This document shows, piece by piece, positions 1 through 64,000 of a stretch of 64,000 nt of DNA. This stretch comes from Ruminococcaceae bacterium BL-6 (GTDB lineage: Bacteria > Bacillota > Clostridia > Oscillospirales > Acutalibacteraceae), in contig LR778135.1 of assembly GCA_902810075.1 (NCBI GenBank), positions 930,001-994,000 on the forward strand, written 5' to 3'. Each line of letters starts with the position of its first letter. Within the stretch, counting starts at the first letter, position 1. The translations under genes and the position numbers were made by a program. The notes under the pieces are model-generated. The model did not search any database. It worked only from the letters and a program-made list of their open reading frames with translations, and was not told where the DNA came from.

Positions 1-125
1 CCGCAGTGGGACGGAAGGCGTCGGCCCGGCGCGTCCCTAGAAGGTGGCATCGAGCCGCGGCGGCAACGCCCGGCCAAGATAGATGGCTGTTCACGACAGA
101 ACTCGGCTTACAGGCCTGCTCGTAC
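1..125 (+). ncRNA. rnpB: RNase P RNA, 3' end (gene starts before the window)
   Basis: Catalytic RNA that matures the 5' ends of tRNAs. The stretch from about 70 to 112 reads like the conserved 3' end of bacterial A-type RNase P RNA: GGCCAAGATAGATGGCTG, then CACGACAGAA, then CTCGGCTTACAGGCCTG. It aligns by eye with the E. coli 3' end (GGCCTAGATGAATGACTG, CACGACAGAACCCGGCTTA). Only the last ~125 bases are in the window. The 3' segment doubles as the left attachment site of the adjacent element, which leaves the RNA apparently complete. The exact 3' end is inferred. Confidence 0.85.
92..122 (+). repeat. attL: rnpB 3'-end attachment site, left copy
   Basis: This segment matches 11966-11996 at 26 of 31 positions. 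The identical core CTCGGCTTACAGGCCTG lies at 102-118 here and 11976-11992 there. It coincides with the conserved 3' end of rnpB, and a tyrosine recombinase gene lies beside the other copy, which is the usual layout of an element integrated into the 3' end of an RNA gene. The crossover is inferred to fall inside the 17-bp core. Confidence 0.8.
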
Positions 126-135
126 TTTTTTTACC

Positions 136-163
136 AAAAACCGCTTTACAGGCGGTTTTTTTG
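136..163 (+). terminator. Rho-independent terminator after rnpB at attL
   Basis: Stem AAAAACCGC (136-144) pairs with GCGGTTTTT (152-160), followed by further T residues. It would end rnpB transcription on the element side, replacing the chromosomal terminator that now lies beyond attR (12013-12037). Confidence 0.75.
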
Positions 164-186
164 CTGCCTAAGAAACTTTAAACAGT

Positions 187-208
187 TGGTTATCGTGCGG
201 CTTTTTCA
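187..208 (+). repeat. Internal direct repeat, left copy (candidate integrase arm site)
   Basis: A 22-bp sequence starting TGGTTATCGTGCGG and ending CTTTTTCA is identical at 187-208 and 11854-11875, in the same orientation, just inside each end of the element. The positions suit arm-type integrase binding sites (inference). An unrelated ancestral duplication is the alternative. Confidence 0.6.
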
Positions 209-326
209 GGCCTATCGCGTTCTGCCATATTTCGTTACCTTATTTTATATACAAAAAACCTGTGCTTCGATCATAGCATAGCGCCTTTTAAAATGCAAGA
301 GGTCCATAACCTTTCTCAATTTGCGG

Positions 327-355
327 TTGACAGAAGCGACGACAGAATATATGAT
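327..355 (+). promoter_or_regulatory. Sigma-A promoter for the 68-aa gene
   Basis: TTGACA (327-332), a 17-bp spacer and TATGAT (350-355) lie 44 bp before the ATG at 399. This also supports the inner start rather than an upstream one overlapping the promoter. Confidence 0.7.
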
Positions 356-398
356 AGAAATAAGTGGATTGGAAATTGATTTATTGGAGGTCATCAAT

Positions 399-605
399 AT
401 GTCGAGAGGCCGCAAACCAGCGAAACCGATTGCAGAACAAATCAAGGATAAAGAGGAACTCGTCAAGAAGCTGCAGAGCGAAATAACTAAAATGAAAAAG
501 CAGGAAGAAGAAAAAGAGCTTCGGGAAATCAAAACCGAAATTAAAGAATCAGGCGTTGACCTGAAAGAAATAATTGCCGCCATTCAAGCGAAAAAGTCGT
601 CCTGA
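399..605 (+). CDS. Small charged coiled-coil protein with AT-hook-like N-terminus
   Basis: 68 residues. The start ATG at 399 is preceded by a good ribosome-binding site (GGAGG, 386-390) and lies downstream of a strong promoter. The N-terminus MSRGRKPAKP resembles an AT-hook (basic, G-R-K-P), and the remainder is rich in K/E with heptad-like spacing, so a small DNA-associated or oligomerising protein is plausible. It is the first gene inside attL. No family is recognised and the function is unknown. Confidence 0.6.
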   Translation: MSRGRKPAKPIAEQIKDKEELVKKLQSEITKMKKQEEEKELREIKTEIKESGVDLKEIIAAIQAKKSS

Positions 606-642
606 GCGGGCGGCTTTTTTTCATATGGTTTGGATAGGGGGA

Positions 643-1515
643 CTACTCCCGCAAGATGTATTTTGCGGCTTTCTCGGCGGCGCTGGAAGCCGCTACGAGC
701 CAATGGGGGTTGTCCTGCAGGGCTGTAATCCAGCCGCGCATATAGGCCACGCTGTTCGATTCCTCGGCGGGGGTTAAAATTCCAAGGCTGGCACAGAGCA
801 TAGACGCGCCCATTTCGGCGGTGAGTTCTTCTTTGCTATATTCTTTGCCGCCGCAGAAGTCGTGTTTCAAACGGTCAAGGCGATTTTTTGCTCCCGTGCT
901 GTGCACGGCTTCATGGAAAGCCGTCCCATAAAATGCTTCCGCGCATTTGAACGTATTTGCCATGGGAAGCATAATCGTGTCGGCGAGGGGATTATAACAG
1001 GCTCTGTCGCCGTTTTGGTATATCACCTGAATTTTTTCACGACCGATATAATTTTCAAAGACGGCTTGCGCCTTTGCGTTTGGCTGAAAATCGAATTCAG
1101 GCTTTACTTTTTCGCTTTGCGGTAATCCGTCGATATCTTCCGCATGAAAGACATTATAATATTTCAGGTAAGGCACTTTTTGCGTCTTGGTTTCGAGTTC
1201 CCCGTTTTGATTTTTAACCTTTTTTTCGCGCTCGCAAAAATTGAAATAGACCACGATCTCCTGATGACAACCCTTGCGGATTTTCAGCTTTGGATTATGC
1301 TTTTGCAAATCGCAGAATTGATTCCACGTTAAATATTCCCCACTGCCCAAAAGCGGAACATTGATTCCCGAATAGGTACGCTTCGTCACATAATTTCGGG
1401 GTGCGTCCGCATACACCCATGGTTTTTCCCACGGCAATGGCTCTTTGTTTTTTATCGCTGCTTCAATTTTAGATATCATGCGCCGCGCTATCATTTGATG
1501 GATTTTATTTGTCAT
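643..1515 (-). CDS. ardC: ArdC-family antirestriction protein (zincin-like)
   Basis: 290 residues. The N-terminal half (about 1-130) resembles the ArdC ssDNA-binding domain, with the run PWEKPW near residue 29 and YSGIN near 48. The C-terminal half carries the metallopeptidase-like motif HEAVH at residues 201-205, with a downstream EELTAEMGA that supplies the expected third ligand region. Family knowledge: ArdC proteins on plasmids and ICEs help incoming DNA escape restriction. RBS AGAGAGGACG precedes the ATG. It lies within the rnpB element next to the Rep-like gene, as in other mobile elements. Confidence 0.85.
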   Translation of the reverse strand: MTNKIHQMIARRMISKIEAAIKNKEPLPWEKPWVYADAPRNYVTKRTYSGINVPLLGSGEYLTWNQFCDLQKHNPKLKIRKGCHQEIVVYFNFCEREKKVKNQNGELETKTQKVPYLKYYNVFHAEDIDGLPQSEKVKPEFDFQPNAKAQAVFENYIGREKIQVIYQNGDRACYNPLADTIMLPMANTFKCAEAFYGTAFHEAVHSTGAKNRLDRLKHDFCGGKEYSKEELTAEMGASMLCASLGILTPAEESNSVAYMRGWITALQDNPHWLVAASSAAEKAAKYILRE

Positions 1516-1613
1516 TTTTATCGTCCTCTCTGTACTTATTTTTTATCATTCTACAATAACAGACAAAAAAATATAACAATAAAAATATTTAGTTTAGAAT
1601 GACTTTTTTTCAA

Positions 1614-3134
1614 CTAAGACACCGCTTCATTTAACTGCTTGGAATAAATCGAAACGAGCGCTTTGGAAACGCCTATCAATCGGGCAATTTCAGCTTTTGA
1701 TTTACCGCAATTTAAATATTTCCGTATTTGAATCAGCTTGTCCGACTTCGCGGCTTGGCGTTTGGTGAGGCCATCGGAATTACGGCGTTGCTTTTTCCGC
1801 TTCGCGTAGTCGCGTTTTCTCTTTTCATCAGGTGTAATAAGAGTTTTATAGGCTGGCATTTCGTCGGGGGAAATTTTCAGCAATTCCATGATCTTTTGAT
1901 TGCTATAGCGATAATGGCCGAATTCTCCATTTTGGGAAATACGCTCGGAAACGGCGTCCAGATGAATCCTTTTCAACTGTGAAATCGGTAGAGGAGCTTT
2001 TAGCTGATTGTTTATTTCTTTCATGTAGAAGTATGTACTGTCGCGGTCTTTTATTTCCGAGAGGCAAGTGGCGAGAATCAAAAAGAAATTTGCCCGATAC
2101 CCTTCGATATCATAGTTCCGATTTTTCAACCATTTGATTAAATCCTGCTTTCTTGCCTGCGCTAATGTTTTCAGTGTCATCGTTGCGGAAAGCACTCGTG
2201 GAACAGAATCAATCGATTTTGATTTCAGCCTGATGGGCGGATCATCGTTGTTTCCGATTTTTTTGATATTCAGCAGTTGTGTTAATTCCTCAATTCCGTA
2301 TCTTCGCAACGGGGATTTTTTAACGGAGTCGAAATCCAGTATTTTTGAGAATCTCCCCGTTTTGGAATTAATGACTTGGGGAAGCCGCAGGACGCGCGAT
2401 AAATCCGTACAACTCGGATCGCTTCCATATGCTTTCGTCATCGTGATAAGCGCGTTCATGGATTCCTTATAAACGGCCGTGTTACGGGTTTGCCTGAAAA
2501 GCAAAAGCGGCTTGTCTAAGAGGAATACAACATAGAGGCCGTGTCCTGAATCGATCGCGTATGCTGGTTCTAATTTTTTTGGCTGAAAGACATTTTTTTG
2601 CAGTTCAGCGTAAACGGTTTCGGCGCTTTTCTTTTCGAGTGCTGGAATATTGTAATAATCAATATCCAATATCAGACATTCCGCTGAATACGCCAAAAAA
2701 GACGCGCGGCTATAGTTTGACTGAAAATTACAGTTGGTGCAGTATAAATCCGTTTTGCGCCCAAGCGTTAATAGCCTGTATAATTTGTATGGTGTCAGTT
2801 GTCCAGTGCCGAAAGAACATTGTGCGGTCTGTTCTCCGACTTCGGTTAGATATTCAGGCTGGTATTTCATAAAGAAAATAATATTTTTATCCTGCTGTGT
2901 ATGCGTATTTTCCAAATGAAAAGCGAGTTCTTCCGTCAGGGCCTCATAATCGTATAGTTTGGATTTTCGGTCTTTGCATACTGCTATTTTTCTGAGCCGC
3001 TTTTTATAATTAATAATGGAATAGAATTCCTGTACATCAGGCGGCATCTTTGCTTTTCTGATATATAGAATATTATCATGTTTATAAAAATCCCGCAGTT
3101 TGTTATATTCTTTTACACATGCTGGTGTTTCCAT
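1614..3134 (-). CDS. Primase-like (AEP fold) replication protein with C-terminal HTH
   Basis: 506 residues. Three stretches fit an archaeo-eukaryotic-primase core: LILDIDYYN (acidic pair D157/D159), SGHGLYVVFLL (about 196-206) and DLSRVLRLPQVINSKTG (about 244-260). Two cysteines, CTNC, lie at about 132-135. The C-terminus (about 465-502, AKSDKLIQIRKYLNCGKSKA onward) reads as a helix-turn-helix. Proteins with this plan initiate or prime replication of plasmids and integrative elements, so this is the likely replication protein here. RBS GAGGAGGG precedes the start. The exact biochemical role is inferred, since no helicase domain is visible. Confidence 0.7.
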   Translation of the reverse strand: METPACVKEYNKLRDFYKHDNILYIRKAKMPPDVQEFYSIINYKKRLRKIAVCKDRKSKLYDYEALTEELAFHLENTHTQQDKNIIFFMKYQPEYLTEVGEQTAQCSFGTGQLTPYKLYRLLTLGRKTDLYCTNCNFQSNYSRASFLAYSAECLILDIDYYNIPALEKKSAETVYAELQKNVFQPKKLEPAYAIDSGHGLYVVFLLDKPLLLFRQTRNTAVYKESMNALITMTKAYGSDPSCTDLSRVLRLPQVINSKTGRFSKILDFDSVKKSPLRRYGIEELTQLLNIKKIGNNDDPPIRLKSKSIDSVPRVLSATMTLKTLAQARKQDLIKWLKNRNYDIEGYRANFFLILATCLSEIKDRDSTYFYMKEINNQLKAPLPISQLKRIHLDAVSERISQNGEFGHYRYSNQKIMELLKISPDEMPAYKTLITPDEKRKRDYAKRKKQRRNSDGLTKRQAAKSDKLIQIRKYLNCGKSKAEIARLIGVSKALVSIYSKQLNEAVS

Positions 3135-3250
3135 TCAGCAACCCTCCTCGGTCGTTTTTATAAGGTTACTGTATGGAAATAAGAATGATAGAAAAAAAGT
3201 GTTTTATCTTCGGAAGGCAAGGGTGGGATTTTGTTTAACAGCAGCGCTTT

Positions 3251-3320
3251 GTTGGAATGTCGGAAATCTTTGATTTTCAATATTTCAACAAAAAGCCGCC
3301 GTCTGTTTTCAGACGGCGGC
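3251..3320. other. Tandem hairpins upstream of the Rep-like gene
   Basis: First hairpin: 18-nt arms at 3251-3268 and 3272-3289, differing only by transitions (14 Watson-Crick pairs, 3 G-U if transcribed rightward). Second hairpin: GCCGCCGTCTG (3295-3305) with CAGACGGCGGC (3310-3320). Read on the minus strand, the second is followed by a T run and should act as a terminator for the tnpB-side genes. The first may be part of an origin or of the Rep leader. The 3321-3444 stretch holds one further hairpin (3396-3419). Confidence 0.55.
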
Positions 3321-3395
3321 CCTGTTTTCGATTCCCTGTTATTTTTAGGAACCAGTCACTTTCCTTCCCCTTGTATTGATTTTGTACATAGAGGC

Positions 3396-3419
3396 TAAGA
3401 ACCCATGACGGGGTTCTTA
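3396..3419. other. 9-bp hairpin, possible right end of the TnpB element
   Basis: TAAGAACCC (3396-3404) pairs perfectly with GGGTTCTTA (3411-3419) around a 6-nt loop. Subterminal hairpins of this sort mark the ends of IS200/IS605-type elements, and it lies downstream of tnpB. It is, however, about 570 bp from the tnpB stop with one or two genes in between, so the assignment is tentative. Confidence 0.35.
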
Positions 3420-3444
3420 CTCATTATGATATGCGGCAATAAGA

Positions 3445-3582
3445 TTATAATAACTCGGAATCGTCTAAGTCCTGTAAATCATCATCTTCGGACGGCGGGT
3501 CTCTGACACAAAAACGATGGACTAATTCGTCGAGTTCCTTTTCATTGATTTTTAAATCTTCATCTGTCAATTCGTCACACAA
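3445..3582 (-). CDS. Possible 45-aa acidic protein
   Basis: An open frame starting with TTG at 3582, overlapping the stop of the upstream gene by a few bases, encodes a very acidic peptide ending DDDLQDLDDSELL. The overlap suggests translational coupling to the 128-aa gene. The start codon is weak, no family is recognised, and it may not be real. Confidence 0.35.
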   Translation of the reverse strand: MCDELTDEDLKINEKELDELVHRFCVRDPPSEDDDLQDLDDSELL

Positions 3583-3961
3583 AGGCTTTCACTTCCTTCT
3601 TTAATTGAGACTTTTTTGTTTCTTCCTCCAACCATGAAGTATCGAATGAGCAAGCGAAACAGAGCTTTGTCAGGTCGTCCGTATCATTCTTATTTTGCTT
3701 TCTGTCAAGCAATAGTTTTAGCTGACTTATTCTTTCCTGCAACATAACCGCCATTGGAGTGATCGATTTATTCAAAATGATTTCGTCGGTAAATTTTGCT
3801 TTTAACGTCAATATCTGTTCGCTTATTTTAGGAACATTTATTTTTTGCCTGTCAAGGACATATTCCCATATCATGTTATCGATTTTATCAAAGTAATCCA
3901 AATCGATCGGATAATTCAGCAGCATATATTCAAATACTCGGTTGAGACTTTTTCTGTCCAT
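3575..3961 (-). CDS. Hypothetical protein, 128 aa, co-oriented with tnpB
   Basis: Starts 24 bp after the tnpB stop with RBS GAGGTG, so it is probably co-transcribed with tnpB. The sequence is predicted mostly helical and charged, with a hydrophobic N-terminal part (FEYMLLNYPIDLDYFDKID) and a lysine-rich C-terminus. There are two cysteines (CFAC) near residue 101. No family is recognised. It occupies the place where a TnpB guide-RNA scaffold and element end would normally be expected. Confidence 0.6.
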   Translation of the reverse strand: MDRKSLNRVFEYMLLNYPIDLDYFDKIDNMIWEYVLDRQKINVPKISEQILTLKAKFTDEIILNKSITPMAVMLQERISQLKLLLDRKQNKNDTDDLTKLCFACSFDTSWLEEETKKSQLKKEVKAFV

Positions 3962-3985
3962 CTATATAAAAGCACCTCGCTTTGT

Positions 3986-5257
3986 TTATTTATTTGGGAA
4001 GCTGGGCGCGGTTTCAGAGCTTAGAATATGAATTCTCTGTGGTTGCGCCAGACCTCTACTGCTTAAACGGATCATATCAGGATCCGTTATGGCATTACAT
4101 TTTCTGAGAATATTGAAAGCGCCGTTGATATCCGCATTGATTTTAATTTTATCTTTCGTAATATATAACCCTCTGTAACGCCTGTGCCCGCTGAATCTCT
4201 GTTCTGTCGGTGTGACGTATGCTGGTATTTGATCCAAGTCAATGGCAGATGCCTGACTGGTAAAAGATTCGTCGGTTTTGAGAAACAGGATTCCGTTTTG
4301 ATGGCATTTTGTTTTCAGCGCTTTTACAAATACAGCGTATGGAAAATAGGAAAATATTTGATTGTTTTGATGTCCAAGCTCAAATGTTTGGAAATGAATT
4401 CCCCAGCCGACGACAATTTTGTGAACATGCTGATTGATGCAGTAGTTGATGATATATTTAACGGATTTATTGAGATAGTCTCTGATTCTATATGCCGTTT
4501 TACGCTGTAATGACGCCTGCCTTACAGTACCCTTGCCATGACTGTGAAATTTTTTTTCGTATTTACAATATCCCTGAATGATACTTTTTAAACGCCTGCC
4601 GTCCACAATAAAACTGTCCCCAGCATTTGTAACGCAGGTACAAAAGTTGCTAACGCCCAAATCGATTCCCAACACTTTATGTACATTCAAATTCGGATTT
4701 TCAATGACCTGTAATGGATATTCAATAATTAACTCCCAGTTTCGGAAATTGCAAGATGTATGCAGATGGATACGCATAATCTGATGATGCGCGTATGCAC
4801 TTGGGAGCCGTATTTTCAAAACGGGTGTTTGATTGGTAGCGGGGAGAAGAAGGAAACCATTTTCGATTTCAGGGTTCTTGAGAAGGACGGGGAAAATGAT
4901 TTTACTCTTACAGGGCGGTTTGATTTTATTCAAATTCTTTTTATCCAGAAGTTGTTTGGATTTATCGGTTCTGTACTGAGTGATTCTGAAATATTTTTTG
5001 CAGTTTGACAGGGCTTCAATGATAACTGCGGAATATTTCCGACCGATGGCTTGGTACTCTTTTCTGCTTTTCAGGTTTTCCGTCAATTCATCGTAGGAAG
5101 GAAGCGCATGAAAGCGTTTGTAAGAATCACTGATCTCCATGATAGAAGCATTGTAGAGATCGCGGGAAAGTTGCAGCAGGCATACAAGATTTCTTTTCAT
5201 ATCGGGAGTTGGGTGTTTCAGATGAATTTTTGCGCTGCCATATAAAATAAGCATCAC
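3986..5257 (-). CDS. tnpB: TnpB-family RNA-guided nuclease homologue, zinc-ribbon-less type
   Basis: 423 residues. RuvC-like acidic residues are present: D199 in GIDLGVSNF, E330 in LKTDESFTSQAS and D376 in INADINGAFNILRK. The usual zinc-ribbon CxxC pairs between E and the last D are absent. In their place is FSGHRRYRGLY (about 355-365), typical of one TnpB subgroup. Family members are encoded by IS200/IS605 elements and cut DNA under guidance of an RNA from the element end. No TnpA transposase is adjacent. The start is GTG 5257 or ATG 5254, behind AAGAAGG. The catalytic triad looks intact, so activity is possible. Confidence 0.85.
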   Translation of the reverse strand: MMLILYGSAKIHLKHPTPDMKRNLVCLLQLSRDLYNASIMEISDSYKRFHALPSYDELTENLKSRKEYQAIGRKYSAVIIEALSNCKKYFRITQYRTDKSKQLLDKKNLNKIKPPCKSKIIFPVLLKNPEIENGFLLLPATNQTPVLKIRLPSAYAHHQIMRIHLHTSCNFRNWELIIEYPLQVIENPNLNVHKVLGIDLGVSNFCTCVTNAGDSFIVDGRRLKSIIQGYCKYEKKFHSHGKGTVRQASLQRKTAYRIRDYLNKSVKYIINYCINQHVHKIVVGWGIHFQTFELGHQNNQIFSYFPYAVFVKALKTKCHQNGILFLKTDESFTSQASAIDLDQIPAYVTPTEQRFSGHRRYRGLYITKDKIKINADINGAFNILRKCNAITDPDMIRLSSRGLAQPQRIHILSSETAPSFPNK

Positions 5258-5329
5258 CTTCTTTAGTTAATCGTACAAAATTTAAGTTTTTATATTCATA
5301 AAAAGTGTTTGATGCCGATATAAAAAACA

Positions 5330-5350
5330 GGTGCTGATAAAATCAGCACC
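5330..5350 (-). terminator. Terminator downstream of the RHH gene
   Basis: GGTGCTGAT (5330-5338) and ATCAGCACC (5342-5350) form a 9-bp stem. On the minus strand it is followed by TGTTTTTTAT, so it ends transcription of the gene at 5373-5573 before tnpB. Confidence 0.75.
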
Positions 5351-5372
5351 GAGAGGATCACCGAGCAGCGGA

Positions 5373-5573
5373 CTATTTTTCTTCAAAGGAAACGTGCTCA
5401 AGCGCATATTCGCAGAGCGTGTTGATAATGTCGTTCCTGCTTCGGTTCACCCGACTTGCGGCAGCGTCTATCCGCGCGATTAAATCCTCGTCCATACGGC
5501 AGCTTACCACGACCTGACGCTCGGCCTTGGTCTGCTTGGGGCGTAAAATCAGTTTGTCATCTTCCATATCCAT
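5373..5573 (-). CDS. Ribbon-helix-helix (CopG/Arc-like) DNA-binding protein
   Basis: 66 residues. The region from about 19 to 60 (QVVVSCRMDEDLIARIDAAA, then RSRNDIINTLCEYALEHV) has the beta strand plus two helices of a ribbon-helix-helix domain. Such small proteins on mobile elements repress their own promoter or serve as copy-number or relaxosome accessory factors. An inverted repeat with 8-bp arms lies just upstream of the start and is a plausible operator. A terminator follows the gene. Confidence 0.75.
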   Translation of the reverse strand: MDMEDDKLILRPKQTKAERQVVVSCRMDEDLIARIDAAASRVNRSRNDIINTLCEYALEHVSFEEK

Positions 5574-5578
5574 ATCAC

Positions 5579-5606
5579 CATTACAATTGTATTAGATTTT
5601 GTAATG
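5579..5606. promoter_or_regulatory. Inverted repeat, candidate operator of the RHH gene
   Basis: CATTACAA (5579-5586) and TTGTAATG (5599-5606) are perfect inverted arms separated by 12 bp, directly in front of the RHH start. Autoregulation by the RHH protein is inferred from position only. Confidence 0.5.
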
Positions 5607-5654
5607 ATGGTATAGATTCAAAAAATGTAGTCATAAAGAGAATACAAAAATGTA

Positions 5655-5683
5655 TTGACATTTTCTGTCTGCCATTCTATACT
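5655..5683 (+). promoter_or_regulatory. Consensus-like sigma-A promoter
   Basis: TTGACA (5655-5660), a 17-bp spacer and TATACT (5678-5683). It points at the two very small ORFs at 5719 and 5875 and diverges from the RHH gene. Confidence 0.75.
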
Positions 5684-5718
5684 GAGATGTGGAAACGGCA
5701 GGAGGGAATCACCAGATA

Positions 5719-5859
5719 TTGAACGAAAGGGGGCTTTCGGGCCGTGATTTGCCGTCGCCTGCGGTTGTCCTTGGAAATCTGGAAGCAGTGAAAAGATGTT
5801 TTTATAGATGGGGGTATGAAGCCCTTTATGATGTAATCCGTTTATGTCAATCCAGATGA
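5719..5859 (+). CDS. Possible 46-aa protein
   Basis: A frame starting TTG at 5719 (RBS GGAGGG at 5701-5706) encodes a peptide ending EALYDVIRLCQSR. It is the first ORF behind the strong promoter at 5655-5683 and is followed 15 bp later by another small gene. The non-ATG start and lack of a known family keep confidence modest. Confidence 0.4.
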   Translation: MNERGLSGRDLPSPAVVLGNLEAVKRCFYRWGYEALYDVIRLCQSR

Positions 5860-5874
5860 AAGGAGGATTTAGGC

Positions 5875-6030
5875 ATGGGTGCTGATGACGATTTAGAGAG
5901 CATAGCCGCCCGCAGGACGGCGGAGTATGAAGAAAGGCTGCAGCAGGAGCAGCAGGAGCAGGAAGAGGCCGCAGAGGCAGAGAGGCGTTACGAAGAGGAT
6001 ATCATCTTGTATGATAATCAAGATCACTGA
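5875..6030 (+). CDS. 51-aa glutamine/glutamate-rich small protein
   Basis: ATG at 5875 is preceded by a near-perfect RBS (AAAGGAGGA). The product is strongly charged, with a central run of Q and E residues (RLQQEQQEQEEAAEAERRY), and is very probably one long helix or coiled coil. It sits in the transcript from the 5655 promoter. No family is recognised. Confidence 0.6.
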   Translation: MGADDDLESIAARRTAEYEERLQQEQQEQEEAAEAERRYEEDIILYDNQDH

Positions 6031-6073
6031 ATCTCTGTAAAGCGGTGTTTTCATGAGGGTTCAGTCGATCATA

Positions 6074-6102
6074 TTGCATGTTGTTGGAAATTGTTGTATA
6101 AT
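6074..6102 (+). promoter_or_regulatory. Promoter of the secreted-protein gene
   Basis: TTGCAT (6074-6079), a 17-bp spacer and TATAAT (6097-6102), 45 bp before the ATG at 6148. Confidence 0.75.
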
Positions 6103-6147
6103 ATATTGTCAGGAAACGGGAATAAACTGATTTAGGAGGGTATTGCA

Positions 6148-7095
6148 ATGGGACGAATGAAGAAAATAGTCAGTTTTGCATTGTCGGCTGCCCTGTTATC
6201 GTCGGTAGCAATTACAGGCGCTTCCGCGGCGGGTGCAGCCTATGTTAAATCCGACACGACTACAAATTTGACCATGCAGCAGGGGGCCGTTTATCAGTTC
6301 AAACTGACACCCGTCAACACGAAACAGGCCGTGCTTATTTCAGGCAATGGAAAAAGTATTCAGGTGCTCTCTTCTAAAAAAACAGGGAACGATTATTTCG
6401 TGACAATCAAGGCAATCGGTGCAAATGGGCAGAGCACGGGTATCTATATCGGCCCTACTCAAAAAACGGCGAAAAGGCAATTAATCGTTACAATAGGAGC
6501 TTCTCAAAACAGTTTATCAGGCGCATTACCAACGACTGTTTCTTCAATTTCTTCGGTTCCTTCTTCTCCTAAACCATCAACTCCAACAAAAGTTGGCTCT
6601 TATGGTATCATAGAAGCTAAAGATTCAAGGGTTCATACTGAAGTTGGAGTATTGTTCCCACTCCAGACAACCTATAACTCGGCTTCTACGTATACTGAGC
6701 ATAGAGATAATATCAATTTAAATTTAGTAGGATGCGATATAATTGGCAGTGGTTTTGTTAAGAGTGGAGACGGTAGTAATGCATTTGTTAGATTCATCCC
6801 GAAAAATGGAAAGCTTGCACTGGAAATAAGCGCATGGCGTAAATCTAAGGATGACAACAGTGATGCTGCTATTCTTAACGGAGCGTTGTCTGCCATGGTC
6901 TATCTAGCAAGGTCAAAACCTGCTGGAGAAGCTTTGTGGGCATGGCATGATGCTTTTAGCATCAATGGTGGACACGTGGATACAAAAAGCTACGGGTTCA
7001 TTGATAACCCTGATGGGACAATAACCTATAAGGGAACAAGCAATAAAATAAAAATTGAATTTAATCCGTCTGATATTACGTTTTTATTTTATTAA
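6148..7095 (+). CDS. Secreted protein of unknown function
   Basis: 315 residues with a clear Sec signal peptide: MGRMKK, a hydrophobic stretch, and ASA-A near residue 28. Residues about 30-115 are T/V-rich and look like a beta-sandwich. A Ser/Pro linker follows (about 128-150), then a roughly 165-residue C-terminal domain with no family I recognise, with aromatic motifs such as ALWAWHDAF. It has its own strong promoter, an RBS (AGGAGGG) and a terminator, so it is a self-contained cargo unit of the element. Cell-surface interaction or export to the medium is inferred; there is no anchor motif. Confidence 0.7.
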   Translation: MGRMKKIVSFALSAALLSSVAITGASAAGAAYVKSDTTTNLTMQQGAVYQFKLTPVNTKQAVLISGNGKSIQVLSSKKTGNDYFVTIKAIGANGQSTGIYIGPTQKTAKRQLIVTIGASQNSLSGALPTTVSSISSVPSSPKPSTPTKVGSYGIIEAKDSRVHTEVGVLFPLQTTYNSASTYTEHRDNINLNLVGCDIIGSGFVKSGDGSNAFVRFIPKNGKLALEISAWRKSKDDNSDAAILNGALSAMVYLARSKPAGEALWAWHDAFSINGGHVDTKSYGFIDNPDGTITYKGTSNKIKIEFNPSDITFLFY

Positions 7096-7158
7096 ATTCA
7101 ATAAAAAAACTAAGGTGCTTCCAGATTGTTATGAGGCTTCATAAAATCAATTCAAAAA

Positions 7159-7186
7159 AGCCGACATTTAAAATGGCGGCTTTTTT
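7159..7186 (+). terminator. Terminator after the secreted-protein gene
   Basis: AGCCGACAT and ATGGCGGCT pair (one internal mismatch) and are followed by TTTTTT. A-rich sequence on the other side would let it serve the convergent gene at 7201 as well. Confidence 0.7.
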
Positions 7187-7200
7187 ATTTTGGGAAGCGA

Positions 7201-8187
7201 TTAAATAATATCCTTCACTGGAAAGCCTGAAAACAGCTTCTCTTCTGAATTAAAAAAGCGAAAGCGAATCAATTCTTTTAGCCGCTCTTCCGTCATTGTG
7301 CGGAATTCCGAATTTTGTTTTAGCCTTTTTAATATTTTATGCTCAAAAACGCGATCCCGTTTTTGGTGGGAATAAATCGTCAGAATGATTTCCGCCTTAT
7401 GACTGCTGTTGTTGGCATCATATAAAAGTTCGCTGAAAAATGAATAGGCGTCCGCAATCCTCCTGATCAGTAAATCCATTTCGATATAAGTGGTATAGAG
7501 ATAATCGACATAAACCCTGAAAACAGTTGTATCGTTATTGGCGATGATCTTAGCGCCTGAGATATAGAAGTTTTTGCAGGCGTAGCGATATAGGTTTCTT
7601 TCATTTGCAATGTGGTTCTTGACACGATGCAAATGATTTTTTGAGATGGAACGTTCGACATGCCGCCTCATGGTTTCCGCTTCGTAATTTAAACCTGTTA
7701 AATCCCAGTGGCAGGGGGTCAGAGCTTGAATATAGTGGTTTACAACGTTTAAATGCGCCTGCCCGTTCGGCAAAAAGGAAATGGCACTCGTCTTTTGTAT
7801 TCGGCTTCTCAGCCACTTTGGGGAGTATCTGTAACATTGCTCATCGTCGAGGTATTTTTCCATTAAAAGCGCCGACTGTTTGAGCCTGCTGCTGGTTGAC
7901 AGCCCGTTGAAACATAAACCGAAATAGTTGTATACGGCGCCTCGCGGGTAAATGATATAATTGCGTGAAATTTTAATTTTATGAACCAACTCCAAATCCA
8001 CCCAGCGCCTGACGATGGAGCGGAATACTCGATGGTAGCGGGCGCTGTTCTGATTCAGCCACCTGTTCAGTTGCTGCATGTGGACAGCGCCCGCCAAACC
8101 GAATAGAATCACATAAAAGACATCTTCATACTGCTGGATATAAAAGCGTTTCAGCATATGACGTTCCTCGGTTCTGCAATCGTACAT
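7201..8187 (-). CDS. Winged-helix protein of unknown function, 328 aa
   Basis: The N-terminal about 75 residues look like a winged-helix domain: a helix run to QQLNRWLN, a recognition-helix-like RYHRVFRSIVRRWVDLELV, then a basic wing KISRNYIIYPRG. The remaining 250 residues are mixed helical and basic and match no family I recognise. It starts 14 bp after the upstream gene (8202-8798), with RBS GGAGTGAG, so the two form an operon. The partnership with a replication-relaxation-like protein suggests a role in element maintenance (inference). Confidence 0.6.
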   Translation of the reverse strand: MYDCRTEERHMLKRFYIQQYEDVFYVILFGLAGAVHMQQLNRWLNQNSARYHRVFRSIVRRWVDLELVHKIKISRNYIIYPRGAVYNYFGLCFNGLSTSSRLKQSALLMEKYLDDEQCYRYSPKWLRSRIQKTSAISFLPNGQAHLNVVNHYIQALTPCHWDLTGLNYEAETMRRHVERSISKNHLHRVKNHIANERNLYRYACKNFYISGAKIIANNDTTVFRVYVDYLYTTYIEMDLLIRRIADAYSFFSELLYDANNSSHKAEIILTIYSHQKRDRVFEHKILKRLKQNSEFRTMTEERLKELIRFRFFNSEEKLFSGFPVKDII

Positions 8188-8201
8188 GGTCGCTCACTCC
8201 T

Positions 8202-8798
8202 TTAAACACGATAAAATTCAATCGGCATTGACATATAATCGCTATAAGTTTGCTTTGCCGAAATCTCTTCCTGACTGTAATTCACGGACACGATTTCAAT
8301 TAAAGTCACTTCCCCATTACAGAGGACTGCCCCGTCTGGCGGAGAAAGGGTATGCGTGCGGAGAGCGTCCAGCAATTCGCGCTCATCTTCCCGCCCCTGT
8401 ATGGTATCAAGAAATAATTGCTGCAAATCCCGTTCCGTCAGCCACTGCGCGTTCTCGTTTTTGGTTTCGGACAAATAGATTTCCGATAACCTGATATTGT
8501 GGGCTGGCGCGGAGGACGAATGATAAGGGGCCGTATTCCGCATTTTGGAGATATGGCACCTGATATATTGTCTGCCGCTCTTTGTGAGCGCGTAGACGGG
8601 GTGCGCGGAATCGCCGACATGCTTGGGTATGTAATTCTGTTTTACGACAATCCCCTGCTTGATATAGGATTTCAGACGGTTCTTTGTGACGATGCTGGTG
8701 ATCTGCTGCTGGCTCAAATGCTGGCAGCAGTAGAAAGCGGACAGGATCTTCTGATCCCTTGCGTTTAATTGTTTGATGTATGATTTTCTGCGCGGCAT
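8202..8798 (-). CDS. Replication-relaxation-like protein
   Basis: 198 residues from ATG 8798, chosen because AGAGGGGAAATCCC lies just before it. The longer frame would run into the palindrome cluster. The N-terminus (NARDQKILSAFYCCQHLSQQ, then a short helix-turn-helix and LTKSGRQYI) fits the winged-helix of the replication-relaxation family. The C-terminal part has PDGAVLCNGEVTLIEI and a later K, spacing that recalls a PD-(D/E)xK-like core. Family members are encoded beside replication or mobilisation genes of Gram-positive elements. Gene order and the adjacent palindromes support that role. Confidence 0.65.
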   Translation of the reverse strand: MPRRKSYIKQLNARDQKILSAFYCCQHLSQQQITSIVTKNRLKSYIKQGIVVKQNYIPKHVGDSAHPVYALTKSGRQYIRCHISKMRNTAPYHSSSAPAHNIRLSEIYLSETKNENAQWLTERDLQQLFLDTIQGREDERELLDALRTHTLSPPDGAVLCNGEVTLIEIVSVNYSQEEISAKQTYSDYMSMPIEFYRV

Positions 8799-8826
8799 GG
8801 GATTTCCCCTCTTTTGCAGGACTGAG

Positions 8827-8991
8827 CGCTCGGAAAATGCCTTGGCATTTTTCGTAAAAGCCGCCTGCGGCTTTAGGCTCCGCCAGACCGAGCGATGAAC
8901 TCTATGAATTGAACAATTGGAACAATTGTGGTCGGAACGACAATTCATAGAGCGCAGCCATGCAGTGCATGGTTCGGCGCGAGGTCTGGCG
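8827..8991. other. Cluster of nested palindromes, candidate origin (oriV/oriT) or operator
   Basis: Six perfect inverted repeats lie in 165 bp. CGCTCGG/CCGAGCG span 8827-8894. AAAATGCC/GGCATTTT is at 8834-8851 and AAAGCCGC/GCGGCTTT at 8857-8874. CGCCAGACC (8881) pairs with GGTCTGGCG (8983). CTCTATGAATTG (8900) pairs with CAATTCATAGAG (8941). CCATGCA/TGCATGG is at 8958-8972. Between the long arms, AACAATTG occurs twice (8912, 8921). The cluster lies immediately upstream of the replication-relaxation-like gene. An origin function is inferred. Confidence 0.55.
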
Positions 8992-9169
8992 CATGACTGA
9001 TGCAGCCTATATTGATTGTTTTTCTTTATCGTAAGCGCGTCGGAAGCGGAATATCACGGAAAAATGTCTGAGGGGAAGGGCAGGAAGCATCTGCAAGGTA
9101 TCCTGATAAGCCCCAGATTGCGGTGCGGCGGCGGGGATAAGCAAGCGGAGAAAGAAGGACGACGGGCAG

Positions 9170-9226
9170 CTCCGACGCGCAGGCGCGCGTCGGAGAAGCG
9201 TGTCGGGCAGACGTGCCGTCTGCCCG
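9170..9226. other. Two adjacent GC-rich 10-bp hairpins
   Basis: CTCCGACGCG (9170-9179) pairs with CGCGTCGGAG (9186-9195), and CGGGCAGACG (9204-9213) pairs with CGTCTGCCCG (9217-9226). No T run follows either, so they are not simple terminators. They lie in the 8799-9616 spacer, which otherwise shows no credible gene. Origin or nick-region structures are possible. Confidence 0.5.
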
Positions 9227-9386
9227 GCGCGCTTATTGGGCATGGAGGGGGAGGGCGGACGTTCCGCTCACCGACGGTTTAAAATACGGTAGAGCAAAAA
9301 AATTTTCTGAAAAATAAGACAAAAAAATTCCGCAAGATATTGTATTCTCTGCGGGCACTCGGCCATTGATATTGAGAATTTCATAT

Positions 9387-9415
9387 TTCAAACACTGCAT
9401 AGAACAGTGTTTGAA
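9387..9415. promoter_or_regulatory. 11-bp inverted repeat upstream of the recombinase genes
   Basis: TTCAAACACTG (9387-9397) and CAGTGTTTGAA (9405-9415) are perfect inverted arms around 7 bp. A TATAAT lies at 9438-9443. An operator of the 9617-10811 transcription unit is the simplest reading. Confidence 0.4.
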
Positions 9416-9616
9416 TGAAATTTTGAAAAAAATATGTTATAATAAAATTGTCATGAAAAACAAATCGATTTGCTGTTATTTATGATTGAACGGTTTATTG
9501 AAATCAGACGATTTGAAAGGCGGTGGTATTTAGACTGAAACAGCTATGGCATTGATGCGAGATACAACATGGAAGATAACGCTTTACCTGTTTATATAAG
9601 TGGAGTTCATTAAAAA

Positions 9617-9799
9617 ATGCGCTCAATTTATGCTTTCGGTTTTAATTGGAATCGAACGGATCGAAGCCAGAAAATCAAGAAAATAAGACAGACAAAAAAG
9701 GCGGAACAGGCACAGAAACCTGTTCCAACTGCTCGCGCCAGAAAAGGAAAAATTATGTTTGGAGATTATGAAATGGCGGTGAAAATCATCTTAAATTAA
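9617..9799 (+). CDS. Possible 60-aa basic protein
   Basis: ATG at 9617 lies 12 bp after GGAG. The product is very basic (KIKKIRQTKKAEQAQK), and the frame ends 16 bp before the recombinase start, so it could be a leader gene in the same transcript. No family is recognised. Weak RBS spacing keeps this tentative. Confidence 0.35.
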   Translation: MRSIYAFGFNWNRTDRSQKIKKIRQTKKAEQAQKPVPTARARKGKIMFGDYEMAVKIILN

Positions 9800-9815
9800 T
9801 AGGAAGGAAATCAAT

Positions 9816-10811
9816 ATGTGCAACAGAATCACACTAAAGCAGGCGGTTGAAAAATTCCCTGATTATATATTATTGGAAGGAAACACAGAATCAACAATAA
9901 AAGCATATTCTTGCGATATAAAGCAATTTTACAGTTATATGCGCGCGAAGTATCCCAACATTGTTTATATAGACAGCTTAAAAAGAAATCATATTTCCGA
10001 CTATTTACTGAGTATATTAAAAAAGGTAAAAGCTAAAAAATGCAGTTGTTACACTTATGATAGAAAAGCGGATTCCCTGATCGTCTTTTGTAAATATATA
10101 TTTGAAAATGGATATTCGTCCGACAACCTTTTAAAATCATATAAACGGAAAAGAATGAAGAATCGCTATTTTGCCGATTTCAAGAGCGATTTTCAGCCTT
10201 ACATTTTTACAGAAGAAGAACTGTCAAAGCTCATAAACACGATTATGGACAGCAACGATCAAAACAAAGACCGTGACTTGGCCATTTTTATGATGCTGAT
10301 TCAACTTGGTATCAGACGAAGCACCTTGCTGGAGGCCTGTTGGGAAGATGTCAGTTTTGAGAAAAAAGAAATGACCCTGCATCATGTAAAAGACCAAATT
10401 TCGACAAGGGTTAAAATCACGCAGGAGCTTTCCGATGTGTTGGAAAATTATCAATTTATTTCGGGCAGGAAAACGGGGAAAATCTTCATCAGTAATGAAG
10501 GAAATCCCCTGTCGAAAAGCGCGTACAACGACGTGATCAGGAAGTATCTCAAAAAAATCGGCGCTTATCAAAAAGGAGCGACAGGGCACTCTTTCAGGCA
10601 TACGTTTATCACCAATGCCGTCAGAAAAAATATTAATGCCGCTCGAATTATGCGTTATACGGGGCATCGGGATTTCAGTTCATTAAAACCATATCTACAT
10701 CTTGCTCCCGATGATTTAAACGATGTCTGCGTCGCGGTCTATTCGCCGTTATTAGTTGACGCACTCGAAAAATCCAAAATGCGGCAGCGTTCCATGTCTA
10801 AAAAAATTTGA
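9816..10811 (+). CDS. Tyrosine recombinase/integrase family protein
   Basis: 331 residues with RBS AGGAAGGAAAT. The N-terminal SAM-like core-binding domain covers about 5-115. The catalytic domain shows the Arg in LGIRRSTLLEA (about 166), HSFRHTFI (about 250), TGHRDFSS and the probable nucleophile Tyr in LKPYLHL near residue 290. It differs clearly from the second recombinase at 10866. Possible roles are resolution of element multimers, inversion, or a second integration activity. The terminator at 10829-10855 lies between the two convergent recombinase genes. Confidence 0.85.
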   Translation: MCNRITLKQAVEKFPDYILLEGNTESTIKAYSCDIKQFYSYMRAKYPNIVYIDSLKRNHISDYLLSILKKVKAKKCSCYTYDRKADSLIVFCKYIFENGYSSDNLLKSYKRKRMKNRYFADFKSDFQPYIFTEEELSKLINTIMDSNDQNKDRDLAIFMMLIQLGIRRSTLLEACWEDVSFEKKEMTLHHVKDQISTRVKITQELSDVLENYQFISGRKTGKIFISNEGNPLSKSAYNDVIRKYLKKIGAYQKGATGHSFRHTFITNAVRKNINAARIMRYTGHRDFSSLKPYLHLAPDDLNDVCVAVYSPLLVDALEKSKMRQRSMSKKI

Positions 10812-10828
10812 TTTTGAAAATAAAAAAA

Positions 10829-10855
10829 AGCCGTCCTGCTGAGAACGGCTTTTTT
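10829..10855. terminator. Bidirectional terminator between the recombinase genes
   Basis: AGCCGT (10829-10834) and ACGGCT (10845-10850), flanked by an A run on the left and a T run on the right, so it can serve both convergent genes. Confidence 0.75.
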
Positions 10856-10865
10856 ATATAGGATC

Positions 10866-11777
10866 TTATACCGATATAATCTTCGGGAACTTTTTGACCT
10901 CCTCTTTCATGTGAGCGTTTGTCAGGTGAGTATATATTTTTGTGCTGTTCAGGTCGCGGTGGCCCAGCATTTTCTGAATCGCTAAAAGGTCTACGCCGTT
11001 CTCATAAAGAAGCGTAGCGAAAGAATGACGGCATTTATGGATGGTGTAGTGTTTGTTCCCTAATCCGCATTTTATCAGGTATCGTTTAAATAGGGTTTGA
11101 AAAGCTGTTTTTGAAAGCCTTTCATGACAATCCGACAGTAAAATTGGCTCGTCCATTTTTGGATGGCGCTCATTGTAATAGTCCAATAAAATCATTGCCA
11201 ACGGTTCCATTAAAGGAATTTCACGGTCTTTTCTTCCTTTGCCCTGTCGAATGTGGACGATTTCCTCCCTGAAATCGATATCGCCCCAATTGAGATTTAA
11301 GACTTCGGATTTTCGTGCGCCCGTGTAAATTAACAGCCCCATCATGGCACGGTCGCGGTTTATGTGGGAATGAAAACGGGCGTATTTTTGGGGGGCTTCA
11401 AGGAGCTTGCGCAGATCATTTTCGCTGATAAAAATAGGTAAGCGTTCTTCCAGCCGTGGGGCGTGGATTGGCAGCATGGGGTTTTTATCAATATACTCCA
11501 TCTCCAACGAAAATTTAAAAAAGCTGGACAGGGAGTGTATTTTCCTTCGTACCGTCCCGTTAGAGTATTCCTTTCCGATTTTCAGGTAATTGACGTACTT
11601 CCTTAGGTCGCGTGTCGTAATTGTCTGCAGCCGAGGTTCAATGCCTTGGAGTTGCAAAAACTTTTGAAATGTCTTATAATCTGTGCTGTAACTTGAGATA
11701 GTAGATTCGCTCGCGTCTTTTTCCGCCCGCATGTTGTTTAGAAATTCCCTGTAAACAGTTTTCAGTTCGTCGTCCAT
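10866..11777 (-). CDS. int: Tyrosine recombinase, element integrase (XerC/D-like)
   Basis: 303 residues from ATG 11777, chosen for its RBS (AGAAGGG). The open frame extends 59 codons further without a better site. Core-binding domain about 10-95; catalytic residues in TGARKSEVL (Arg), GKGRKDREI (Lys), HKCRHSFATLL (His-x-x-Arg), LGHRDLNST (His) and the Tyr of TKIYTHL. It ends reading away from attR and its start lies about 200 bp from the core repeat, the usual int-att layout, so it is the best candidate for integration and excision at rnpB. Confidence 0.9.
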   Translation of the reverse strand: MDDELKTVYREFLNNMRAEKDASESTISSYSTDYKTFQKFLQLQGIEPRLQTITTRDLRKYVNYLKIGKEYSNGTVRRKIHSLSSFFKFSLEMEYIDKNPMLPIHAPRLEERLPIFISENDLRKLLEAPQKYARFHSHINRDRAMMGLLIYTGARKSEVLNLNWGDIDFREEIVHIRQGKGRKDREIPLMEPLAMILLDYYNERHPKMDEPILLSDCHERLSKTAFQTLFKRYLIKCGLGNKHYTIHKCRHSFATLLYENGVDLLAIQKMLGHRDLNSTKIYTHLTNAHMKEEVKKFPKIISV

Positions 11778-11853
11778 CAAAAGCCCTTCTTTTCGGGGAA
11801 TTTTAATCCAAGTTACACACGCGCCCGCCGCTAAAAAAAATAGCCTAAAAAAG

Positions 11854-11875
11854 TGGTTATCGTGCGGCTTTTTCA
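11854..11875 (+). repeat. Internal direct repeat, right copy (candidate integrase arm site)
   Basis: Identical over 22 bp to 187-208, in the same orientation, between the int start and attR. See the left copy for the interpretation. Confidence 0.6.
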
Positions 11876-11965
11876 AAGAGATAAACGGCTTTTCGTGCTT
11901 GCTTGGGATTAAAAACCCAGTAAATTCAGGTGTTTTGGCAGTCGAATAGGGCAACTGAAATTTGG

Positions 11966-11996
11966 CACGACCTACCTCGGCTTACAGGCCTGGTCG
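11966..11996 (+). repeat. attR: right copy of the rnpB attachment site
   Basis: Carries the 17-bp core CTCGGCTTACAGGCCTG (11976-11992) and the flanking CACGAC and TCG shared with attL. To its right the GC-rich chromosome resumes with a terminator that fits as the original rnpB terminator. Confidence 0.8.
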
Positions 11997-12012
11997 CATC
12001 AATCGCAACGAA

Positions 12013-12037
12013 AGCCCGCTGATTCAGCGGGCTTTTT
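12013..12037 (+). terminator. Likely original rnpB terminator
   Basis: AGCCCGCTG (12013-12021) pairs with CAGCGGGCT (12025-12033), followed by TTTTT. No gene reads into it from the element on this strand, so before integration it presumably ended rnpB. Confidence 0.75.
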
Positions 12038-12045
12038 GCTGTTAT

Positions 12046-12090
12046 AAAGATCCGGTTCCCGGGGTTTGCAGCCCGGAAACCGGATCTTTT
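12046..12090 (-). terminator. Terminator of the sigma/anti-sigma operon
   Basis: A long stem joins AAAGATCCGGTT (12046-12057) with AACCGGATCTTT (12078-12089), continued by a CCGGG pairing. It lies just past the stop at 12103. T residues on both sides make it possibly bidirectional. Confidence 0.6.
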
Positions 12091-12102
12091 GTCTGTGCCA
12101 GC

Positions 12103-13659
12103 TTAATTTTCGGGCTCCGTCAGCGGCACGCGGACCCCGAACAGCTCAATCTCAGCGACTTGCTTTGCATCGACCGGCTTTGCGAGACCGCCCGAAAACT
12201 CGAACGCTCCGTCGGCTGAAACGCCGCCGCCGATCTTAATGCCCGCCTCCACCTTGGAGCCGTCTTTCAGAATGAGCTTGATGCCGCTCAGGGGAAGCTT
12301 CTTTTCCGTGTCCCTGCACGTCCCCGAGAAAGAGAGCGACAGGTCGGAAACCGTCACGCTTTTGACCGTAACGTACAGACCGTCCGGCGTCGTGGCGTTT
12401 TGGTCCGGATGGAACGTCCGCGCCGTATCGGTAAAGGAAAGCGTGAACGGGATATTCCATTTGCCGGAGCGGCGCACGACGGTTTCCGTCCGGTAGCTGC
12501 GGGCGATCCGGTAGCGGTCCAGGTCGTTCACCGTGCAGCCGCCGGTCAGGCGGTTGTCATCCATCGTCGGGTCCAGCGCGAGGACGATCCTCCCGCCGTT
12601 AAAGCCAAGCTTGCTTTCGGTATCTTTTTTTACCGCTTTCCGGTAGGCTTCCTCGCTGTCGAATCCTACATGCTCGACGCCGTTTCCCGTGATGATCCCG
12701 CTTTCAAAAGGAACCGGGTTTCCCGTATCCGCATTCTGGAAGCACAGCTTTTCCAGCCCGGATTTTTCCCGGCTGTTCCCGGGCGTGATGCTGAGGTAGA
12801 GCAGATCCCGCTGGCATCCGTACTCCCCGGTCTTGTGGAACCCGATGTTGTCGATGTAGGAATCGGGGTACAGGCTGGAAAATTTGACGCGCTGTTTCCC
12901 CGCGGGGATGGTCCAGCTGGGCGCGATTAGCGACGGGTCTGCATAGACGTCGAAAAGTCCCGTCCTGATAAAATCCTTCGGCGGCTCCGGCGTCATGGAC
13001 CGGTACAGCTCCCCGAGATTCCGGAACAGGAATCCGGCGTCTTCGCAGGAATCCACCGCGTCGGTAAAGTCTTTGAGCGACAAAGTCGCCTGCCGGCCGT
13101 TCAGGTCGGAAAAATCACCTTCCGCAATCGCCTCAAATTGGGCGGTGTCCGGCACGGAGGCGTCATCCGTGCGGAAAGCCGTGCATTCGATTTGTTTTTC
13201 TCCCACGCTGAGATTCGTTTCGGCAAATTCCTGTTGCTGAGACCTGCGGTAAGCGGAGGACTCCTGAAGCGGTGTGGAATCCGTGCTTTTGACGGTAAAG
13301 ACGATGTAAACCCTCTGATTGTCGCAGACCGTCCTGTTCACGGTGACCGCAAGGCCGTTTGCCTCGGCCGATTTTTGAATGTTTTTGCCCGCCGCGTTTT
13401 CCACCGCCGCGGGAATCGACGAATCGATCCTTTTCTGATAGGCCGGTCCCGAAAACTTTGCGAACTGCTGAATCCCGTAGGCGACGGCCGTGACGGAACC
13501 GAGCGCAATCAGGGCGCAGGCCGGGATCAGAATGCCCCAGTGGATTTTTCTGCGGCGGCGCGGCGCCTGCCGCATCGCCTTTCTGGTCCTGTCGAACAGA
13601 TCATTTGGAACGGGCCGGAGATTCACCTGTGCCCGGTATTCGTTTCGAAAATTCTTCAT
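12103..13659 (-). CDS. DUF4179-type membrane protein, probable anti-sigma factor
   Basis: 518 residues. A cytoplasmic N-terminus of about 40 residues is rich in Arg (RQAPRRRRKIH). One membrane span follows (about 42-62, GILIPACALIALGSVTAVAY), then a large extracellular part starting with the FSGPAY region typical of DUF4179 proteins. It overlaps the end of the ECF sigma gene by 59 bp and has its own RBS inside that gene, so the pair is translationally coupled. Family context supports membrane sequestration of the sigma factor until an envelope signal arrives. The signal is unknown. Confidence 0.75.
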   Translation of the reverse strand: MKNFRNEYRAQVNLRPVPNDLFDRTRKAMRQAPRRRRKIHWGILIPACALIALGSVTAVAYGIQQFAKFSGPAYQKRIDSSIPAAVENAAGKNIQKSAEANGLAVTVNRTVCDNQRVYIVFTVKSTDSTPLQESSAYRRSQQQEFAETNLSVGEKQIECTAFRTDDASVPDTAQFEAIAEGDFSDLNGRQATLSLKDFTDAVDSCEDAGFLFRNLGELYRSMTPEPPKDFIRTGLFDVYADPSLIAPSWTIPAGKQRVKFSSLYPDSYIDNIGFHKTGEYGCQRDLLYLSITPGNSREKSGLEKLCFQNADTGNPVPFESGIITGNGVEHVGFDSEEAYRKAVKKDTESKLGFNGGRIVLALDPTMDDNRLTGGCTVNDLDRYRIARSYRTETVVRRSGKWNIPFTLSFTDTARTFHPDQNATTPDGLYVTVKSVTVSDLSLSFSGTCRDTEKKLPLSGIKLILKDGSKVEAGIKIGGGVSADGAFEFSGGLAKPVDAKQVAEIELFGVRVPLTEPEN

Positions 13660-14137
13660 ATTCTTCTCCTTTCGTCAGATCGTGCCTTAAAAGCTCCCTG
13701 GCCCGGCTCAGCCGTTTCGCCGCCGCGGCATAGCTGATGTGCAGCGCGCGGCCGATGCTTTCGATCGGCATGTCCTCGTAATAAAATAAATGAATCACGG
13801 TGCGGTATTTGTTCGGCAGATGCATGACGCAGTCGTAAACTTCGGAATCTTCGGCCGCGCATTGCCCCGGAATCTCGGCATCCGGCCTGAGGGGTTCCTC
13901 CCTGCGCCGCACAATGGAATTCCACAGGCTGCGGCTGCAGTTGACTGCGGTGTGGATCAGCCACGCTTTCAGATGCTCTTCATTTTCCAGCTGAGGTTCC
14001 GAACGGACCAGGCGCAGAAAGACTTCCTGAAAAATATCCTCGGCGTCCGCCGGATTCCCGGTCCGCGCCAGCGCCAGCCGGTAGACCATGTTCCCATACC
14101 GTTCCAGCGCCCGCTCCGGCTCCATCAGAAATGCCAT
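13601..14137 (-). CDS. ECF-type sigma-70 family RNA polymerase sigma factor
   Basis: 178 residues from ATG 14137, behind GGGGGACGGGA. Region 2 reads ALERYGNMVYRLALARTGN and DAEDIFQEVFLRLVR. Region 4 reads LPNKYRTVIHLFYYEDMPIE and the HTH ISYAAAAKRLSRARELL. Sigma-3 is absent, as in ECF sigmas. It is co-transcribed with the overlapping DUF4179 gene and probably autoregulated. The divergent 14138-14440 stretch holds their promoters but no gene. Confidence 0.9.
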   Translation of the reverse strand: MAFLMEPERALERYGNMVYRLALARTGNPADAEDIFQEVFLRLVRSEPQLENEEHLKAWLIHTAVNCSRSLWNSIVRRREEPLRPDAEIPGQCAAEDSEVYDCVMHLPNKYRTVIHLFYYEDMPIESIGRALHISYAAAAKRLSRARELLRHDLTKGEEYEEFSKRIPGTGESPARSK

Positions 14138-14375
14138 TTCCCGTCCCCCTTTCACCTGTAATACCGCCCGAACCCGTCTTTATTGACAATTCAATTGAAA
14201 AAATTTTCAGGCCGCCGAAGCTTCCCGGAGGAATCTTCCGCTTTCCTGTGGATTCCGCTGCGTTTCTGCACAGATGCCCCGTTCCGGCTTTTTTTCATTT
14301 TATCATCTTACAGCAGAAACGCCCAGCTTTTTCGCCGGGCGCAGCAGGAAAGTTGGGCGGACGGTTTCCATCCGC

Positions 14376-14404
14376 TTTACGACGGTATTTTGTTATGTTA
14401 AAAT
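14376..14404 (+). promoter_or_regulatory. Candidate promoter of the CPBP protease gene
   Basis: TTTACG (14376-14381), 17 bp, TAAAAT (14399-14404). The remainder of 14138-14440 shows no gene. Confidence 0.45.
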
Positions 14405-14440
14405 CATTAATATCGTCAGAGCGACTGAAAGGAGAAACAG

Positions 14441-15109
14441 ATGGTCATAACGAAAAAGGCCAAGAATATTTTGTTCCCGACCCTCTTAACGTCAATTTAT
14501 GTGATATTCATCTATTCTTTTATGGCCTATCAAATGAAAAAGGGATTGTTAATCAGCATACACGAAATATCCTCCTTCAATGTTGGGACAAAATTTCTGT
14601 GCGATTTTATAAGCAGCCTATTGCCTGCCATAGTGTTTCTCCTGATTACGATCGTTCAAAAAAAGCCGTTGAAAGAAGCCGGCATTACCTTAAAATCGCC
14701 CATCCTCATCGCGGTTTTATTTTCGGTTTACCTTGTCATGTTTTTCGGAAACGGCGATTTCACCACCAGGGGGATTTACGAGTCCTTTTTCTATCTGTTG
14801 ATCGTTGCCTTCCCGGAAGAATTTATTTTCAGGGGATATTTGTTTACGGCGGTCGATCGGGAAGCGGGATTCTGGGCCGGCGCGGTGATAAGCGGCATAT
14901 TGTTTGGAATTCCGCATGCTTTTATGCCTTCCATTTTGAATGGCGGTCCCCCATGGGAATTTATTCTCTCCATGATGAGCGGGTTGCTCGGGCAAGGAAT
15001 ATTGGCCGGCGGGATCTTTGCCCTATTGTATAAAAAAAGCAAAACGCTGTTCGTGCCTGTTTTGATCCATGCGATTCTGGATTATTCGGGCGTGCTTTTT
15101 GCCGGATGA
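14441..15109 (+). CDS. CPBP-family intramembrane glutamic protease
   Basis: 222 residues, several membrane spans. The family motifs are visible: EEFIFRGYLF (Glu-Glu-x-x-x-Arg), FGIPHAFMP (His) and a C-terminal HAILDYSG. Members are membrane-embedded proteases related to CAAX prenyl endopeptidases, and in Gram-positives some act in bacteriocin self-immunity. RBS AAAGGAGAA. It stands alone with its own terminator, so the substrate is unknown. Confidence 0.85.
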   Translation: MVITKKAKNILFPTLLTSIYVIFIYSFMAYQMKKGLLISIHEISSFNVGTKFLCDFISSLLPAIVFLLITIVQKKPLKEAGITLKSPILIAVLFSVYLVMFFGNGDFTTRGIYESFFYLLIVAFPEEFIFRGYLFTAVDREAGFWAGAVISGILFGIPHAFMPSILNGGPPWEFILSMMSGLLGQGILAGGIFALLYKKSKTLFVPVLIHAILDYSGVLFAG

Positions 15110-15123
15110 CCATAATGAGAACA

Positions 15124-15156
15124 AAGAGCCGCGGCAGTTCCGTGGCTCTTGCTTTT
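15124..15156 (+). terminator. Terminator after the CPBP gene
   Basis: AAGAGCCGCGG (15124-15134) pairs with CCGTGGCTCTT (15140-15150), then a T-rich run. Confidence 0.7.
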
Positions 15157-15219
15157 TATGAATTTTTTGCCGGTGGTTTTCATAGACCGGAATAGTTCAG
15201 CCGTTTGAGCGGCCCGCTT

Positions 15220-16224
15220 TTAAATCGCATAAAGAAGATATTCGGCCGGAAGAATCGGCGACCCGTAATAGCGCAGGTAAAACCGGTAGGAAGGGTCGGC
15301 GCCGGCGATGATGCGCGCCAGCTTCCACAGGTCCTTGTGGTTGTGATAAACGCTCAGCGCCAGCTTCGGATGATACTTCCGGATGGTTTCCAGACAGCCG
15401 TACAGGGCTTCTTCCTCCCCGCCTTCGATGTCCATCTTGATGAAGGTGACGCGTTCGCCGATATCGTCGTCTATTTTGACGACGGGGACGGAAAGGGCTC
15501 CGCTTTCCGAAAGCTTCAGGGTGGAGGACACCTGGTCGGAAGAAAGGTACATCGTGCCGTTTCTGCTTCCGGCTCCCTTTTCTCTGACGATGACATTGTC
15601 AAGCTGAAAAAGCCTGATGTTTTCTTCGATATATTTGAGATTGGCCGGGACGATTTCATAGCAGTACAGCCTTTTATAACAGTCTTTCCCGAACGTCTTC
15701 GCGTAATCGACGAGGGTGTCGCCGATATATCCACCAATATCGACAAAGACTTCGTCCCTGCCGCATTTCACAAGGTCCAGGTCGAAATACTGGCCGAACG
15801 TTTTGTCGTGTATCTGCTCGATTCTGCCGGGGTCCGACATCAGCCAGTAATACAGGATGTTCACGAGGATCCTTTTGGAGCGGAAATCTCCGAGAATGCG
15901 GTAAAGCCATTCAAAATCCGCCCGGTGCTCCACAAGGGCGCTGGCTCTGTTCTGCGCAAGCGTATCATCCCCCCGCTCCGGGTCGTAAGTCCCCCAAAGC
16001 CGATAGCGGTTGTAGTAATCGACCGTGCTGCGGTAAAGCCGGCTGTCGGCCGCTTGAAAATGCCTGAGGTTCTGGATCACATCCGCTTTGATCTGGGGCA
16101 CGTCTTTTTCCCTGATGAATTCCATCAGGCGTTCGAACTCCACGTCGATCCGGTTCGGGAGATCGGATACGGAAAAGCCGCCGTCGGCGTTTTCCTTTTC
16201 TGAATATGGGGATTGTTCCGGCAT
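15220..16224 (-). CDS. FkbM-family SAM-dependent methyltransferase
   Basis: 334 residues. The SAM-binding motif VFVDIGGYIGDTLVDY lies near residue 165, followed by YCYEIVPANLKYIEEN (adenosine-binding acidic strand) and the FkbM signature VTFIKMDIEGGEEEAL near 260. FkbM enzymes O-methylate sugars, lipids or polyketides. The substrate cannot be read here, since no glycan cluster is adjacent. An N-terminal extension of about 140 residues has no recognised domain. Confidence 0.8.
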   Translation of the reverse strand: MPEQSPYSEKENADGGFSVSDLPNRIDVEFERLMEFIREKDVPQIKADVIQNLRHFQAADSRLYRSTVDYYNRYRLWGTYDPERGDDTLAQNRASALVEHRADFEWLYRILGDFRSKRILVNILYYWLMSDPGRIEQIHDKTFGQYFDLDLVKCGRDEVFVDIGGYIGDTLVDYAKTFGKDCYKRLYCYEIVPANLKYIEENIRLFQLDNVIVREKGAGSRNGTMYLSSDQVSSTLKLSESGALSVPVVKIDDDIGERVTFIKMDIEGGEEEALYGCLETIRKYHPKLALSVYHNHKDLWKLARIIAGADPSYRFYLRYYGSPILPAEYLLYAI

Positions 16225-16452
16225 GCCGGTCTGCCTCCTTCCAGTTTTGCATTCCTATTATCCTATGTGGCGGCGGATCAAACGTGTGCAGGCGCATTTT
16301 GAGAAAAGCGGAGGAAACCGTTGGATGGCCTTTTTATATCAACCGTAGGCCTGAAAACGGGCTGCCGGGGGAGGCAAAACATGAAAATTGTAAATCAAAT
16401 GAAAACAATTGTGCCAAAATAAGACCAGAATGTAAACACTGCGCAAATCGTC

Positions 16453-16481
16453 TTGACAAAGAATTCTCACCCATTTATTAT
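16453..16481 (+). promoter_or_regulatory. Promoter of the zinc-ribbon membrane protein gene
   Basis: TTGACA (16453-16458), 17 bp, TATTAT (16476-16481). The 16225-16452 spacer holds nothing else I can support. Confidence 0.75.
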
Positions 16482-16530
16482 AGTTAATAAGAAAGATAAA
16501 GTGGCTCCGTACAGAAAAGAGGAGATTCGC

Positions 16531-16926
16531 GTGTTGGAATGGATCAGAAGAACGATGACTGGACGCTACGGCGGGGATCAGCTGATGGTCGGCATCCTTG
16601 TTTTTTATATGCTGCTGGCGGCTGTCGCGCGGTGGACGAGATTTTTCCCGCTTCTGTTTCTGGCCTATCTTCTGCTGGCTTGGTGTCTGTTCCGAATTTT
16701 TTCCCGCAACGTTTCGCAGCGGTATGAAGAAAATCAGTTCTTTTTGAAATACTGGAACCGTTTTCTCGGCTGGTTTTACGGCCAAAGGAGAAATATTCAG
16801 GATCACAGGATTTACCGTTATTACAAGTGCCCGAACTGTTCGAGCAGGCTCCGCGTTCCGAAAAAGCGTGGGAGGATCGAAATTACCTGCCCGGTGTGCG
16901 GCCGGAAATTCATCAAAAAGACATAG
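16531..16926 (+). CDS. Small membrane protein with C-terminal zinc ribbon
   Basis: 131 residues from GTG 16531, chosen because AGAGGAG lies just before it and the promoter lies upstream (a longer frame would start inside the promoter). Two close hydrophobic helices (about 18-48) precede a basic linker. The C-terminal CPNC ... CPVC (about 97-125) is a rubredoxin-like zinc ribbon. The role is unknown. The orientation suggests a membrane-anchored nucleic-acid or protein binder. Confidence 0.7.
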   Translation: MLEWIRRTMTGRYGGDQLMVGILVFYMLLAAVARWTRFFPLLFLAYLLLAWCLFRIFSRNVSQRYEENQFFLKYWNRFLGWFYGQRRNIQDHRIYRYYKCPNCSSRLRVPKKRGRIEITCPVCGRKFIKKT

Positions 16927-16935
16927 GGAACATAA

Positions 16936-16972
16936 AAAATCCTTTCTTCCATAGCGGAAGAAAGGATTTTTT
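16936..16972. terminator. Strong bidirectional terminator
   Basis: A perfect 15-bp stem, AAAATCCTTTCTTCC (16936-16950) with its complement (16956-16970), and a 5-nt loop. It lies between convergent genes. Confidence 0.85.
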
Positions 16973-17046
16973 ATGTTCGGGCCACTGCCGCGGCAGCTTT
17001 TCATGTCCGGCGGGCAGGCCGCAAAAGGTATCGGCCTTTTGAGAGA

Positions 17047-17580
17047 TCACCATTTTTCCCGGTGGACGATCTCTTCCAGGCTTCTGCGCGGAACCGGCCT
17101 GGGGGTCGCGTCGGAATAGCCGAGCGTGAGGATGCAGACCACGTATTTGTCCTCCGGAATCCCCAGGACCGGCCTGACGTCGTCCTGTCGGAACCAGCCG
17201 GTCCAGCAGGTGGAAAGCCCAAGATGCCGCGCCTCCAGAACGATGTGCTCTGTGGCGATGGCCGTGTCCCGGATGATCTGCTTCAGCTCTTCATCCGGGC
17301 TTTCTTCCCGCACGCTGACCTCGCGGTCCGTGCGGGCCTTCATGTCCGCAACGCAGACGAGGAACACCGGGGCCTGCAGCATGAACGCCTGACGGTGGTC
17401 GGCCTGCACGAGCTTTTCCATGGTCCCCCGCGAACGGACGACGATGAAATGCCACGGCTGGGTGTTGCTGCCGGAAGGCGCAAGGCGCGCGGCCTCGAGC
17501 AGGCGGGCGACGGTTTCGTCATCCACGGGCCTGGATGTATAGCTCCGGATGCTTCTTCTCGTTTCAATTTCTTTCAGCAT
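17047..17580 (-). CDS. Nitroreductase family protein
   Basis: 177 residues, the usual length of FMN-dependent single-domain nitroreductases. The N-terminal RRSIRSYTSRPV and APSGSNTQPWHFIVV are the flavin-phosphate-binding signature, and the C-terminal ILTLGYSDATPRPVPR closes the site. It would reduce nitro-aromatics, quinones or a flavin-type substrate with NAD(P)H. The natural substrate is unknown. Monocistronic. Confidence 0.9.
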   Translation of the reverse strand: MLKEIETRRSIRSYTSRPVDDETVARLLEAARLAPSGSNTQPWHFIVVRSRGTMEKLVQADHRQAFMLQAPVFLVCVADMKARTDREVSVREESPDEELKQIIRDTAIATEHIVLEARHLGLSTCWTGWFRQDDVRPVLGIPEDKYVVCILTLGYSDATPRPVPRRSLEEIVHREKW

Positions 17581-17723
17581 GATGATCCTGCCTCTCTGTT
17601 CCTTTTTTCTTCTTCTATTTTACTCCGCTTTTTTCTTTTTTCCACTTATCATAGGGATTTTTCCGAAAAAATATAGCGGGACTTTTGCGGAAAGGGCTTT
17701 TTCGCTTTGACCGGGCGCCCGAT

Positions 17724-17840
17724 TTATGCGGCGGAAAGGTGTTCCGCGAGAATATTTGAGCCGATCAGGATCAGGATGGCGCCCCCTGCCATCTGTGCGC
17801 CGAGGCGGTGTTTGGCTCCGAACCGGCTGCCGGCAAAACG
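17724..17840 (-). pseudogene. Remnant resembling the C-terminus of MntP (manganese efflux)
   Basis: On the minus strand the frame ending at 17724 encodes GSRFGAKHRL, GAQMAGGAIL, ILIGSNILAEHLSAA and a stop. This resembles the last transmembrane helix of the MntP family. Upstream the frame meets the stop of the histidine kinase gene after about 40 codons, with no start and no remaining body, so it looks like a truncated relic. The call rests on recognition of a short segment. Confidence 0.45.
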
Positions 17841-17864
17841 CAACTCCTTCAGACGGGCAGTTTT

Positions 17865-19316
17865 TTATTCAGGCGGATGTTCTTCCATCTCGTCCGGCAG
17901 GGCGGCATCCGGGCCGTACGGCAGCAGCACCGTGAAGCGCGAGCCGCGCCCGGGCTCGCTTTGGGCCGTCACCGTCCCGCCGTGCTTTTCCACAATCGCC
18001 CTGACGACGGAAAGCCCGATCCCCGCGCCGCCGGATTGGCTGCTGCGGGACGGGTCGGCCCGGTAGAACCGCTCGAACACATAAGGCAGGTTCTCCGGTG
18101 AAATGCCGGTTCCGGTATCCTCCACCTCTATTTTGGCGAAGCGGCCTTCCCGGGAAAGGAGGATTCGGATGCCGCCGCCGCGCCCGGTGCTTTTCAGGCT
18201 GTTCGAGAGCAGGTTGATCAGCACCTGCCGCAGCTTGTCGCCGTCCGCCTCGATCGGCGGAGCCGTGCCCGACACGCGGATGGAAACGCCCTTTTCCAGC
18301 GCCTTGGGCTCAAAGCTGAGGACGGTGCCCGAAGCGAGGGCCGCAAGATCCACCGGCGATTTTTCCAGCGGGGTGCTCTCGTCCTCCAGCCGGGCCAGCT
18401 TATCCAGATCGGCCACCAGCCGGGTCAGGCGCAGGATTTCGTCGTGCAGGCCCGAAAGGTGCTGTTCGTCCGCCTGCCACACGCCGTCGAGCAGCGCCTC
18501 GATATTGCCGCGCAGGACGGTGAGCGGCGTGCGCAGCTCGTGGGCGACGTCCGCCGTCATTCTTCGCCGCAGAAGGTCCTGCCGCTCCAGCTTGCGGGAA
18601 AGCCCTTCCACCGCCTCCGCCAGGCGGTCGAGCTCCAGTGTCCCGCTGCGCGCCGGGGCCCTTTCCGGGTAGTCGCCGTGGGCGATCCGTTCCGTCATCC
18701 TGATGGCCTGCTCGATGGGCCGGCTGATGCGCCGGGCCATCAGAAGGCCGACCAGCGCGGCCGCGAAAAGCGAGATCAGCCCCACCCCGGCCAGCCCGCG
18801 GTTCAGCGTGCCGATGAACGCCGTATCGTTGTCGCTCAGATAAAACGGGCCGTAATACCCCACGCTGACGCTGCCCGCCGCGCGGGAGCCGGACAGGATC
18901 GGGTAATTCTTTTCCTCATAGGCGCCCTGAAAGTCGGGGTAACGTTTTTTCATGTCGTCCGCCATGCTCTGAAGCATCCGGTGGCACAGCCCGTTGTTGT
19001 GCACCATGGCGTCCCACAGGACGCGGCCGCTGCCGTCGCTGACCCGGATGATCATGCCGCGCTCCAGCGCCGCGACGCCGATAGATTCGAGCGAGGAGGC
19101 GGGGAAGGAGCCGGTGGACGGGTCGTACTGCTGGGACACCTGATTCACGATCTCGCGGTTCTTTTCGTTCTGCTTCTGGATGATGTACTGCTCAAACTGG
19201 CGCTGCAGCAAAAAATTGCTGAACAGGCTCACGCCCCCCACCAGCAGCAGGGCCACCAGCACATAAGAGAGCGAAAGCTTCCATTTCAGTTTCAGGGATT
19301 TCTTCATCTCATTCAC
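17865..19316 (-). CDS. Sensor histidine kinase (HAMP, BaeS-like)
   Basis: 483 residues. TM1 (about 15-35), an extracytoplasmic sensor of about 135 residues, TM2 (about 175-197), and a HAMP domain. The dimerisation box is MTADVAHELRTPLTVLRGN with His259, followed by N, G1 and G2 boxes (LINLLSNSLK, EVEDTGTGIS, GGAGIGLSVV). It starts inside the end of the response-regulator gene (8-bp overlap), so the two form an operon. The neighbouring HMA/DUF2318 genes suggest a metal or envelope signal (inference). Confidence 0.9.
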   Translation of the reverse strand: MNEMKKSLKLKWKLSLSYVLVALLLVGGVSLFSNFLLQRQFEQYIIQKQNEKNREIVNQVSQQYDPSTGSFPASSLESIGVAALERGMIIRVSDGSGRVLWDAMVHNNGLCHRMLQSMADDMKKRYPDFQGAYEEKNYPILSGSRAAGSVSVGYYGPFYLSDNDTAFIGTLNRGLAGVGLISLFAAALVGLLMARRISRPIEQAIRMTERIAHGDYPERAPARSGTLELDRLAEAVEGLSRKLERQDLLRRRMTADVAHELRTPLTVLRGNIEALLDGVWQADEQHLSGLHDEILRLTRLVADLDKLARLEDESTPLEKSPVDLAALASGTVLSFEPKALEKGVSIRVSGTAPPIEADGDKLRQVLINLLSNSLKSTGRGGGIRILLSREGRFAKIEVEDTGTGISPENLPYVFERFYRADPSRSSQSGGAGIGLSVVRAIVEKHGGTVTAQSEPGRGSRFTVLLPYGPDAALPDEMEEHPPE

Positions 19317-20007
19317 CGCCGAAGGAATAGCCGACCCCGTGGACCGTGCGGATATAGCGCGGCGCGCGGGCGTTGTCCTCGATTTTCTGCCGGATGTTCT
19401 TGATGTGGGTGTCGATCACGCGGTCGAACCCGTCGTATTCATCCCCCAGAGCGAGAGCGATGAGCTCCTCCCGGGTAAAGGTTTTCGTGGGGTATTTCGC
19501 CATGGTGAAAAGGATCTGGAATTCCGCCGGGGTCAGCGGGATGCGGCGGCCCTTCTTTCTGGCCTCGCGGCGCGCCGCGTCCAGCACGAGGTCGCCGCCC
19601 GAAAACGAGAGGACGGGGGAGAGGGGAACGGCCTCTTTCGTCACGCGCCGAAGCACCGTTTCCACGCGCGCCGTCAGCTCCCGGGGGCTGAACGGCTTGA
19701 TCATGTAGTCGTCCGCGCCGATCTTCAGGCCGTTGAGCAGGTCTTCCTCTTCGGCTTTCGCCGTCAGCATGATCACCGGGACCCGCGATTTCCTGCGTAT
19801 GGCGGCGCAGACCTCTTCGCCCGAAAGCCCGGGCAGCATCAGGTCCAGCACAACGAGGACGGGGGAATACCGGTCGAAGGCGGCAAGGGCATCCCTGCCG
19901 TCATGGGCGCATACCACGCCGTAGCCGTCCTTTTCCAGATAGGATTTGACGATTTCGGTTATTTTGATTTCATCGTCGACCACAAGAATCGTTTTCTGCT
20001 GATCCAA
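19309..20007 (-). CDS. OmpR-family response regulator
   Basis: 232 residues if it begins at TTG 20007, which sits just before the receiver domain (ILVVDDE) and behind GGAAGGG. An upstream frame exists but adds unrelated residues. The phospho-acceptor Asp lies in LVVLDLMLPG, with T in MLTAKAE and K in YMIKPFS. The C-terminal winged helix ends RYIRTVHGVGYSF. It partners the overlapping kinase gene. Confidence 0.9.
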   Translation of the reverse strand: MDQQKTILVVDDEIKITEIVKSYLEKDGYGVVCAHDGRDALAAFDRYSPVLVVLDLMLPGLSGEEVCAAIRRKSRVPVIMLTAKAEEEDLLNGLKIGADDYMIKPFSPRELTARVETVLRRVTKEAVPLSPVLSFSGGDLVLDAARREARKKGRRIPLTPAEFQILFTMAKYPTKTFTREELIALALGDEYDGFDRVIDTHIKNIRQKIEDNARAPRYIRTVHGVGYSFGGE

Positions 20008-20159
20008 TGCAGAAGCTTCCCTTCCGTTTCTTTTTGCGATATCATTTTCCGCTGCGGCAGCTCCACTGATGACTGCGGGCCCGGATTTGTTCTGTATCTT
20101 AGCCGGAAATGCCATAAGCCGCGGATTCGGTTCTATTCACCTGGGATTATTGTAACACA

Positions 20160-20192
20160 AAAAAGGCTTTTCACAACAAAAAGCCTTTTTTC
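20160..20192. terminator. Terminator between the metal-related operon and the two-component genes
   Basis: AAAAAAGGCTTTT and AAAAGCCTTTTTT arms around 20160-20192, able to act on both strands. It separates 20202 from 20007, so the two-component genes may have their own promoter. Confidence 0.65.
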
Positions 20193-20201
20193 AGAGCAAA
20201 G

Positions 20202-21794
20202 CTATTCTCCTTCCCCGGCGCCGCCGGGCACACAGCACTCGGGAAGGGCGCCGTCCTGCGCCGGGCCGGAGCAGCAGTTCCCTCCCGCGGCCCCCGCCGT
20301 TCCATCCGGGCCGGAGGCCGATGCCGTGCCGCCCTGCGCCGAACCGGAGCAGCAGCTTCCTCCTGCCGCCCCTGCCGTTTCCTCTGCCCCCGCGGCTCCA
20401 TCCGGGCCGCGGGCCGGTTCGGTCAGCGCGGCCGCGGTCTGCGGGGAGGAGATGTCGTCCACCACCGTAATCGAGCTGCGGATCATGCCCATCCAGCAGC
20501 TGTAGGGGATCGTTCCCGCTTCTTTCGGGGTGAACTCGATGATGTTGTCCCCCGGGGCCAGCTCCTTCTGAAGGTTGAATTTGGAGATCACCACGGGATT
20601 GTTGCAGCCGTTCAGGTCGCTTTGGGAGACCCGTATGGTCCAGCGGACCGGGATCCCTTTCTGAACCGTGATGGGGGCGTATTTTCCGGACCGGAACTCC
20701 GTCGTGACCTCCTGCACGCCGTCTTTGACGACGGCCGCGTTCGCCGCTTGCCGCGAAAAGCCCGCGCCCCACACGGGAAGGCCCGAAAGGCTCATGCCGC
20801 GGCCGATCATGACAAGGCCGAGCGCCATGACGAGCGCGGCGCTGAATTTCATCATGTTGCGGGTGAATTTGCCGCTCAGGAAAGAGCTGACGGCGCCGAA
20901 CGAGAACATCAGCGGCACCGTGCCCAGGCCGAACGTCAGCATCGAAAGCGCGCCGCCGAGCATGCTGCCCGTCCCGAGCGCGTAAAGCTGCATGGCCTGA
21001 AGCGGCCCGCACGGCATCAGCCCGTTCAGAAGCCCCACATAGAACGGGGAGCCCGCCCTCTTTTTCCCGCGCGCCGCCCGGGAGAGGAACTTCGGCATCC
21101 GGAGCCCGAACCGGCGCAGCCCGGGGAACGCGTTCATCAGGTTCAGACCGGCCACGATCATGAAAATGCCCGCGAAAATCGCGACGGCGCCCTTCGCCGC
21201 GCCGGAAAAGCTCACTGCCTGCCCGGCGGCCCCGGCGATGGCGCCGGTCGCCGTGTAGGAGATCACGCGGCCCGAGTTATAGAGGAGCGCGGGCTTCAGC
21301 TTTTCCCGGATCCGGGCCGGGGCTGCCGTTTCCCCGCCGCGCCCGATGGTCTGGGAAAGGTTGATCCCCCCGCACATGGCAAGGCAGTGGATCGACGTGA
21401 GAAGCCCCGTGACGAACAGGAGACCGTACCCCATGTTCCGGCTGACCTGCGGGACGAACCGAAAGCCGACGGTATGGTCGATCAGCAGGTACAGGGCCAG
21501 CAGGATCATCAGGATGCCCAGGACCTGGCGCGTGCTGTTCGGTTCTTCCCGGCCGGGCCCTTCCGCGCCGCGGTCGTGCTTTACGCCGTATCCCGCCCGG
21601 CGGATGGCCTCTTCCAGCTTTTCCGGGCTCGTTTCGTCCGCGTCGTATTCCACTTCCGCCCGGGATGCGGAATAGCTCGCCGACGCGCTTTTGACGCCGG
21701 GGACGCCCTTCAGGGCCTCCTCGATGCGCAGCTCACATCCGGAACAGCTCATGCCGCTGATCAAAAACTTTTTTTTCTGAATGGATTCTTCCAT
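20202..21794 (-). CDS. HMA / UreH-like membrane / cupredoxin-like fusion protein
   Basis: 530 residues. Residues 10-75 form a heavy-metal-associated domain with GMSCSGCE. About 95-350 form a six-helix sulfite-exporter/UreH-DsbD-like membrane domain (SIHCLAMCGG, GLLNGLMPCGPLQAM, each with Cys). About 365-455 look like a cupredoxin, with GCNNPVV and YSCWMGMI as candidate copper ligands. The tail (about 465-530) has near-repeats of a Gly/Ala segment holding Cys pairs (GGSCCSG, GGNCCSG, ECCVPG). The architecture indicates thiophilic metal, probably copper, handling at the membrane (inference). Confidence 0.8.
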   Translation of the reverse strand: MEESIQKKKFLISGMSCSGCELRIEEALKGVPGVKSASASYSASRAEVEYDADETSPEKLEEAIRRAGYGVKHDRGAEGPGREEPNSTRQVLGILMILLALYLLIDHTVGFRFVPQVSRNMGYGLLFVTGLLTSIHCLAMCGGINLSQTIGRGGETAAPARIREKLKPALLYNSGRVISYTATGAIAGAAGQAVSFSGAAKGAVAIFAGIFMIVAGLNLMNAFPGLRRFGLRMPKFLSRAARGKKRAGSPFYVGLLNGLMPCGPLQAMQLYALGTGSMLGGALSMLTFGLGTVPLMFSFGAVSSFLSGKFTRNMMKFSAALVMALGLVMIGRGMSLSGLPVWGAGFSRQAANAAVVKDGVQEVTTEFRSGKYAPITVQKGIPVRWTIRVSQSDLNGCNNPVVISKFNLQKELAPGDNIIEFTPKEAGTIPYSCWMGMIRSSITVVDDISSPQTAAALTEPARGPDGAAGAEETAGAAGGSCCSGSAQGGTASASGPDGTAGAAGGNCCSGPAQDGALPECCVPGGAGEGE

Positions 21795-21808
21795 GATTCA
21801 CTCCCCGG

Positions 21809-22321
21809 TCAGCGCTTCCAGCTTTGGAAAATCGTGCTGGCCTGCGACAGAAAATCCTTTGGGATCACGATGCTGTCCGCGTTCCCGGTTTTGTTTCCGG
21901 ATGAAATCGGAACCGGGTTGCACCCGCCGTGCTGAACCTCCACCTGATCCGCGGTGAACTGGTTCCCGCAGTTCTGGCATACGAGCGTGGTGCCATCCGT
22001 CTTGTAATACCCCCGCCCGGAAGCGTAGCAGACCTGACAGGTGTTGAACGCGGTCCGGATCGTTCCGTCCGGCGCTTTCACCGCGAGCACCTCCATTTTG
22101 ATGCCGTCCGCCGCCTCGTACGGATAGAAGGATGGGGTCTGTGTGATCCCGCTTTTCGGGATCACCAGATCGCCGGTCTGCGGGTTGGTATATTTGCTTT
22201 CGCCGCCCCCGCGGTTCATCAGCAGGACTGCGGCCACGATGGCGGCAGCCGAGAAAATGCCGGCGGCTGCCAGAATGACCGCTTTTTTATTTTTTTGCTT
22301 TTCCTTTTTTGCCCGGTCCAT
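21809..22321 (-). CDS. DUF2318-type membrane-anchored protein
   Basis: 170 residues from ATG 22321 (RBS AAGGGAG). A positively charged N-terminus is followed by one membrane anchor (about 15-35). The extracytoplasmic part contains the DUF2318 pattern NTCQVCYASGRGYY and LVCQNCGNQF, two CxxC pairs, and a late GGCNP. DUF2318 proteins occur with metal or electron-transfer membrane systems. It sits 14 bp upstream of the HMA fusion gene, so the two are almost certainly one operon. Confidence 0.75.
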   Translation of the reverse strand: MDRAKKEKQKNKKAVILAAAGIFSAAAIVAAVLLMNRGGGESKYTNPQTGDLVIPKSGITQTPSFYPYEAADGIKMEVLAVKAPDGTIRTAFNTCQVCYASGRGYYKTDGTTLVCQNCGNQFTADQVEVQHGGCNPVPISSGNKTGNADSIVIPKDFLSQASTIFQSWKR

Positions 22322-22467
22322 TCGTATCACTCCCTTGCGGCTATCGTACCGGAAGATTGTGTGGAAAATGTGAAGATCGGGAAAAAGGACCCGTTCGCCG
22401 GGCAAAGAAAAAAGGAGACGGCGAATGCCTCTCCTTAATCGGACGTGTTTTCGGGTGCCTATGCACG

Positions 22468-22488
22468 AAAAACGGGACTGCCTGTCCC
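22468..22488 (-). terminator. Terminator after the AbrB-family gene
   Basis: GGGAC (22474-22478) and GTCCC (22484-22488) form a short stem. On the minus strand it is followed by GTTTTTCG. A short stem, so moderate support. Confidence 0.5.
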
Positions 22489-22512
22489 ATTTCTAAATGT
22501 CCTATAAGACGG

Positions 22513-22791
22513 TTATTTGTTTTCTTTTTCGTCTTCGTCTTCCTCCGCCAGCCTCTTAGCCAGCTTTTCCAGGCATTTATGGCAGATATTGTGTCCCTTG
22601 AACGTGATGATATGATCCATACTTTTACAGAACATACAAGAGGGTTCGTATTTCTTTAAGATAATCATAGAATCATCTACGAAGATTTCCAGTGAATCCT
22701 TATCTGTAATGTTGAATGTGGTCCTTATTTCTTTCGGTAAAACGATTCGGCCGAACGGATCGATCGGCCTCACGATTCCTGTCGATTTCAA
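22513..22791 (-). CDS. AbrB/SpoVT-type regulator with C-terminal zinc ribbon
   Basis: 92 residues. The N-terminal swapped-hairpin domain reads GIVRPIDPFGRIVLPKEIR, as in AbrB/Abh/SpoVT. The C-terminal part has CMFC ... CHKC (about 52-74), a four-Cys zinc ribbon, then an acidic tail. Transition-state or sporulation-type regulation is likely from the family. Its own leader contains 9-bp tandem repeats that could be its operator, and a strong promoter lies upstream. Confidence 0.8.
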   Translation of the reverse strand: MKSTGIVRPIDPFGRIVLPKEIRTTFNITDKDSLEIFVDDSMIILKKYEPSCMFCKSMDHIITFKGHNICHKCLEKLAKRLAEEDEDEKENK

Positions 22792-22807
22792 AAGTATCCC
22801 TCCTTTG

Positions 22808-22843
22808 CAATTAAAACAATTAAAACAGTTAAAACAGTGTCAA
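22808..22843. repeat. 9-bp tandem repeats in the AbrB-family gene leader
   Basis: CAATTAAAA, CAATTAAAA, CAGTTAAAA and a degenerate CAGTGTCAA follow each other without gaps between promoter and RBS. A regulatory role is inferred from position. Confidence 0.5.
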
Positions 22844-22864
22844 AAAATGCTGGATTCTATCCTT

Positions 22865-22893
22865 ATAATACCTTTTTTTGGCAATTCTGTCAA
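22865..22893 (-). promoter_or_regulatory. Promoter of the AbrB-family gene
   Basis: On the minus strand TTGACA (22893-22888), 17 bp, TATTAT (22870-22865). Confidence 0.75.
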
Positions 22894-23027
22894 TTGAATA
22901 ATAATTAATAATTTTATTTTTTAGAACGTTTATTTGTTTAATTTCTCCAAACACAAGAAAAATTTCTCCCCGGAATCTTCGGCGTTCCGAAAGAGGCCTT
23001 TTGTACTGCTTTCCGCCGGAGGCTCAT

Positions 23028-23633
23028 ATGTATGTACGGGTGAGAAACATGATGAATTATATCTGGGCCGGCATGATCCTTTTCAGTTTTGTCTGCGCGC
23101 TTCTGACCGGGCGCATGGGCGAGCTTTCCGACGCGGTGCTTTCGGGCGCGGCGAGCGCGGTGCAGCTCACCATCGCCCTTTTGGGGATGATGTGCGTCTG
23201 GACCGGGCTGATGAAAGTGGCAGATGCGGGCGGGCTGACCGCCCTGCTCAGCCGCCTGTTTCACCCGCTGATGCGGCGACTGTTCCCGCGCTACGACAAA
23301 GACAGCCCGGCGTCAAGGGCCATCTGCATGAACGTCACGGCGAACCTGCTGGGGCTCGGAAACGCGGCGACGCCGTTCGGGATCGCCGCGATGAAGGAGA
23401 TGAGCCGGGAAAACGGCGGGCTGAAGTCGGCGGACAACAGCATGGTGATGTTCGTGGTATTGAATACCGCTTCGATCCAGCTGATCCCGACGTTCATGGG
23501 GACGCTTCGCGCCCAGTACGGTTCGCCGGCCCCGTTCGATATCGTGCCGGCCGTCTGGCTGGCTTCCGTTTTGTCGCTCACGGTCGGGATCATCGCGGCG
23601 AAGCTGCTGGAAAGGTGGAAAGCCGATGACTGA
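23028..23633 (+). CDS. spmA: Spore maturation protein A
   Basis: 201 residues from ATG 23028, chosen for GGAGG five bases before it. A multi-span membrane protein of the nucleoside-recognition (Gate) family, with VTANLLGLGNAATPFGIAAM, the characteristic gate motif. SpmA and SpmB work together in spore core dehydration in Bacillus. The gene overlaps spmB by 8 bp, which fits that pairing. Confidence 0.9.
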   Translation: MYVRVRNMMNYIWAGMILFSFVCALLTGRMGELSDAVLSGAASAVQLTIALLGMMCVWTGLMKVADAGGLTALLSRLFHPLMRRLFPRYDKDSPASRAICMNVTANLLGLGNAATPFGIAAMKEMSRENGGLKSADNSMVMFVVLNTASIQLIPTFMGTLRAQYGSPAPFDIVPAVWLASVLSLTVGIIAAKLLERWKADD

Positions 23634-24147
23634 ATTCGGGATCTTTGTCGTGCCGGTCACTGTTTTTCTGATCATCCTGTTCGGGTTTGTCCGGAAGGTT
23701 CCAGTGTTCGACACCTTTGTGGCCGGGGCGAAGGAAGGGGCCGTTTCGTGCTTTTCCGTTCTGCCCTCGCTCGTGGGGCTGATTATGGCGGTCAGCATGC
23801 TGAGCGCTTCGGGGGCGCTGGATCTGTTCTCGGCGTTTCTGGCGCCCGCCGCGAAGGCCGTCGGCCTTCCGCCGGAGGTGATGCCGCTCGCGCTGATGCG
23901 CCCTGTTTCGGGCAGCGGCTCGAATGCGCTCCTGATCCGCCTGTTCCAGGATTACGGCCCGGACGGCTTCATCGGGCGGGTGGCTTCCGTGATGAACGGC
24001 TCGACGGAAACGACGTTCTACGCGATCGCCGTCTATTTCGGGGCGGTGGGCGTCAAGAAGACGCGCCACACCATCCCCGCGGCGCTTGCGGCCGATTTTT
24101 CCGGCTACATCGCCTCTGTGTGGGCGGTGCGGCTTTTCTTTCCCTGA
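23626..24147 (+). CDS. spmB: Spore maturation protein B
   Basis: 173 residues. Membrane protein with the family motif MRPVSGSGSNALL near residue 90 and VASVMNGSTETTFYAIAVYF. Coupled to spmA by overlap. It is followed 15 bp later by feoA, apparently in the same transcript. Confidence 0.9.
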   Translation: MTEFGIFVVPVTVFLIILFGFVRKVPVFDTFVAGAKEGAVSCFSVLPSLVGLIMAVSMLSASGALDLFSAFLAPAAKAVGLPPEVMPLALMRPVSGSGSNALLIRLFQDYGPDGFIGRVASVMNGSTETTFYAIAVYFGAVGVKKTRHTIPAALAADFSGYIASVWAVRLFFP

Positions 24148-24162
24148 AAGGAGGGATGTGCG

Positions 24163-24399
24163 GTGATTCGCCTGAGCGAGCTCCCTTACGGGCAAAGCGG
24201 CGTCGTTGTCAGGATCGGCGGCGCCGGCGCGCTGCGCCGCAGGATCATCGACATGGGCCTCACGCCCGGAACGGCGGTGCGGATGGGCCGGGCGGCGCCG
24301 CTCGGCGACCCGGTGCAGATCGCGGTGCGCGGGTATGAGCTGAGCATCCGGAAATCCGAGGCGCGGGAAATTCTGGTGGAGGAACAAAAAGAACGATGA
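24163..24399 (+). CDS. feoA: Ferrous iron transport protein A
   Basis: 78 residues, GTG start behind AAAGGAGGG. SH3-like FeoA domain: LSELPYGQSGVVVRIGG, RRRIIDMGLTPGT and PVQIAVRGYELSIRKSEA. Small cytoplasmic partner of FeoB. It overlaps feoB by 4 bp. Confidence 0.9.
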   Translation: MIRLSELPYGQSGVVVRIGGAGALRRRIIDMGLTPGTAVRMGRAAPLGDPVQIAVRGYELSIRKSEAREILVEEQKER

Positions 24400-26408
24400 A
24401 AAAGAAGGAACGCGCGCTGAAATTCGCGCTGGCCGGAAACCCGAACTGCGGGAAGACGACGCTGTTCAACCGCATCACGGGCAGCAGCCAGTCGGTGGGC
24501 AACTGGCCCGGGGTGACGGTGGAAAGGAAGGCGGGCACGGCCCGCGCGGCCGGGGCGCTGATCTCGGTTGTGGACCTGCCCGGCATTTATTCGCTCGCGC
24601 CCTATTCGCCGGAGGAAAAGGTCGCGCACGACTATCTCCTTTCCGGCGAGCCGGACCTGATCCTGGACGTGGTGGACGCGACGAACCTGGAGCGGAACCT
24701 GTACCTGACCACCCAGCTTTCCGAGCTGGGAATCCCGATGGCGGTGGCGCTGAACATGGCAGACGAGGTGGAAAAGCACGGCGAGACCATCGACTGCGCG
24801 CTTCTGAGCCGGAAGCTCGGCGTGCCGGTGGTCTCCGTTTCCGCGAGCCGCGGCACGGGCGTGGGCCTGCTGCTGAAAGCGGCGGTGGAAACGGCGCGGG
24901 AAAAGGCTTTCCCATCGCCCGCGCGGTTTTATTCCCCGGCCCTCGAGCAGGCCATCCGCGGCACGGAGGAAGCCGTGCGCACACCCTGCACGCGGTGGCG
25001 GGCGGTCGGCCTGCTCGAGGGCTCGGAGCCGCTTTCCGGCCTTGCGCCGCAGGCCCGGAGAAAAATAGAGGCCCTGCGGAAAACAGTTCCTGTGACGGAA
25101 GCCCTCGATCTGGACATGATCGTGGCGGACCAGCGCTACCGCTTTCTCGGCGCCCTCTGCCGCGGCGCGGTGCGGAAAACAAGGGTTTCCTCTGCCGGGG
25201 GCTATTCCGAGAAGATCGACCGCGTGCTCGCCGGGCGCTTTCTGGGCCTGCCTCTGTTTTTCCTTTTCATGCTGGGGGTGTTCTGGGTCACGTTCGGGGC
25301 GCCGGGCTCCTTTCTGGGGGACTGGCTGAACGGCAGGGTGCTGGCGTTTTCCCGCTTCCTGGATGGGGTGCTGCGCGGCTCCGGCACGCAGGACTGGGCG
25401 CGCAGCCTCGCTGTGGACGGGATTCTCGGCGGGGTCGGCGCGGTGTTCGTCTTTCTGCCGCAGATCGTGCTGCTGTTTGCGATGCTCTCTTTTCTGGAGG
25501 ACAGCGGGTATATGGCGCGCGCCGTTTTCATGATGGACCGCCTGCTGCGGAAAATCGGCCTTTCCGGCCGGGCGTTCGTGCCGCTTCTGATGGGGTTCGG
25601 CTGCACGGTCCCCGCCGTGATGTCCACGAGGATCCTGGAACGGGAAAAGGACAGGCGGCTGACTGTCCTGATCGTGCCGTTCATGAGCTGCAGCGCGAAG
25701 ATGCCGGTATACTCGCTGATCATTTCGGCGCTGTTTGCCGAGCACCGGGCGCTCACCGTCTTTTCCGTCTATGCCCTGGGGATCGTGCTGGGAGTCCTTT
25801 CCGCCCTGTTGTTCAAGAACACCATCCTTCAGGGGGAGCCCGCGCCGTTCGTCATGGAGCTTCCACCGTACCGCGTGCCCACTTTTCAGAACCTTCGGCT
25901 CCACGTCTGGCAGCGCCTGAAGGATTTTCTGCAGAAGGCGGGCACCGTTCTTCTGTTCGCCACCGTGGCGGTCTGGTTTCTGCAGTATTTCACCCCCTCT
26001 ATGGGTCATGCTTCCGACCCGTCGCAGAGCATCCTCGCGGCGGCCGGGAAGAGGATCGCGCCCGTTTTCACGCTGTGCGGCTTCGGGGAATGGCGCCAGG
26101 CCGTTTCGCTGGTGACGGGCCTTGTCGCCAAGGAGTCGGTGGTAAGCACGATGCGCGTGCTGTATCCCGCCGGCGTCAGCGGAAGCCTGGCCGAGGCGCT
26201 CAAGGCAGCCTTTACGCCGGATTCCGCCTATGCGTTTCTGATCTTCGTGCTGCTCTACACGCCCTGCGTCGCGGCGCTTTCCGCCATCCGGCGGGAAATG
26301 GGGAGCCTGAAATGGACGGCGCTGACCGTAGGATATCAGATGGGGCTGGCGTGGTTTGCCTCCGCCTTCTTTTATCAGTGGGCGACGCTGCTTCGCCATA
26401 TTTTTTGA
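24396..26408 (+). CDS. feoB: Ferrous iron transporter FeoB
   Basis: 670 residues. N-terminal GTPase domain with G1 GNPNCGKTT (about 14-22), G3 VVDLPG, G4 NMAD and G5 SVSASRG, then the membrane domain with two Gate motifs (LLMGFGCTVPAVMSTRILE and VTGLVAKESVVST). It moves Fe(II) across the membrane. feoA sits directly upstream. Linkage to spmAB is unusual but may reflect simple clustering. Confidence 0.95.
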   Translation: MKKKERALKFALAGNPNCGKTTLFNRITGSSQSVGNWPGVTVERKAGTARAAGALISVVDLPGIYSLAPYSPEEKVAHDYLLSGEPDLILDVVDATNLERNLYLTTQLSELGIPMAVALNMADEVEKHGETIDCALLSRKLGVPVVSVSASRGTGVGLLLKAAVETAREKAFPSPARFYSPALEQAIRGTEEAVRTPCTRWRAVGLLEGSEPLSGLAPQARRKIEALRKTVPVTEALDLDMIVADQRYRFLGALCRGAVRKTRVSSAGGYSEKIDRVLAGRFLGLPLFFLFMLGVFWVTFGAPGSFLGDWLNGRVLAFSRFLDGVLRGSGTQDWARSLAVDGILGGVGAVFVFLPQIVLLFAMLSFLEDSGYMARAVFMMDRLLRKIGLSGRAFVPLLMGFGCTVPAVMSTRILEREKDRRLTVLIVPFMSCSAKMPVYSLIISALFAEHRALTVFSVYALGIVLGVLSALLFKNTILQGEPAPFVMELPPYRVPTFQNLRLHVWQRLKDFLQKAGTVLLFATVAVWFLQYFTPSMGHASDPSQSILAAAGKRIAPVFTLCGFGEWRQAVSLVTGLVAKESVVSTMRVLYPAGVSGSLAEALKAAFTPDSAYAFLIFVLLYTPCVAALSAIRREMGSLKWTALTVGYQMGLAWFASAFFYQWATLLRHIF

Positions 26409-26477
26409 CGAAAAAAGAGTTTTTCCGCCTTTTTTGTCGAAAGTTTTATAATTTTGCCCCGATTCGCCGTTTGGGTA

Positions 26478-26506
26478 TTGCGGAACCATCTTTTTTTGGG
26501 TATAAT
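26478..26506 (+). promoter_or_regulatory. Promoter upstream of coaX
   Basis: TTGCGG (26478-26483), 17 bp, TATAAT (26501-26506). It places the 26523-26658 repeat inside the coaX leader. Confidence 0.65.
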
Positions 26507-26522
26507 AGCTTCCGTGTAAATT

Positions 26523-26658
26523 TAGGCCTTGTTTGAAAAATAAAAAGAGATGGATTTTCGAGATAAAATTGTGCCGGACAAGGAAAAAAGATCCTTTCCG
26601 GATTCCGGGCGTTTTTGACGCCGGGCGGCGCAATTTCAGCCGAAACAGACGAGGCCTG
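26523..26658. repeat. Dispersed intergenic repeat, copy 1 (about 135 bp)
   Basis: Closely similar to 44589-44752. It begins AGGCCTTGTTTG and ends CAGACGAGGCCT, imperfect terminal inverted repeats. It contains GGATTTTCGAGATAA, TTGTGCCG, ACAAGGAA and TTTTTGACGCCGGGCGGC in common with copy 2. Compared with copy 2 it lacks about 20 bp between two CAGAC direct repeats, which looks like a deletion. A MITE-like element or a transcribed RNA element is possible. Confidence 0.7.
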
Positions 26659-26744
26659 GGAAACCGATGATTTTAATGACGCGTGCGGAGTGAATCAGCG
26701 GTTGCTTAGCTCCCGTGTAAATCCCATCTAGGAGGAATCGTTCC

Positions 26745-27524
26745 ATGCTGTTAATGCTGGATATCGGCAATACGAATATCACCCTCGGCGTATATGAAGG
26801 GAAAAAACTTCTTTTCGTTTCGCGCATGGCGACCGACCGCGCCCGTATGGAAGACCAGTATGCCATCGAAATCCGCGACATTCTGGATATCTACGGGGTC
26901 AAGGTGAAGGATCTGGACGGCTGCATCATCAGCTCCGTCGTGCCGCCGCTGAACACCTATATCGCCCGCGCGATCAAGAAGCTCGTGGGGATCGAGCCGG
27001 TCTGCGTGGGGAAAAACACCATGACCGGCCTGAAGGTTCGGATCAGGAACCCGGAAACGCTGGGCGCGGACCTGATTGCCGGAAGCGTCGGGGCAGCCGA
27101 GCTGTACGGCGGCCCCTGCATTGTTTGGGACATGGGGACCGCGACGACGGTCTGCGTCATCGACGGCGAGCTCAACATGCGGGGCGGCTGCATCATTCCA
27201 GGTATGGCGATCAGCATGGACGCGCTCATCAGCCGCACGGCGAAGCTTCCCGCGATCAGCCTGATCGCGCCGAAAAAGATCATCGGAACGAACACGGTGG
27301 AGTGTATGCGCTCCGGCATTCTGTACGGACAAGCCTCGATGGTCGACGGCCTTTCCGGCAGAATCGAGGAGGAGCTCGGCACGCCGTGCCGGATCATCGC
27401 GACCGGTGGCCTTGCGCGCGAGGTGGTGCCGCTTTGCAGGCGCGACATCGTTCTGTGCGACAACCTCGTGCTCGAGGGCCTTCGGGTCATCTACGAAAAA
27501 AACGCCCCCGGAGTGACCGGTTAA
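26745..27524 (+). CDS. coaX: Type III pantothenate kinase
   Basis: 259 residues, RBS AGGAGG. The ASKHA phosphate motif MLLMLDIGNTNITLGVY opens the protein. GPCIVWDMGTATTVCVID and the metal-binding GGCIIPGMAISMDAL follow. It makes 4'-phosphopantothenate, the first step of CoA synthesis, and is insensitive to CoA feedback in this family. Confidence 0.95.
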   Translation: MLLMLDIGNTNITLGVYEGKKLLFVSRMATDRARMEDQYAIEIRDILDIYGVKVKDLDGCIISSVVPPLNTYIARAIKKLVGIEPVCVGKNTMTGLKVRIRNPETLGADLIAGSVGAAELYGGPCIVWDMGTATTVCVIDGELNMRGGCIIPGMAISMDALISRTAKLPAISLIAPKKIIGTNTVECMRSGILYGQASMVDGLSGRIEEELGTPCRIIATGGLAREVVPLCRRDIVLCDNLVLEGLRVIYEKNAPGVTG

Positions 27525-27619
27525 AATAAAGTGCGCATCCTCCGTTCTGCCCTGAATTTTTCCGAATCCCGTCAAGTATAAATGAGTATCTTGATTTTCG
27601 GGAAAACGGAGGGATAAAA

Positions 27620-28429
27620 TTGGAACGTTGGGTGAAGGTCGAGCCGAATGTATCGGTTTTTGTGCAGGACATCAACCCGCGCGGCAGAAGGACGATCCTG
27701 TTCCTTCACGGGTGGCCCGCCGATCACCGGCTGTTCGAGTACCAGTATCAGGATCTTCTGGAAAAGGGGTACCGGTGCGTCGGGCCGGACATGCGGGGGT
27801 TCGGCCGGTCGGAAAAGCCGGTTTCCGGCTACGATTACAACCGGCTTGCCGACGACGTGCGCCGGATCATCGACAGCATGGGCCTGTGCGGGGTCACTCT
27901 GGCGGGGCATTCCACGGGCGGGGCGGTCGCGCTTCGGTATGTGGCCCGCCACAACGCGCACGGGGTGTCGAAGCTCGTGCTGATCGCGGCGGCGGCGCCC
28001 AGCCTGATCCAAAGGCCGGATTTCCCGTATGGGCTCAAGCGCGCGGATGTTGAGCGGATTATCGCGGAGACCCGCCGGAACCGCCCCGATATGCTCCGGA
28101 ATTTCCAGGAGATGTTCTTTTACCGGAAGGTTTCGCCTTCGTTTGCGGAATGGTTCTTCCGGCTGGGGATCGGGGCCGCCGGCTGGTCGACCATTGCGGT
28201 CTCGCAGAGCTGGATGAAGGAGGAGCTGTTTTCGGATATGGCGAGGGTGCGCATCCCGACGCTGATCCTGCACGGCGTTCACGACCAGGTCTGCCTGTTC
28301 CCGCTGGGGGAGGCGCTCGGCCGCGGAATCGCGGGCGCGAAGCTCATCCCGTTTGAAGAAAGCGGGCACGGCCTGTTTTACGACGAAAAGGAAAAATTCA
28401 ACAAAGAGCTGATCCGGTTTGCCGGGTAG
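27620..28429 (+). CDS. Alpha/beta-fold hydrolase
   Basis: 269 residues with TTG start behind GGAGGGATAAAA. Oxyanion loop HGWP (about 31), nucleophile elbow GHSTGG (Ser about 97), acidic residue in HGVHDQVC and final His in ESGHGLFYDEKE. The sequence resembles epoxide-hydrolase/haloperoxidase-like family members. The substrate is unknown. Unlinked to the following T-box operon. Confidence 0.85.
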   Translation: MERWVKVEPNVSVFVQDINPRGRRTILFLHGWPADHRLFEYQYQDLLEKGYRCVGPDMRGFGRSEKPVSGYDYNRLADDVRRIIDSMGLCGVTLAGHSTGGAVALRYVARHNAHGVSKLVLIAAAAPSLIQRPDFPYGLKRADVERIIAETRRNRPDMLRNFQEMFFYRKVSPSFAEWFFRLGIGAAGWSTIAVSQSWMKEELFSDMARVRIPTLILHGVHDQVCLFPLGEALGRGIAGAKLIPFEESGHGLFYDEKEKFNKELIRFAG

Positions 28430-28441
28430 CTGTTCCGCCGC

Positions 28442-28725
28442 TTGACAAAACCCGTTTTTGGTGGTAGCCTTAAAAACAAATGAATCATTTGGAAAGACAG
28501 TGACAGAGACAGTAGGCTTTCCTGAAAAATCCCAGCGAGCCGGGGCCAGTGCGAGCCCGGCATGAGTAAGGAAATGCTGAACATCCCTCTCGAGCCGCAC
28601 GCTGAAAGGACGCCGAGTAAGCGGGGCCGGTTTTCCGCCGTTATCGGAGCGCATATGTCGGTATGCTGGAACGGGTGGTATTACGAAGCTCAGCCTTCGT
28701 CCTGAATTCAGGGCGGAGGCTTTTT
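28442..28725 (+). promoter_or_regulatory. tRNA-Ile T-box leader of ileS
   Basis: A TTGACA lies at 28442-28447. Stem I contains the AGTA bulge motif (about 28513) and a specifier-loop ATC (in CTGAACATCCC, about 28578), an Ile codon. The T-box bulge GGGTGGTA carries TGGT at 28676-28679, which pairs with the ACCA end of uncharged tRNA. A terminator hairpin follows: AGCCTTCGTCCTG (28692-28704) with its complement to 28721, then TTTTT. Uncharged tRNA-Ile should turn on ileS. Confidence 0.9.
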
Positions 28726-28778
28726 GATTGCAGCTTTTATTGGGAAAACAGAAGGAAGCAAAAACAGGAGGACTCGGA

Positions 28779-31700
28779 ATGTATCAGAAAGTATCTACGG
28801 ACCTGAATTTTGTGGAACGGGAAAAGAAGATTGAAGCGTTCTGGCAGGAGCGGCATATTTTTGAAAAGAGCATCGATTCCCGCAGCAAGGCGGACCCTTA
28901 TATTTTTTACGACGGACCCCCGACCGCGAACGGCAAACCGCATATCGGCCATGTGCTGACCCGCGTCATCAAGGACATGATCCCGCGCTACCGCACGATG
29001 AAGGGGTACCGGGTGCCGCGCAAGGCGGGCTGGGATACCCACGGGCTGCCGGTGGAGCTGGAAGTCGAAAAGGAGCTGCACATCAACGGCAAGGACCAGA
29101 TCGAGGCCTACGGCTTGGAGCCGTTCATCAAGCAGTGCAAGGAGAGCGTCTGGAAGTACAAGGAGATGTGGGAGAAATTTTCCCGCATGGTCGGCTTCTG
29201 GGCGGATATGGACCACCCGTACGTCACCTATACGAACGATTTCATCGAATCGGAGTGGTGGGCGCTCAAGAAGATCTGGGAGAAGGGCCTTCTTTATAAA
29301 GGCTTCAAGATCGTGCCTTACTGCCCGCGTTGCGGGACGCCGCTTTCCAGCCACGAGGTGGCCCAGGGTTATAAAGATGTCCGCGAAAAATCCGCGGTCG
29401 CGAAATTCCGGGTCAAGGGCGAGGACGCCTATTTCCTGGCCTGGACGACGACCCCATGGACGCTGCCCTCGAATGTGGCGCTGTGCGTGAACCCGGATGA
29501 GGAATATGTCAAGGTGAAAAGCGGGGAAGAGGTGTACTATCTCGCCGCGGCGCGCGTTCCAGAAGTTTTGGGCGAAAACTGCACGGTTCTGGAGAGATTT
29601 ACCGGGAAGGACCTGGAATATAAGGAGTACGAGCCGCTGTACCGTTTTGTCAGCCCGAAGGAAAAGTGCTGGTACGTCACCTGCGACCGCTACGTCACCC
29701 TGACGGACGGCACCGGCATCGTCCATATCGCGCCGGCGTTCGGCGAGGATGACTCGAAGGTCGGCAAAAACTACGGCCTTCCGTTCGTCCAGCTGGTCGA
29801 CGGGAAGGGGCAGATGACGAAGGAGACCCTGTGGCCCGGCGTCTTTGTCAAGGATGCGGACAAGGAGGTTCTGAAGGACCTGAAGGAGCGCGGCCTGCTG
29901 TTCTCCGCGCCGGAGTTCGAGCACAGCTATCCGTTCTGCTGGCGCTGCGACACCCCGCTCATCTACTACGCCCGCGAATCCTGGTTCATCCGGATGACGG
30001 CCGTCAAGGATGACCTGATCCGCAACAACGACACCATCAACTGGATTCCGAAGAGCATCGGAAAAGGCCGCTTCGGCGACTGGCTCGAAAACGTGCAGGA
30101 CTGGGGGATCAGCCGCAACCGCTACTGGGGCACGCCGCTGAACATCTGGGAGTGCGAATGCGGCTGCCGCCATGCGGTGGGAAGCATCGAGGAGCTGCGG
30201 AAGATGTCCCCGAACTGCCCGGAGGACATCGAGCTGCACCGCCCCTATGTGGATGCCGTCACGATCACCTGCCCGAAATGCGGAAAGCAGATGAAGCGCG
30301 TGCCCGAGGTGATCGACTGCTGGTTCGATTCCGGTTCCATGCCGTTCGCACAGCACCACTATCCGTTTGAAAACCACGACCTGTTCCACGAGCAGTTCCC
30401 GGCGGACTTCATTTCCGAAGCCGTGGACCAGACGCGCGGCTGGTTTTATTCCCTGCTGGCGGTGTCGACGCTTCTGTTCGACAAAGCGCCGTATAAGAAC
30501 GTGCTCGTCCTGGGCCATGTGCAGGATGAGAACGGCCAGAAAATGTCCAAATCCAAGGGTAACGCGGTCGATCCGCTCGACGCGCTGGAAACCTTCGGCG
30601 CCGACGCGATCCGCTGGTATTTTTACAGCAACTCCGCCCCGTGGCTGCCGAACCGTTTTTACGCGAAGGCCGTCAGGGAGGGGCAGCGGAAATTCCTTTC
30701 CACCCTGTGGAACACCTATGCGTTCTTTGTCCTTTATGCGAACATCGACGAATTCGACGCCACCCAGTACAAGCTGGAGCCGGAAAAGCTGACCCTGATG
30801 GACAAATGGCTCTTCTCGCGGCTCAATTCCACGGTGAAAGCGGTCGACGGCGACCTGAACGATTACCGTATCCCCGAAGCCGCCCGTGCCCTTCAGGATT
30901 TCGTGGACGACATGAGCAACTGGTACGTGCGCTGCAGCCGCGGGCGCTTCTGGGTGGAAGGCATGCCGGAAGACAAGGTGTGCGCCTATCTCACCCTTTA
31001 TACAGTGCTCGTCACGATCGTCAAGGCGGCGGCGCCTATGATTCCGTTCATGGCGGAGGACATCTACCGCAACCTGGTCTGCGGCATCAACCGTTCCGCG
31101 CCGGAAAGCGTACACCTGTGTGACTTTCCCGCGGTGGATGACTCCATGATTGACGAAAAGATGGAAAACGACATGCGCGAGGCCATGCAGGTCGTCACGC
31201 TGGGCCGCGCCGCCCGCAACACGGTCGGCCTGAAGATCCGCCAGCCGCTCGCCCGCCTGCTCATCCATGCGGAGCGCGACCTGGGTGAACAGTACCGCGA
31301 GATCATCCGCGGGGAGCTCAACGTCAAGCGGGTCAGCTTTGTCGAGGATGCGTCCGAATACACCGACTATCTGTTCAAGCCGCAGCTTCGCGTGCTGGGT
31401 AAAAAATACGGCAAAAAGGTCAACGAGATCCGCACTGCCCTCGCCGCGCTGGATGGAGCGGCGGCCAAAAAGCGGCTTGACGCGGACGGGTTCCTGTCCC
31501 TGCCCCTTTCCGACGGTGAGATCCGCCTTGCGCCGGATGAGCTTCTGATCGAGACGGCCCAGAAGGAAGGGTATGAATCCGTCGCCGACCGCGGCGTCAC
31601 CGTGGTGCTGGATACCCGCCTGACCGGCGAGCTGATCGAGGAGGGCTTCGTGCGCGAGATCATCAGCAAAATCCAGTCCATGCGCAAAGAGGCCGATTTC

Positions 31701-31889
31701 AACGTGACGGACCGCATCGTCGTGTACCAGAGCGGCAGCGACAAGATCGCGGACATCCTCTGGCGGAACCGCGACGCCGTCAGCCATGACGTTCTGGCGG
31801 ACGAGGTCCGTCTGGGCGAGCTGGACGGCTTCACCGAGGAATGGGATGTCAACGGCGAAAAGACGACCTTCGGCGTGAAGGTCATCTGA
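28779..31889 (+). CDS. ileS: Isoleucyl-tRNA synthetase
   Basis: 1036 residues from ATG 28779 (RBS AGGAGG). The upstream TTG of the open frame lies in the leader. Class I signatures: PPTANGKPHIGHV (HIGH) at about residue 48 and QKMSKSKGN (KMSKS). The CP1 editing domain lies between them and the anticodon-binding domain follows. A CPKC and other Cys pairs lie in the insert. It is the longer IleRS type. Controlled by the T-box leader. Confidence 0.97.
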   Translation: MYQKVSTDLNFVEREKKIEAFWQERHIFEKSIDSRSKADPYIFYDGPPTANGKPHIGHVLTRVIKDMIPRYRTMKGYRVPRKAGWDTHGLPVELEVEKELHINGKDQIEAYGLEPFIKQCKESVWKYKEMWEKFSRMVGFWADMDHPYVTYTNDFIESEWWALKKIWEKGLLYKGFKIVPYCPRCGTPLSSHEVAQGYKDVREKSAVAKFRVKGEDAYFLAWTTTPWTLPSNVALCVNPDEEYVKVKSGEEVYYLAAARVPEVLGENCTVLERFTGKDLEYKEYEPLYRFVSPKEKCWYVTCDRYVTLTDGTGIVHIAPAFGEDDSKVGKNYGLPFVQLVDGKGQMTKETLWPGVFVKDADKEVLKDLKERGLLFSAPEFEHSYPFCWRCDTPLIYYARESWFIRMTAVKDDLIRNNDTINWIPKSIGKGRFGDWLENVQDWGISRNRYWGTPLNIWECECGCRHAVGSIEELRKMSPNCPEDIELHRPYVDAVTITCPKCGKQMKRVPEVIDCWFDSGSMPFAQHHYPFENHDLFHEQFPADFISEAVDQTRGWFYSLLAVSTLLFDKAPYKNVLVLGHVQDENGQKMSKSKGNAVDPLDALETFGADAIRWYFYSNSAPWLPNRFYAKAVREGQRKFLSTLWNTYAFFVLYANIDEFDATQYKLEPEKLTLMDKWLFSRLNSTVKAVDGDLNDYRIPEAARALQDFVDDMSNWYVRCSRGRFWVEGMPEDKVCAYLTLYTVLVTIVKAAAPMIPFMAEDIYRNLVCGINRSAPESVHLCDFPAVDDSMIDEKMENDMREAMQVVTLGRAARNTVGLKIRQPLARLLIHAERDLGEQYREIIRGELNVKRVSFVEDASEYTDYLFKPQLRVLGKKYGKKVNEIRTALAALDGAAAKKRLDADGFLSLPLSDGEIRLAPDELLIETAQKEGYESVADRGVTVVLDTRLTGELIEEGFVREIISKIQSMRKEADFNVTDRIVVYQSGSDKIADILWRNRDAVSHDVLADEVRLGELDGFTEEWDVNGEKTTFGVKVI

Positions 31890-31906
31890 AACCTGTCATC
31901 ATCATA

Positions 31907-31943
31907 AAAACGCGGGCGCTCCTGAATGCGCCCGCGTTTTTTA
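31907..31943 (+). terminator. Terminator after ileS
   Basis: AAAACGCGGGCGC (31907-31919) pairs perfectly with GCGCCCGCGTTTT (31928-31940), then more T. Confidence 0.85.
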
Positions 31944-32142
31944 TGTAAGCTGACGCGCGAATCTGGCCGTGAACATCTCAGGCGAGGGAGAAGCGCCGTG
32001 CGCTTCGCTTCAGGCGTGCGCGGCGAGACGGGCGATCAGCCCGCCCAGCGCCATATTCGCCCAAAACGATTTTTATCCGACAAAATATTGAATAAACCGC
32101 GCCGAAATGATACAATTAAAATTCACGGGGCAGGTGGAAAGA

Positions 32143-34212
32143 TTGAATCTGAAAAAATGGGTGATTTCGCCTTTGAACAAAGAGCGCGCGGCGCATCTTG
32201 CGGAAGAGTACAACCTTCCGTTCTTTTTGTCTATGATGCTTGAGATCCGCGGCGCGCGCGGGCGCGAAGAGATCGAGGAGCTGCTTGGAAAGGAACGGGA
32301 GCTTTCCGACCCGTTCCGGATGCCGGATATGGAAAAAGCCGTCGGGCGCATCCGCACGGCGCTGGAGCGCTTTGAAAAAATAGCCGTGTACGGCGATTAT
32401 GACGCGGACGGCGTCACCGCCACCGCGATGCTGTATTCGTATCTGGATTCCTGCGGGGCGAACGTCCTGTTTTATATTCCGGACCGGGAAGGGGAAGGCT
32501 ACGGCATGAACATGGGGGCCGTGGACAGCCTGCACGAACAGCGGGTGGGGCTGATCATTACGGTCGACAACGGCATAACATCCATAAAAGAGGCCGCTTA
32601 CGCCGAAAGCCTCGGCATCGACCTTGTCATCACGGACCACCACCGCCCGCTGGATGAGCTTCCCAAAGCGTGCGCGGTCGTCGACCCCTACCGGCGGGAC
32701 TGCGACCTGCCGTTCCGCGATTTCGCCGGGGTCGGCGTCGCGCTTCAGCTCATCATGGCGCTGGAGGGCGGGAGCTCCGGCGGCAAGGCCGTTCTGGAAA
32801 ACTACGCGGACCTTGCCGCCATCGGAACCATCGGGGATGTGGTGCCGCTGAACGGGGAAAACCGCGCGCTGGTGCGCGAGGGGCTTCGGCTCCTTTCCCG
32901 CAGCGACCGCGTGGGGGTCCGGGCGCTTCTGGAGCACGCCGGCATGGCCGGGAAAAAGCTTTCCGCCGTCAGCGTCGCGTTCACCGTCGTCCCCCGCATC
33001 AACGCTACGGGCCGCATCGGCTCGCCGGACCGCGCGGTGCGCCTGCTCGTCAGCGAGGACCCACAGGAGGCAGAAGGGCTTGCGGCGGATATCTGCGACG
33101 ACAACGAGTTCCGCCGCCAGATCGAAGCGGAGATCCTGGAAAAGGCTTTACAGCTTCTTCAGTCCGAGCCAAGCCGCCTGTATGACCGCGTTCTGGTCGT
33201 CAGCGGGGAAAACTGGCACCACGGCGTGATCGGGATCGTCGCCGCCCGGCTGACGGAGCAGTTCGGAAAGCCCTGCATGGTGATTTCGAGCACCGGCGAA
33301 GAGGCCAGGGGCTCCGGCAGAAGCATCGAGGGCTTCGACCTGTTCGAGGCGCTCTGCTCCTGCCAGAAGCTTTTCACGAAATTCGGCGGCCACTCCATGG
33401 CGGCCGGAATCAGCCTGCAAACGCGGGATATCGAACGCTTCCGCGAGGCGGTCAACCATTATGCGGCCGCCGTTCCCGCCGTGACGCCCGTTTTGAGGCT
33501 CGACTGCAAGCTGAACCCGGCGGCGCTCAGCGTGGAGATGCCGCAGCTGCTGGAGCTGCTGGAGCCGTTCGGCACGGGGAATCCCGAGCCGCGCTTCGGC
33601 CTTTACGGCATGCAGCTTCGGCGCATCGTCCCGGTGGGCGGGGGAAAGCACCTGCGCCTTGTTTTCACAAGGGGCACGGCGGAAACGTGCTGCATGCTTT
33701 TCCGCACGGAGCCGAAGGATTTTCCCTATCGGCCCGGCGACACGGTGGACCTTGCGGTCTCACTGGATGGCCGGGAATACCGCGGGGAAAAGCGGCTTTC
33801 GGTGATTATCCGGGACATCAGGCCGTCCGGAATGGATATTGACGCGCTTCTTTTGGGAAAGCTAACCTATGAAAAATACAAGCGGGGCGAGCGCCTTACG
33901 GAAAAGGAAGCCGCTCTGCTGCTCCCTTCCTACGGGCATTTCGCCGCACTCTACCGATTCCTCCGCACAAACGGCGGCTGGCGGGAAAGCCCGGTGCTGC
34001 TGCTGTACCGCCTGAATTCCCCCGAAATCGGGTACGGGCGGCTGATGGTGGCGCTGGAAGTGTTCGCGGAGCATGGCCTGCTCACGGTCTGCTGGGAGAA
34101 CGAGCGCCTTTCCGTCAACCTGTGCAGCGCGGGGGAAAAGGTGGACCTGTTCCGCTCCGAGGTGCTCGACCAAATCAATCTGCTGCAAAAAGACGGTGCT
34201 GAATATGCCTGA
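32143..34212 (+). CDS. recJ: Single-stranded-DNA-specific exonuclease RecJ
   Basis: 689 residues from TTG 32143, chosen because AGGTGG lies 5 bp upstream. An in-frame ATG at 32107 has no RBS. DHH motifs: VYGDYDADGVTATAML, IITVDNGI and VITDHHRP. The DHHA1 region has GGHSMAAG. 5'-to-3' ssDNA exonuclease in recombination and mismatch repair. Its stop overlaps the rel start by 8 bp, so translation is coupled. Confidence 0.93.
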   Translation: MNLKKWVISPLNKERAAHLAEEYNLPFFLSMMLEIRGARGREEIEELLGKERELSDPFRMPDMEKAVGRIRTALERFEKIAVYGDYDADGVTATAMLYSYLDSCGANVLFYIPDREGEGYGMNMGAVDSLHEQRVGLIITVDNGITSIKEAAYAESLGIDLVITDHHRPLDELPKACAVVDPYRRDCDLPFRDFAGVGVALQLIMALEGGSSGGKAVLENYADLAAIGTIGDVVPLNGENRALVREGLRLLSRSDRVGVRALLEHAGMAGKKLSAVSVAFTVVPRINATGRIGSPDRAVRLLVSEDPQEAEGLAADICDDNEFRRQIEAEILEKALQLLQSEPSRLYDRVLVVSGENWHHGVIGIVAARLTEQFGKPCMVISSTGEEARGSGRSIEGFDLFEALCSCQKLFTKFGGHSMAAGISLQTRDIERFREAVNHYAAAVPAVTPVLRLDCKLNPAALSVEMPQLLELLEPFGTGNPEPRFGLYGMQLRRIVPVGGGKHLRLVFTRGTAETCCMLFRTEPKDFPYRPGDTVDLAVSLDGREYRGEKRLSVIIRDIRPSGMDIDALLLGKLTYEKYKRGERLTEKEAALLLPSYGHFAALYRFLRTNGGWRESPVLLLYRLNSPEIGYGRLMVALEVFAEHGLLTVCWENERLSVNLCSAGEKVDLFRSEVLDQINLLQKDGAEYA

Positions 34213-36376
34213 AACGACGAAAACCTATGAGGATCTCCTACAGCTGATGAAGTCCAGCGAACACGGTTTCGACCTGGACCTGATCGGGCGCGCCTATCGG
34301 CTGGCGAAAGAGGCCCACAAGGATCAGAAACGCCTTTCCGGGCAGCCGTATCTCATCCATCCGGTGGCAGTGGCCTACATTCTGGTCGAGCTCGGCATGG
34401 ATTCCGAATCCGTGGCCGCCGGCCTTTTGCATGACGTGGTCGAGGACACCCCGGTCGAGCTCTCCCAGATCCGGAAGCAGTTCGGCGCGGAGATCGCGAA
34501 CCTGATCGACGGCGTCACCAAGCTGGGCCGGATCCCTTATTCCTCCCGCGAGGAGCAGCAGGCGGAGAACATCCGCAAAATGCTCATCGCCATGTCGGAG
34601 GACATCCGCGTCATCATCATCAAGCTGGCCGACCGCCTGCACAATATGCGCACGCTCGAATACATGACGCCGCAGAAGCAGCGCGACAAGGCGCTGGAAA
34701 ACATGGAGGTCTATGCCCCCATCGCGCACAGGCTCGGAATCCGCGCGGTCAAGGAGGAACTCGAGGACCTTTCCCTGCGGTATCTCGACCCGGTCGCGTA
34801 TCAGGAGATCGAAAACGCCTTGGAGCTGCGCAGCAAAGACCGGAATGCTTTTATCGAATCGACGAAAAAGCTGATCTACGACCGACTTTCCCCGATGATC
34901 CCGAACGTTTATCTTCAGGGGCGCGTCAAGAGCATCAACGGCATTTACCGCAAGGTCTTCATGCAGGGCCGCAATATGGACGAAATTTACGATATCTACG
35001 CGGTCCGCGTGATCGTGGACACCGTGAACGACTGCTACAACGTGCTGGGCGTCATTCACGACATGTTCCGCCCGATCCCGAACCGCTTCAAAGACTATAT
35101 TTCCACGCCGAAGCCGAATATGTACCAGTCCCTGCACACGACGGTCATCGGCCGGGAGGGGATCCCGTTCGAAGTGCAGATCCGCACGTGGGAAATGCAC
35201 CATACCGCCGAATACGGCATCGCGGCCCACTGGAAATACAAGCTGGGCCTGACCAAGGGCGACACGATGGAGAAGCGCCTCGCGTGGATCCGCCAGATGC
35301 TGGAAAACCAGAAGGACAATGAGGACGCGACCGATATCGTGCGCAACATCAAATCCGACCTGGTGCCGGAGGAGGTGTTCGTGTTCACGCCGAAGGGCGA
35401 GGTCATCAGCCTGCCCATGGGCTCCACCGTCATCGATTTCGCCTACGCCATCCACAGTGCCGTCGGCAACCGCATGATCGGCGCGAAGGTGGACCGCAGG
35501 ATCGTCCCGATCGACTATAAGGTCAAGACGGGCGAGATCATCGAGATCATCACCACAAAAGAAACAGGCCACGGCCCGAGCCGCGACTGGCTGAAAATCG
35601 TCAAGACAAGCGAGGCCCGCAATAAAATCCGCCAGTGGTTCAAAAAGGAGCGCCGCGAGGAAAATATCGTGGAGGGCAGGGCCGAGCTGGAGCGCGAGCT
35701 CAAGCGCAGCGGCATCGTCCTGACCGAGGAGGAGACCAGGGATTTCCTGGAGAGCCTCGGCAAAAAGCAGAGCTTTTCGACGGTGGACGACGTGTATGCC
35801 GCCATCGGCTACGGCGGCATACAGCTCTGGAAAAGCATCCCTCACCTGAAAGAAGAGTACATGAAGCGGAAGAGGCCGGCCGCTCCCCCCGAAAAGAAAC
35901 CGCAGCCGCAGCCCGCCAAAAAGGCTGCCGGCGGCGTGCTGATCGACGGCATGGACAACTGCCTCATCAAGTTTTCCCGGTGCTGCAATCCGCTGCCGGG
36001 GGATGAGATCATCGGCTTTATCACGCGGGGCTTCGGCGTTTCCATCCACAAGCGCTCGTGCAGCAACGTCCCGGCGGACATCGCGTCCTCCCCGGAGCCG
36101 GAGCGCTGGGTAAACGCCCGCTGGCAGGGCGAGGTGAACGAGGATTTCAAGTCGACGCTCGAGATCGTCGCGAACGACCGCTCCGGCCTGCTCGCCGATA
36201 TTACCCAGCAGCTTTTTACGATGCGCCTTTTTATCCATTCGCTCAATTCCCGCGAGACGAAGGACGGCAACGCCGTGATTTACGCGACCATCACCGTCCA
36301 CGGGCTGGACCATCTGACGAACGTCATCACCAAACTGAAAACCATAGAGGGAATCATTTCCATCCGCCGTTCGTAA
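34205..36376 (+). CDS. relA: Bifunctional (p)ppGpp synthetase/hydrolase (Rel)
   Basis: 723 residues. The HD hydrolase domain keeps H52, HD (76-77) and ED (80-81), plus ADRLHNMRTL. The synthetase domain has GRVKSINGIYRK and DEIYDIYAVRVIV. TGS (about 390-450, VFVFTPKGEV), a Cys-containing region (FSRCCNPLPGDEI) and an ACT domain (last about 75 residues) follow. The single Rel enzyme of Gram-positive stringent response. The position after recJ is common in Clostridia. Confidence 0.96.
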   Translation: MPETTKTYEDLLQLMKSSEHGFDLDLIGRAYRLAKEAHKDQKRLSGQPYLIHPVAVAYILVELGMDSESVAAGLLHDVVEDTPVELSQIRKQFGAEIANLIDGVTKLGRIPYSSREEQQAENIRKMLIAMSEDIRVIIIKLADRLHNMRTLEYMTPQKQRDKALENMEVYAPIAHRLGIRAVKEELEDLSLRYLDPVAYQEIENALELRSKDRNAFIESTKKLIYDRLSPMIPNVYLQGRVKSINGIYRKVFMQGRNMDEIYDIYAVRVIVDTVNDCYNVLGVIHDMFRPIPNRFKDYISTPKPNMYQSLHTTVIGREGIPFEVQIRTWEMHHTAEYGIAAHWKYKLGLTKGDTMEKRLAWIRQMLENQKDNEDATDIVRNIKSDLVPEEVFVFTPKGEVISLPMGSTVIDFAYAIHSAVGNRMIGAKVDRRIVPIDYKVKTGEIIEIITTKETGHGPSRDWLKIVKTSEARNKIRQWFKKERREENIVEGRAELERELKRSGIVLTEEETRDFLESLGKKQSFSTVDDVYAAIGYGGIQLWKSIPHLKEEYMKRKRPAAPPEKKPQPQPAKKAAGGVLIDGMDNCLIKFSRCCNPLPGDEIIGFITRGFGVSIHKRSCSNVPADIASSPEPERWVNARWQGEVNEDFKSTLEIVANDRSGLLADITQQLFTMRLFIHSLNSRETKDGNAVIYATITVHGLDHLTNVITKLKTIEGIISIRRS

Positions 36377-36450
36377 CCGCGCGGATGCAGGAAGTAATAA
36401 ATCCGGGTTCGCAATCATAAATGGAATTGCTGTAGAAGGGGGAAAGAAAA

Positions 36451-37098
36451 TTGAAGATCGACCGCTTCTCCGGCGGATCGCTGGGGACCAACTGCTATTT
36501 TCTGACCGACGAGGAGACCGGGCAGATCGCCGTGATCGACCCGGGCTTCGTTTCCGGCCGGATGGAACGGTATCTCGCGCAGGCCGGGGCTTCCAACGTC
36601 GTGCTCTGCCTTTTGACGCACGGGCATTTCGACCACATCGGCGGCGTCGACAGGCTCCGGGAGCTGACCGGGGCCAAAATCTGCCTGCCGCGCGGGGATG
36701 CCGCGTTTCCGGCGGACCCGTCGCTGAACCTCGGGAGCATGCTCGCGCCCGGAACGGACTGCAGATTCCGGCCCGACCGGCTGCTGGATGACGGCGACAC
36801 GGTCCGTCTCGGGAACCTTTCGATCCGCACGCTGCACACGCCCGGCCACACCGCGGGCAGCAGCAGCTTCCTTGCAGGGGATGCGCTCTTCTCCGGCGAC
36901 ACGCTGATGGAGGGGTCGGTCGGGCGCACGGACTTCCCCACGGGAAGCTGGGGCCAGATGACGTCATCCCTGAAAAAGCTGGCCGCGCTGTCCGGGAATT
37001 ACCGCGTTTACCCGGGGCACGGCGAGTCCACGACGCTGGAAGAGGAAAAGAAGTTCAATCCGTTCCTGAAGGATGCGGCGGGGGAGTCCGGTTCATGA
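36451..37098 (+). CDS. MBL-fold metallo-hydrolase (glyoxalase II-like)
   Basis: 215 residues, TTG start behind GGGGGAAAG. Metal motif LTHGHFDHIGG, then HTPGHTAGSS, FSGDTL and the last His in YPGHGEST. The short single-domain form resembles hydroxyacylglutathione hydrolase-like enzymes. The substrate is unknown in a glutathione-poor clostridium. It overlaps hemZ by 4 bp (ATGA). Confidence 0.85.
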   Translation: MKIDRFSGGSLGTNCYFLTDEETGQIAVIDPGFVSGRMERYLAQAGASNVVLCLLTHGHFDHIGGVDRLRELTGAKICLPRGDAAFPADPSLNLGSMLAPGTDCRFRPDRLLDDGDTVRLGNLSIRTLHTPGHTAGSSSFLAGDALFSGDTLMEGSVGRTDFPTGSWGQMTSSLKKLAALSGNYRVYPGHGESTTLEEEKKFNPFLKDAAGESGS

Positions 37099-38570
37099 CC
37101 TTGATTGCGGACGGCCACCCGTTCCATTACGAGATGGAAAACCTCTGCCGCCTCTTTTTTCCGTATGAATCCATCCGCACGGTGGCGCAGGCGCCGGACG
37201 GGGCGGACGGCGTCGCCGCCTATACCGGGATGCGGCGGGACGGGAATGCGCTGACCCTGACGGCGCGCCTTTCCGCCGGGGGGCGGTCCAGTGAGGCGAG
37301 CCGCACGGTCCCCGCCGCGGCTCTGGGGCGGGAGAAGGAATGCGAGCGGATTCTCGCCGTGCTCCTGTTCGGGCTCCTCGTCAGGGAGTGCGGGTTCCGC
37401 CCCCAGTGGGGCATCCTGACGGGGGTGCGCCCGATCAAGCTTCTGCGGCGCCTTTCGGAAGAGATGGGGACGCAGCGGGCGGCCGAGCGTTTCCGTTCGG
37501 GGTTTCTCGTTTCGCCCGAAAAGATCAGGCTGAGCCTTTCCACCATGGAAAACGAAAAGCGCATTTTGTCGCTCTCGCGCCCGGATTCCTACAGCCTTTA
37601 CGTCTCGATCCCGTTCTGCCCCACGCGCTGCTCCTACTGCTCGTTTGTGTCCCAGTCGGTGGGCAGGGCGGAAAAGCTGGTCGCCCCTTATGTGGAGCTG
37701 CTCTGCCGGGAGCTTTCCGCCGCCGCGCGCGTCGCCCGGGAGCTTTCCCTGCGGCTGGAATCGGTCTACGTCGGCGGGGGAACGCCGACCACGCTTTCAC
37801 CCGAGCAGCTCTCGGCGCTGCTCGGCACGATCCGGGAGCGCTTCGACCTGACGCCCTGCCGGGAATTCACGGTGGAAGCCGGCCGGCCGGACACCGTGAC
37901 GCCGGAACGCCTCGCCGCCCTGAAGCGGTACGGGGTCACCCGCATCAGCATCAACCCCCAGACGATGAACGACGAGGTGCTCCGGCGCATCGGCCGGAAG
38001 CACACGTCGGCGCAGACGCTGGAAGCGTTCGCGCTCGCGCGCAGGGCGGGGTTCGGCAACATCAATATGGACCTGATCGCCGGGCTGCCGGGCGACAGCC
38101 TGGAAAGCTTCCGCGAAACCGTGCGCCGCGTGCTCGCCCTGGGGCCGGAGAGCGTCACCGTGCACACGCTGGCCCTGAAGCGCTCGTCGCGCCTGAACTT
38201 GAGCGGCGAAGACTTTCATCCGGATCCCGGCGCCGCCGCGGGGATGCTGGATTTTGCCGGCGAAAACCTGTTCGCCGCGGGTTACCGGCCGTATTACCTT
38301 TACCGCCAGAGCCGCATGGTCGGAAACCTGGAGAACACCGGCTGGGCGAAGCCGGGCTATGAAAGCTATTACAACGTTTACGTCATGGACGAAACCCACA
38401 CGATCCTCGCCTGCGGGGCCGGCGCGGTCACCAAGGTGCGGGACCCGGGCTCGGACCGGCTGAAGCGCATTTTCAATTTCAAATATCCGTATGAATATAT
38501 CAGCCGCCATGAGGAAATGATGACGAGAAAGAAGCAGGTGAAACAGGAGTATGACCAATTTCGCAAATAG
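37095..38570 (+). CDS. hemZ: Coproporphyrinogen III dehydrogenase-like radical SAM protein HemZ
   Basis: 491 residues, matching the usual HemZ length. An N-terminal region of about 160 residues is specific to HemZ. The radical SAM cluster motif is CPTRCSYCSF (about 175), followed by YVGGGTPTTL and the HemN-type C-terminus (NTGWAKPGYESYYNVYVMDE). Clostridial HemZ proteins often occur without heme genes, as here, so the real substrate may differ from coproporphyrinogen. Confidence 0.88.
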   Translation: MTLIADGHPFHYEMENLCRLFFPYESIRTVAQAPDGADGVAAYTGMRRDGNALTLTARLSAGGRSSEASRTVPAAALGREKECERILAVLLFGLLVRECGFRPQWGILTGVRPIKLLRRLSEEMGTQRAAERFRSGFLVSPEKIRLSLSTMENEKRILSLSRPDSYSLYVSIPFCPTRCSYCSFVSQSVGRAEKLVAPYVELLCRELSAAARVARELSLRLESVYVGGGTPTTLSPEQLSALLGTIRERFDLTPCREFTVEAGRPDTVTPERLAALKRYGVTRISINPQTMNDEVLRRIGRKHTSAQTLEAFALARRAGFGNINMDLIAGLPGDSLESFRETVRRVLALGPESVTVHTLALKRSSRLNLSGEDFHPDPGAAAGMLDFAGENLFAAGYRPYYLYRQSRMVGNLENTGWAKPGYESYYNVYVMDETHTILACGAGAVTKVRDPGSDRLKRIFNFKYPYEYISRHEEMMTRKKQVKQEYDQFRK

Positions 38571-39519
38571 CTACATCAAATACGTCAACCACCTGGAGCA
38601 GATCAACGAGGCGGCCAAAACCGACCCGGTCAAGATGGTGCGTCAGGTGGAGGCCTCGTATCATCAGTATCTCGGCTCCATTGCGGGCGAAATCGCGCAG
38701 GACCCGGAAAAGAACAGGATCATCCTTCTCTCGGGGCCTTCCAGCAGCGGAAAGACGACCACGTCGGAAGTGCTCAAGGCGATGCTCCAGAACCAGGGCG
38801 TCCACTGCGCGACGATCTCGCTCGACAACTTTTACCGCGGGGAAACGCAGGCCCCCCTTTTGGAAAACGGCCAGCACGACTATGAGTCGGTGGATGCGCT
38901 CGACCTGCCGAAGCTCGAGGAATGCCTGCTGGAGCTGATCGGGACCGGGCGCTGCGACATGCCCGTGTTCGATTTCCGGGTTCATCAGCGCTCGGAAAAG
39001 ACCCTGCCGGTGGAGATCTGCGAGAACGGCGTCGCCGTTTTCGAGGGGATCCACGCCCTGAACCCCCGCATCAGCGCCCACCTGCCGCAGGACCGCCTGC
39101 TCAAGCTGTACATCAGCGTCAAGCAGGACATCAAGGACAGCAGCGGCGTGGTGCTCTCCCACAACGACCTGCGCCTGGTGCGGCGCATCGTGAGAGACCA
39201 CAGCTTCCGCGGCACCATGCCCGAGCGCACGCTCGACATGTGGCCGAACGTGCTCCGCGGGGAGAACAAATACATCCGCCCCTTCAAAAGCGTCAGCGAT
39301 ATCACGATCAATTCGATCCACATGTACGAGCCGTGCGTGATGCGCGGCCTGGCGATCCCTCTTCTGAGCAAAATCGAGAAGACCAGCCCGCACAGGGATC
39401 ACGCCGTCCGGCTGATCTCGGCGCTGGAGCGGTTTGTGCCGATCGAGCGGTCCGTGGTGCCCAAAAACTCCATCCTGCGCGAATTTATCGGCGGCAGCAT
39501 TTACGAAAATAATTTATAG
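38551..39519 (+). CDS. Nucleoside kinase, uridine-kinase/phosphoribulokinase family
   Basis: 322 residues. P-loop LLSGPSSSGKTTTSEVL (about 55-71), DNFYRG, YESVDALDLP, and the lid-region R residues (RRIVRDHSFRG). This corresponds to the kinase half of the clostridial threonyl-tRNA-synthetase-like/uridine-kinase fusion, without the N-terminal TGS-like part. Probably phosphorylates a pyrimidine nucleoside. The start overlaps hemZ by 20 bp. Confidence 0.82.
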   Translation: MTNFANSYIKYVNHLEQINEAAKTDPVKMVRQVEASYHQYLGSIAGEIAQDPEKNRIILLSGPSSSGKTTTSEVLKAMLQNQGVHCATISLDNFYRGETQAPLLENGQHDYESVDALDLPKLEECLLELIGTGRCDMPVFDFRVHQRSEKTLPVEICENGVAVFEGIHALNPRISAHLPQDRLLKLYISVKQDIKDSSGVVLSHNDLRLVRRIVRDHSFRGTMPERTLDMWPNVLRGENKYIRPFKSVSDITINSIHMYEPCVMRGLAIPLLSKIEKTSPHRDHAVRLISALERFVPIERSVVPKNSILREFIGGSIYENNL

Positions 39520-39549
39520 TTCCTTAATCCTTTGTTTACACGCGGAATC

Positions 39550-39579
39550 TTGCATCTTTTTCGATTTTGGTGGTATAAT
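39550..39579 (+). promoter_or_regulatory. Promoter of the zinc-ribbon gene
   Basis: TTGCAT (39550-39555), 18 bp, TATAAT (39574-39579). Confidence 0.65.
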
Positions 39580-39606
39580 TCAGTTATAAAAAAAGGAGTG
39601 TGTGCG

Positions 39607-39975
39607 ATGGGCCTTCTGGAAGATGTTGTCATCAACGCGAAGACGGCAGTCAACGCCGTCGGAAAGAGAGCCGGACAGATTGTGGATGTTTCCAAGCTCA
39701 GGATCAACGCCGCGGATTTGAATAACGAAATCAACAAGCGTTTCGAGGCGCTGGGCAGGATGATCTACGACGAGAAGAAGAACGGCAAGGATTCATCCGA
39801 TCTTGCCGCGGAATGCATTGCGGCCATCGACGATCTGTACGAGCAGCTCGACGCCATCAACGCGCAGCTGCTCTCGGCCAGCAAAAAAATCGTCTGTAAA
39901 AACTGCGGGGAAGAGAATCAGCAGGGCTCCGTTTACTGCAGCAGGTGCGGAACCAAGCTTTCGGACGACGACTGA
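39607..39975 (+). CDS. Small helical protein with C-terminal zinc ribbon
   Basis: 122 residues from ATG 39607, behind AAAGGAG. The first 95 residues are helical, with the pattern of a coiled-coil (VVINAKTAVNAVGKRAGQIV and onward). The C-terminus CKNCGEENQQGSVYCSRCG is a double-CxxC zinc ribbon. Its own promoter and terminator make it monocistronic. No specific function is known to me. Confidence 0.75.
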   Translation: MGLLEDVVINAKTAVNAVGKRAGQIVDVSKLRINAADLNNEINKRFEALGRMIYDEKKNGKDSSDLAAECIAAIDDLYEQLDAINAQLLSASKKIVCKNCGEENQQGSVYCSRCGTKLSDDD

Positions 39976-39993
39976 TTTTCTTTTCCGCCCGGC

Positions 39994-40042
39994 AAAAAAG
40001 GAGATGGGGCGCGCTAAAGAGCGCGCCGCATCTCCTTTTTTG
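39994..40042 (+). terminator. Terminator after the zinc-ribbon gene
   Basis: AAAAAAGGAGATG (39994-40006) pairs with CATCTCCTTTTTT (40029-40041), with an inner GCGCGC stem. Confidence 0.85.
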
Positions 40043-40117
40043 CCAAAAGAATATCCGTCCCCCTGCGTCAATATAATGAGACAGGAAGATTTATCCTGAA
40101 GGATAGGGGAAACGGAT

Positions 40118-41866
40118 ATGGCGAAAGCAACCCGCAGAAACAGGCAGAGCTTTCTGCACGGCGCTTTGATCCTGACGGTCAGCGTGCTGATCGTCAAGCT
40201 GATCGGGGCGCTGTTCAAGGTTCCGCTCACCTGGGTCATCACCGAGGATGGGCTGGGGTATTTCAACACGGCCTACAACTTTTACGGGCCGATTTACAGC
40301 CTTGCCACGGCGGGCTTTCCCATCGCGATCTCGCGCCTGGTTTCGGAAAGCTGCACGCGCGGCGCCTACCGGGACATCCGGCGCATCCACCGCGCGTCGG
40401 TTCCGATTTTCGTCGTCACCGGCACCACGGGCTTTCTGCTGATGATCCTGGGGGCCCGCACCTACTCGATCGTCATCGGCAACGAAAACGCGCTGCCCTC
40501 CCTCTACCTGCTTGCCCCGGCCATTCTGTTCAGCTGCCTCACCGCGATTTACCGCGGCTATTACGAGGGCCTGCGGAACATGTACCCCACGGCGGTTTCC
40601 GAAATCATAGAAGCACTGTGCAAGCTTCTGGTCGGCCTGTCGGCCGCCTGCTTCATCGTCAGCCGCGGGATGCAGGAATACGAGGCGTTCGGCACAGTGT
40701 TCGGCGCCCCCGCCGCATCCCGCGCCTACGCGAGGAGCGCGGTGCTGCCCTACGCGTCGGCCGGCGCGGTGCTGGGCGTTACGGTCGGCTCCTTTTTCAG
40801 CTTTCTGTTCCTGCTGCTGCGCCACAGGATCTTCGGCGACGGCATCACGCAGGCGGACCTGAAACATTCCCCGCGTCCGCGCTCCATGCATGCCACCGTG
40901 AGGACGCTGATCCGCACGGCCATCCCGATCGGGATCGGCGCGATGGCCGTGAATATCGCCGCCCTGGTCGACACGACGTTCCTTCAGACGCGCATCCGCA
41001 GCGTGATGGAAAAAAATCCGGATGTTTTACTTTCCATGTATCGGGGAATGATACCACAGATCAACATGGAAACCGATACGGTGCCGAATTTCCTGTTCGG
41101 CTGCTTTTCCATGGCGCTCACCCTTTTCATGCTGATTCCCGCCGTGACGCAGGCGTTCGGCATCAGCGCGCTGCCGAACGTGACGGCGGCCTGGACGCGC
41201 GGCGAGGAAGCCCACCTGAAAAAGAGCATGGAGGCCGTGATACGGGTCACCTCCCTGTTCAGCATTCCGGCGGGCATGGGGCTTGCGGTGCTCGCGGGGC
41301 CCATCGCGCGGCTGGTGTTCGGCGCGCGGCCATCCATCCCCATTACGTCGCGCGTGCTCGTCATCATGGGCATCGGGGCCATTTTCGCTTCGCTCAGCAC
41401 GCCGATCAACAGCATGCTTCAGGCGGTCGGCCGGGTGGATCTTCCCGTGAAGCTTCTGGCGGCCGGCCTCACCATCAAGGTGACGCTCAACTACGTCCTC
41501 GTGGGAATCCCGCGGATCAACGTGCTGGGGGCCGGCGCGGGAACGCTCGCCTGCTATCTTTTCATCACGGTTCTGGCGTTTTGGTTCCTTTGCCGCGAAA
41601 CGAAGATCGTGCCCGATCTCGTGTCCATTTTCTTAAAGCCGCTGATCGCCTCGCTGTTCTGCACGGCGGCAGCCTGGGCGTTTTACGGGCTCGGCTCTCG
41701 CTTCCTTCCCGGGAACGCTGCGGCGGCCTGCGCGGTGCTCGGGGCGGTGCTGATTTATGCGGTTGCCCTGTTTTGCCTGAGGGCAATCTGCCGCGACGAT
41801 GTCCTTATGCTGCCGGGCGGCCAAAAAATTATAAAAATACTTGAAAAATACGGATGGATAGGGTAA
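40118..41866 (+). CDS. SpoVB/YabM-type MOP flippase
   Basis: 582 residues with about 14 membrane spans, of the polysaccharide-biosynthesis/MurJ-like MOP superfamily. The N-terminus (GALILTVSVLIVKLIGALFK, then TAYNFYGPIYSLATAGFPIA) fits the SpoVB/YabM group that flips lipid-linked glycans across the membrane. Its place directly upstream of mazG and the yabOPQ run mirrors yabM in Bacillus subtilis, supporting orthology to that gene. Confidence 0.88.
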   Translation: MAKATRRNRQSFLHGALILTVSVLIVKLIGALFKVPLTWVITEDGLGYFNTAYNFYGPIYSLATAGFPIAISRLVSESCTRGAYRDIRRIHRASVPIFVVTGTTGFLLMILGARTYSIVIGNENALPSLYLLAPAILFSCLTAIYRGYYEGLRNMYPTAVSEIIEALCKLLVGLSAACFIVSRGMQEYEAFGTVFGAPAASRAYARSAVLPYASAGAVLGVTVGSFFSFLFLLLRHRIFGDGITQADLKHSPRPRSMHATVRTLIRTAIPIGIGAMAVNIAALVDTTFLQTRIRSVMEKNPDVLLSMYRGMIPQINMETDTVPNFLFGCFSMALTLFMLIPAVTQAFGISALPNVTAAWTRGEEAHLKKSMEAVIRVTSLFSIPAGMGLAVLAGPIARLVFGARPSIPITSRVLVIMGIGAIFASLSTPINSMLQAVGRVDLPVKLLAAGLTIKVTLNYVLVGIPRINVLGAGAGTLACYLFITVLAFWFLCRETKIVPDLVSIFLKPLIASLFCTAAAWAFYGLGSRFLPGNAAAACAVLGAVLIYAVALFCLRAICRDDVLMLPGGQKIIKILEKYGWIG

Positions 41867-41915
41867 TATAATACTAGTTTCCGCGGGATTTTCATAGGGA
41901 AGGGACCTGTCGCGC

Positions 41916-42701
41916 TTGGAATTCCGGAAAAAAGAGAAATATACGATGGAAGATCTGCTTCAGATTATGAAAATCCTGCGTTCCCCGGACGGATGCCCGT
42001 GGGACAGGGAGCAGGACCACAGGAGCATCCGTTCCTGCTTCCTTGAGGAAACGTATGAAGCCGTAGAGGCGATTGACACCGGAGACGCCGACCTGCTTCG
42101 GGAGGAGCTCGGAGACGTGCTTTTACAGGTGGTGTTCCATTCCCAGCTGGAATCGGAGGCCGGAAGGTTCGGCTTTTCGGATGTGGCGGACGGCATCTGC
42201 AAAAAGATGATCGTCCGGCATCCCCATGTTTTCGGTGATGTGCAGGTGCACAGCTCCGAGGAAGTCCTTCAAAACTGGGATGCGATCAAAAAGAAGACGA
42301 AAAGGCAGAAAACGCAGGCAGAGGTTCTGAAAAGCGTGTCTCCCGCTCTTCCCGCGCTGATGCGCAGCGCAAAGGTGCAGCAGAAGGCGGAAAAATCGGG
42401 GGCCCGTCTTCCCGGCGGGGCCGGGGCCCTGCGCAGGGTGGAGGAAGAGACCGCGCGGCTCGGGGAAGCGATTCGCCGGGACGACCGGGATGCCTGTGCA
42501 GATGAACTCGGAAACCTTCTTTTTTCCGTCGTGAATGTCGCCCGCTTTTTGAACCTGGAACCGGAACAGTCGCTTTCTCTTGCCTGCAACAAGTTTATCG
42601 AGCGTTTCGCGAAAGCGGAATCCCTTGCGGCCGGGCGGGAGCCCGACCCGAAAACCGCAAGCCCGGAAGCATGCTCTGGAAACAAAGCAAAAGAGAAGTG
42701 A
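41916..42701 (+). CDS. mazG: Nucleoside triphosphate pyrophosphohydrolase MazG
   Basis: 261 residues. First MazG domain: LRSPDGCPWDREQ, EETYEAVEAI and EELGDVLLQVVFHS, holding the ExxE/ExxD magnesium motifs. A second, shorter MazG-like half carries DELGNLLFSVVNVARF. Removes noncanonical NTPs. It corresponds to the second domain of B. subtilis YabN. The N-terminal methylase domain of YabN is absent. The start is TTG 41916 or ATG 41946. Confidence 0.92.
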   Translation: MEFRKKEKYTMEDLLQIMKILRSPDGCPWDREQDHRSIRSCFLEETYEAVEAIDTGDADLLREELGDVLLQVVFHSQLESEAGRFGFSDVADGICKKMIVRHPHVFGDVQVHSSEEVLQNWDAIKKKTKRQKTQAEVLKSVSPALPALMRSAKVQQKAEKSGARLPGGAGALRRVEEETARLGEAIRRDDRDACADELGNLLFSVVNVARFLNLEPEQSLSLACNKFIERFAKAESLAAGREPDPKTASPEACSGNKAKEK

Positions 42702-42759
42702 CATTCCACAGCCGTAAAATCAGGCTGACGAATAAAAAATCTTGGAGGTAAAAAATCAT

Positions 42760-43035
42760 ATGAACAAAACAGAACTGATTTCTGCTGTTGCAGAAAAAGC
42801 TGCAATTTCGAAAAAGGACGCGGACAGCGCCGTCAACGCGGTGATCGATGCAATTATCGAAACGGTTGCAAAAGAAGAGAAGGTCCAGCTGGTGGGGTTC
42901 GGCACGTTCGAGGTGCGCTACCGCAACGAACGGCAGGGCCGCGATCCCAGAACCAATTCCCCCATTACGATCCCGGCTTCCAAAATTCCCGCGTTCAAAG
43001 CGGGAAAAGCGTTCAAAGATGCAACAGCTCAATAA
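42760..43035 (+). CDS. hup: HU-family DNA-binding protein
   Basis: 91 residues from ATG 42760 (RBS TTGGAGGT). MNKTELISAVAEKA start, GFGTFEVRYRNERQGRDPRT beta arm and the C-terminal PAFKAGKAFKD, all canonical for HU. Nucleoid compaction. It sits between mazG and yabO. Confidence 0.96.
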   Translation: MNKTELISAVAEKAAISKKDADSAVNAVIDAIIETVAKEEKVQLVGFGTFEVRYRNERQGRDPRTNSPITIPASKIPAFKAGKAFKDATAQ

Positions 43036-43119
43036 ATTTTTACCGATTTTCAAGGGGTTGCGGTCAGACGTGAAACGTTTGCCGCGGCCCCTCGTTTTTT
43101 ATGCGAAAGGAGAAAGCTC

Positions 43120-43362
43120 ATGCGACTGGACAAGTATTTGAAGGTTTCGCGCCTGATCAAACGGCGCACCGTGGCGAACGAGGCGTGCGACGCCGGGCGG
43201 ATCCTCGTCAACGGGAAGGCCGCGCGCGCCTCGTACGAGATCAGGGAGGGCGACGAGCTGGAGCTTCAGCTCGGCACCCGCTCCATCCGCGCGAGGGTGC
43301 TGGCCGTCAACGAATACGCGAACCGCGGCGACGCCTCGCAGCTGTACGAGATCCTCCCTTAG
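43120..43362 (+). CDS. rqcP: S4-domain RNA-binding protein, RqcP/YabO-like
   Basis: 80 residues, almost entirely one S4 domain (MRLDKYLKVSRLIKRRTVA, then ILVNGKAARASYEIREGDEL). In B. subtilis the YabO orthologue, RqcP, acts in ribosome-associated quality control, binding stalled 50S with RqcH. Synteny with yabP/yabQ/divIC supports this assignment. Confidence 0.88.
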   Translation: MRLDKYLKVSRLIKRRTVANEACDAGRILVNGKAARASYEIREGDELELQLGTRSIRARVLAVNEYANRGDASQLYEILP

Positions 43363-43432
43363 CGGGCAATCGAATATGTCCCCCCGCCGGTGCATATAGT
43401 TTACTAACAAAATCTGCAGGGGGGAAAATGGT

Positions 43433-43714
43433 ATGACGGAAGAAAAAAGGGCTTCCAAAATTCCGCACAGCCTGATACTCGAAAACCGGAAAATGCTCAC
43501 CGCCACCGGCGTTTCCAACGTGGACAGCTTCGACGACCAGACGGTCGTCGCCTATACCGATCTCGGCGAGCTCGTCATCAAGGGGAGAAATCTGCATATC
43601 GGGAAGCTGAATACCGAAACGGGCGAGCTGACGATCACCGGGGAGGTCTCGTCCATGTCCTACACCGAAAGCCAGCCGTCCGGCGGTGGAATGTTCTCCA
43701 AGCTTTTCCGGTAA
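43433..43714 (+). CDS. yabP: Sporulation protein YabP
   Basis: 93 residues. PHSLILENRKMLTATGVSNV and FDDQTVVAYTDLGELVIKG are the family core. RBS GGGGGAAAA. Required for sporulation in Bacillus through an undefined mechanism. Coupled to yabQ 17 bp downstream. Confidence 0.93.
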   Translation: MTEEKRASKIPHSLILENRKMLTATGVSNVDSFDDQTVVAYTDLGELVIKGRNLHIGKLNTETGELTITGEVSSMSYTESQPSGGGMFSKLFR

Positions 43715-43730
43715 AGCGGGGTGATGCTTT

Positions 43731-44186
43731 TTGGAGGTATCTCTCGCGGGCCAGACGCAGGGCTTTCTGTACGCCTGCATTCTGGGCCTGTTTCTGGGCG
43801 CGCTCTACGACGTTTTCCGGGTCCTGCGCGTCTTCCTTCACTTTGACCGCCGCCCCGTTTTCTTTCAGGATCTGTTCTGCTGCTGCGCGGCCGCCGTCGC
43901 CACTTTCCTGCTGGCCCTCATGGTCAACTGGGGAGAGGTGCGCTTCTATCTGCTGGCGGGCGAAATCATCGGGGTGTGCGTCTATTTCCTCACCGTGGGA
44001 GAGGTGACCATCCGCCTGGCGAAGGTCATTTACCGCGTGCTTTCGTGCGTCTGGAATTTTTTCCGGCGGCATCTTTTCCGCCCTGTCAAAAATTTCCTGA
44101 AGAGAATCTTCCTCTTTGTGTCCGGAAAGGCTCTGAATCTGAAAAAATCTTTAAAAAAACGGCCCGAAAAGCAAAAAACACCTTGA
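43731..44186 (+). CDS. yabQ: Spore cortex biosynthesis protein YabQ
   Basis: 151 residues from TTG 43731. Four hydrophobic helices (GFLYACILGLFLGALYDVF first) and a basic C-terminus, typical of YabQ, a forespore-surrounding membrane protein needed for cortex formation. The Lys-rich tail overlaps the promoter of the next gene. Confidence 0.88.
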   Translation: MEVSLAGQTQGFLYACILGLFLGALYDVFRVLRVFLHFDRRPVFFQDLFCCCAAAVATFLLALMVNWGEVRFYLLAGEIIGVCVYFLTVGEVTIRLAKVIYRVLSCVWNFFRRHLFRPVKNFLKRIFLFVSGKALNLKKSLKKRPEKQKTP

Positions 44187-44212
44187 AACACCGCAGCGGG
44201 ATAGTGTATAAT
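44183..44212 (+). promoter_or_regulatory. Promoter of divIC
   Basis: TTGAAA (44183-44188), 18 bp, TATAAT (44207-44212). It lets the division gene be expressed independently of the sporulation genes upstream. Confidence 0.7.
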
Positions 44213-44271
44213 CGTGGTATCGATCAAAGGCTTTTGGATTCGGAACGGGAAACCGCACAAGGGGGCGCTGC

Positions 44272-44580
44272 TTGTCCATGAAGGTCATCAAGACGAAAAA
44301 ACAAAAGGGAAGCCTTCTGCTGCGCATTGCGGTTCTGGCTCTGGCGGTGTATGTGACGACGGCGCTTGTGAACCAGCAGATGCAGATCAGCGAAAAACGC
44401 CGCCAGCTGGCGCAGCTGAAACAGGAAATACGGATTCAGGAGATCAAAAACGACGATCTGAAGCACGCTTTGAATTCCGGCGAAAACGCGAGCCCCGACT
44501 ACATCGAGCGTGTCGCCCGCGAAGGCTTGGATTATGCGAAGCCCGGAGAGCGCGTTTTTGTGAATATCGCAGGGAATTAG
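44272..44580 (+). CDS. divIC: Septum formation initiator DivIC/FtsB-like
   Basis: 102 residues; TTG 44272 is well spaced from GGGGG, with ATG 44278 possible. A basic cytoplasmic tip, one membrane span (LLLRIAVLALAVYVTTALV), then a coiled coil (QQMQISEKRRQLAQLKQEIR) and the family end YIERVAREGLDYAKPGERVF. Divisome component. Synteny with yabQ and yabR matches Bacillus. Confidence 0.9.
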   Translation: MSMKVIKTKKQKGSLLLRIAVLALAVYVTTALVNQQMQISEKRRQLAQLKQEIRIQEIKNDDLKHALNSGENASPDYIERVAREGLDYAKPGERVFVNIAGN

Positions 44581-44588
44581 ACGGCTCT

Positions 44589-44752
44589 GGGCCTTGTTTG
44601 GAGAATAAAAAACGACGGATTTTCGAGATAACATTGTGCCGAACAAGGAAGAAAAGCGCAGGAATCCTTTTCGGATTCCGAGCATTTTTGACGCCGGGCG
44701 GCCCAATTTTAGCCGAAACAGACTAGTTCTTTGATTTTTCAGACGAGGCCTA
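44589..44752. repeat. Dispersed intergenic repeat, copy 2 (about 164 bp)
   Basis: Counterpart of 26523-26658 with the same termini (GGCCTTGTTTG; CAGACGAGGCCT). An internal hairpin GGAATCC/GGATTCC is at about 44662-44680. It contains the segment between two CAGAC repeats that copy 1 lacks. It lies between divIC and yabR, with the yabR RBS just past its end. Confidence 0.7.
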
Positions 44753-44775
44753 ACTAAGGAGGAAATTATTGCTGT

Positions 44776-45210
44776 ATGCAAGTTGAGGTAGGAGCGATTC
44801 TTGAGGGGAAAGTCACGGGCATTACAAAATTCGGCGCTTTTGTGCAGCTGCCGGAAGGAAAGACCGGAATGGTCCATATTTCCGAGGTAGCGCCCACTTT
44901 CGTCAGGGAAATCCGCGATTATGTCACGGAAAACCAGACGGTCAGGGTCAAGGTGCTGAACATCAGCCCGGACGGAAAAGTGAGCCTTTCCATGAAAAAA
45001 GCGATGGATCCGCCCCAGCGGGCCGCCCAGGCGCAGCGTCCGGCAAGGCCGGGAAATTATGAATGGCAGGCGAGCAAAAGGCCGGAAGGCGGAAGCTTCG
45101 AAGACATGATGTCGCGGTTCAAACAGACCAGCGACGAGAAGATGTCGGACCTGAAAAAATGCATTGATTCCAAGCGCGGGGGCTTTTCCAAACACGGCCA
45201 GTCCAGATAA
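44776..45210 (+). CDS. yabR: S1 RNA-binding domain protein (YabR-like)
   Basis: 144 residues, RBS AAGGAGG. One S1 domain (about 1-75): VGAILEGKVTGITKFGAFVQ, GMVHISEVA and VKVLNISPDGKVSLSMKKA. A Pro/Ala/Arg-rich tail follows. Related to general stress protein 13/YabR, which binds RNA or ribosomes. Position after divIC matches Bacillus. Confidence 0.88.
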   Translation: MQVEVGAILEGKVTGITKFGAFVQLPEGKTGMVHISEVAPTFVREIRDYVTENQTVRVKVLNISPDGKVSLSMKKAMDPPQRAAQAQRPARPGNYEWQASKRPEGGSFEDMMSRFKQTSDEKMSDLKKCIDSKRGGFSKHGQSR

Positions 45211-45214
45211 GGCA

Positions 45215-45242
45215 AGCGGAGTGCAGGCACTCCGCTTTTTTT
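45215..45242 (+). terminator. Terminator after yabR
   Basis: AGCGGAGTGC (45215-45224) and GCACTCCGCT (45227-45236) with a T run to 45242. Confidence 0.8.
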
Positions 45243-45254
45243 CGGAGGTTTTTT

Positions 45255-46409
45255 ATGCTGATAATCCATGCGACGATTCACACCATGGCGGGTGACCCCG
45301 TTTCGGACGGGTTCATCCGGGTGGAAGAAGGAAAAATTGTTCAGGTGGGCGAGACGCCCCCCGAGGGAAACGGGGAGGAGGTCGTCGACGTCAAAGGCGC
45401 GGATGTTTACCCCGGATTTGTCGACGCACATACCCATCTCGGGATGTGGGAGGACTCCCTCACGTTCGAGGGCGACGACGGCAACGAGGACACCGACCCC
45501 GTGACCCCGCAGCTCCGCGCGATCGACGCGGTGAACCCGCTGGACCGCTGCTTCGGGGAAGCCTGCGCGGCCGGCGTGACGACGGTGGTGACGGGGCCCG
45601 GGAGCGCGAACCCGATCGGCGGGCAGATGGCGGCGATGAAAACGGCCGGCACCTGTATTGACAAAATGATCGTGAAGGCTCCGCTCGCCATGAAAATGGC
45701 GCTGGGCGAGAACCCCAAATCCGTCTACCACGGCAAGAGCCAGGCGCCCACGACGCGCATGGCCACCGCCGCGCTGATCCGCGAGGAGCTTTTCAAGGCG
45801 AAGCGGTATCAAAAGGATTTGGAGCTTTCCCGGAAAGACCCGGATGTGGACCCGCCCGAATACGACATCAAATGCGAATCCCTGATCCCGGTATTGAAAC
45901 GGGAAATGCAGGTGCATTTCCACGCGCACCGCGCCGACGATATTTTCACCGCGATGCGGATCGGCAGGGAATTCGGGCTCGATTATGTGGTGATCCACGC
46001 GACGGACGGGCATTTGATCGTGAACGACCTGCGGGAAGGGCACGTTCCGGTGCTGTCCGGCCCGTTCCTGTGCGACCGCGCCAAGCCGGAAATGAAGAAC
46101 CTGACGCCGAAAAGCCCCGGCATCCTCGCTTCCGGCGGCGTGCTGACGGCGATCATCACCGACCACCCGGTCATCCCGATCCAGTATCTTCCCACCTGCG
46201 CCGCGCTCGCCGTGCGCGAGGGGATGAGCCGCGGGGATGCGCTGCGCGCGATCACCGTAAACCCCGCGCGGATCTGCGGGATCGACGGGCGCGTCGGCTC
46301 CATAGAGCCCGGCAAGGATGCGGATTTCACCGTGTTTTCGGCCGACCCGCTCCAGATGACGTCCAAGCCCGACATGGTGTTCGTTCTGGGAAAAAAGGTG
46401 TATGGATGA
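45255..46409 (+). CDS. Amidohydrolase
   Basis: 384 residues. Metal-dependent hydrolase fold: N-terminal beta segment, then GFVDAHTHLG (His-x-His), a carboxylate/His region VHFHAHRADDI, VIHATDGH and the Asp region DHP, and a C-terminal beta segment (GKDADFTVFSADP). Resembles imidazolonepropionase-like amidohydrolases of unknown substrate. It is followed directly by the fumarase gene, so the two may be co-transcribed. Confidence 0.88.
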   Translation: MLIIHATIHTMAGDPVSDGFIRVEEGKIVQVGETPPEGNGEEVVDVKGADVYPGFVDAHTHLGMWEDSLTFEGDDGNEDTDPVTPQLRAIDAVNPLDRCFGEACAAGVTTVVTGPGSANPIGGQMAAMKTAGTCIDKMIVKAPLAMKMALGENPKSVYHGKSQAPTTRMATAALIREELFKAKRYQKDLELSRKDPDVDPPEYDIKCESLIPVLKREMQVHFHAHRADDIFTAMRIGREFGLDYVVIHATDGHLIVNDLREGHVPVLSGPFLCDRAKPEMKNLTPKSPGILASGGVLTAIITDHPVIPIQYLPTCAALAVREGMSRGDALRAITVNPARICGIDGRVGSIEPGKDADFTVFSADPLQMTSKPDMVFVLGKKVYG

Positions 46410-46428
46410 CGGAAAGAAGAGGAAAGCG

Positions 46429-47271
46429 ATGAGAGAGGTTTCTGTTTCCCAAATCAGCGACGCGGTGCGCGGCCTGTTCATCGACGCGAACCGCGAGCTT
46501 CCGGCGGACCTCGAGGACTGCATCCGGTGCAGCGTTTCAAAGGAGACAAGCCCGCTCGGGAAATCCATTCTGGGGGACCTGTGCGAGAACCTGGACGCCG
46601 CCCGCGCGCTGAACCTGCCGATCTGCCAGGACACCGGCATGGCGGTCGTCTTCGCCGAGGTCGGACAGGATGTCCGCATCACCGGCGGCAGCTTCGAGGA
46701 CGCCGTCAACGACGGGGTGCGCCGCGGCTATACCGACGGCCTCCTGCGCTGCTCGGTCGTGAGCGACCCGCTGCGGCGCGAAAATTCCGGCGACAACACG
46801 CCCGCCGTCCTCCACGTAAGGCTCGTCCCGGGCGGCAACGTTTCGCTCACGGCCGTGCCGAAGGGCTTCGGCAGCGAGAATATGAGCCGCCTTGCCATGC
46901 TGACGCCCGCCGCTTCGCGGGAGGACATCATCGGCTTTGTCACGGAAACCGTCCGGCTGGCCGGGGGGAACCCGTGCCCGCCCGTGGTGCTCGGGGTCGG
47001 GATCGGCGGGGATTTCGAGCTTTGCGCCCTGCTGGCGAAAAAGGCGCTCTGCCGCCCTCTTTCGCAGCCGAACCCGGACCCGTTTTACCGGGAGCTGGAG
47101 CGCGACATGCTGCGCGCCGTGAACGGGCTGGACGTGGGGCCGCAGGGCTTCGGCGGCCGGGTCACGGCGCTGGGCGTCAATATCGAGCCGTACGCCACGC
47201 ACATCGCCGGGCTGCCGGTGGCGGTGAACGTCGGATGCCATGTCACCCGGCATAAAAAAATCGTCCTTTAA
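46429..47271 (+). CDS. fumA: Class I fumarate hydratase, alpha subunit
   Basis: 280 residues from ATG 46429 (RBS AGAGGAAA). An earlier in-frame ATG at 46402 overlaps the upstream stop. Conserved Cys in LPICQDTGMAVVF, and PKGFGSENMSRLAML, GVGIGGDFELCALLAKKAL and VGCHVTRHKK, the iron-sulfur and substrate regions of the alpha (TtdA-like) subunit. The beta subunit, normally adjacent, is not encoded here. Fumarase or tartrate dehydratase are both possible. Confidence 0.88.
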   Translation: MREVSVSQISDAVRGLFIDANRELPADLEDCIRCSVSKETSPLGKSILGDLCENLDAARALNLPICQDTGMAVVFAEVGQDVRITGGSFEDAVNDGVRRGYTDGLLRCSVVSDPLRRENSGDNTPAVLHVRLVPGGNVSLTAVPKGFGSENMSRLAMLTPAASREDIIGFVTETVRLAGGNPCPPVVLGVGIGGDFELCALLAKKALCRPLSQPNPDPFYRELERDMLRAVNGLDVGPQGFGGRVTALGVNIEPYATHIAGLPVAVNVGCHVTRHKKIVL

Positions 47272-47408
47272 TCGCGGAATCTTTTCTGCGGCAATTCCGC
47301 CTGTGGCTGCGAACCCGGATTTGCTCCTTTTCCGCCGCCTGAGAGGACATGGAAGCGGGATGGGTTTTGCGTGTTCGAAACTTTTCCGCACAAAACGGCC
47401 GCCCGGCG

Positions 47409-47437
47409 TTGTAATCATTGTGATAAATTGTTATAAT
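47409..47437 (+). promoter_or_regulatory. Promoter of hpf
   Basis: TTGTAA (47409-47414), 17 bp, TATAAT (47432-47437). Confidence 0.7.
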
Positions 47438-47515
47438 AAGGTTAAGAAAGAAGGGGAATTTTAACACGATTGCCCGGATTTCCAATGATTGCAGTTGCAA
47501 AAGGAGATGCGCACA

Positions 47516-48061
47516 GTGAGAGTTACGATTACAGGAAGAAAAGTCACGCTGAAAGACCATTTCAAGGAACTCGCGAAAAAGAAGCTTTCCCGTTTCGACA
47601 AGATTTTCGGGGAGGACGCGAGCGCGCATGTCGTGGTAACTCTGGAACGCAACCGCCAGACGGTTGAAATCACCATCGAACAAAAAGGGATGATTTACCG
47701 TGCGGAGGCGACCGATTTCGAAATGAACGGCGCGCTCGATCAGGTGATCAGCGCGCTCGGCCGCCAGATCCGCAAAAACAAGACGAAACTCGAAAGGCGG
47801 ATCCATGCCGCCGCGATCGATCAGTATATCCGGGATTATCCCGGCGAGAACGGGCAGGATGAAGAGGAGAAGGAATACCGCATCGTCCGCACCAAGCATT
47901 TTCCGATCAAGCCCATCAGCGTGGATGAGGCGATCCTGGAAATGAACATGCTGGGCCATCAGTTCTATATGTTCCGCGATAACGCCACCGGGGAGATCAA
48001 CGTGGTGTATAAGCGCAGGGATGGGGACTACGGCCTGCTTGAGCCGGATTCCGAAGAATAA
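47516..48061 (+). CDS. hpf: Long-form ribosome hibernation promoting factor
   Basis: 181 residues from GTG 47516, nine bases after AAAGGAG. An in-frame ATG at 47507 abuts the RBS too closely. N-terminal HPF/YfiA domain (VTITGRKVTLKDHFKELAKK) and C-terminal dimerisation domain (VRTKHFPIKPISVDEAILEM, then GHQFYMFRDNATGEINVVY). Forms 100S ribosomes in resting cells. Confidence 0.95.
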   Translation: MRVTITGRKVTLKDHFKELAKKKLSRFDKIFGEDASAHVVVTLERNRQTVEITIEQKGMIYRAEATDFEMNGALDQVISALGRQIRKNKTKLERRIHAAAIDQYIRDYPGENGQDEEEKEYRIVRTKHFPIKPISVDEAILEMNMLGHQFYMFRDNATGEINVVYKRRDGDYGLLEPDSEE

Positions 48062-48068
48062 AAAAATC

Positions 48069-48098
48069 CGGGGCCGCGCGGGTGCGGCCCCTTTCTTT
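48069..48098 (+). terminator. Terminator after hpf
   Basis: GGGGCCGC/GCGGCCCC stem followed by TTTCTTTT. Confidence 0.75.
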
Positions 48099-48204
48099 TA
48101 GCCCTGACAGGGCTCTTGCGAGCCGCGCTTTTTAAGCGTGGCCTTGACGTTCAGCGGGCGGCGCGCCGCCCGGCAATTCAGAAATTGGAGTGTTGAATCG
48201 AGCA

Positions 48205-49326
48205 ATGGAAAATTTTGAACTGGTATGTCCGTGCCTGCTCGGCGTGGAGGGCCTTGTGGCCGACGAGCTGCGCGCGATGGGCGCCGAGGGTGTGGAGCCG
48301 CACAACGGGCGCGTCGTTTTCGGCGGAAGCGACGAGATGCTCGCGCGGGCGAACCTATGGTCCCGCTGCGGCGAGCGGGTGCTGGTGCGGATGGGCACGT
48401 TCCGCGCCGTCACGTTCGAACAGCTTTTTCAGGGGGTGAAGGCCCTGCCGTGGGAAAACTGGATCGGAAAGACCGACTGCTTCCCCGTAAAGGGGCGGTC
48501 GCTCAGCTCCAAGCTGTTCAGCGTGCCGGACTGTCAGTCTATCGTCAAAAAGGCGATCGTGGAGCGGTTGAAAACGAAATACCGGGTCCCGTGGTTCGAA
48601 GAGACCGGCGCTTTGTATCAGGTGCAGTTCCTGATCCTGAAGGACGAGGTCGAAATCTCGATCGACACTTCCGGAGCCGGGCTGCACAAGCGGGGTTACC
48701 GCGCCAATTCCGCCGAAGCGCCGATCAAGGAGACGCTTGCCGCCGCCATGGTGAGGCTGGCGCGCGTCCACCCGGATTCCCACGTGATCGACCCGTTCTG
48801 CGGCTCCGGCACCATCCTCATCGAGGCGTGCCTTGACGCGATGAACATCGCGCCCGGCCTTCGCCGCGGCTTCACGGCGGAAACGTGGAAAAGCGTGGAG
48901 GCCTCGGTGTGGCAGCGCGAACGGGAGCGCGCCCGCGATCTGGTGCGGAAGGACGGCGCGTTCCTCGCCTCGGGCTACGACATCGACGGCGCGGCCGTCT
49001 CCCTGGCGCTGGAAAACGCGAAAAAGGCCGGCGTCGTCGCCCGGGTCCGGGCGGAAAAGCGCGATATCCGCGATTTCGTCCACGACACCGAACGCGGCTG
49101 CGTCATCTGCAACCCGCCCTACGGCGAGCGGATGCTGGATGCGGAGCAGGCCGCGGAGCTGTACCGCGAGATGGGTCGGGCCTTCCCGCCGCGGCGCGGG
49201 TGGAGCTATTCGATCATCAGCCCCGACGAGACGTTCGAGGAATGCTTCGGCCGCCGCGCCGACCGCCGCCGGAAGCTTTACAACGGCATGATCAAATGCC
49301 AGCTTTACCTCTATTTCAGGCCCTGA
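48205..49326 (+). CDS. THUMP-domain 23S rRNA-type methyltransferase (RlmL/YpsC-like)
   Basis: 373 residues from ATG 48205. N-terminal ferredoxin-like/THUMP region, then KRGYRANSAEAPIKETLAAA, the SAM-binding VIDPFCGSGTILIEA and the catalytic NPPYGER. Matches the class I RNA guanine-N2 methyltransferase family (YpsC/RlmL N-terminal half). The modified base is inferred from family. Confidence 0.9.
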   Translation: MENFELVCPCLLGVEGLVADELRAMGAEGVEPHNGRVVFGGSDEMLARANLWSRCGERVLVRMGTFRAVTFEQLFQGVKALPWENWIGKTDCFPVKGRSLSSKLFSVPDCQSIVKKAIVERLKTKYRVPWFEETGALYQVQFLILKDEVEISIDTSGAGLHKRGYRANSAEAPIKETLAAAMVRLARVHPDSHVIDPFCGSGTILIEACLDAMNIAPGLRRGFTAETWKSVEASVWQRERERARDLVRKDGAFLASGYDIDGAAVSLALENAKKAGVVARVRAEKRDIRDFVHDTERGCVICNPPYGERMLDAEQAAELYREMGRAFPPRRGWSYSIISPDETFEECFGRRADRRRKLYNGMIKCQLYLYFRP

Positions 49327-49343
49327 AGAGAGCGATCCGGAAA

Positions 49344-49381
49344 GCCGGGGATCCCCGCCGCGGAATCCCCGGCTTTTTTCC
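49344..49381 (+). terminator. Terminator after the methyltransferase gene
   Basis: CCGGGGATCCC pairs with GGAATCCCCGG, then TTTTTT. Confidence 0.75.
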
Positions 49382-49459
49382 GTTTTTTCGGGGCGGATGT
49401 GATAAAACCCGTTAAAATGTAAATAATTTATGAAATTGCAAATTTTAGGGAAAAACCCC

Positions 49460-49488
49460 TTGATTTTTATCAGGGCAGCGGCTAAAAT
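49460..49488 (+). promoter_or_regulatory. groESL promoter
   Basis: TTGATT (49460-49465), 17 bp, TAAAAT (49483-49488), immediately upstream of the CIRCE operator. Confidence 0.75.
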
Positions 49489-49493
49489 AATAC

Positions 49494-49520
49494 TTAGCAC
49501 TCGGGAAGACGGAGTGCTAA
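49494..49520. promoter_or_regulatory. CIRCE operator (HrcA site)
   Basis: TTAGCACTC, nine spacer bases, GAGTGCTAA: a perfect CIRCE inverted repeat. HrcA binding represses groESL until heat or unfolded protein stress. Confidence 0.97.
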
Positions 49521-49562
49521 AATAAAAATCAAATGAATTTCATGATTCAAGGAGGAAAATAG

Positions 49563-49850
<288 letters not shown>

Positions 49851-49874
49851 TGAAGTTTCAATACAGAAATATAG

Positions 49875-51515
<1,641 letters not shown>

Positions 51516-51547
51516 GGACCAGCTGTTTTATCCTTTTATCACAGAAA

Positions 51548-51589
51548 AGCGGACGGCGTCTCAAAAAGGCGCCGTCCGCTTTTTTTTTT
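51548..51589 (+). terminator. Terminator after groEL
   Basis: AGCGGACGGCG (51548-51558) with CGCCGTCCGCT (51570-51580), then ten T residues. The following 51590-51891 contains no credible gene. Confidence 0.85.
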
Positions 51590-51891
51590 TGCGCGTTTTA
51601 ATCGGGGGTCTCTTTTCTTCATCGAAGGGCGCTTTTTTCAGCGCGGGCCGATTCAGCCGCAGGGGAAGAGGGAACGATGGAATTCATTCCCTCTTCCGCG
51701 CGAAACTCCAGAAATCGGCAGCCGGGAACTTTAATAATTGCTTTCTCCGCGGCATAGTATAATCGTAAAAGCGCTTTGTGCAGGGTGCGGCTGGGCGGCC
51801 GCACGAAAGGGGCCGGCACGAACCGGACACCTGAATCCGCGAAAAGGGGCGCATCCGGCCGCTTTTATGGCTTTTCCGTTTCTTTTCGGCA

Positions 51892-51920
51892 TTGTTTCCA
51901 TTCTGGATTTATGGTACACT
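51892..51920 (+). promoter_or_regulatory. Promoter of the nfeD-SPFH operon
   Basis: TTGTTT (51892-51897), 17 bp, TACACT (51915-51920). Confidence 0.55.
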
Positions 51921-51966
51921 AAAGCCGTGGCAGTCAATAACAGACCGACTGATCGGAGGTGGAATG

Positions 51967-52425
51967 ATGGAAGATTATTATCCTTATCTGTGGCTGGCCG
52001 TTATCATTGTCGCTGCCATTGCGGAAGCCGTGACGGCCCAGATGGTTTCGATCTGGATGGTGGTCGGGGGGATCGCCGCGCTGATCGCGAACCTGCTGGG
52101 CGCTCCGATCCTTGCCCAGATCACCGTCTTTGTCGCCGTAACGGCGATTACGCTTGCCGCAACAAGGCGCTTTGTCAAAAAAATGATGCATTTTAAAAAG
52201 GAAGATACCAATGCGGGGCGATACATCGGGAAAAACGGCGTCGTCACCGCTGAAATCGACAACATCGCCGGGCGGGGACAGGTGAACGTGCTCGGCAATA
52301 TCTGGACGGCCCGTTCCGCGGATGGCACGGTCCTTCCGGCCGGAACGGATATCCTGGTGCTCAGGATCGAAGGGGTCAAGCTGATCGTGCAGCCCCAGCC
52401 CCAGTTAAAAAGCAATGAAACTTAA
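51967..52425 (+). CDS. NfeD family protein
   Basis: 152 residues from ATG 51967 (RBS GGAGG). Three membrane helices (about 8-70), then a C-terminal OB-fold (YIGKNGVVTAEIDNIAGRGQ and onward). NfeD proteins accompany stomatin/SPFH proteins, as here, 14 bp upstream of one, and are thought to help organise membrane microdomains. Confidence 0.85.
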   Translation: MEDYYPYLWLAVIIVAAIAEAVTAQMVSIWMVVGGIAALIANLLGAPILAQITVFVAVTAITLAATRRFVKKMMHFKKEDTNAGRYIGKNGVVTAEIDNIAGRGQVNVLGNIWTARSADGTVLPAGTDILVLRIEGVKLIVQPQPQLKSNET

Positions 52426-52439
52426 CAGGAGGTAATGTC

Positions 52440-53405
52440 GTGGATATCGGGTTTTATATTTTTCTTATCCTGGTGGTCATCATTCTGATCATTCTGATTT
52501 CCAATGTCAAAATCGTGCCGCAGGCGCATTCCTATGTCGTGGAGCGCCTGGGAACCTACCGCGCTTCATGGGACACCGGCCTGCATTTCATGGTTCCGTT
52601 TGTCGACCGCGTCGCGAAAAAGGTCTCGCTCAAGGAGCAGGTGATCGATTTCCCGCCGCAGCCGGTCATCACGAAAGACAACGTCACGATGCAGATCGAC
52701 ACGGTCGTCTATTTCCAGATCACGGATCCGAAGCTTTACACCTACGGGGTGGAGCGCCCGCTTTCCGCGATTGAGAATCTGACCGCGACCACCCTTAGGA
52801 ACATCATCGGCGACCTGGAACTCGACAACACGCTCACGTCGAGGGATGTCATCAACACCAAGATCCGCACGATCTTAGATGAAGCCACCGACGCGTGGGG
52901 CATCAAGGTCAACCGCGTGGAGCTGAAAAACATCCTGCCGCCCCCGGCGATTCAGGATTCGATGGAGAAGCAGATGAAGGCCGAGCGCGACCGCCGCGCC
53001 ATCATTCTGGATGCGGAAGGTCAGAAGCGCAGCGCCATCCTGATCGCGGAGGGCCAGAAGGAATCCGCGATTCTGGCCGCGGATGCCGAAAAGCAGACCA
53101 GGATCCTGGAAGCGGAGGGCGAAGCCGCCGCGATCCTTTCCGTTCAGCGCGCGCTGGCGGACAGCATCAAGCTTCTGAACGCATCGTCGCCCACCGAGCA
53201 GGTCATCGCGCTGAAGAGCCTGGAAGCCTTTGAAAAGGCGGCCGACGGAAAGGCGACGAAGATCATCATCCCTTCGGAAATCCAGTCGCTGGCCGGCCTT
53301 GCCGCTTCCCTGAAAGAGCTCGTCGTTTCCGACGGCGGGAAGAATCCGGAAGGAAACGCGAAGGACGCGGAAAAACAAACTGCGCATAATACACAAAATA
53401 GATAG
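52440..53405 (+). CDS. SPFH/Band 7 (stomatin-like) membrane protein
   Basis: 321 residues, GTG start behind AGGAGG. N-terminal membrane anchor, SPFH domain (VPQAHSYVVERLGTYRASWD, FPPQPVITKDNVTM) and the coiled-coil repeat region with Glu-Ala runs (KQMKAERDRRAIILDAEGQK). Scaffold of functional membrane microdomains. The partner NfeD gene lies upstream. Confidence 0.93.
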   Translation: MDIGFYIFLILVVIILIILISNVKIVPQAHSYVVERLGTYRASWDTGLHFMVPFVDRVAKKVSLKEQVIDFPPQPVITKDNVTMQIDTVVYFQITDPKLYTYGVERPLSAIENLTATTLRNIIGDLELDNTLTSRDVINTKIRTILDEATDAWGIKVNRVELKNILPPPAIQDSMEKQMKAERDRRAIILDAEGQKRSAILIAEGQKESAILAADAEKQTRILEAEGEAAAILSVQRALADSIKLLNASSPTEQVIALKSLEAFEKAADGKATKIIIPSEIQSLAGLAASLKELVVSDGGKNPEGNAKDAEKQTAHNTQNR

Positions 53406-53463
53406 CATTTTGTCCAAAAGGTCACTGTACCTATACGAAAATGACATTTTGGCGGAACATCGC

Positions 53464-53492
53464 TTGCATTTATCGCCCGAATCCAATACAAT
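53464..53492 (+). promoter_or_regulatory. Promoter of the purine operon
   Basis: TTGCAT (53464-53469), 17 bp, TACAAT (53487-53492). Transcription should start near 53499, giving a leader of about 200 nt before purE. Confidence 0.65.
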
Positions 53493-53498
53493 TAATTT

Positions 53499-53610
53499 AT
53501 ATGGAGAATCAGTTTGAACCGGGGAGAGTGCGCCATGACAGCGATGTCAGTGAAATCCTTTTGTCAGGGAACGGCATGCAGGTTTCTGTGCGCCGCCCGG
53601 TTCTTATAAG
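53499..53610 (+). ncRNA. Structured leader RNA of the purine operon, class unassigned
   Basis: GAACCGGG (53516-53523) pairs with CCCGGTTC (53597-53604), closing about 73 nt that hold a TGACA-GCGA-TGTCA hairpin with a GNRA loop and further pairing options (GAAATCC with GGTTTC; TGCGCC with GGC-AT-GCA). A strong terminator follows before purE, the layout of an attenuating riboswitch. I compared it from memory with purine, PRPP/ykkC and ZTP (pfl) consensus features and did not find them. A riboswitch sensing a purine-related ligand is an inference. Confidence 0.5.
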
Positions 53611-53650
53611 CAAAAACAGACGGTGCCGCGGCACGGTCTGTTTTTGCTTT
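53610..53650 (+). terminator. Intrinsic terminator between leader RNA and purE
   Basis: GCAAAAACAGAC (53610-53621) pairs perfectly with GTCTGTTTTTGC (53636-53647), with an inner GTGCC/GGCAC stem, then TTTTTC. Being inside the operon leader, it is likely conditional. Confidence 0.8.
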
Positions 53651-53699
53651 TTCTGATTTCTGAGTTGTATGAATTCTTGATAAGAGGTGCGATTTTAGG

Positions 53700-54206
53700 A
53701 TGTCAACGGGAAAAAAAGTAGCTGTGATTATGGGAAGCGACAGTGATTTTGCGGTGGTATCGGCGGCGATCAAACGCCTGAAGGCGCAGAATGTGCCGGT
53801 GGAAGTGCACGTTATGTCCGCTCACCGGACACCGCAGAAGGTTTCGGAATTCGCGGAGAACGCGCGTAAAAACGGATTCGGCGTCATCATCGCGGCGGCG
53901 GGCAAGGCCGCGCACCTGGCGGGCTTTCTGGCCGCGCACACCACTCTTCCGGTGATCGGGATCCCGATCAAATGTTCCACTTTGGATGGGCTGGACGCCC
54001 TGCTCGCGACGGTTCAGATGCCGAGCGGCGTGCCGGTTGCCACCGTGGCGATCGACGGAGCGGAGAACGCGGCGGTTCTGGCCATGCAGATCCTGGCGCT
54101 TTCCGACGACGATCTTGCCGGGCGCCTTCAGGCGATGAAGGATGGGATGGTCGAAGGGATTGAGGAAAAGGACCGTGAAATTCAGACGGCCGTTCGCGGA
54201 CTGTGA
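53700..54206 (+). CDS. purE: N5-carboxyaminoimidazole ribonucleotide mutase
   Basis: 168 residues. IMGSDSDFAVV and VMSAHRTPQKV are class I PurE signatures; GKAAHLAGFLAAHT follows. Converts N5-CAIR to CAIR. First gene of the pur operon, behind the structured leader. Confidence 0.96.
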   Translation: MSTGKKVAVIMGSDSDFAVVSAAIKRLKAQNVPVEVHVMSAHRTPQKVSEFAENARKNGFGVIIAAAGKAAHLAGFLAAHTTLPVIGIPIKCSTLDGLDALLATVQMPSGVPVATVAIDGAENAAVLAMQILALSDDDLAGRLQAMKDGMVEGIEEKDREIQTAVRGL

Positions 54207-54239
54207 CAAAAAATAAGCTTGCGGAGGAGTTTTTCCGGT

Positions 54240-55274
54240 ATGAAGAGTTTCAGCGAGAGCTATAAGGCGGCGGGGGTCGACGTGACCGCCGGATATCGGG
54301 CGGTGGAGCTGATGAAGCGCCATGTGGAGCGCACGAAGATTCCCGGCGTCGTTTCGGGGATCGGCGGCTTCGGCGGGCTGTTCCGGCCCGACCTTTCCGG
54401 CGTGGAGTCCCCCGTTCTGGTTTCCGGCACGGATGGCGTCGGGACCAAGCTGAAAATCGCTTTTCTGATGGACAAGCACGACACGATCGGCATCGACTGC
54501 GTCGCCATGTGCGCGAACGACATCGTGTGCTGCGGCGCGCATCCGCTCTTTTTTCTGGATTACCTTGCGGTCGGGAAGAACCGGCCGGAAAAAATCGAAC
54601 AGATCGTCTCCGGCGTGGCGGATGGCTGCGTGCAGTCGAGCTGCGCGCTGATCGGCGGCGAAACGGCGGAGATGCCCGGCTTTTACCCGGAGGATGAATA
54701 CGACCTTGCCGGCTTCTGCGTCGGCATGGCGGACCGCGCGAAGATCATCGACGGCTCTGAAATGGAGGAAGGGGACGTGATCCTCGGCCTTATTTCCTCC
54801 GGCGTCCATTCCAACGGATTTTCCCTGGTGCGCAAAGTATTCGGCCTGGATGAAAAAAACGTGAACCTTTATGTGGACGAGTTCGGGAAAACGCTGGGGG
54901 AGGAGCTTCTGACGCCGACGAAAATCTATGTGCGCCCGGTGCTTTCCCTTCTGAAGACCTGCCGTGTCCGGGCAGTTTCTCACATCACCGGCGGCGGCTT
55001 TTACGAGAATGTCCCCCGCATGATGAAGAAGGGGTACACCGCCAGGATCGAGAAGGCGGCCCTTCCGGTGCTGCCTGTTTTCACTGTGCTTCAGTCCCGC
55101 GGCGGCATCCCCGAACGCGACATGTACAATACGTTCAACATGGGGATCGGCATGTGCCTTGCCGTTCCGAAGCTGGAGGCGGACGCCGCGGTTTCGGCGC
55201 TTTCCGCATGCGGGGAAAAGGCCCTTGTGATCGGCGAGGTCGCAAAGGGCGAAGAGGGAGTCGTCCTATGCTGA
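54240..55274 (+). CDS. purM: Phosphoribosylformylglycinamidine cyclo-ligase
   Basis: 344 residues from ATG 54240 (RBS GGAGGAG). [35 protein letters not shown] and THIxGGG-type [15 protein letters not shown] are the ATP-grasp-like AIRS family motifs. Makes AIR. Overlaps purN by 7 bp. Confidence 0.97.
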
Positions 55275-55894
55275 ATATCGCCGTGCTGGTTTCCGGCGGC
55301 GGCACGAACCTTCAGGCGCTGATCGACGCCCAAAACCGCGGCGAGCTCCGCGGCGGAAGGATCGGCTGCGTCATTTCCAGCAGGCCGGACGCCTTTGCGC
55401 TGGAACGCGCGAAGAAGGCCGGGATCCCGGCGGAAATCCTGGTGCGCCGCAATTTTGCGGAGCAGGCGGCCTACGACGGGGCGCTTCTGCGCCTGCTCGA
55501 ACGATACGACGCGGGCCTGATCGTGCTCGCGGGCTTTATGACGATCATCAGCAAAGCGGTCGTCGGCCGCTACCCGAACCGGATCATCAACATCCATCCG
55601 TCCCTGATCCCCGCGTTCTGCGGCGAGGGCTATTACGGCCTGCGCGTGCATGAAGCGGTGCTGGACAGGGGAGTGCGGGTGACCGGCGCGACCGTGCATT
55701 TTGTCAACGAAGTGTGTGACGGCGGCCCCATCATCCTGCAGAAGGCGGTGGAGGTGCGGGGCGACGACACTCCGCAGACCCTGCAGAAGCGGGTGATGGA
55801 GCAGGCAGAATGGCAGCTCCTTCCCAGGGCGGTCTCCCTGTTCTGCGAAGGAAAGCTCGTTGTTTCCGGCAACCGGGTCCGGGTGAAAGAATAG
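55268..55894 (+). CDS. purN: Glycinamide ribonucleotide formyltransferase
   Basis: 208 residues. [15 protein letters not shown], the catalytic region [18 protein letters not shown] (Asn-x-His) and [18 protein letters not shown] (Asp). Uses 10-formyl-THF to formylate GAR. Translationally coupled to purM. Confidence 0.97.
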
Positions 55895-55919
55895 AAACTG
55901 GGAGGAATATTTTACTGTG

Positions 55920-56630
55920 ATGCAGTTGAAAACGGCGGCGGAAGAGCTGAAGGGCAACGCCTATCCCGGGCGCGGGATCCTGCTCGGCAGAACGCCGGAT
56001 GGGACGCACGCGGCCATCGCCTACTTTATCATGGGGCGCAGCGAAAACAGCCGGAACCGGGTCTTTGCCGCCGACGGCGACGGGCTCCGTACCCGGGCGT
56101 TCGACCCTTCGAAGGTAAAGGATCCGTCGCTCATCTTCTACTCGCCGGTCCGCGTGTTCGGCGGCGCGACGATCGTCACGAACGGCGACCAGACCGATAC
56201 CGTCTTTTCGTTTCTGGAGCAGGGAAAATCCTTTGAGGAGGCCCTGCGCACGCGCACGTTCGAGCCGGATGCCCCGAACTTTACGCCCAGGATCTCGGGG
56301 ATCGTGTTCGCCGCGGGCGGATTCCGCTACGCGCTTTCCATTCTGAAAAGCGCGCAGGGAGACCCGCGCTCCGTGAGGCGGTTCTTTTTCGATTATGAAA
56401 CGCCGATCTCCGGGCAGGGCCACCTGATCCACACCTACCGGTGCGACGGGAACCCCATCCCTTCTTTCGAGGGGGAGCCGCGCGCCGTTTCGGTGGAAAA
56501 CGACCTGGATGAATTTACGGATGCCATCTGGGATTCCCTGAATCAGGAAAACCGCGTTTCCCTGTTCACCCGGTTCGTGGATCTGAAAAGCGGGACGTTC
56601 AAGAGCCGGATCCGCAATAAAAACAATTGA
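55920..56630 (+). CDS. purO: PurO-type IMP cyclohydrolase
   Basis: 236 residues from ATG 55920 (GTG 55917 also possible), RBS GGGAGGAA. The fold signature NAYPGRGILLGRTPDGTHAA, FIMGRSENSRNRVF and YSPVRV fits the archaeal-type IMP cyclohydrolase family, distinct from the N-terminal half of PurH. It closes FAICAR to IMP. The next gene encodes only the transformylase half, so together they replace bifunctional PurH. Confidence 0.88.
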   Translation: MQLKTAAEELKGNAYPGRGILLGRTPDGTHAAIAYFIMGRSENSRNRVFAADGDGLRTRAFDPSKVKDPSLIFYSPVRVFGGATIVTNGDQTDTVFSFLEQGKSFEEALRTRTFEPDAPNFTPRISGIVFAAGGFRYALSILKSAQGDPRSVRRFFFDYETPISGQGHLIHTYRCDGNPIPSFEGEPRAVSVENDLDEFTDAIWDSLNQENRVSLFTRFVDLKSGTFKSRIRNKNN

Positions 56631-56648
56631 TTGGGGAGGGAAAAGACT

Positions 56649-57821
56649 GTGGAACTGATGCTGAAATACGGCTGCAACCCGAATCAGCAGCCATCGAGGA
56701 TCTTCATGAAGGATGGCGGCCCGTTGCCGGTTACGGTGCTGAACGGCCGGCCGGGATATATCAATTTTCTCGACGCGTTCAACAGCTGGCAGCTGGTGCG
56801 GGAGCTGAAAGCGGCGACCGGCCTGCCCGCCGCCGCGTCGTTCAAGCATGTCAGCCCCGCCGGGGCCGCGGTGGCCGTGCCGCTTTCCGACACGCTGAAA
56901 AGAATTTACTTTGTCGACGATCTGGAGCTTTCCCCGCTCGCGTGCGCGTACGCGCGGGCGAGGGGCGCGGACCGGATGTCATCCTACGGCGACTGGATCG
57001 CCCTTTCGGACGAGTGCGACGTGCAGACGGCGCGCCTGATCGCCCGCGAGGTTTCGGACGGCATCATCGCGCCGGGCTATACGGATGAGGCGCTTACGGT
57101 GCTGAAATCTAAGCGCAAGGGCAATTACAACATCGTCCGCATGAACGAAACGTACCGCCCCGCGCCGGTCGAGCAGAAAGATGTGTTCGGGGTGACGTTC
57201 GAGCAGCGCCGGAACGACTGCGTCATCGACGCATCCCTTCTGGAAAATATCGTGACGGACGCGCGCGAGCTGCCGGAAACGGCGAAGCGGGATCTTCTGA
57301 TCTCGCTGATCACGCTGAAATACACCCAGTCCAACTCCGTCTGCTACGCCATGGACGGACAGGCCATCGGCGTCGGGGCGGGGCAGCAGTCCAGAATCCA
57401 CTGCACGCGCCTTGCGGGGAACAAGGCGGACCTGTGGTCCCTGCGCCAGCACCCGAAGACGCTCGCCCTGCGGTTCCGCGACGGAATCCGCCGTCCGGAC
57501 CGCGACAACACGATCGACGTTTATCTTTCGGACGACGACGCGGATGTCCTTTCGGATGGCGTGTGGCAGCAGTTTTTCGCGGAGAAGCCCGAGCCGCTGA
57601 CCCGCGCGGAAAAGCGCGAGTGGCTCGGCCGGGTCTCCGGCGTTTCGCTCGGCTCCGACGCGTTTTTCCCGTTCGGGGACAATATCGAACGCGCAAGGCG
57701 CAGCGGCGTGAGCTATATCGCCCAGCCGGGCGGCTCCATCCGGGACGACCATGTGATCGAGACCTGCAACAAATACGGGATGGTCATGGCGTTCACGGGC
57801 CTCCGGCTGTTCCATCACTGA
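56649..57821 (+). CDS. purH: Stand-alone AICAR transformylase
   Basis: 390 residues from GTG 56649, behind GGGAGGG (an in-frame TTG at 56631 is part of the RBS region). It aligns with the C-terminal AICAR formyltransferase domain of PurH: LKYGCNPNQQP start, ASFKHVSPAGAAVA, LKYTQSNSVCYAMDGQAIGV and GAGQQSRIHC, and a late SDAFFPFGDNI. The IMP cyclohydrolase half is absent, supplied by the upstream purO-like gene. Second-last step of IMP synthesis. Confidence 0.9.
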   Translation: MELMLKYGCNPNQQPSRIFMKDGGPLPVTVLNGRPGYINFLDAFNSWQLVRELKAATGLPAAASFKHVSPAGAAVAVPLSDTLKRIYFVDDLELSPLACAYARARGADRMSSYGDWIALSDECDVQTARLIAREVSDGIIAPGYTDEALTVLKSKRKGNYNIVRMNETYRPAPVEQKDVFGVTFEQRRNDCVIDASLLENIVTDARELPETAKRDLLISLITLKYTQSNSVCYAMDGQAIGVGAGQQSRIHCTRLAGNKADLWSLRQHPKTLALRFRDGIRRPDRDNTIDVYLSDDDADVLSDGVWQQFFAEKPEPLTRAEKREWLGRVSGVSLGSDAFFPFGDNIERARRSGVSYIAQPGGSIRDDHVIETCNKYGMVMAFTGLRLFHH

Positions 57822-57922
57822 GTTTTATTGTACGGCTTTGCCATCCGTTTGAGTGTCCGCGGAGCGGATGCTTCCGTTTATTAAATTCCGGATAGAAACT
57901 GTACAAATTGAAAAGCTTTGGT

Positions 57923-58008
57923 CAAGCTTTTTCAAAAGCTTGCAGGGTTTGGGGCAGCGCCCCAAGGTCTGAAATGCAGGCTGGAGCGTCCGCGCAGCGG
58001 GCGCTTTT
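57923..58008. repeat. REP-like hairpin sequence upstream of purD
   Basis: CAAGCTTTT/AAAAGCTTG (57923-57942) and TTGGGGC/GCCCCAA (57949-57965) hairpins, then AGCGTCCGC/GCGGGCGCT (57985-58004) followed by TTTT. The last could act as an attenuator between the transformylase gene and purD. The style is that of intergenic repeats in related Clostridia (from memory). Confidence 0.45.
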
Positions 58009-58037
58009 CCCTTCTTTTACTTGAGGAGTGTGAGATC

Positions 58038-59300
58038 ATGAAAATTCTGGTGGTCGGCGGCGGCGGGCGCGAGCACGCCATTGTCCGCAAGCTGATGGAA
58101 AGCCCCCGCGCGGAGAAAATTTACTGCGCGCCCGGAAACGGCGGCATCTCCTGCGACGCCGAGTGCGTGCCGATCGCGGCGGATGACGTGGAGGGCGCGG
58201 TGCGCTTTTCGCGCCGCAACGGGATCGGGCTGGTGTTTGTGGCGCCGGATAATCCACTCGCGGCCGGCATGGTCGACGCCCTGGAGGACGCCGGGATCCC
58301 CGCCTTCGGCCCGCGCAAAAACGCCGCGGTCATCGAGAGCAGCAAGGTGTTTTCCAAAAATCTGATGAAAAAATACCGCATTCCAACTGCGGATTACGAG
58401 GTGTTCGACGATCCCGCGGCGGCGATGCGCCGCATCCGCACGAGGGGCCGCTACCCCGTCGTCGTCAAGGCGGACGGCCTCGCGCTCGGCAAGGGCGTCG
58501 TGATCGCCGAGGATTACGGGCAGGCGGAGAGCGCGGTCCGATCGATGATGGAGGATAAAATCTTCGGCGATTCGGGCAGCCGCGTCGTGCTGGAAGAGTT
58601 TCTCACCGGGCCGGAGGTTTCCGTGCTGGCGTTTACGGACGGGAAATGCGTGCGGCCCATGGTGTCCTCGAAGGACCACAAGCGCGCGCTGGACGGCGAC
58701 AAGGGGAAGAATACCGGCGGCATGGGGACGATCAGCCCCAACCCCTATTACGACGAAGCGACGGCCGAGGAGTGCATGAAGACGATCTTCCTGCCGACCC
58801 TGCACGCGATGAACGCGGAGGGCAGGCCGTTCAAGGGGTGCCTGTACTTCGGCCTGATGCTGACGAAGAACGGCCCGAAGGTGATCGAGTACAATTCCCG
58901 GTTCGGCGACCCGGAGACCCAGGTGGTGCTTCCGCGCCTGAAGACCGACCTTGTGGATATCCTGGAGGCGGTCGTTGAGGAACGGCTGGCGGATCAGCCG
59001 ATCGAGTGGTCGCCCGAGGCGGCCGCCTGCGTGGTCATGGCTTCCGGCGGGTACCCCGCCTCCTACCCGAAAGGGCTGGAGATCACGGGCTTCGGCCCGG
59101 ATGGGCAGCTCGGCGGGGATGTCACCGTGTATCACGCCGGAACGGCGCGGCGGGATGGAAAATTCTATACCGCGGGCGGCCGCGTGCTCGGCGTCACGGC
59201 GCTGGGGAAGGACTTGGACGAAGCCTTGCGAAAAGCCTACGGCGGCGTTTCCAAAATCCATTTTGAAGGCGCGCATTACCGCCGCGATATCGGCCGCTGA
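58038..59300 (+). CDS. purD: Phosphoribosylamine-glycine ligase
   Basis: 420 residues from ATG 58038 (RBS GAGGAG). MKILVVGGGGREHAI start, ATP-grasp VVKADGLALGKGVV, SKDHKRALDGDKGKNTGGMG and FNSRFGDPETQ-type NSRFGDPETQVVL. Makes GAR. Separated from the rest of the operon by about 215 bp of hairpin-rich spacer. Confidence 0.97.
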   Translation: MKILVVGGGGREHAIVRKLMESPRAEKIYCAPGNGGISCDAECVPIAADDVEGAVRFSRRNGIGLVFVAPDNPLAAGMVDALEDAGIPAFGPRKNAAVIESSKVFSKNLMKKYRIPTADYEVFDDPAAAMRRIRTRGRYPVVVKADGLALGKGVVIAEDYGQAESAVRSMMEDKIFGDSGSRVVLEEFLTGPEVSVLAFTDGKCVRPMVSSKDHKRALDGDKGKNTGGMGTISPNPYYDEATAEECMKTIFLPTLHAMNAEGRPFKGCLYFGLMLTKNGPKVIEYNSRFGDPETQVVLPRLKTDLVDILEAVVEERLADQPIEWSPEAAACVVMASGGYPASYPKGLEITGFGPDGQLGGDVTVYHAGTARRDGKFYTAGGRVLGVTALGKDLDEALRKAYGGVSKIHFEGAHYRRDIGR

Positions 59301-59327
59301 GCCGGATGGGCGTGTTTTCCCGATTGA

Positions 59328-59374
59328 AATAAAAAAGGCTTCCGCTTCGGAAAAATCCGAGACGGAAGCCTTTT
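59328..59374. terminator. Bidirectional terminator after purD
   Basis: AAAAAGGCTTCCG and CGGAAGCCTTTTT arms flank a loop between convergent genes. Confidence 0.8.
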
Positions 59375-59383
59375 TTGCAGGTT

Positions 59384-59698
59384 CTATTCGGCCAGAGCCC
59401 TTTCCAGCCATGCATCCGCGATGTCCATCGCCAGATACAGCCCATCCTTTATGCTCGATTTCACGATCTGTTTTCTGGACCGGATATCGGGGTCGGTGTA
59501 CATCAGCTGAATCGTCACCTTGTCCGCAACATCCATGTCCAAAACGCGCTTCTTGCTCTTTATTTCCAGTTTTACAACGTACTTATCTCTCATGCTTCCA
59601 TAATAAATCACGTCGCCGCAGCGCACCAGGGGTTTTCCTCTGTAGGTCGGGAACTGCGGGGCGTCCTTTTTTTCTTCGTTTTTAACCGATTTATTCAA
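59384..59698 (-). CDS. Conserved-looking hypothetical protein, 104 aa
   Basis: Starts at TTG 59698, chosen because TTGGAGGG lies just upstream; the longer frame runs through the hairpin-rich spacer. Predicted beta-rich: FPTYRGKPLVRCGDVIYYGS, then KYVVKLEIKSKKRVLDMDVA and VTIQLMYTD, ending with a helix DGLYLAMDIADAWLERALAE. No family is recognised with certainty. Monocistronic between purD and ireB. Confidence 0.65.
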   Translation of the reverse strand: MNKSVKNEEKKDAPQFPTYRGKPLVRCGDVIYYGSMRDKYVVKLEIKSKKRVLDMDVADKVTIQLMYTDPDIRSRKQIVKSSIKDGLYLAMDIADAWLERALAE

Positions 59699-59743
59699 TC
59701 TGTCGCCCTCCAATCGTTCATATTCTGAAGTATTAGTTAATAT

Positions 59744-60060
59744 TATACCACAGGCGCAAAGCGCCGTTGTGGTATATTTTATAAATTGGCGAAGCTGGTA
59801 TAATAGCCGTCTTGCGGCTATTATACCATGATAAAAAGCAGAATGAACCGCTTCTGCGGGAAATTTTCCAACATGCAAAGCCTATCATGGTTCCGTGCTC
59901 TCTCAGGCGTCGAAGGCTTTGCCTTCGCTTACGCCATGATAAATCGTAAAATTGCAAGCTCCAAAATGCGGGAGCGCTCATCCGTATCCTCTCAGGAGCC
60001 GAAAGCTCCAGCTTTGTCTGCGCCGTAAAACTGTAAATTATTATATCATACAATCCCGGG
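59744..60060. other. Hairpin-rich intergenic region
   Basis: Hairpins: TATACCA/TGGTATA with GGCGC/GCGCC inside (59744-59776). A perfect 14-bp stem starting TGGTATAATAGCCG is at 59796-59828. A nested palindrome at 59883-59941 has TATCATGG/CCATGATA outside, GGCGT/ACGCC and CGAAGGC/GCCTTCG inside. GGAGC/GCTCC is near 60000. The 450-bp spacer contains no credible gene and is AT-rich with GC stems. It could be a repeat element or structured RNA. Confidence 0.5.
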
Positions 60061-60100
60061 CAAGTAAAGCGGGGCGCACGGCCGGTCGGACAGCAAAAAA

Positions 60101-60129
60101 CCGCTGTTGAAACGGGAAACAGCGGTTTC
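60101..60129 (-). terminator. Terminator after ireB
   Basis: AAACCGCTGTT and AACAGCGGTTT form an 11-bp stem around GAAACGGGAA. On the minus strand it ends in TTTTTTG. Confidence 0.8.
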
Positions 60130-60149
60130 TGGTTTGAATGCAAAGAGGG

Positions 60150-60395
60150 TTATTCCCCCAGATAGGACTTTACGAGAACCTGAAGCAGCTCGTCGCGGTC
60201 GATTCTGCGGATCAGGCTGCGGGCATTGTTATGCGCGGTGATGTATGTCGGGTCCTCGGAGAGGATGTAGCCCACTATTTGGTTGATGGGATTGTATCCC
60301 TTTTCCTTCAACGCGTCGTAAACAGTGGTAAGAATGGTTTTGATATCATCCTCACGGTCATCCGGAAAAGAAAAAGTCATTGTTTTATCAAACAT
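60150..60395 (-). CDS. ireB: IreB-family regulatory phosphoprotein
   Basis: 81 residues from ATG 60395 (RBS GGAGGTG). [10 protein letters not shown] carries the N-terminal Thr pair (T5, T7) equivalent to those phosphorylated by the PASTA kinase IreK in Enterococcus. [20 protein letters not shown] and [15 protein letters not shown] are the DUF965 core. It links a Ser/Thr kinase to envelope stress responses in that genus; the kinase is not in the window. Confidence 0.93.
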
Positions 60396-60475
60396 GGATA
60401 CACCTCCAGTATCGTCATCATACAACATTCCGCGGATAATTACAAGGGGAAACCGCGCGAAAAAGCGAGAGACGA

Positions 60476-62851
60476 TCAGGAACGAAGCGCCGCCCCGGCC
60501 TTTTCCAGCTCCTGGATGATTTTTTTCATGATTTTGCCGGTATGCTCGTCGGTAAGGGTTTCGTCGGGCGACCGGAGGACAATGCTGAAGGCGACGCTCT
60601 TTTTGCCGGCTTCGATCTGCTCGCCCCGGTAAACGTCGAAAAGCTTGGTCTTTTCCAACAGCCTGCCCGCTCCGCGGACGATGGCCTTCTCGAGCGTGAG
60701 CACCGGGATGCCGTCGTCGCAGATCAGCGCGAGGTCCCGCGTGACGGCCGGGAATTTCGGCAGCGGCGTGTAATGCTTTTCCATGTCCGCCTGCTCGAAC
60801 ATCAGGTCCGCATCCAGCGAGAAGGAGTAAACGCGGCCCGCGATGCCGTAGTTTTCCGCGACCTTCGGGTGAAGCTCGCCGATCACGCCGAGGCGCCGGC
60901 CCCCCAGGGTGAGCGCCGCGCACCGTCCCGGGTGATAGCTGAATTCGCCGGAGGAGGCTTCGATTTCCCAGCCGGTGACGGAAAGGCGCTCCAGAAGCTG
61001 CTCGACAATGCCCTTGATCACGAAAAAGTCCGCGTCTCCGCCGTACATGCCGCCGATCAGCGTCGTTTTCTCTACCGGAAGTTTGTCCGGGCTGGTCGGG
61101 ATATATTCGGTCGCGAGCTCAAAAAGTGCTGCGGAAGGGTTGCGGTTGTTGTAATTGCGCGCCAGGATCTCCATCATGGAGGGCAGCGCAACCGTGCGCA
61201 TGATGCTGGTGTCCTCGCCGAGCGGATTTGAGATTTTGATTGAATTGCGCAGCGGGTGGTTTCCGGGCATCAGGATTTTATCATAGGCTTTCGGGCTGAT
61301 GAACGAAAACGTCGTGATCTCGCTCATGCCGAGGGCCAGCATGTTGTCGGTCAGGGCGGACAGGAATTTCTGGCGCGGGCTGTAGCCGCCCTGGGTGCCG
61401 CCGCCGAGGGCCGTGCCGGGGATTTTGTCGTACCCGTAAAAGCGCGCGATCTCCTCGGCGACGTCCGCCTTGTGGACAAGGTCGGGCCGGAACGTCGGGA
61501 CGAGTATGGTGTCGCCGTCGAAACCGCAGTCCAGGCGCCGGAGGATCTCCTTCATCTGCTCTTCGGAAAGGCGGGCGTCGAGAAAGCGGTTGATCCATTC
61601 GGCTTCCAGCGGGATGCGGCGCGGCGTCGGGTCGGCCTGTCCGTCCGACAGGATGTCGTCCGTCACGTCGCCCGCGTCCAGCAGCTCCACAAGCTCGCAG
61701 GCGCGTTCCAGCGCGGGGAGGCAGTTGTTGGGGTCCAGCCCTTTTTCGTAGCGGGCCGAAGCGTCCGTGCGCATGCCCTGGCTGCGCGCCGTCAGGCGGA
61801 TGGAGACGGGGTCGAAGCACGCGGATTCAAACACGATGTCCGTCGTCCGGTCCGTGATTCCGCTATGCTCTCCGCCCATCACGCCGGCGATGGCGACCGG
61901 CTTTTCGGCGTCCGCGATCACCAGGTTGTCCGGGGTCAGGCGGCGCTGCGTCCCTTCCAGCGTGGTGATGGATTCCCCGTCCCGCGCACGGCGCACGCGG
62001 ATTTTTCCGCCGCCGATCCTGGAAAGGTCGAACGAGTGCATCGGCTGGCCGTATTCCAGCATTACGTAATTCGTGATATCGACGATGTTGTTGATCGGGC
62101 GCACCCCCATCGCGCGCAGGCGCTCGCGCATCCAGCGCGGCGAGGGCTTGACCCGCACGTTTTTCACGACCCGCGCCGTGTAGACGGGGCACAGGTCGCG
62201 GGCCTCTATTTTCACGTCGAGCAGGCCGCGGCAGCTTCCGTGCCCGGCTTTCACAACGGGCTTGTGCAGCTTCAGCGGCTTCTGGAACGTGGCGGCCGCT
62301 TCCCGGGCAAGGCCGATCACGGAAAAGCAGTCCGGTCGGTTCGAGGTGATCTCGAATTCCACGGTGGTGTCGTTCAGGCCGATCGCTTCGCGGATCGGGT
62401 CGCCCGGCTTGCAGTCCTCCTGCAGGACGAAAATGCCGTTTTCAATCGCGTACGGGAAATCGTGCGCGGTCAGGCCGAGCTCGCCGAGCGAGCACATCAT
62501 GCCGCAGCTTTCCACGCCGCGCAGCTTCCCCTTTTTGATTTTTTTGCCGCCGGGCAGCGTGGAGCCGTGCAGCGCCACAGGCACCAGGTCGCCCACGGTC
62601 AGGTTCGTGGCGCCCGTCACGATCTGGAGCGTTTCGGAGCCGGCATCCAACTTGCAGACGACCAGATGGTCCGCGTCGGGGTGCGGCTCGATGGAAAGCA
62701 CCCTGCCCACGACGACTTTGTCGATTTCGGCGCCTTCCGTCTCATAGCCTTCCACCTTGGAGCCGGACATCGTGACCGCCTCCGTAAAGCTGCGCATCGG
62801 CATGGGGTCGAGCGCGACAAATTCTTTCAGCCATTTCATGGAAAGATTCAT
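60476..62851 (-). CDS. pheT: Phenylalanyl-tRNA synthetase beta subunit
   Basis: 791 residues. EMAP/tRNA-binding domain ([20 protein letters not shown]), B3/4 editing domain ([20 protein letters not shown]), B5, catalytic-like core ([20 protein letters not shown]) and C-terminal ferredoxin anticodon-binding domain ([11 protein letters not shown]). RBS AAGGGGACGG. Coupled to pheS 15 bp upstream. Confidence 0.97.
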
Positions 62852-62866
62852 AATCCCGTCCCCTTT

Positions 62867-63886
62867 CTAAAACTGTTTCAGGAATCTGACGTCGTTCTCG
62901 TAGAACAGGCGCAGGTCGTCGATGCTGTAGCGGCGCATCACGATGCGCTCCAGCCCCATGCCGAACGCGAAGCCGCTGTATTCCTCGGGGTCGATGCCGC
63001 AGTTCGACAGCACCTTCGGGTGCACCATGCCGCAGCCCAGGATCTCGATCCAGCCCTCGCCCTTGCACAGGCGGCAGCCCTCGCCGTGGCAGCTGAAGCA
63101 CTGCACGTCCACCTCCGCGGAAGGCTCGGTGAACGGAAAATGGTGCGGGCGGAAGCGCACGACGGAATCTTCACCGTACAGGCGCTTGACGAAGGTTTCC
63201 AGCGTGCCCTTCAGATTGGCGAACGTGATCCCTTTGTCGACGACAAGCCCCTCGATCTGGTGAAACAGGGGGGAGTGGGTGGCGTCCACCGCGTCGGAGC
63301 GGTAGACGCGGCCGGGGGAGATGATGCGGATGGGCGGCTTCTGCTTTTCCATGACGCGGACCTGAACCGGAGAGGTCTGGGTGCGCAGCAGGATGTTGTC
63401 GTTGATGTAGAACGTGTCCTGCGTGTCGCGCGCCGGGTGGTTCTTCGGCATGTTCAGCGCCTCGAAATTATAATAGTCGTATTCGACTTCGGGCCCTTCC
63501 ACGATCCGGAACCCCATGCCGACGAAAATCTCCTTCAGCTCGTCGAGCACGATGGTCAGCGGGTGGCGCACGCCGAGCTCGCGGTGCACGCCGGGCAGCG
63601 TCACGTCGAGCTTTTCCCGTTCCAGCCTCCTCTTCATTTCCCCGGCCTTCAGTTCGCTGGCCCGCTTTTCCAGATCCTGCTCGATCAGGGAGCGGATCTG
63701 GTTCGCAAGCTGCCCCACGGCCGGCCGCTCCTCGGCGGAAAGCTTCCCCATCTGCTTTAAGATGGAGGTAAGCTCGCCTTTTTTGCCCAGATATTTTACG
63801 CGCAGGTTTTCCAGAACCTGCTGCCCGTCTGCCTGTGAAAGCTCGCGAACCGCGCGGTCGCGGATCGCTTCCAGCTGCTCTTTCAT
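62867..63886 (-). CDS. pheS: Phenylalanyl-tRNA synthetase alpha subunit
   Basis: 339 residues. N-terminal coiled coil (to about 85), class II motif 1 region ([19 protein letters not shown]), motif 2 ([20 protein letters not shown]) and motif 3 ([14 protein letters not shown]). RBS GGAAAGGAAG. Forms the alpha2-beta2 enzyme with PheT. Controlled by the T-box leader at the window end. Confidence 0.97.
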
Positions 63887-63924
63887 GGCGTTTCTTCCTT
63901 TCCTGCTTTTTTGGGGCTCCGCAA

Positions 63925-64000
63925 ATAAAAAACGCCTTCATCCCGAAAAGGGACGAAGGCGCAATGCTCCGCGGTACCACCCTGATTTTTGAAAGCGTCA
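63925..64000 (-). promoter_or_regulatory. T-box leader of pheST (3' part only)
   Basis: On the minus strand AGGGTGGTACCGCGGAGC (63984-63967) is the T-box sequence, followed by a terminator hairpin CGCCTTCGTCCC with GGGATGAAGGCG (63961-63933) and TTTTTT. The specifier stem lies beyond the window, so tRNA-Phe is inferred from the genes it controls. Confidence 0.92.

Follow-up and report, generated by a model that had tools for sequence, protein, structure and literature searches.

The window, a stretch of 64,000 nt (LR778135.1, 930,001 to 994,000, forward strand; position 1 is its first base), begins within rnpB, which encodes bacterial RNase P RNA, and carries an 11.9-kb element in the 3' end of that gene (Table 1). 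An Rfam scan restricted to the window detected no family, because rnpB is cut by the window start. A covariance search of the whole genome located rnpB at G000:C1:929777-930126 (window −223 to 126) as a full-length match to RF00010 (model positions 1-367 of 367, 260.5 bits, E 1.1e-85). The initial annotation had made its reading depend on such a search placing an rnpB 3' end at the window start, and the gene was found there.

Table 1. Features of the element and its rnpB target (window coordinates)
Feature	Position	Strand	Evidence or remark
rnpB 3' part (RNase P RNA, bacterial class A)	1..126	+	RF00010 match; gene begins 224 bases ahead of window base 1; ends in attL
attL	92..122	+	Identical core 102-118; crossover candidate 103-110
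Element-supplied rnpB 3' tail and terminator-like hairpin	119..166	+	Hairpin −11.8 kcal/mol, z −3.2
Subterminal direct repeat, left copy	187..208	+	Sequence comparison
ArdC-like anti-restriction protein	643..1515	-	PF08401, PF18818, phrog_7245
Replication protein, RepB-primase-like	1614..3134	-	PF16793 below cut-off; phrog_9432 E 2.6e-18
TnpB family RNA-guided nuclease	3986..5257	-	NF040570 above cut-off
Possible ribbon-helix-helix regulator	5373..5573	-	Weak match
Protein without family match	7201..8187	-	No family at E 0.01
Possible replication-relaxation protein	8202..8948	-	PF13814, E 0.0035, below cut-off
Recombinase B, second tyrosine recombinase	9816..10811	+	Catalytic residues kept
Hairpin between convergent recombinase B and A genes	10820..10859	.	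Fold
Recombinase A, rnpB-family tyrosine integrase, 304 aa	10866..11780	-	Adjoins attR
Subterminal direct repeat, right copy	11854..11875	+	Sequence comparison
attR	11966..11996	+	Identical core 11976-11992; crossover candidate 11977-11984
Displaced original rnpB 3' end (GTCGCA) and terminator-like hairpin	11993..12042	+	Hairpin −22.9 kcal/mol, z −5.1

The two att sites are 31-bp imperfect repeats (87% identical) that share an identical 17-bp core, CTCGGCTTACAGGCCTG, and an integrase gene, that of recombinase A, lies beside the right copy. Repeat, core and neighboring integrase gene had all been noted earlier and were recovered as described. By simple arithmetic, two exact copies of a 17-mer would arise by chance ~0.004 times in 12 kb. 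Folding gave hairpins with T-runs at both element ends; a simple terminator scan listed neither. The last nucleotides of rnpB have been replaced, because the element brings CTCGTACT and a terminator-like hairpin: the RNA ends in GUCGCA in relatives, a sequence also present beyond attR, and now ends in CUCGUACU. A P1 mismatch in the RNase P RNA of the relatives is a base pair in the element-bearing rnpB. The earlier claim of an intact RNase P RNA thus stands for the completeness of the gene, as judged by the RF00010 match, but not for its 3' end. The proposals that the left copy restores this end with a new terminator, and that the original terminator lies beyond attR, agree with these features. 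Inside the att sites, a subterminal direct repeat, TGGTTATCGTGCGGCTTTTTCA, lies 84 bp and 123 bp away from the crossover candidate; the summed score for direct repeats was 206, compared to 120 ± 6 for mismatched pairs (0/300 as high).

In three library searches, each covering ten window proteins, no relaxase, transfer or virion gene could be clearly identified, and no excisionase was recognized. The sole indication of mobilization genes in the window was the PF13814 match, below cut-off; a T4SS coupling protein was present in the relative G591. Virion genes, by which a prophage is defined, were absent from the ten proteins scanned and present in the relative G041. The reading frame at 10866-11954 most likely encodes the 304-aa recombinase A, a start chosen because homologues are about 303 aa long. 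This protein keeps all compared catalytic residues, and its nearest solved chain is XerD (1a0p, E 3.7e-33).

Empty sites were identified in 3/3 same-genus genomes, where the sequence left of attL continues into GTCGCA, which ends rnpB in these relatives and lies right of attR in the element-bearing genome. No DNA similarity to the element was detected in the examined 10-11.5 kb downstream of rnpB in the three genomes. A search whose positive control worked did not place the genes to the right of attR next to rnpB in same-genus genomes, and downstream synteny was consequently dropped as proof of an empty site. The evidence is therefore the rnpB side plus six bases, rather than two-sided synteny, and the empty site anticipated by the initial annotation was recovered to that extent. 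Together with the att repeats and the full-length rnpB, it upholds the 11.9-kb element first proposed.

The rnpB core was present upstream in all 19 A-type integrase loci with readable upstream DNA, including our own (L046 and L050 were too short and were left out). Its distance from the matched stretch was 157-275 bp in 17 of the 18 further loci and 429 bp in the last, a broken locus. We also compared the host rnpB 3' region, without any pattern, with 600 bp of DNA upstream of the integrase gene. The best ungapped match covered CGGCTTA in 18/19 loci (scores 13-112), the exception being G1008a, in which the terminator scored higher than the CGGCTTA stretch; 40 distant recombinases, used as a control, scored at most 11. 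Upstream of other recombinases the core was counted in 0/69 cases, a match at L092 being dismissed as chance. A quick tree grouped 16/17 of the rows with a core together (support 90) and left L047 outside; L092, the chance row, was not counted, and L044 and L049 were too short. In a second tree, 14/17 A rows grouped at 100/97 and the other three had no resolved placement. The suggestion that use of rnpB may define an integrase subfamily is supported by the core upstream of all 19 readable loci, which points to rnpB as its target. Related elements in other Firmicutes likewise give rnpB what is predicted to be a new end, and there is a recombinase family putatively aimed at this gene.

The location of rnpB relative to the integrase was consistent with integration in 11/18 genomes: both were on one contig, rnpB had the expected orientation, and the two were no more than about 50 kb apart (about 68 kb where the element is the outer one of a tandem pair). 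Counting against integration, the rnpB end and the integrase end were 877 kb apart in G993, and integrase and rnpB were on different contigs in six genomes. In phage and plasmid collections, the best match to A among the matches listed was 34.3% and 35.4%, respectively. Among viral contigs, L119 (46%) was the sole close relative of A over its length; other full-length matches did not exceed 32%, and higher values were confined to short segments.

The base preceding CGGCTTA was T in 19 and A in 4 of 23 attL/attR pairs. Because this base differs between elements yet agrees within every pair (23/23), we placed the crossover in CGGCTTA, a near-universal rnpB segment, where it probably lies. The invariance of CGGCTTA among the pairs is partly built in, because the pattern that located them fixes it; the pattern-free comparison was added to this analysis. 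A target-first survey identified an rnpB att pair in 8/398 genomes of the phylum (our own included), and two of ten double-core survey genomes (G1543 and G1550) were rejected as chance by context. At least 120 viral stretches with an rnpB 3' signature contained no second core and no close match to A or B. One XerC/D-like match, at 34%, was seen in such a stretch, L383.

The second tyrosine recombinase, B, which the initial annotation did not mention, is carried by 11 elements, and in eight of these it lies just inside the rnpB (attL) end. Among rnpB elements, cargo ranges from prophage to BREX genes. In the second of the above trees, all 11 B rows formed one clade (support 98/100; B was looked for at rnpB elements, the bootstrap had not settled and G042_B was a long branch). 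The identity matrices of A and B correlated (Mantel r 0.66; 16/5000 permutations as high), and most catalytic residues were kept in both across elements. B was not found in G045, G685, G1008a, G1477, G1486, G1556, G1617 and L047, nor in the short stretch seen of G050, and therefore cannot be strictly required. G1548 has a different recombinase at the B end, and G1008a has three neighboring recombinases inside, possibly a trio as in RIT elements. B points toward rnpB in G040, G041, G591, G671 and G797 and away from it in G042, G046 and G049; given this difference, we rejected the idea that the circle has a B-attP-A operon of conserved layout. Against viral sequences, the best-scoring match to B was 26%.

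The A-type integrase, the attL/attR pair and the element-completed rnpB make it very probable that this is an integrated mobile element, which would have reached its place in the chromosome through site-specific recombination with the 3' end of rnpB. Recombinase A would exchange strands within TCGGCTTA, conserved near the RNase P RNA 3' end. In the attP of the element, the same bases would precede an rnpB-like P1 strand and then a terminator, leaving the host with an RNase P RNA that is complete. On excision, rnpB would be joined again to GTCGCA and the old terminator. Less surely, the direct repeats may be accessory protein-binding sites, and B may take part in integration or excision, possibly on one half-site with A on the other. 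The second core could instead be a duplicated scrap of rnpB beside an unrelated integrase, as its shortness (17 bp) might suggest. This is highly improbable, because the arrangement recurs at 19 integrase loci and is accompanied by direct repeats, by elements in tandem and by a crossover base that matches within pairs. An element that integrated as described and no longer moves would fit the lack of clear relaxase, transfer and virion genes among the proteins scanned, and the TnpB gene inside it. We regard this outcome as rather unlikely, as its own recombinase A has all compared catalytic residues and as the direct repeats, like the two att sites, are intact.

The role of B is less settled. 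Chances appear even that A alone integrates the element and that B is a passenger (serving, e.g., dimer resolution, or belonging to an older nested element), the pairing having no mechanistic meaning. The elements with no detected B, the other recombinase of G1548 and the varying place and direction of B are consistent with a passenger. So is the retention of most catalytic residues in both proteins, and the congruent divergence of A and B could stem from shared host lineages. Speaking against a passenger are the single B clade in 11 elements of unlike cargo, the recurrent position just inside attL and the correlated identities. Tentatively, and with somewhat less than an even chance of being correct, we propose that A and B may form a two-protein tyrosine recombinase, each acting on one of two unlike half-sites flanking the NCGGCTTA crossover. 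Such a pair would be XerC/XerD-like but element-borne, with genes often at opposite ends and so flanking attP in the circle. Its crossover would lie in a part of the ribozyme that leaves hosts little room for change, and this would account for a wide host range.

RNase P RNA would be a further essential RNA gene at which mobile DNA docks, with an integrase family recognizable by sequence. A crossover candidate on a near-invariant ribozyme segment would explain how one integrase family occurs in hosts from Clostridia to Alicyclobacillus. As the RNase P RNA 3' end is altered by integration, consequences for an essential enzyme can be tested. With the two recombinase clades, it can likewise be tested whether a mobile element brings an XerCD-like pair of its own, and rnpB-family integrases could be tools for insertion at a conserved site. 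In the part of the literature covered, we found no report of rnpB as an attachment site.

The element has attL and attR as direct repeats and a target gene complete on one side, as is the criterion for integrative elements in RNA genes; its target is rnpB, neither a tRNA nor a tmRNA gene as in the Islander-type definition. Compared to such elements (PMC4383910), it shares a tyrosine integrase, an RNA-gene target, a restored gene and a displaced fragment left behind. It differs in that the target is RNase P RNA, with the crossover candidate in a conserved ribozyme segment, and in that rnpB elements often carry a second recombinase clade. The dusA-targeting integrases, found in prophages and islands, are likewise defined by a single non-tRNA target gene (PMC4482086), although dusA encodes a protein and is entered at its 5' end, whereas the rnpB family uses the 3' end of an RNA gene. 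A and B resemble XerC and XerD in length (about 300 aa) and in their SAM-like and catalytic domains, but both are element-encoded and A adjoins its own att site. The element recombinase scored below the NCBIfam equivalog cut-offs for XerD (220.1 vs. 329.6) and XerC (214.9 vs. 335.15). RIT (recombinase-in-trio) elements also contain several tyrosine recombinases per element, with the genes in one run of three, whereas rnpB elements have two recombinase genes, usually at opposite ends.

The start of the window falls inside rnpB, and a whole-genome search placed a single RNase P RNA gene at G000:C1:929777-930126 (G000 being the strain's own genome). The initial annotation had placed an rnpB 3′ end here, with an imperfect repeat there and again beside an integrase gene. 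The covariance-model check agreed (RF00010 positions 1–367, 260.5 bits), and both copies of the repeat, attL at rnpB and attR beside tyrosine recombinase A, were recovered, 87% identical and enclosing an identical 17-bp core. A longer reading frame for A, extending to 11954, is probably an over-extension, since homologues found by protein search are ~303 aa long. The DNA between the repeats encodes ArdC, a RepB-primase-like protein and TnpB, along with a weak replication-relaxation match.

Features of the rnpB element and its flanks (window coordinates)
Feature	Position	Strand	Remark
rnpB	-223 to 126
attL	92-122		17-bp core at 102-118
Direct repeat, left copy	187-208		22 bp, identical
TnpB family RNA-guided nuclease gene	3986-5257		inside element; above NCBIfam cut-off
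Probable secreted protein gene	6148-7095	plus	amid mostly minus-strand genes; signal-peptide-like start; no family match for the product
Tyrosine recombinase B	9816-10811
Tyrosine recombinase A	10866-11780	minus	304 aa; gene start ~200 bp from right core
Direct repeat, right copy	11854-11875		22 bp, identical
attR	11966-11996		17-bp core at 11976-11992
First gene right of attR	12103-13659		52% relative elsewhere in G001; none in G002 or G003

The expectation that relatives would carry an empty site, with rnpB running directly into the sequence now beyond attR, was borne out in part. In all three same-genus genomes (G001–G003), the rnpB end reads ...gttcacgacagaa-CTCGGCTTACAGGCCTG-gtcgca, its left part being the sequence left of attL and gtcgca the sequence right of attR. 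DNA upstream of rnpB matched at 77–91%, and no similarity to element DNA was found in the 10–11.5 kb downstream. The genes right of attR were not found downstream of rnpB in these genomes by a search whose positive control worked, so the empty-site proof is one-sided except for six bases. In Rfam alignments, the element's CUCGUACU pairs fully with CGAGC of the rnpB 5′ end to form P1, at a position where P1 of the three relatives has a mismatch. A T-run-bearing hairpin (−11.8 kcal/mol) is likewise supplied by the element, and beyond attR there is a stronger one (−22.9 kcal/mol); neither was listed by a simple terminator scan.

Among the best 120 of 2926 protein matches, relatives of A reached down to ~41% identity, followed by a drop to XerC-like proteins at 34–39%. 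The guess that A belongs to an rnpB-directed integrase subfamily was upheld by genome contigs and whole genomes: the rnpB core lay upstream of the integrase in 18/18 further A-type loci with readable upstream DNA, at a distance of 157–275 bp from the matched stretch for 17 of them and of 429 bp for genome G685, whose copy is broken. Too little upstream DNA was available for loci L046 and L050 and, outside the A family, for L066, L068 and L089. Sixty-nine other recombinases, 64 at contig loci and five in the own genome (B among them), lacked the core in the 300–600 bp upstream; an additional apparent core, at L092, was judged by its context to be chance. In a comparison that used no pattern, the highest-scoring ungapped match of the host rnpB 3′ region to DNA upstream of the integrase reached 13–112 at 19 loci (own included), compared with ≤11 at 40 control loci. 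This match covered CGGCTTA in 18 of the 19, the exception being G1008a, where a terminator copy scored higher. A-type integrases at L044, L049 and L230 have broken reading frames and are perhaps old or degrading rnpB elements, or sequencing errors.

Comparison of 23 attL/attR pairs (17 located via the integrase, six via the pattern) showed agreement in 23/23 at NCGGCTTA and one further base, with CGGCTTA fixed by the search pattern and the preceding base, N, left free. Leftward, agreement at positions −1 to −6 fell to 22, 13, 20, 10, 15 and 5 of 23 pairs; rightward, it held at 17–22 of 23 for ~12 bases. N was T in 19 pairs and A in four (G049, G671, G591, G050) and the two members of a pair always carried the same base, which a need for identity in strand exchange would predict. 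The pairs do not count as independent observations, several belonging to one family. CGGCUUA presumably contributes to helix P4 of RNase P RNA. It falls within the conserved 3′ region in Rfam alignments.

Integrase and rnpB shared one contig, arranged as one element would be, in 11 of 18 genomes (own, G041, G045, G048, G049, G671, G591, G797, G685, G1236, G1008), spanning 3.8 kb (G048, locus L047) to ~50 kb (G049). They lay on different contigs in six (G040, G042, G043, G044, G046, G050). In the exception, G993 (L232, L240), the integrase end and rnpB end are 877 kb apart, though seemingly one element, possibly split by an inversion with a breakpoint inside it. A tandem pair of elements follows one rnpB at G1008:C1:3151500-3220324 (L406–L410, L242); the inner one also carries three neighbouring tyrosine recombinases, which may be a recombinase trio. 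The L047 element (9807–13576, Alicyclobacillus suci) has >100 bp common to both ends and contains transposase fragments; it also encodes an alpha/beta hydrolase. Genomes above thresholds numbered at least 1/394 in this strain's order (the strain itself) and at least 3/249, 4/297, 4/59 and 2/225 in the orders of four relatives, all lower bounds because the broken G050 copy scored below threshold.

A target-first survey ran the degenerate core pattern over 398 phylum genomes. At least one match was present in 169, and the per-genome table gave at least two in 10; a reversed control pattern matched twice in two genomes (G1372, G1420). Eight of the 10 held rnpB attL/attR pairs (own, G1477, G1484, G1486, G1548, G1556, G1617, G1635), G1484 apparently being the same genome as G046; the other two were rejected as chance on reading. 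An A-like recombinase (36–50%) was present in G1477, G1484 and G1548, with a fragment in G1486; G1617 and G1635 carried other related recombinases (~30%), and G1556 had none at the threshold used. Family f45 supplied four of the eight (G1486, G1556, G1617, G1635), and some of its recombinases are degraded or unlike.

The second recombinase, B, was surveyed in the rnpB elements outside G993. B proteins (own, G040–G043, G046, G049, G591, G671, G797, G1236) formed their own clade with 98/100 support (11/11 rows; bootstrap not settled), G042_B being a long branch at ~20% identity. B lies 0.2–0.8 kb inside the rnpB end in eight genomes (G040, G041, G042, G046, G049, G591, G671, G797), adjoins A in the own genome and G1236, and lies ~2 kb from A in G043. 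A B piece occurs at a contig end in G044, weak B-like stretches (24%) near the rnpB end in G1008b and G1635, and a different recombinase at that end in G1548. No B was found in G045, G685, G1008a, G1477, G1486, G1556, G1617 or L047, nor in the 1.5 kb covered of G050. A proteins keep the catalytic residues R-K-H-R-H-Y, apart from a single R that is H in G048 and two ends that are cut off; B proteins keep R, K, R, H and Y, with a variable first histidine and gaps in G042 and G043. A and B identity matrices correlated across 11 elements (r 0.66; 16/5000 permutations as high), which could also stem from shared host history. A protein search of limited reach, starting from one B, returned 13 proteins, 10 at ≥51%.

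The left copy of the 22-bp direct repeat sits 84 bp to the right of the crossover candidate in attL, and the right copy 123 bp to the left of the candidate in attR. Eighteen elements had both ends, and 17 were compared, L047 being omitted for its duplicated end region. Direct matches between ends summed to 206 versus 120 ± 6 for mismatched pairs (0/300 as high), in stretches picked after the repeats had already been seen; seven elements scored low, at 6–8 (L044, L048, G685, G1236, L049, L043, L045). Cargo elsewhere included prophage genes (portal, capsid, terminase; G041), a conjugative coupling protein (G591), BREX genes (G049) and type I restriction-modification (G1236).

Among the results listed from the literature (rnpB/RNase P RNA, integration sites and paired recombinases), a coverage that took in few subscription papers, none described rnpB as an attachment site. 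The element at rnpB works like islands in tRNA and tmRNA genes but differs from them in its target, its crossover segment and its second recombinase.
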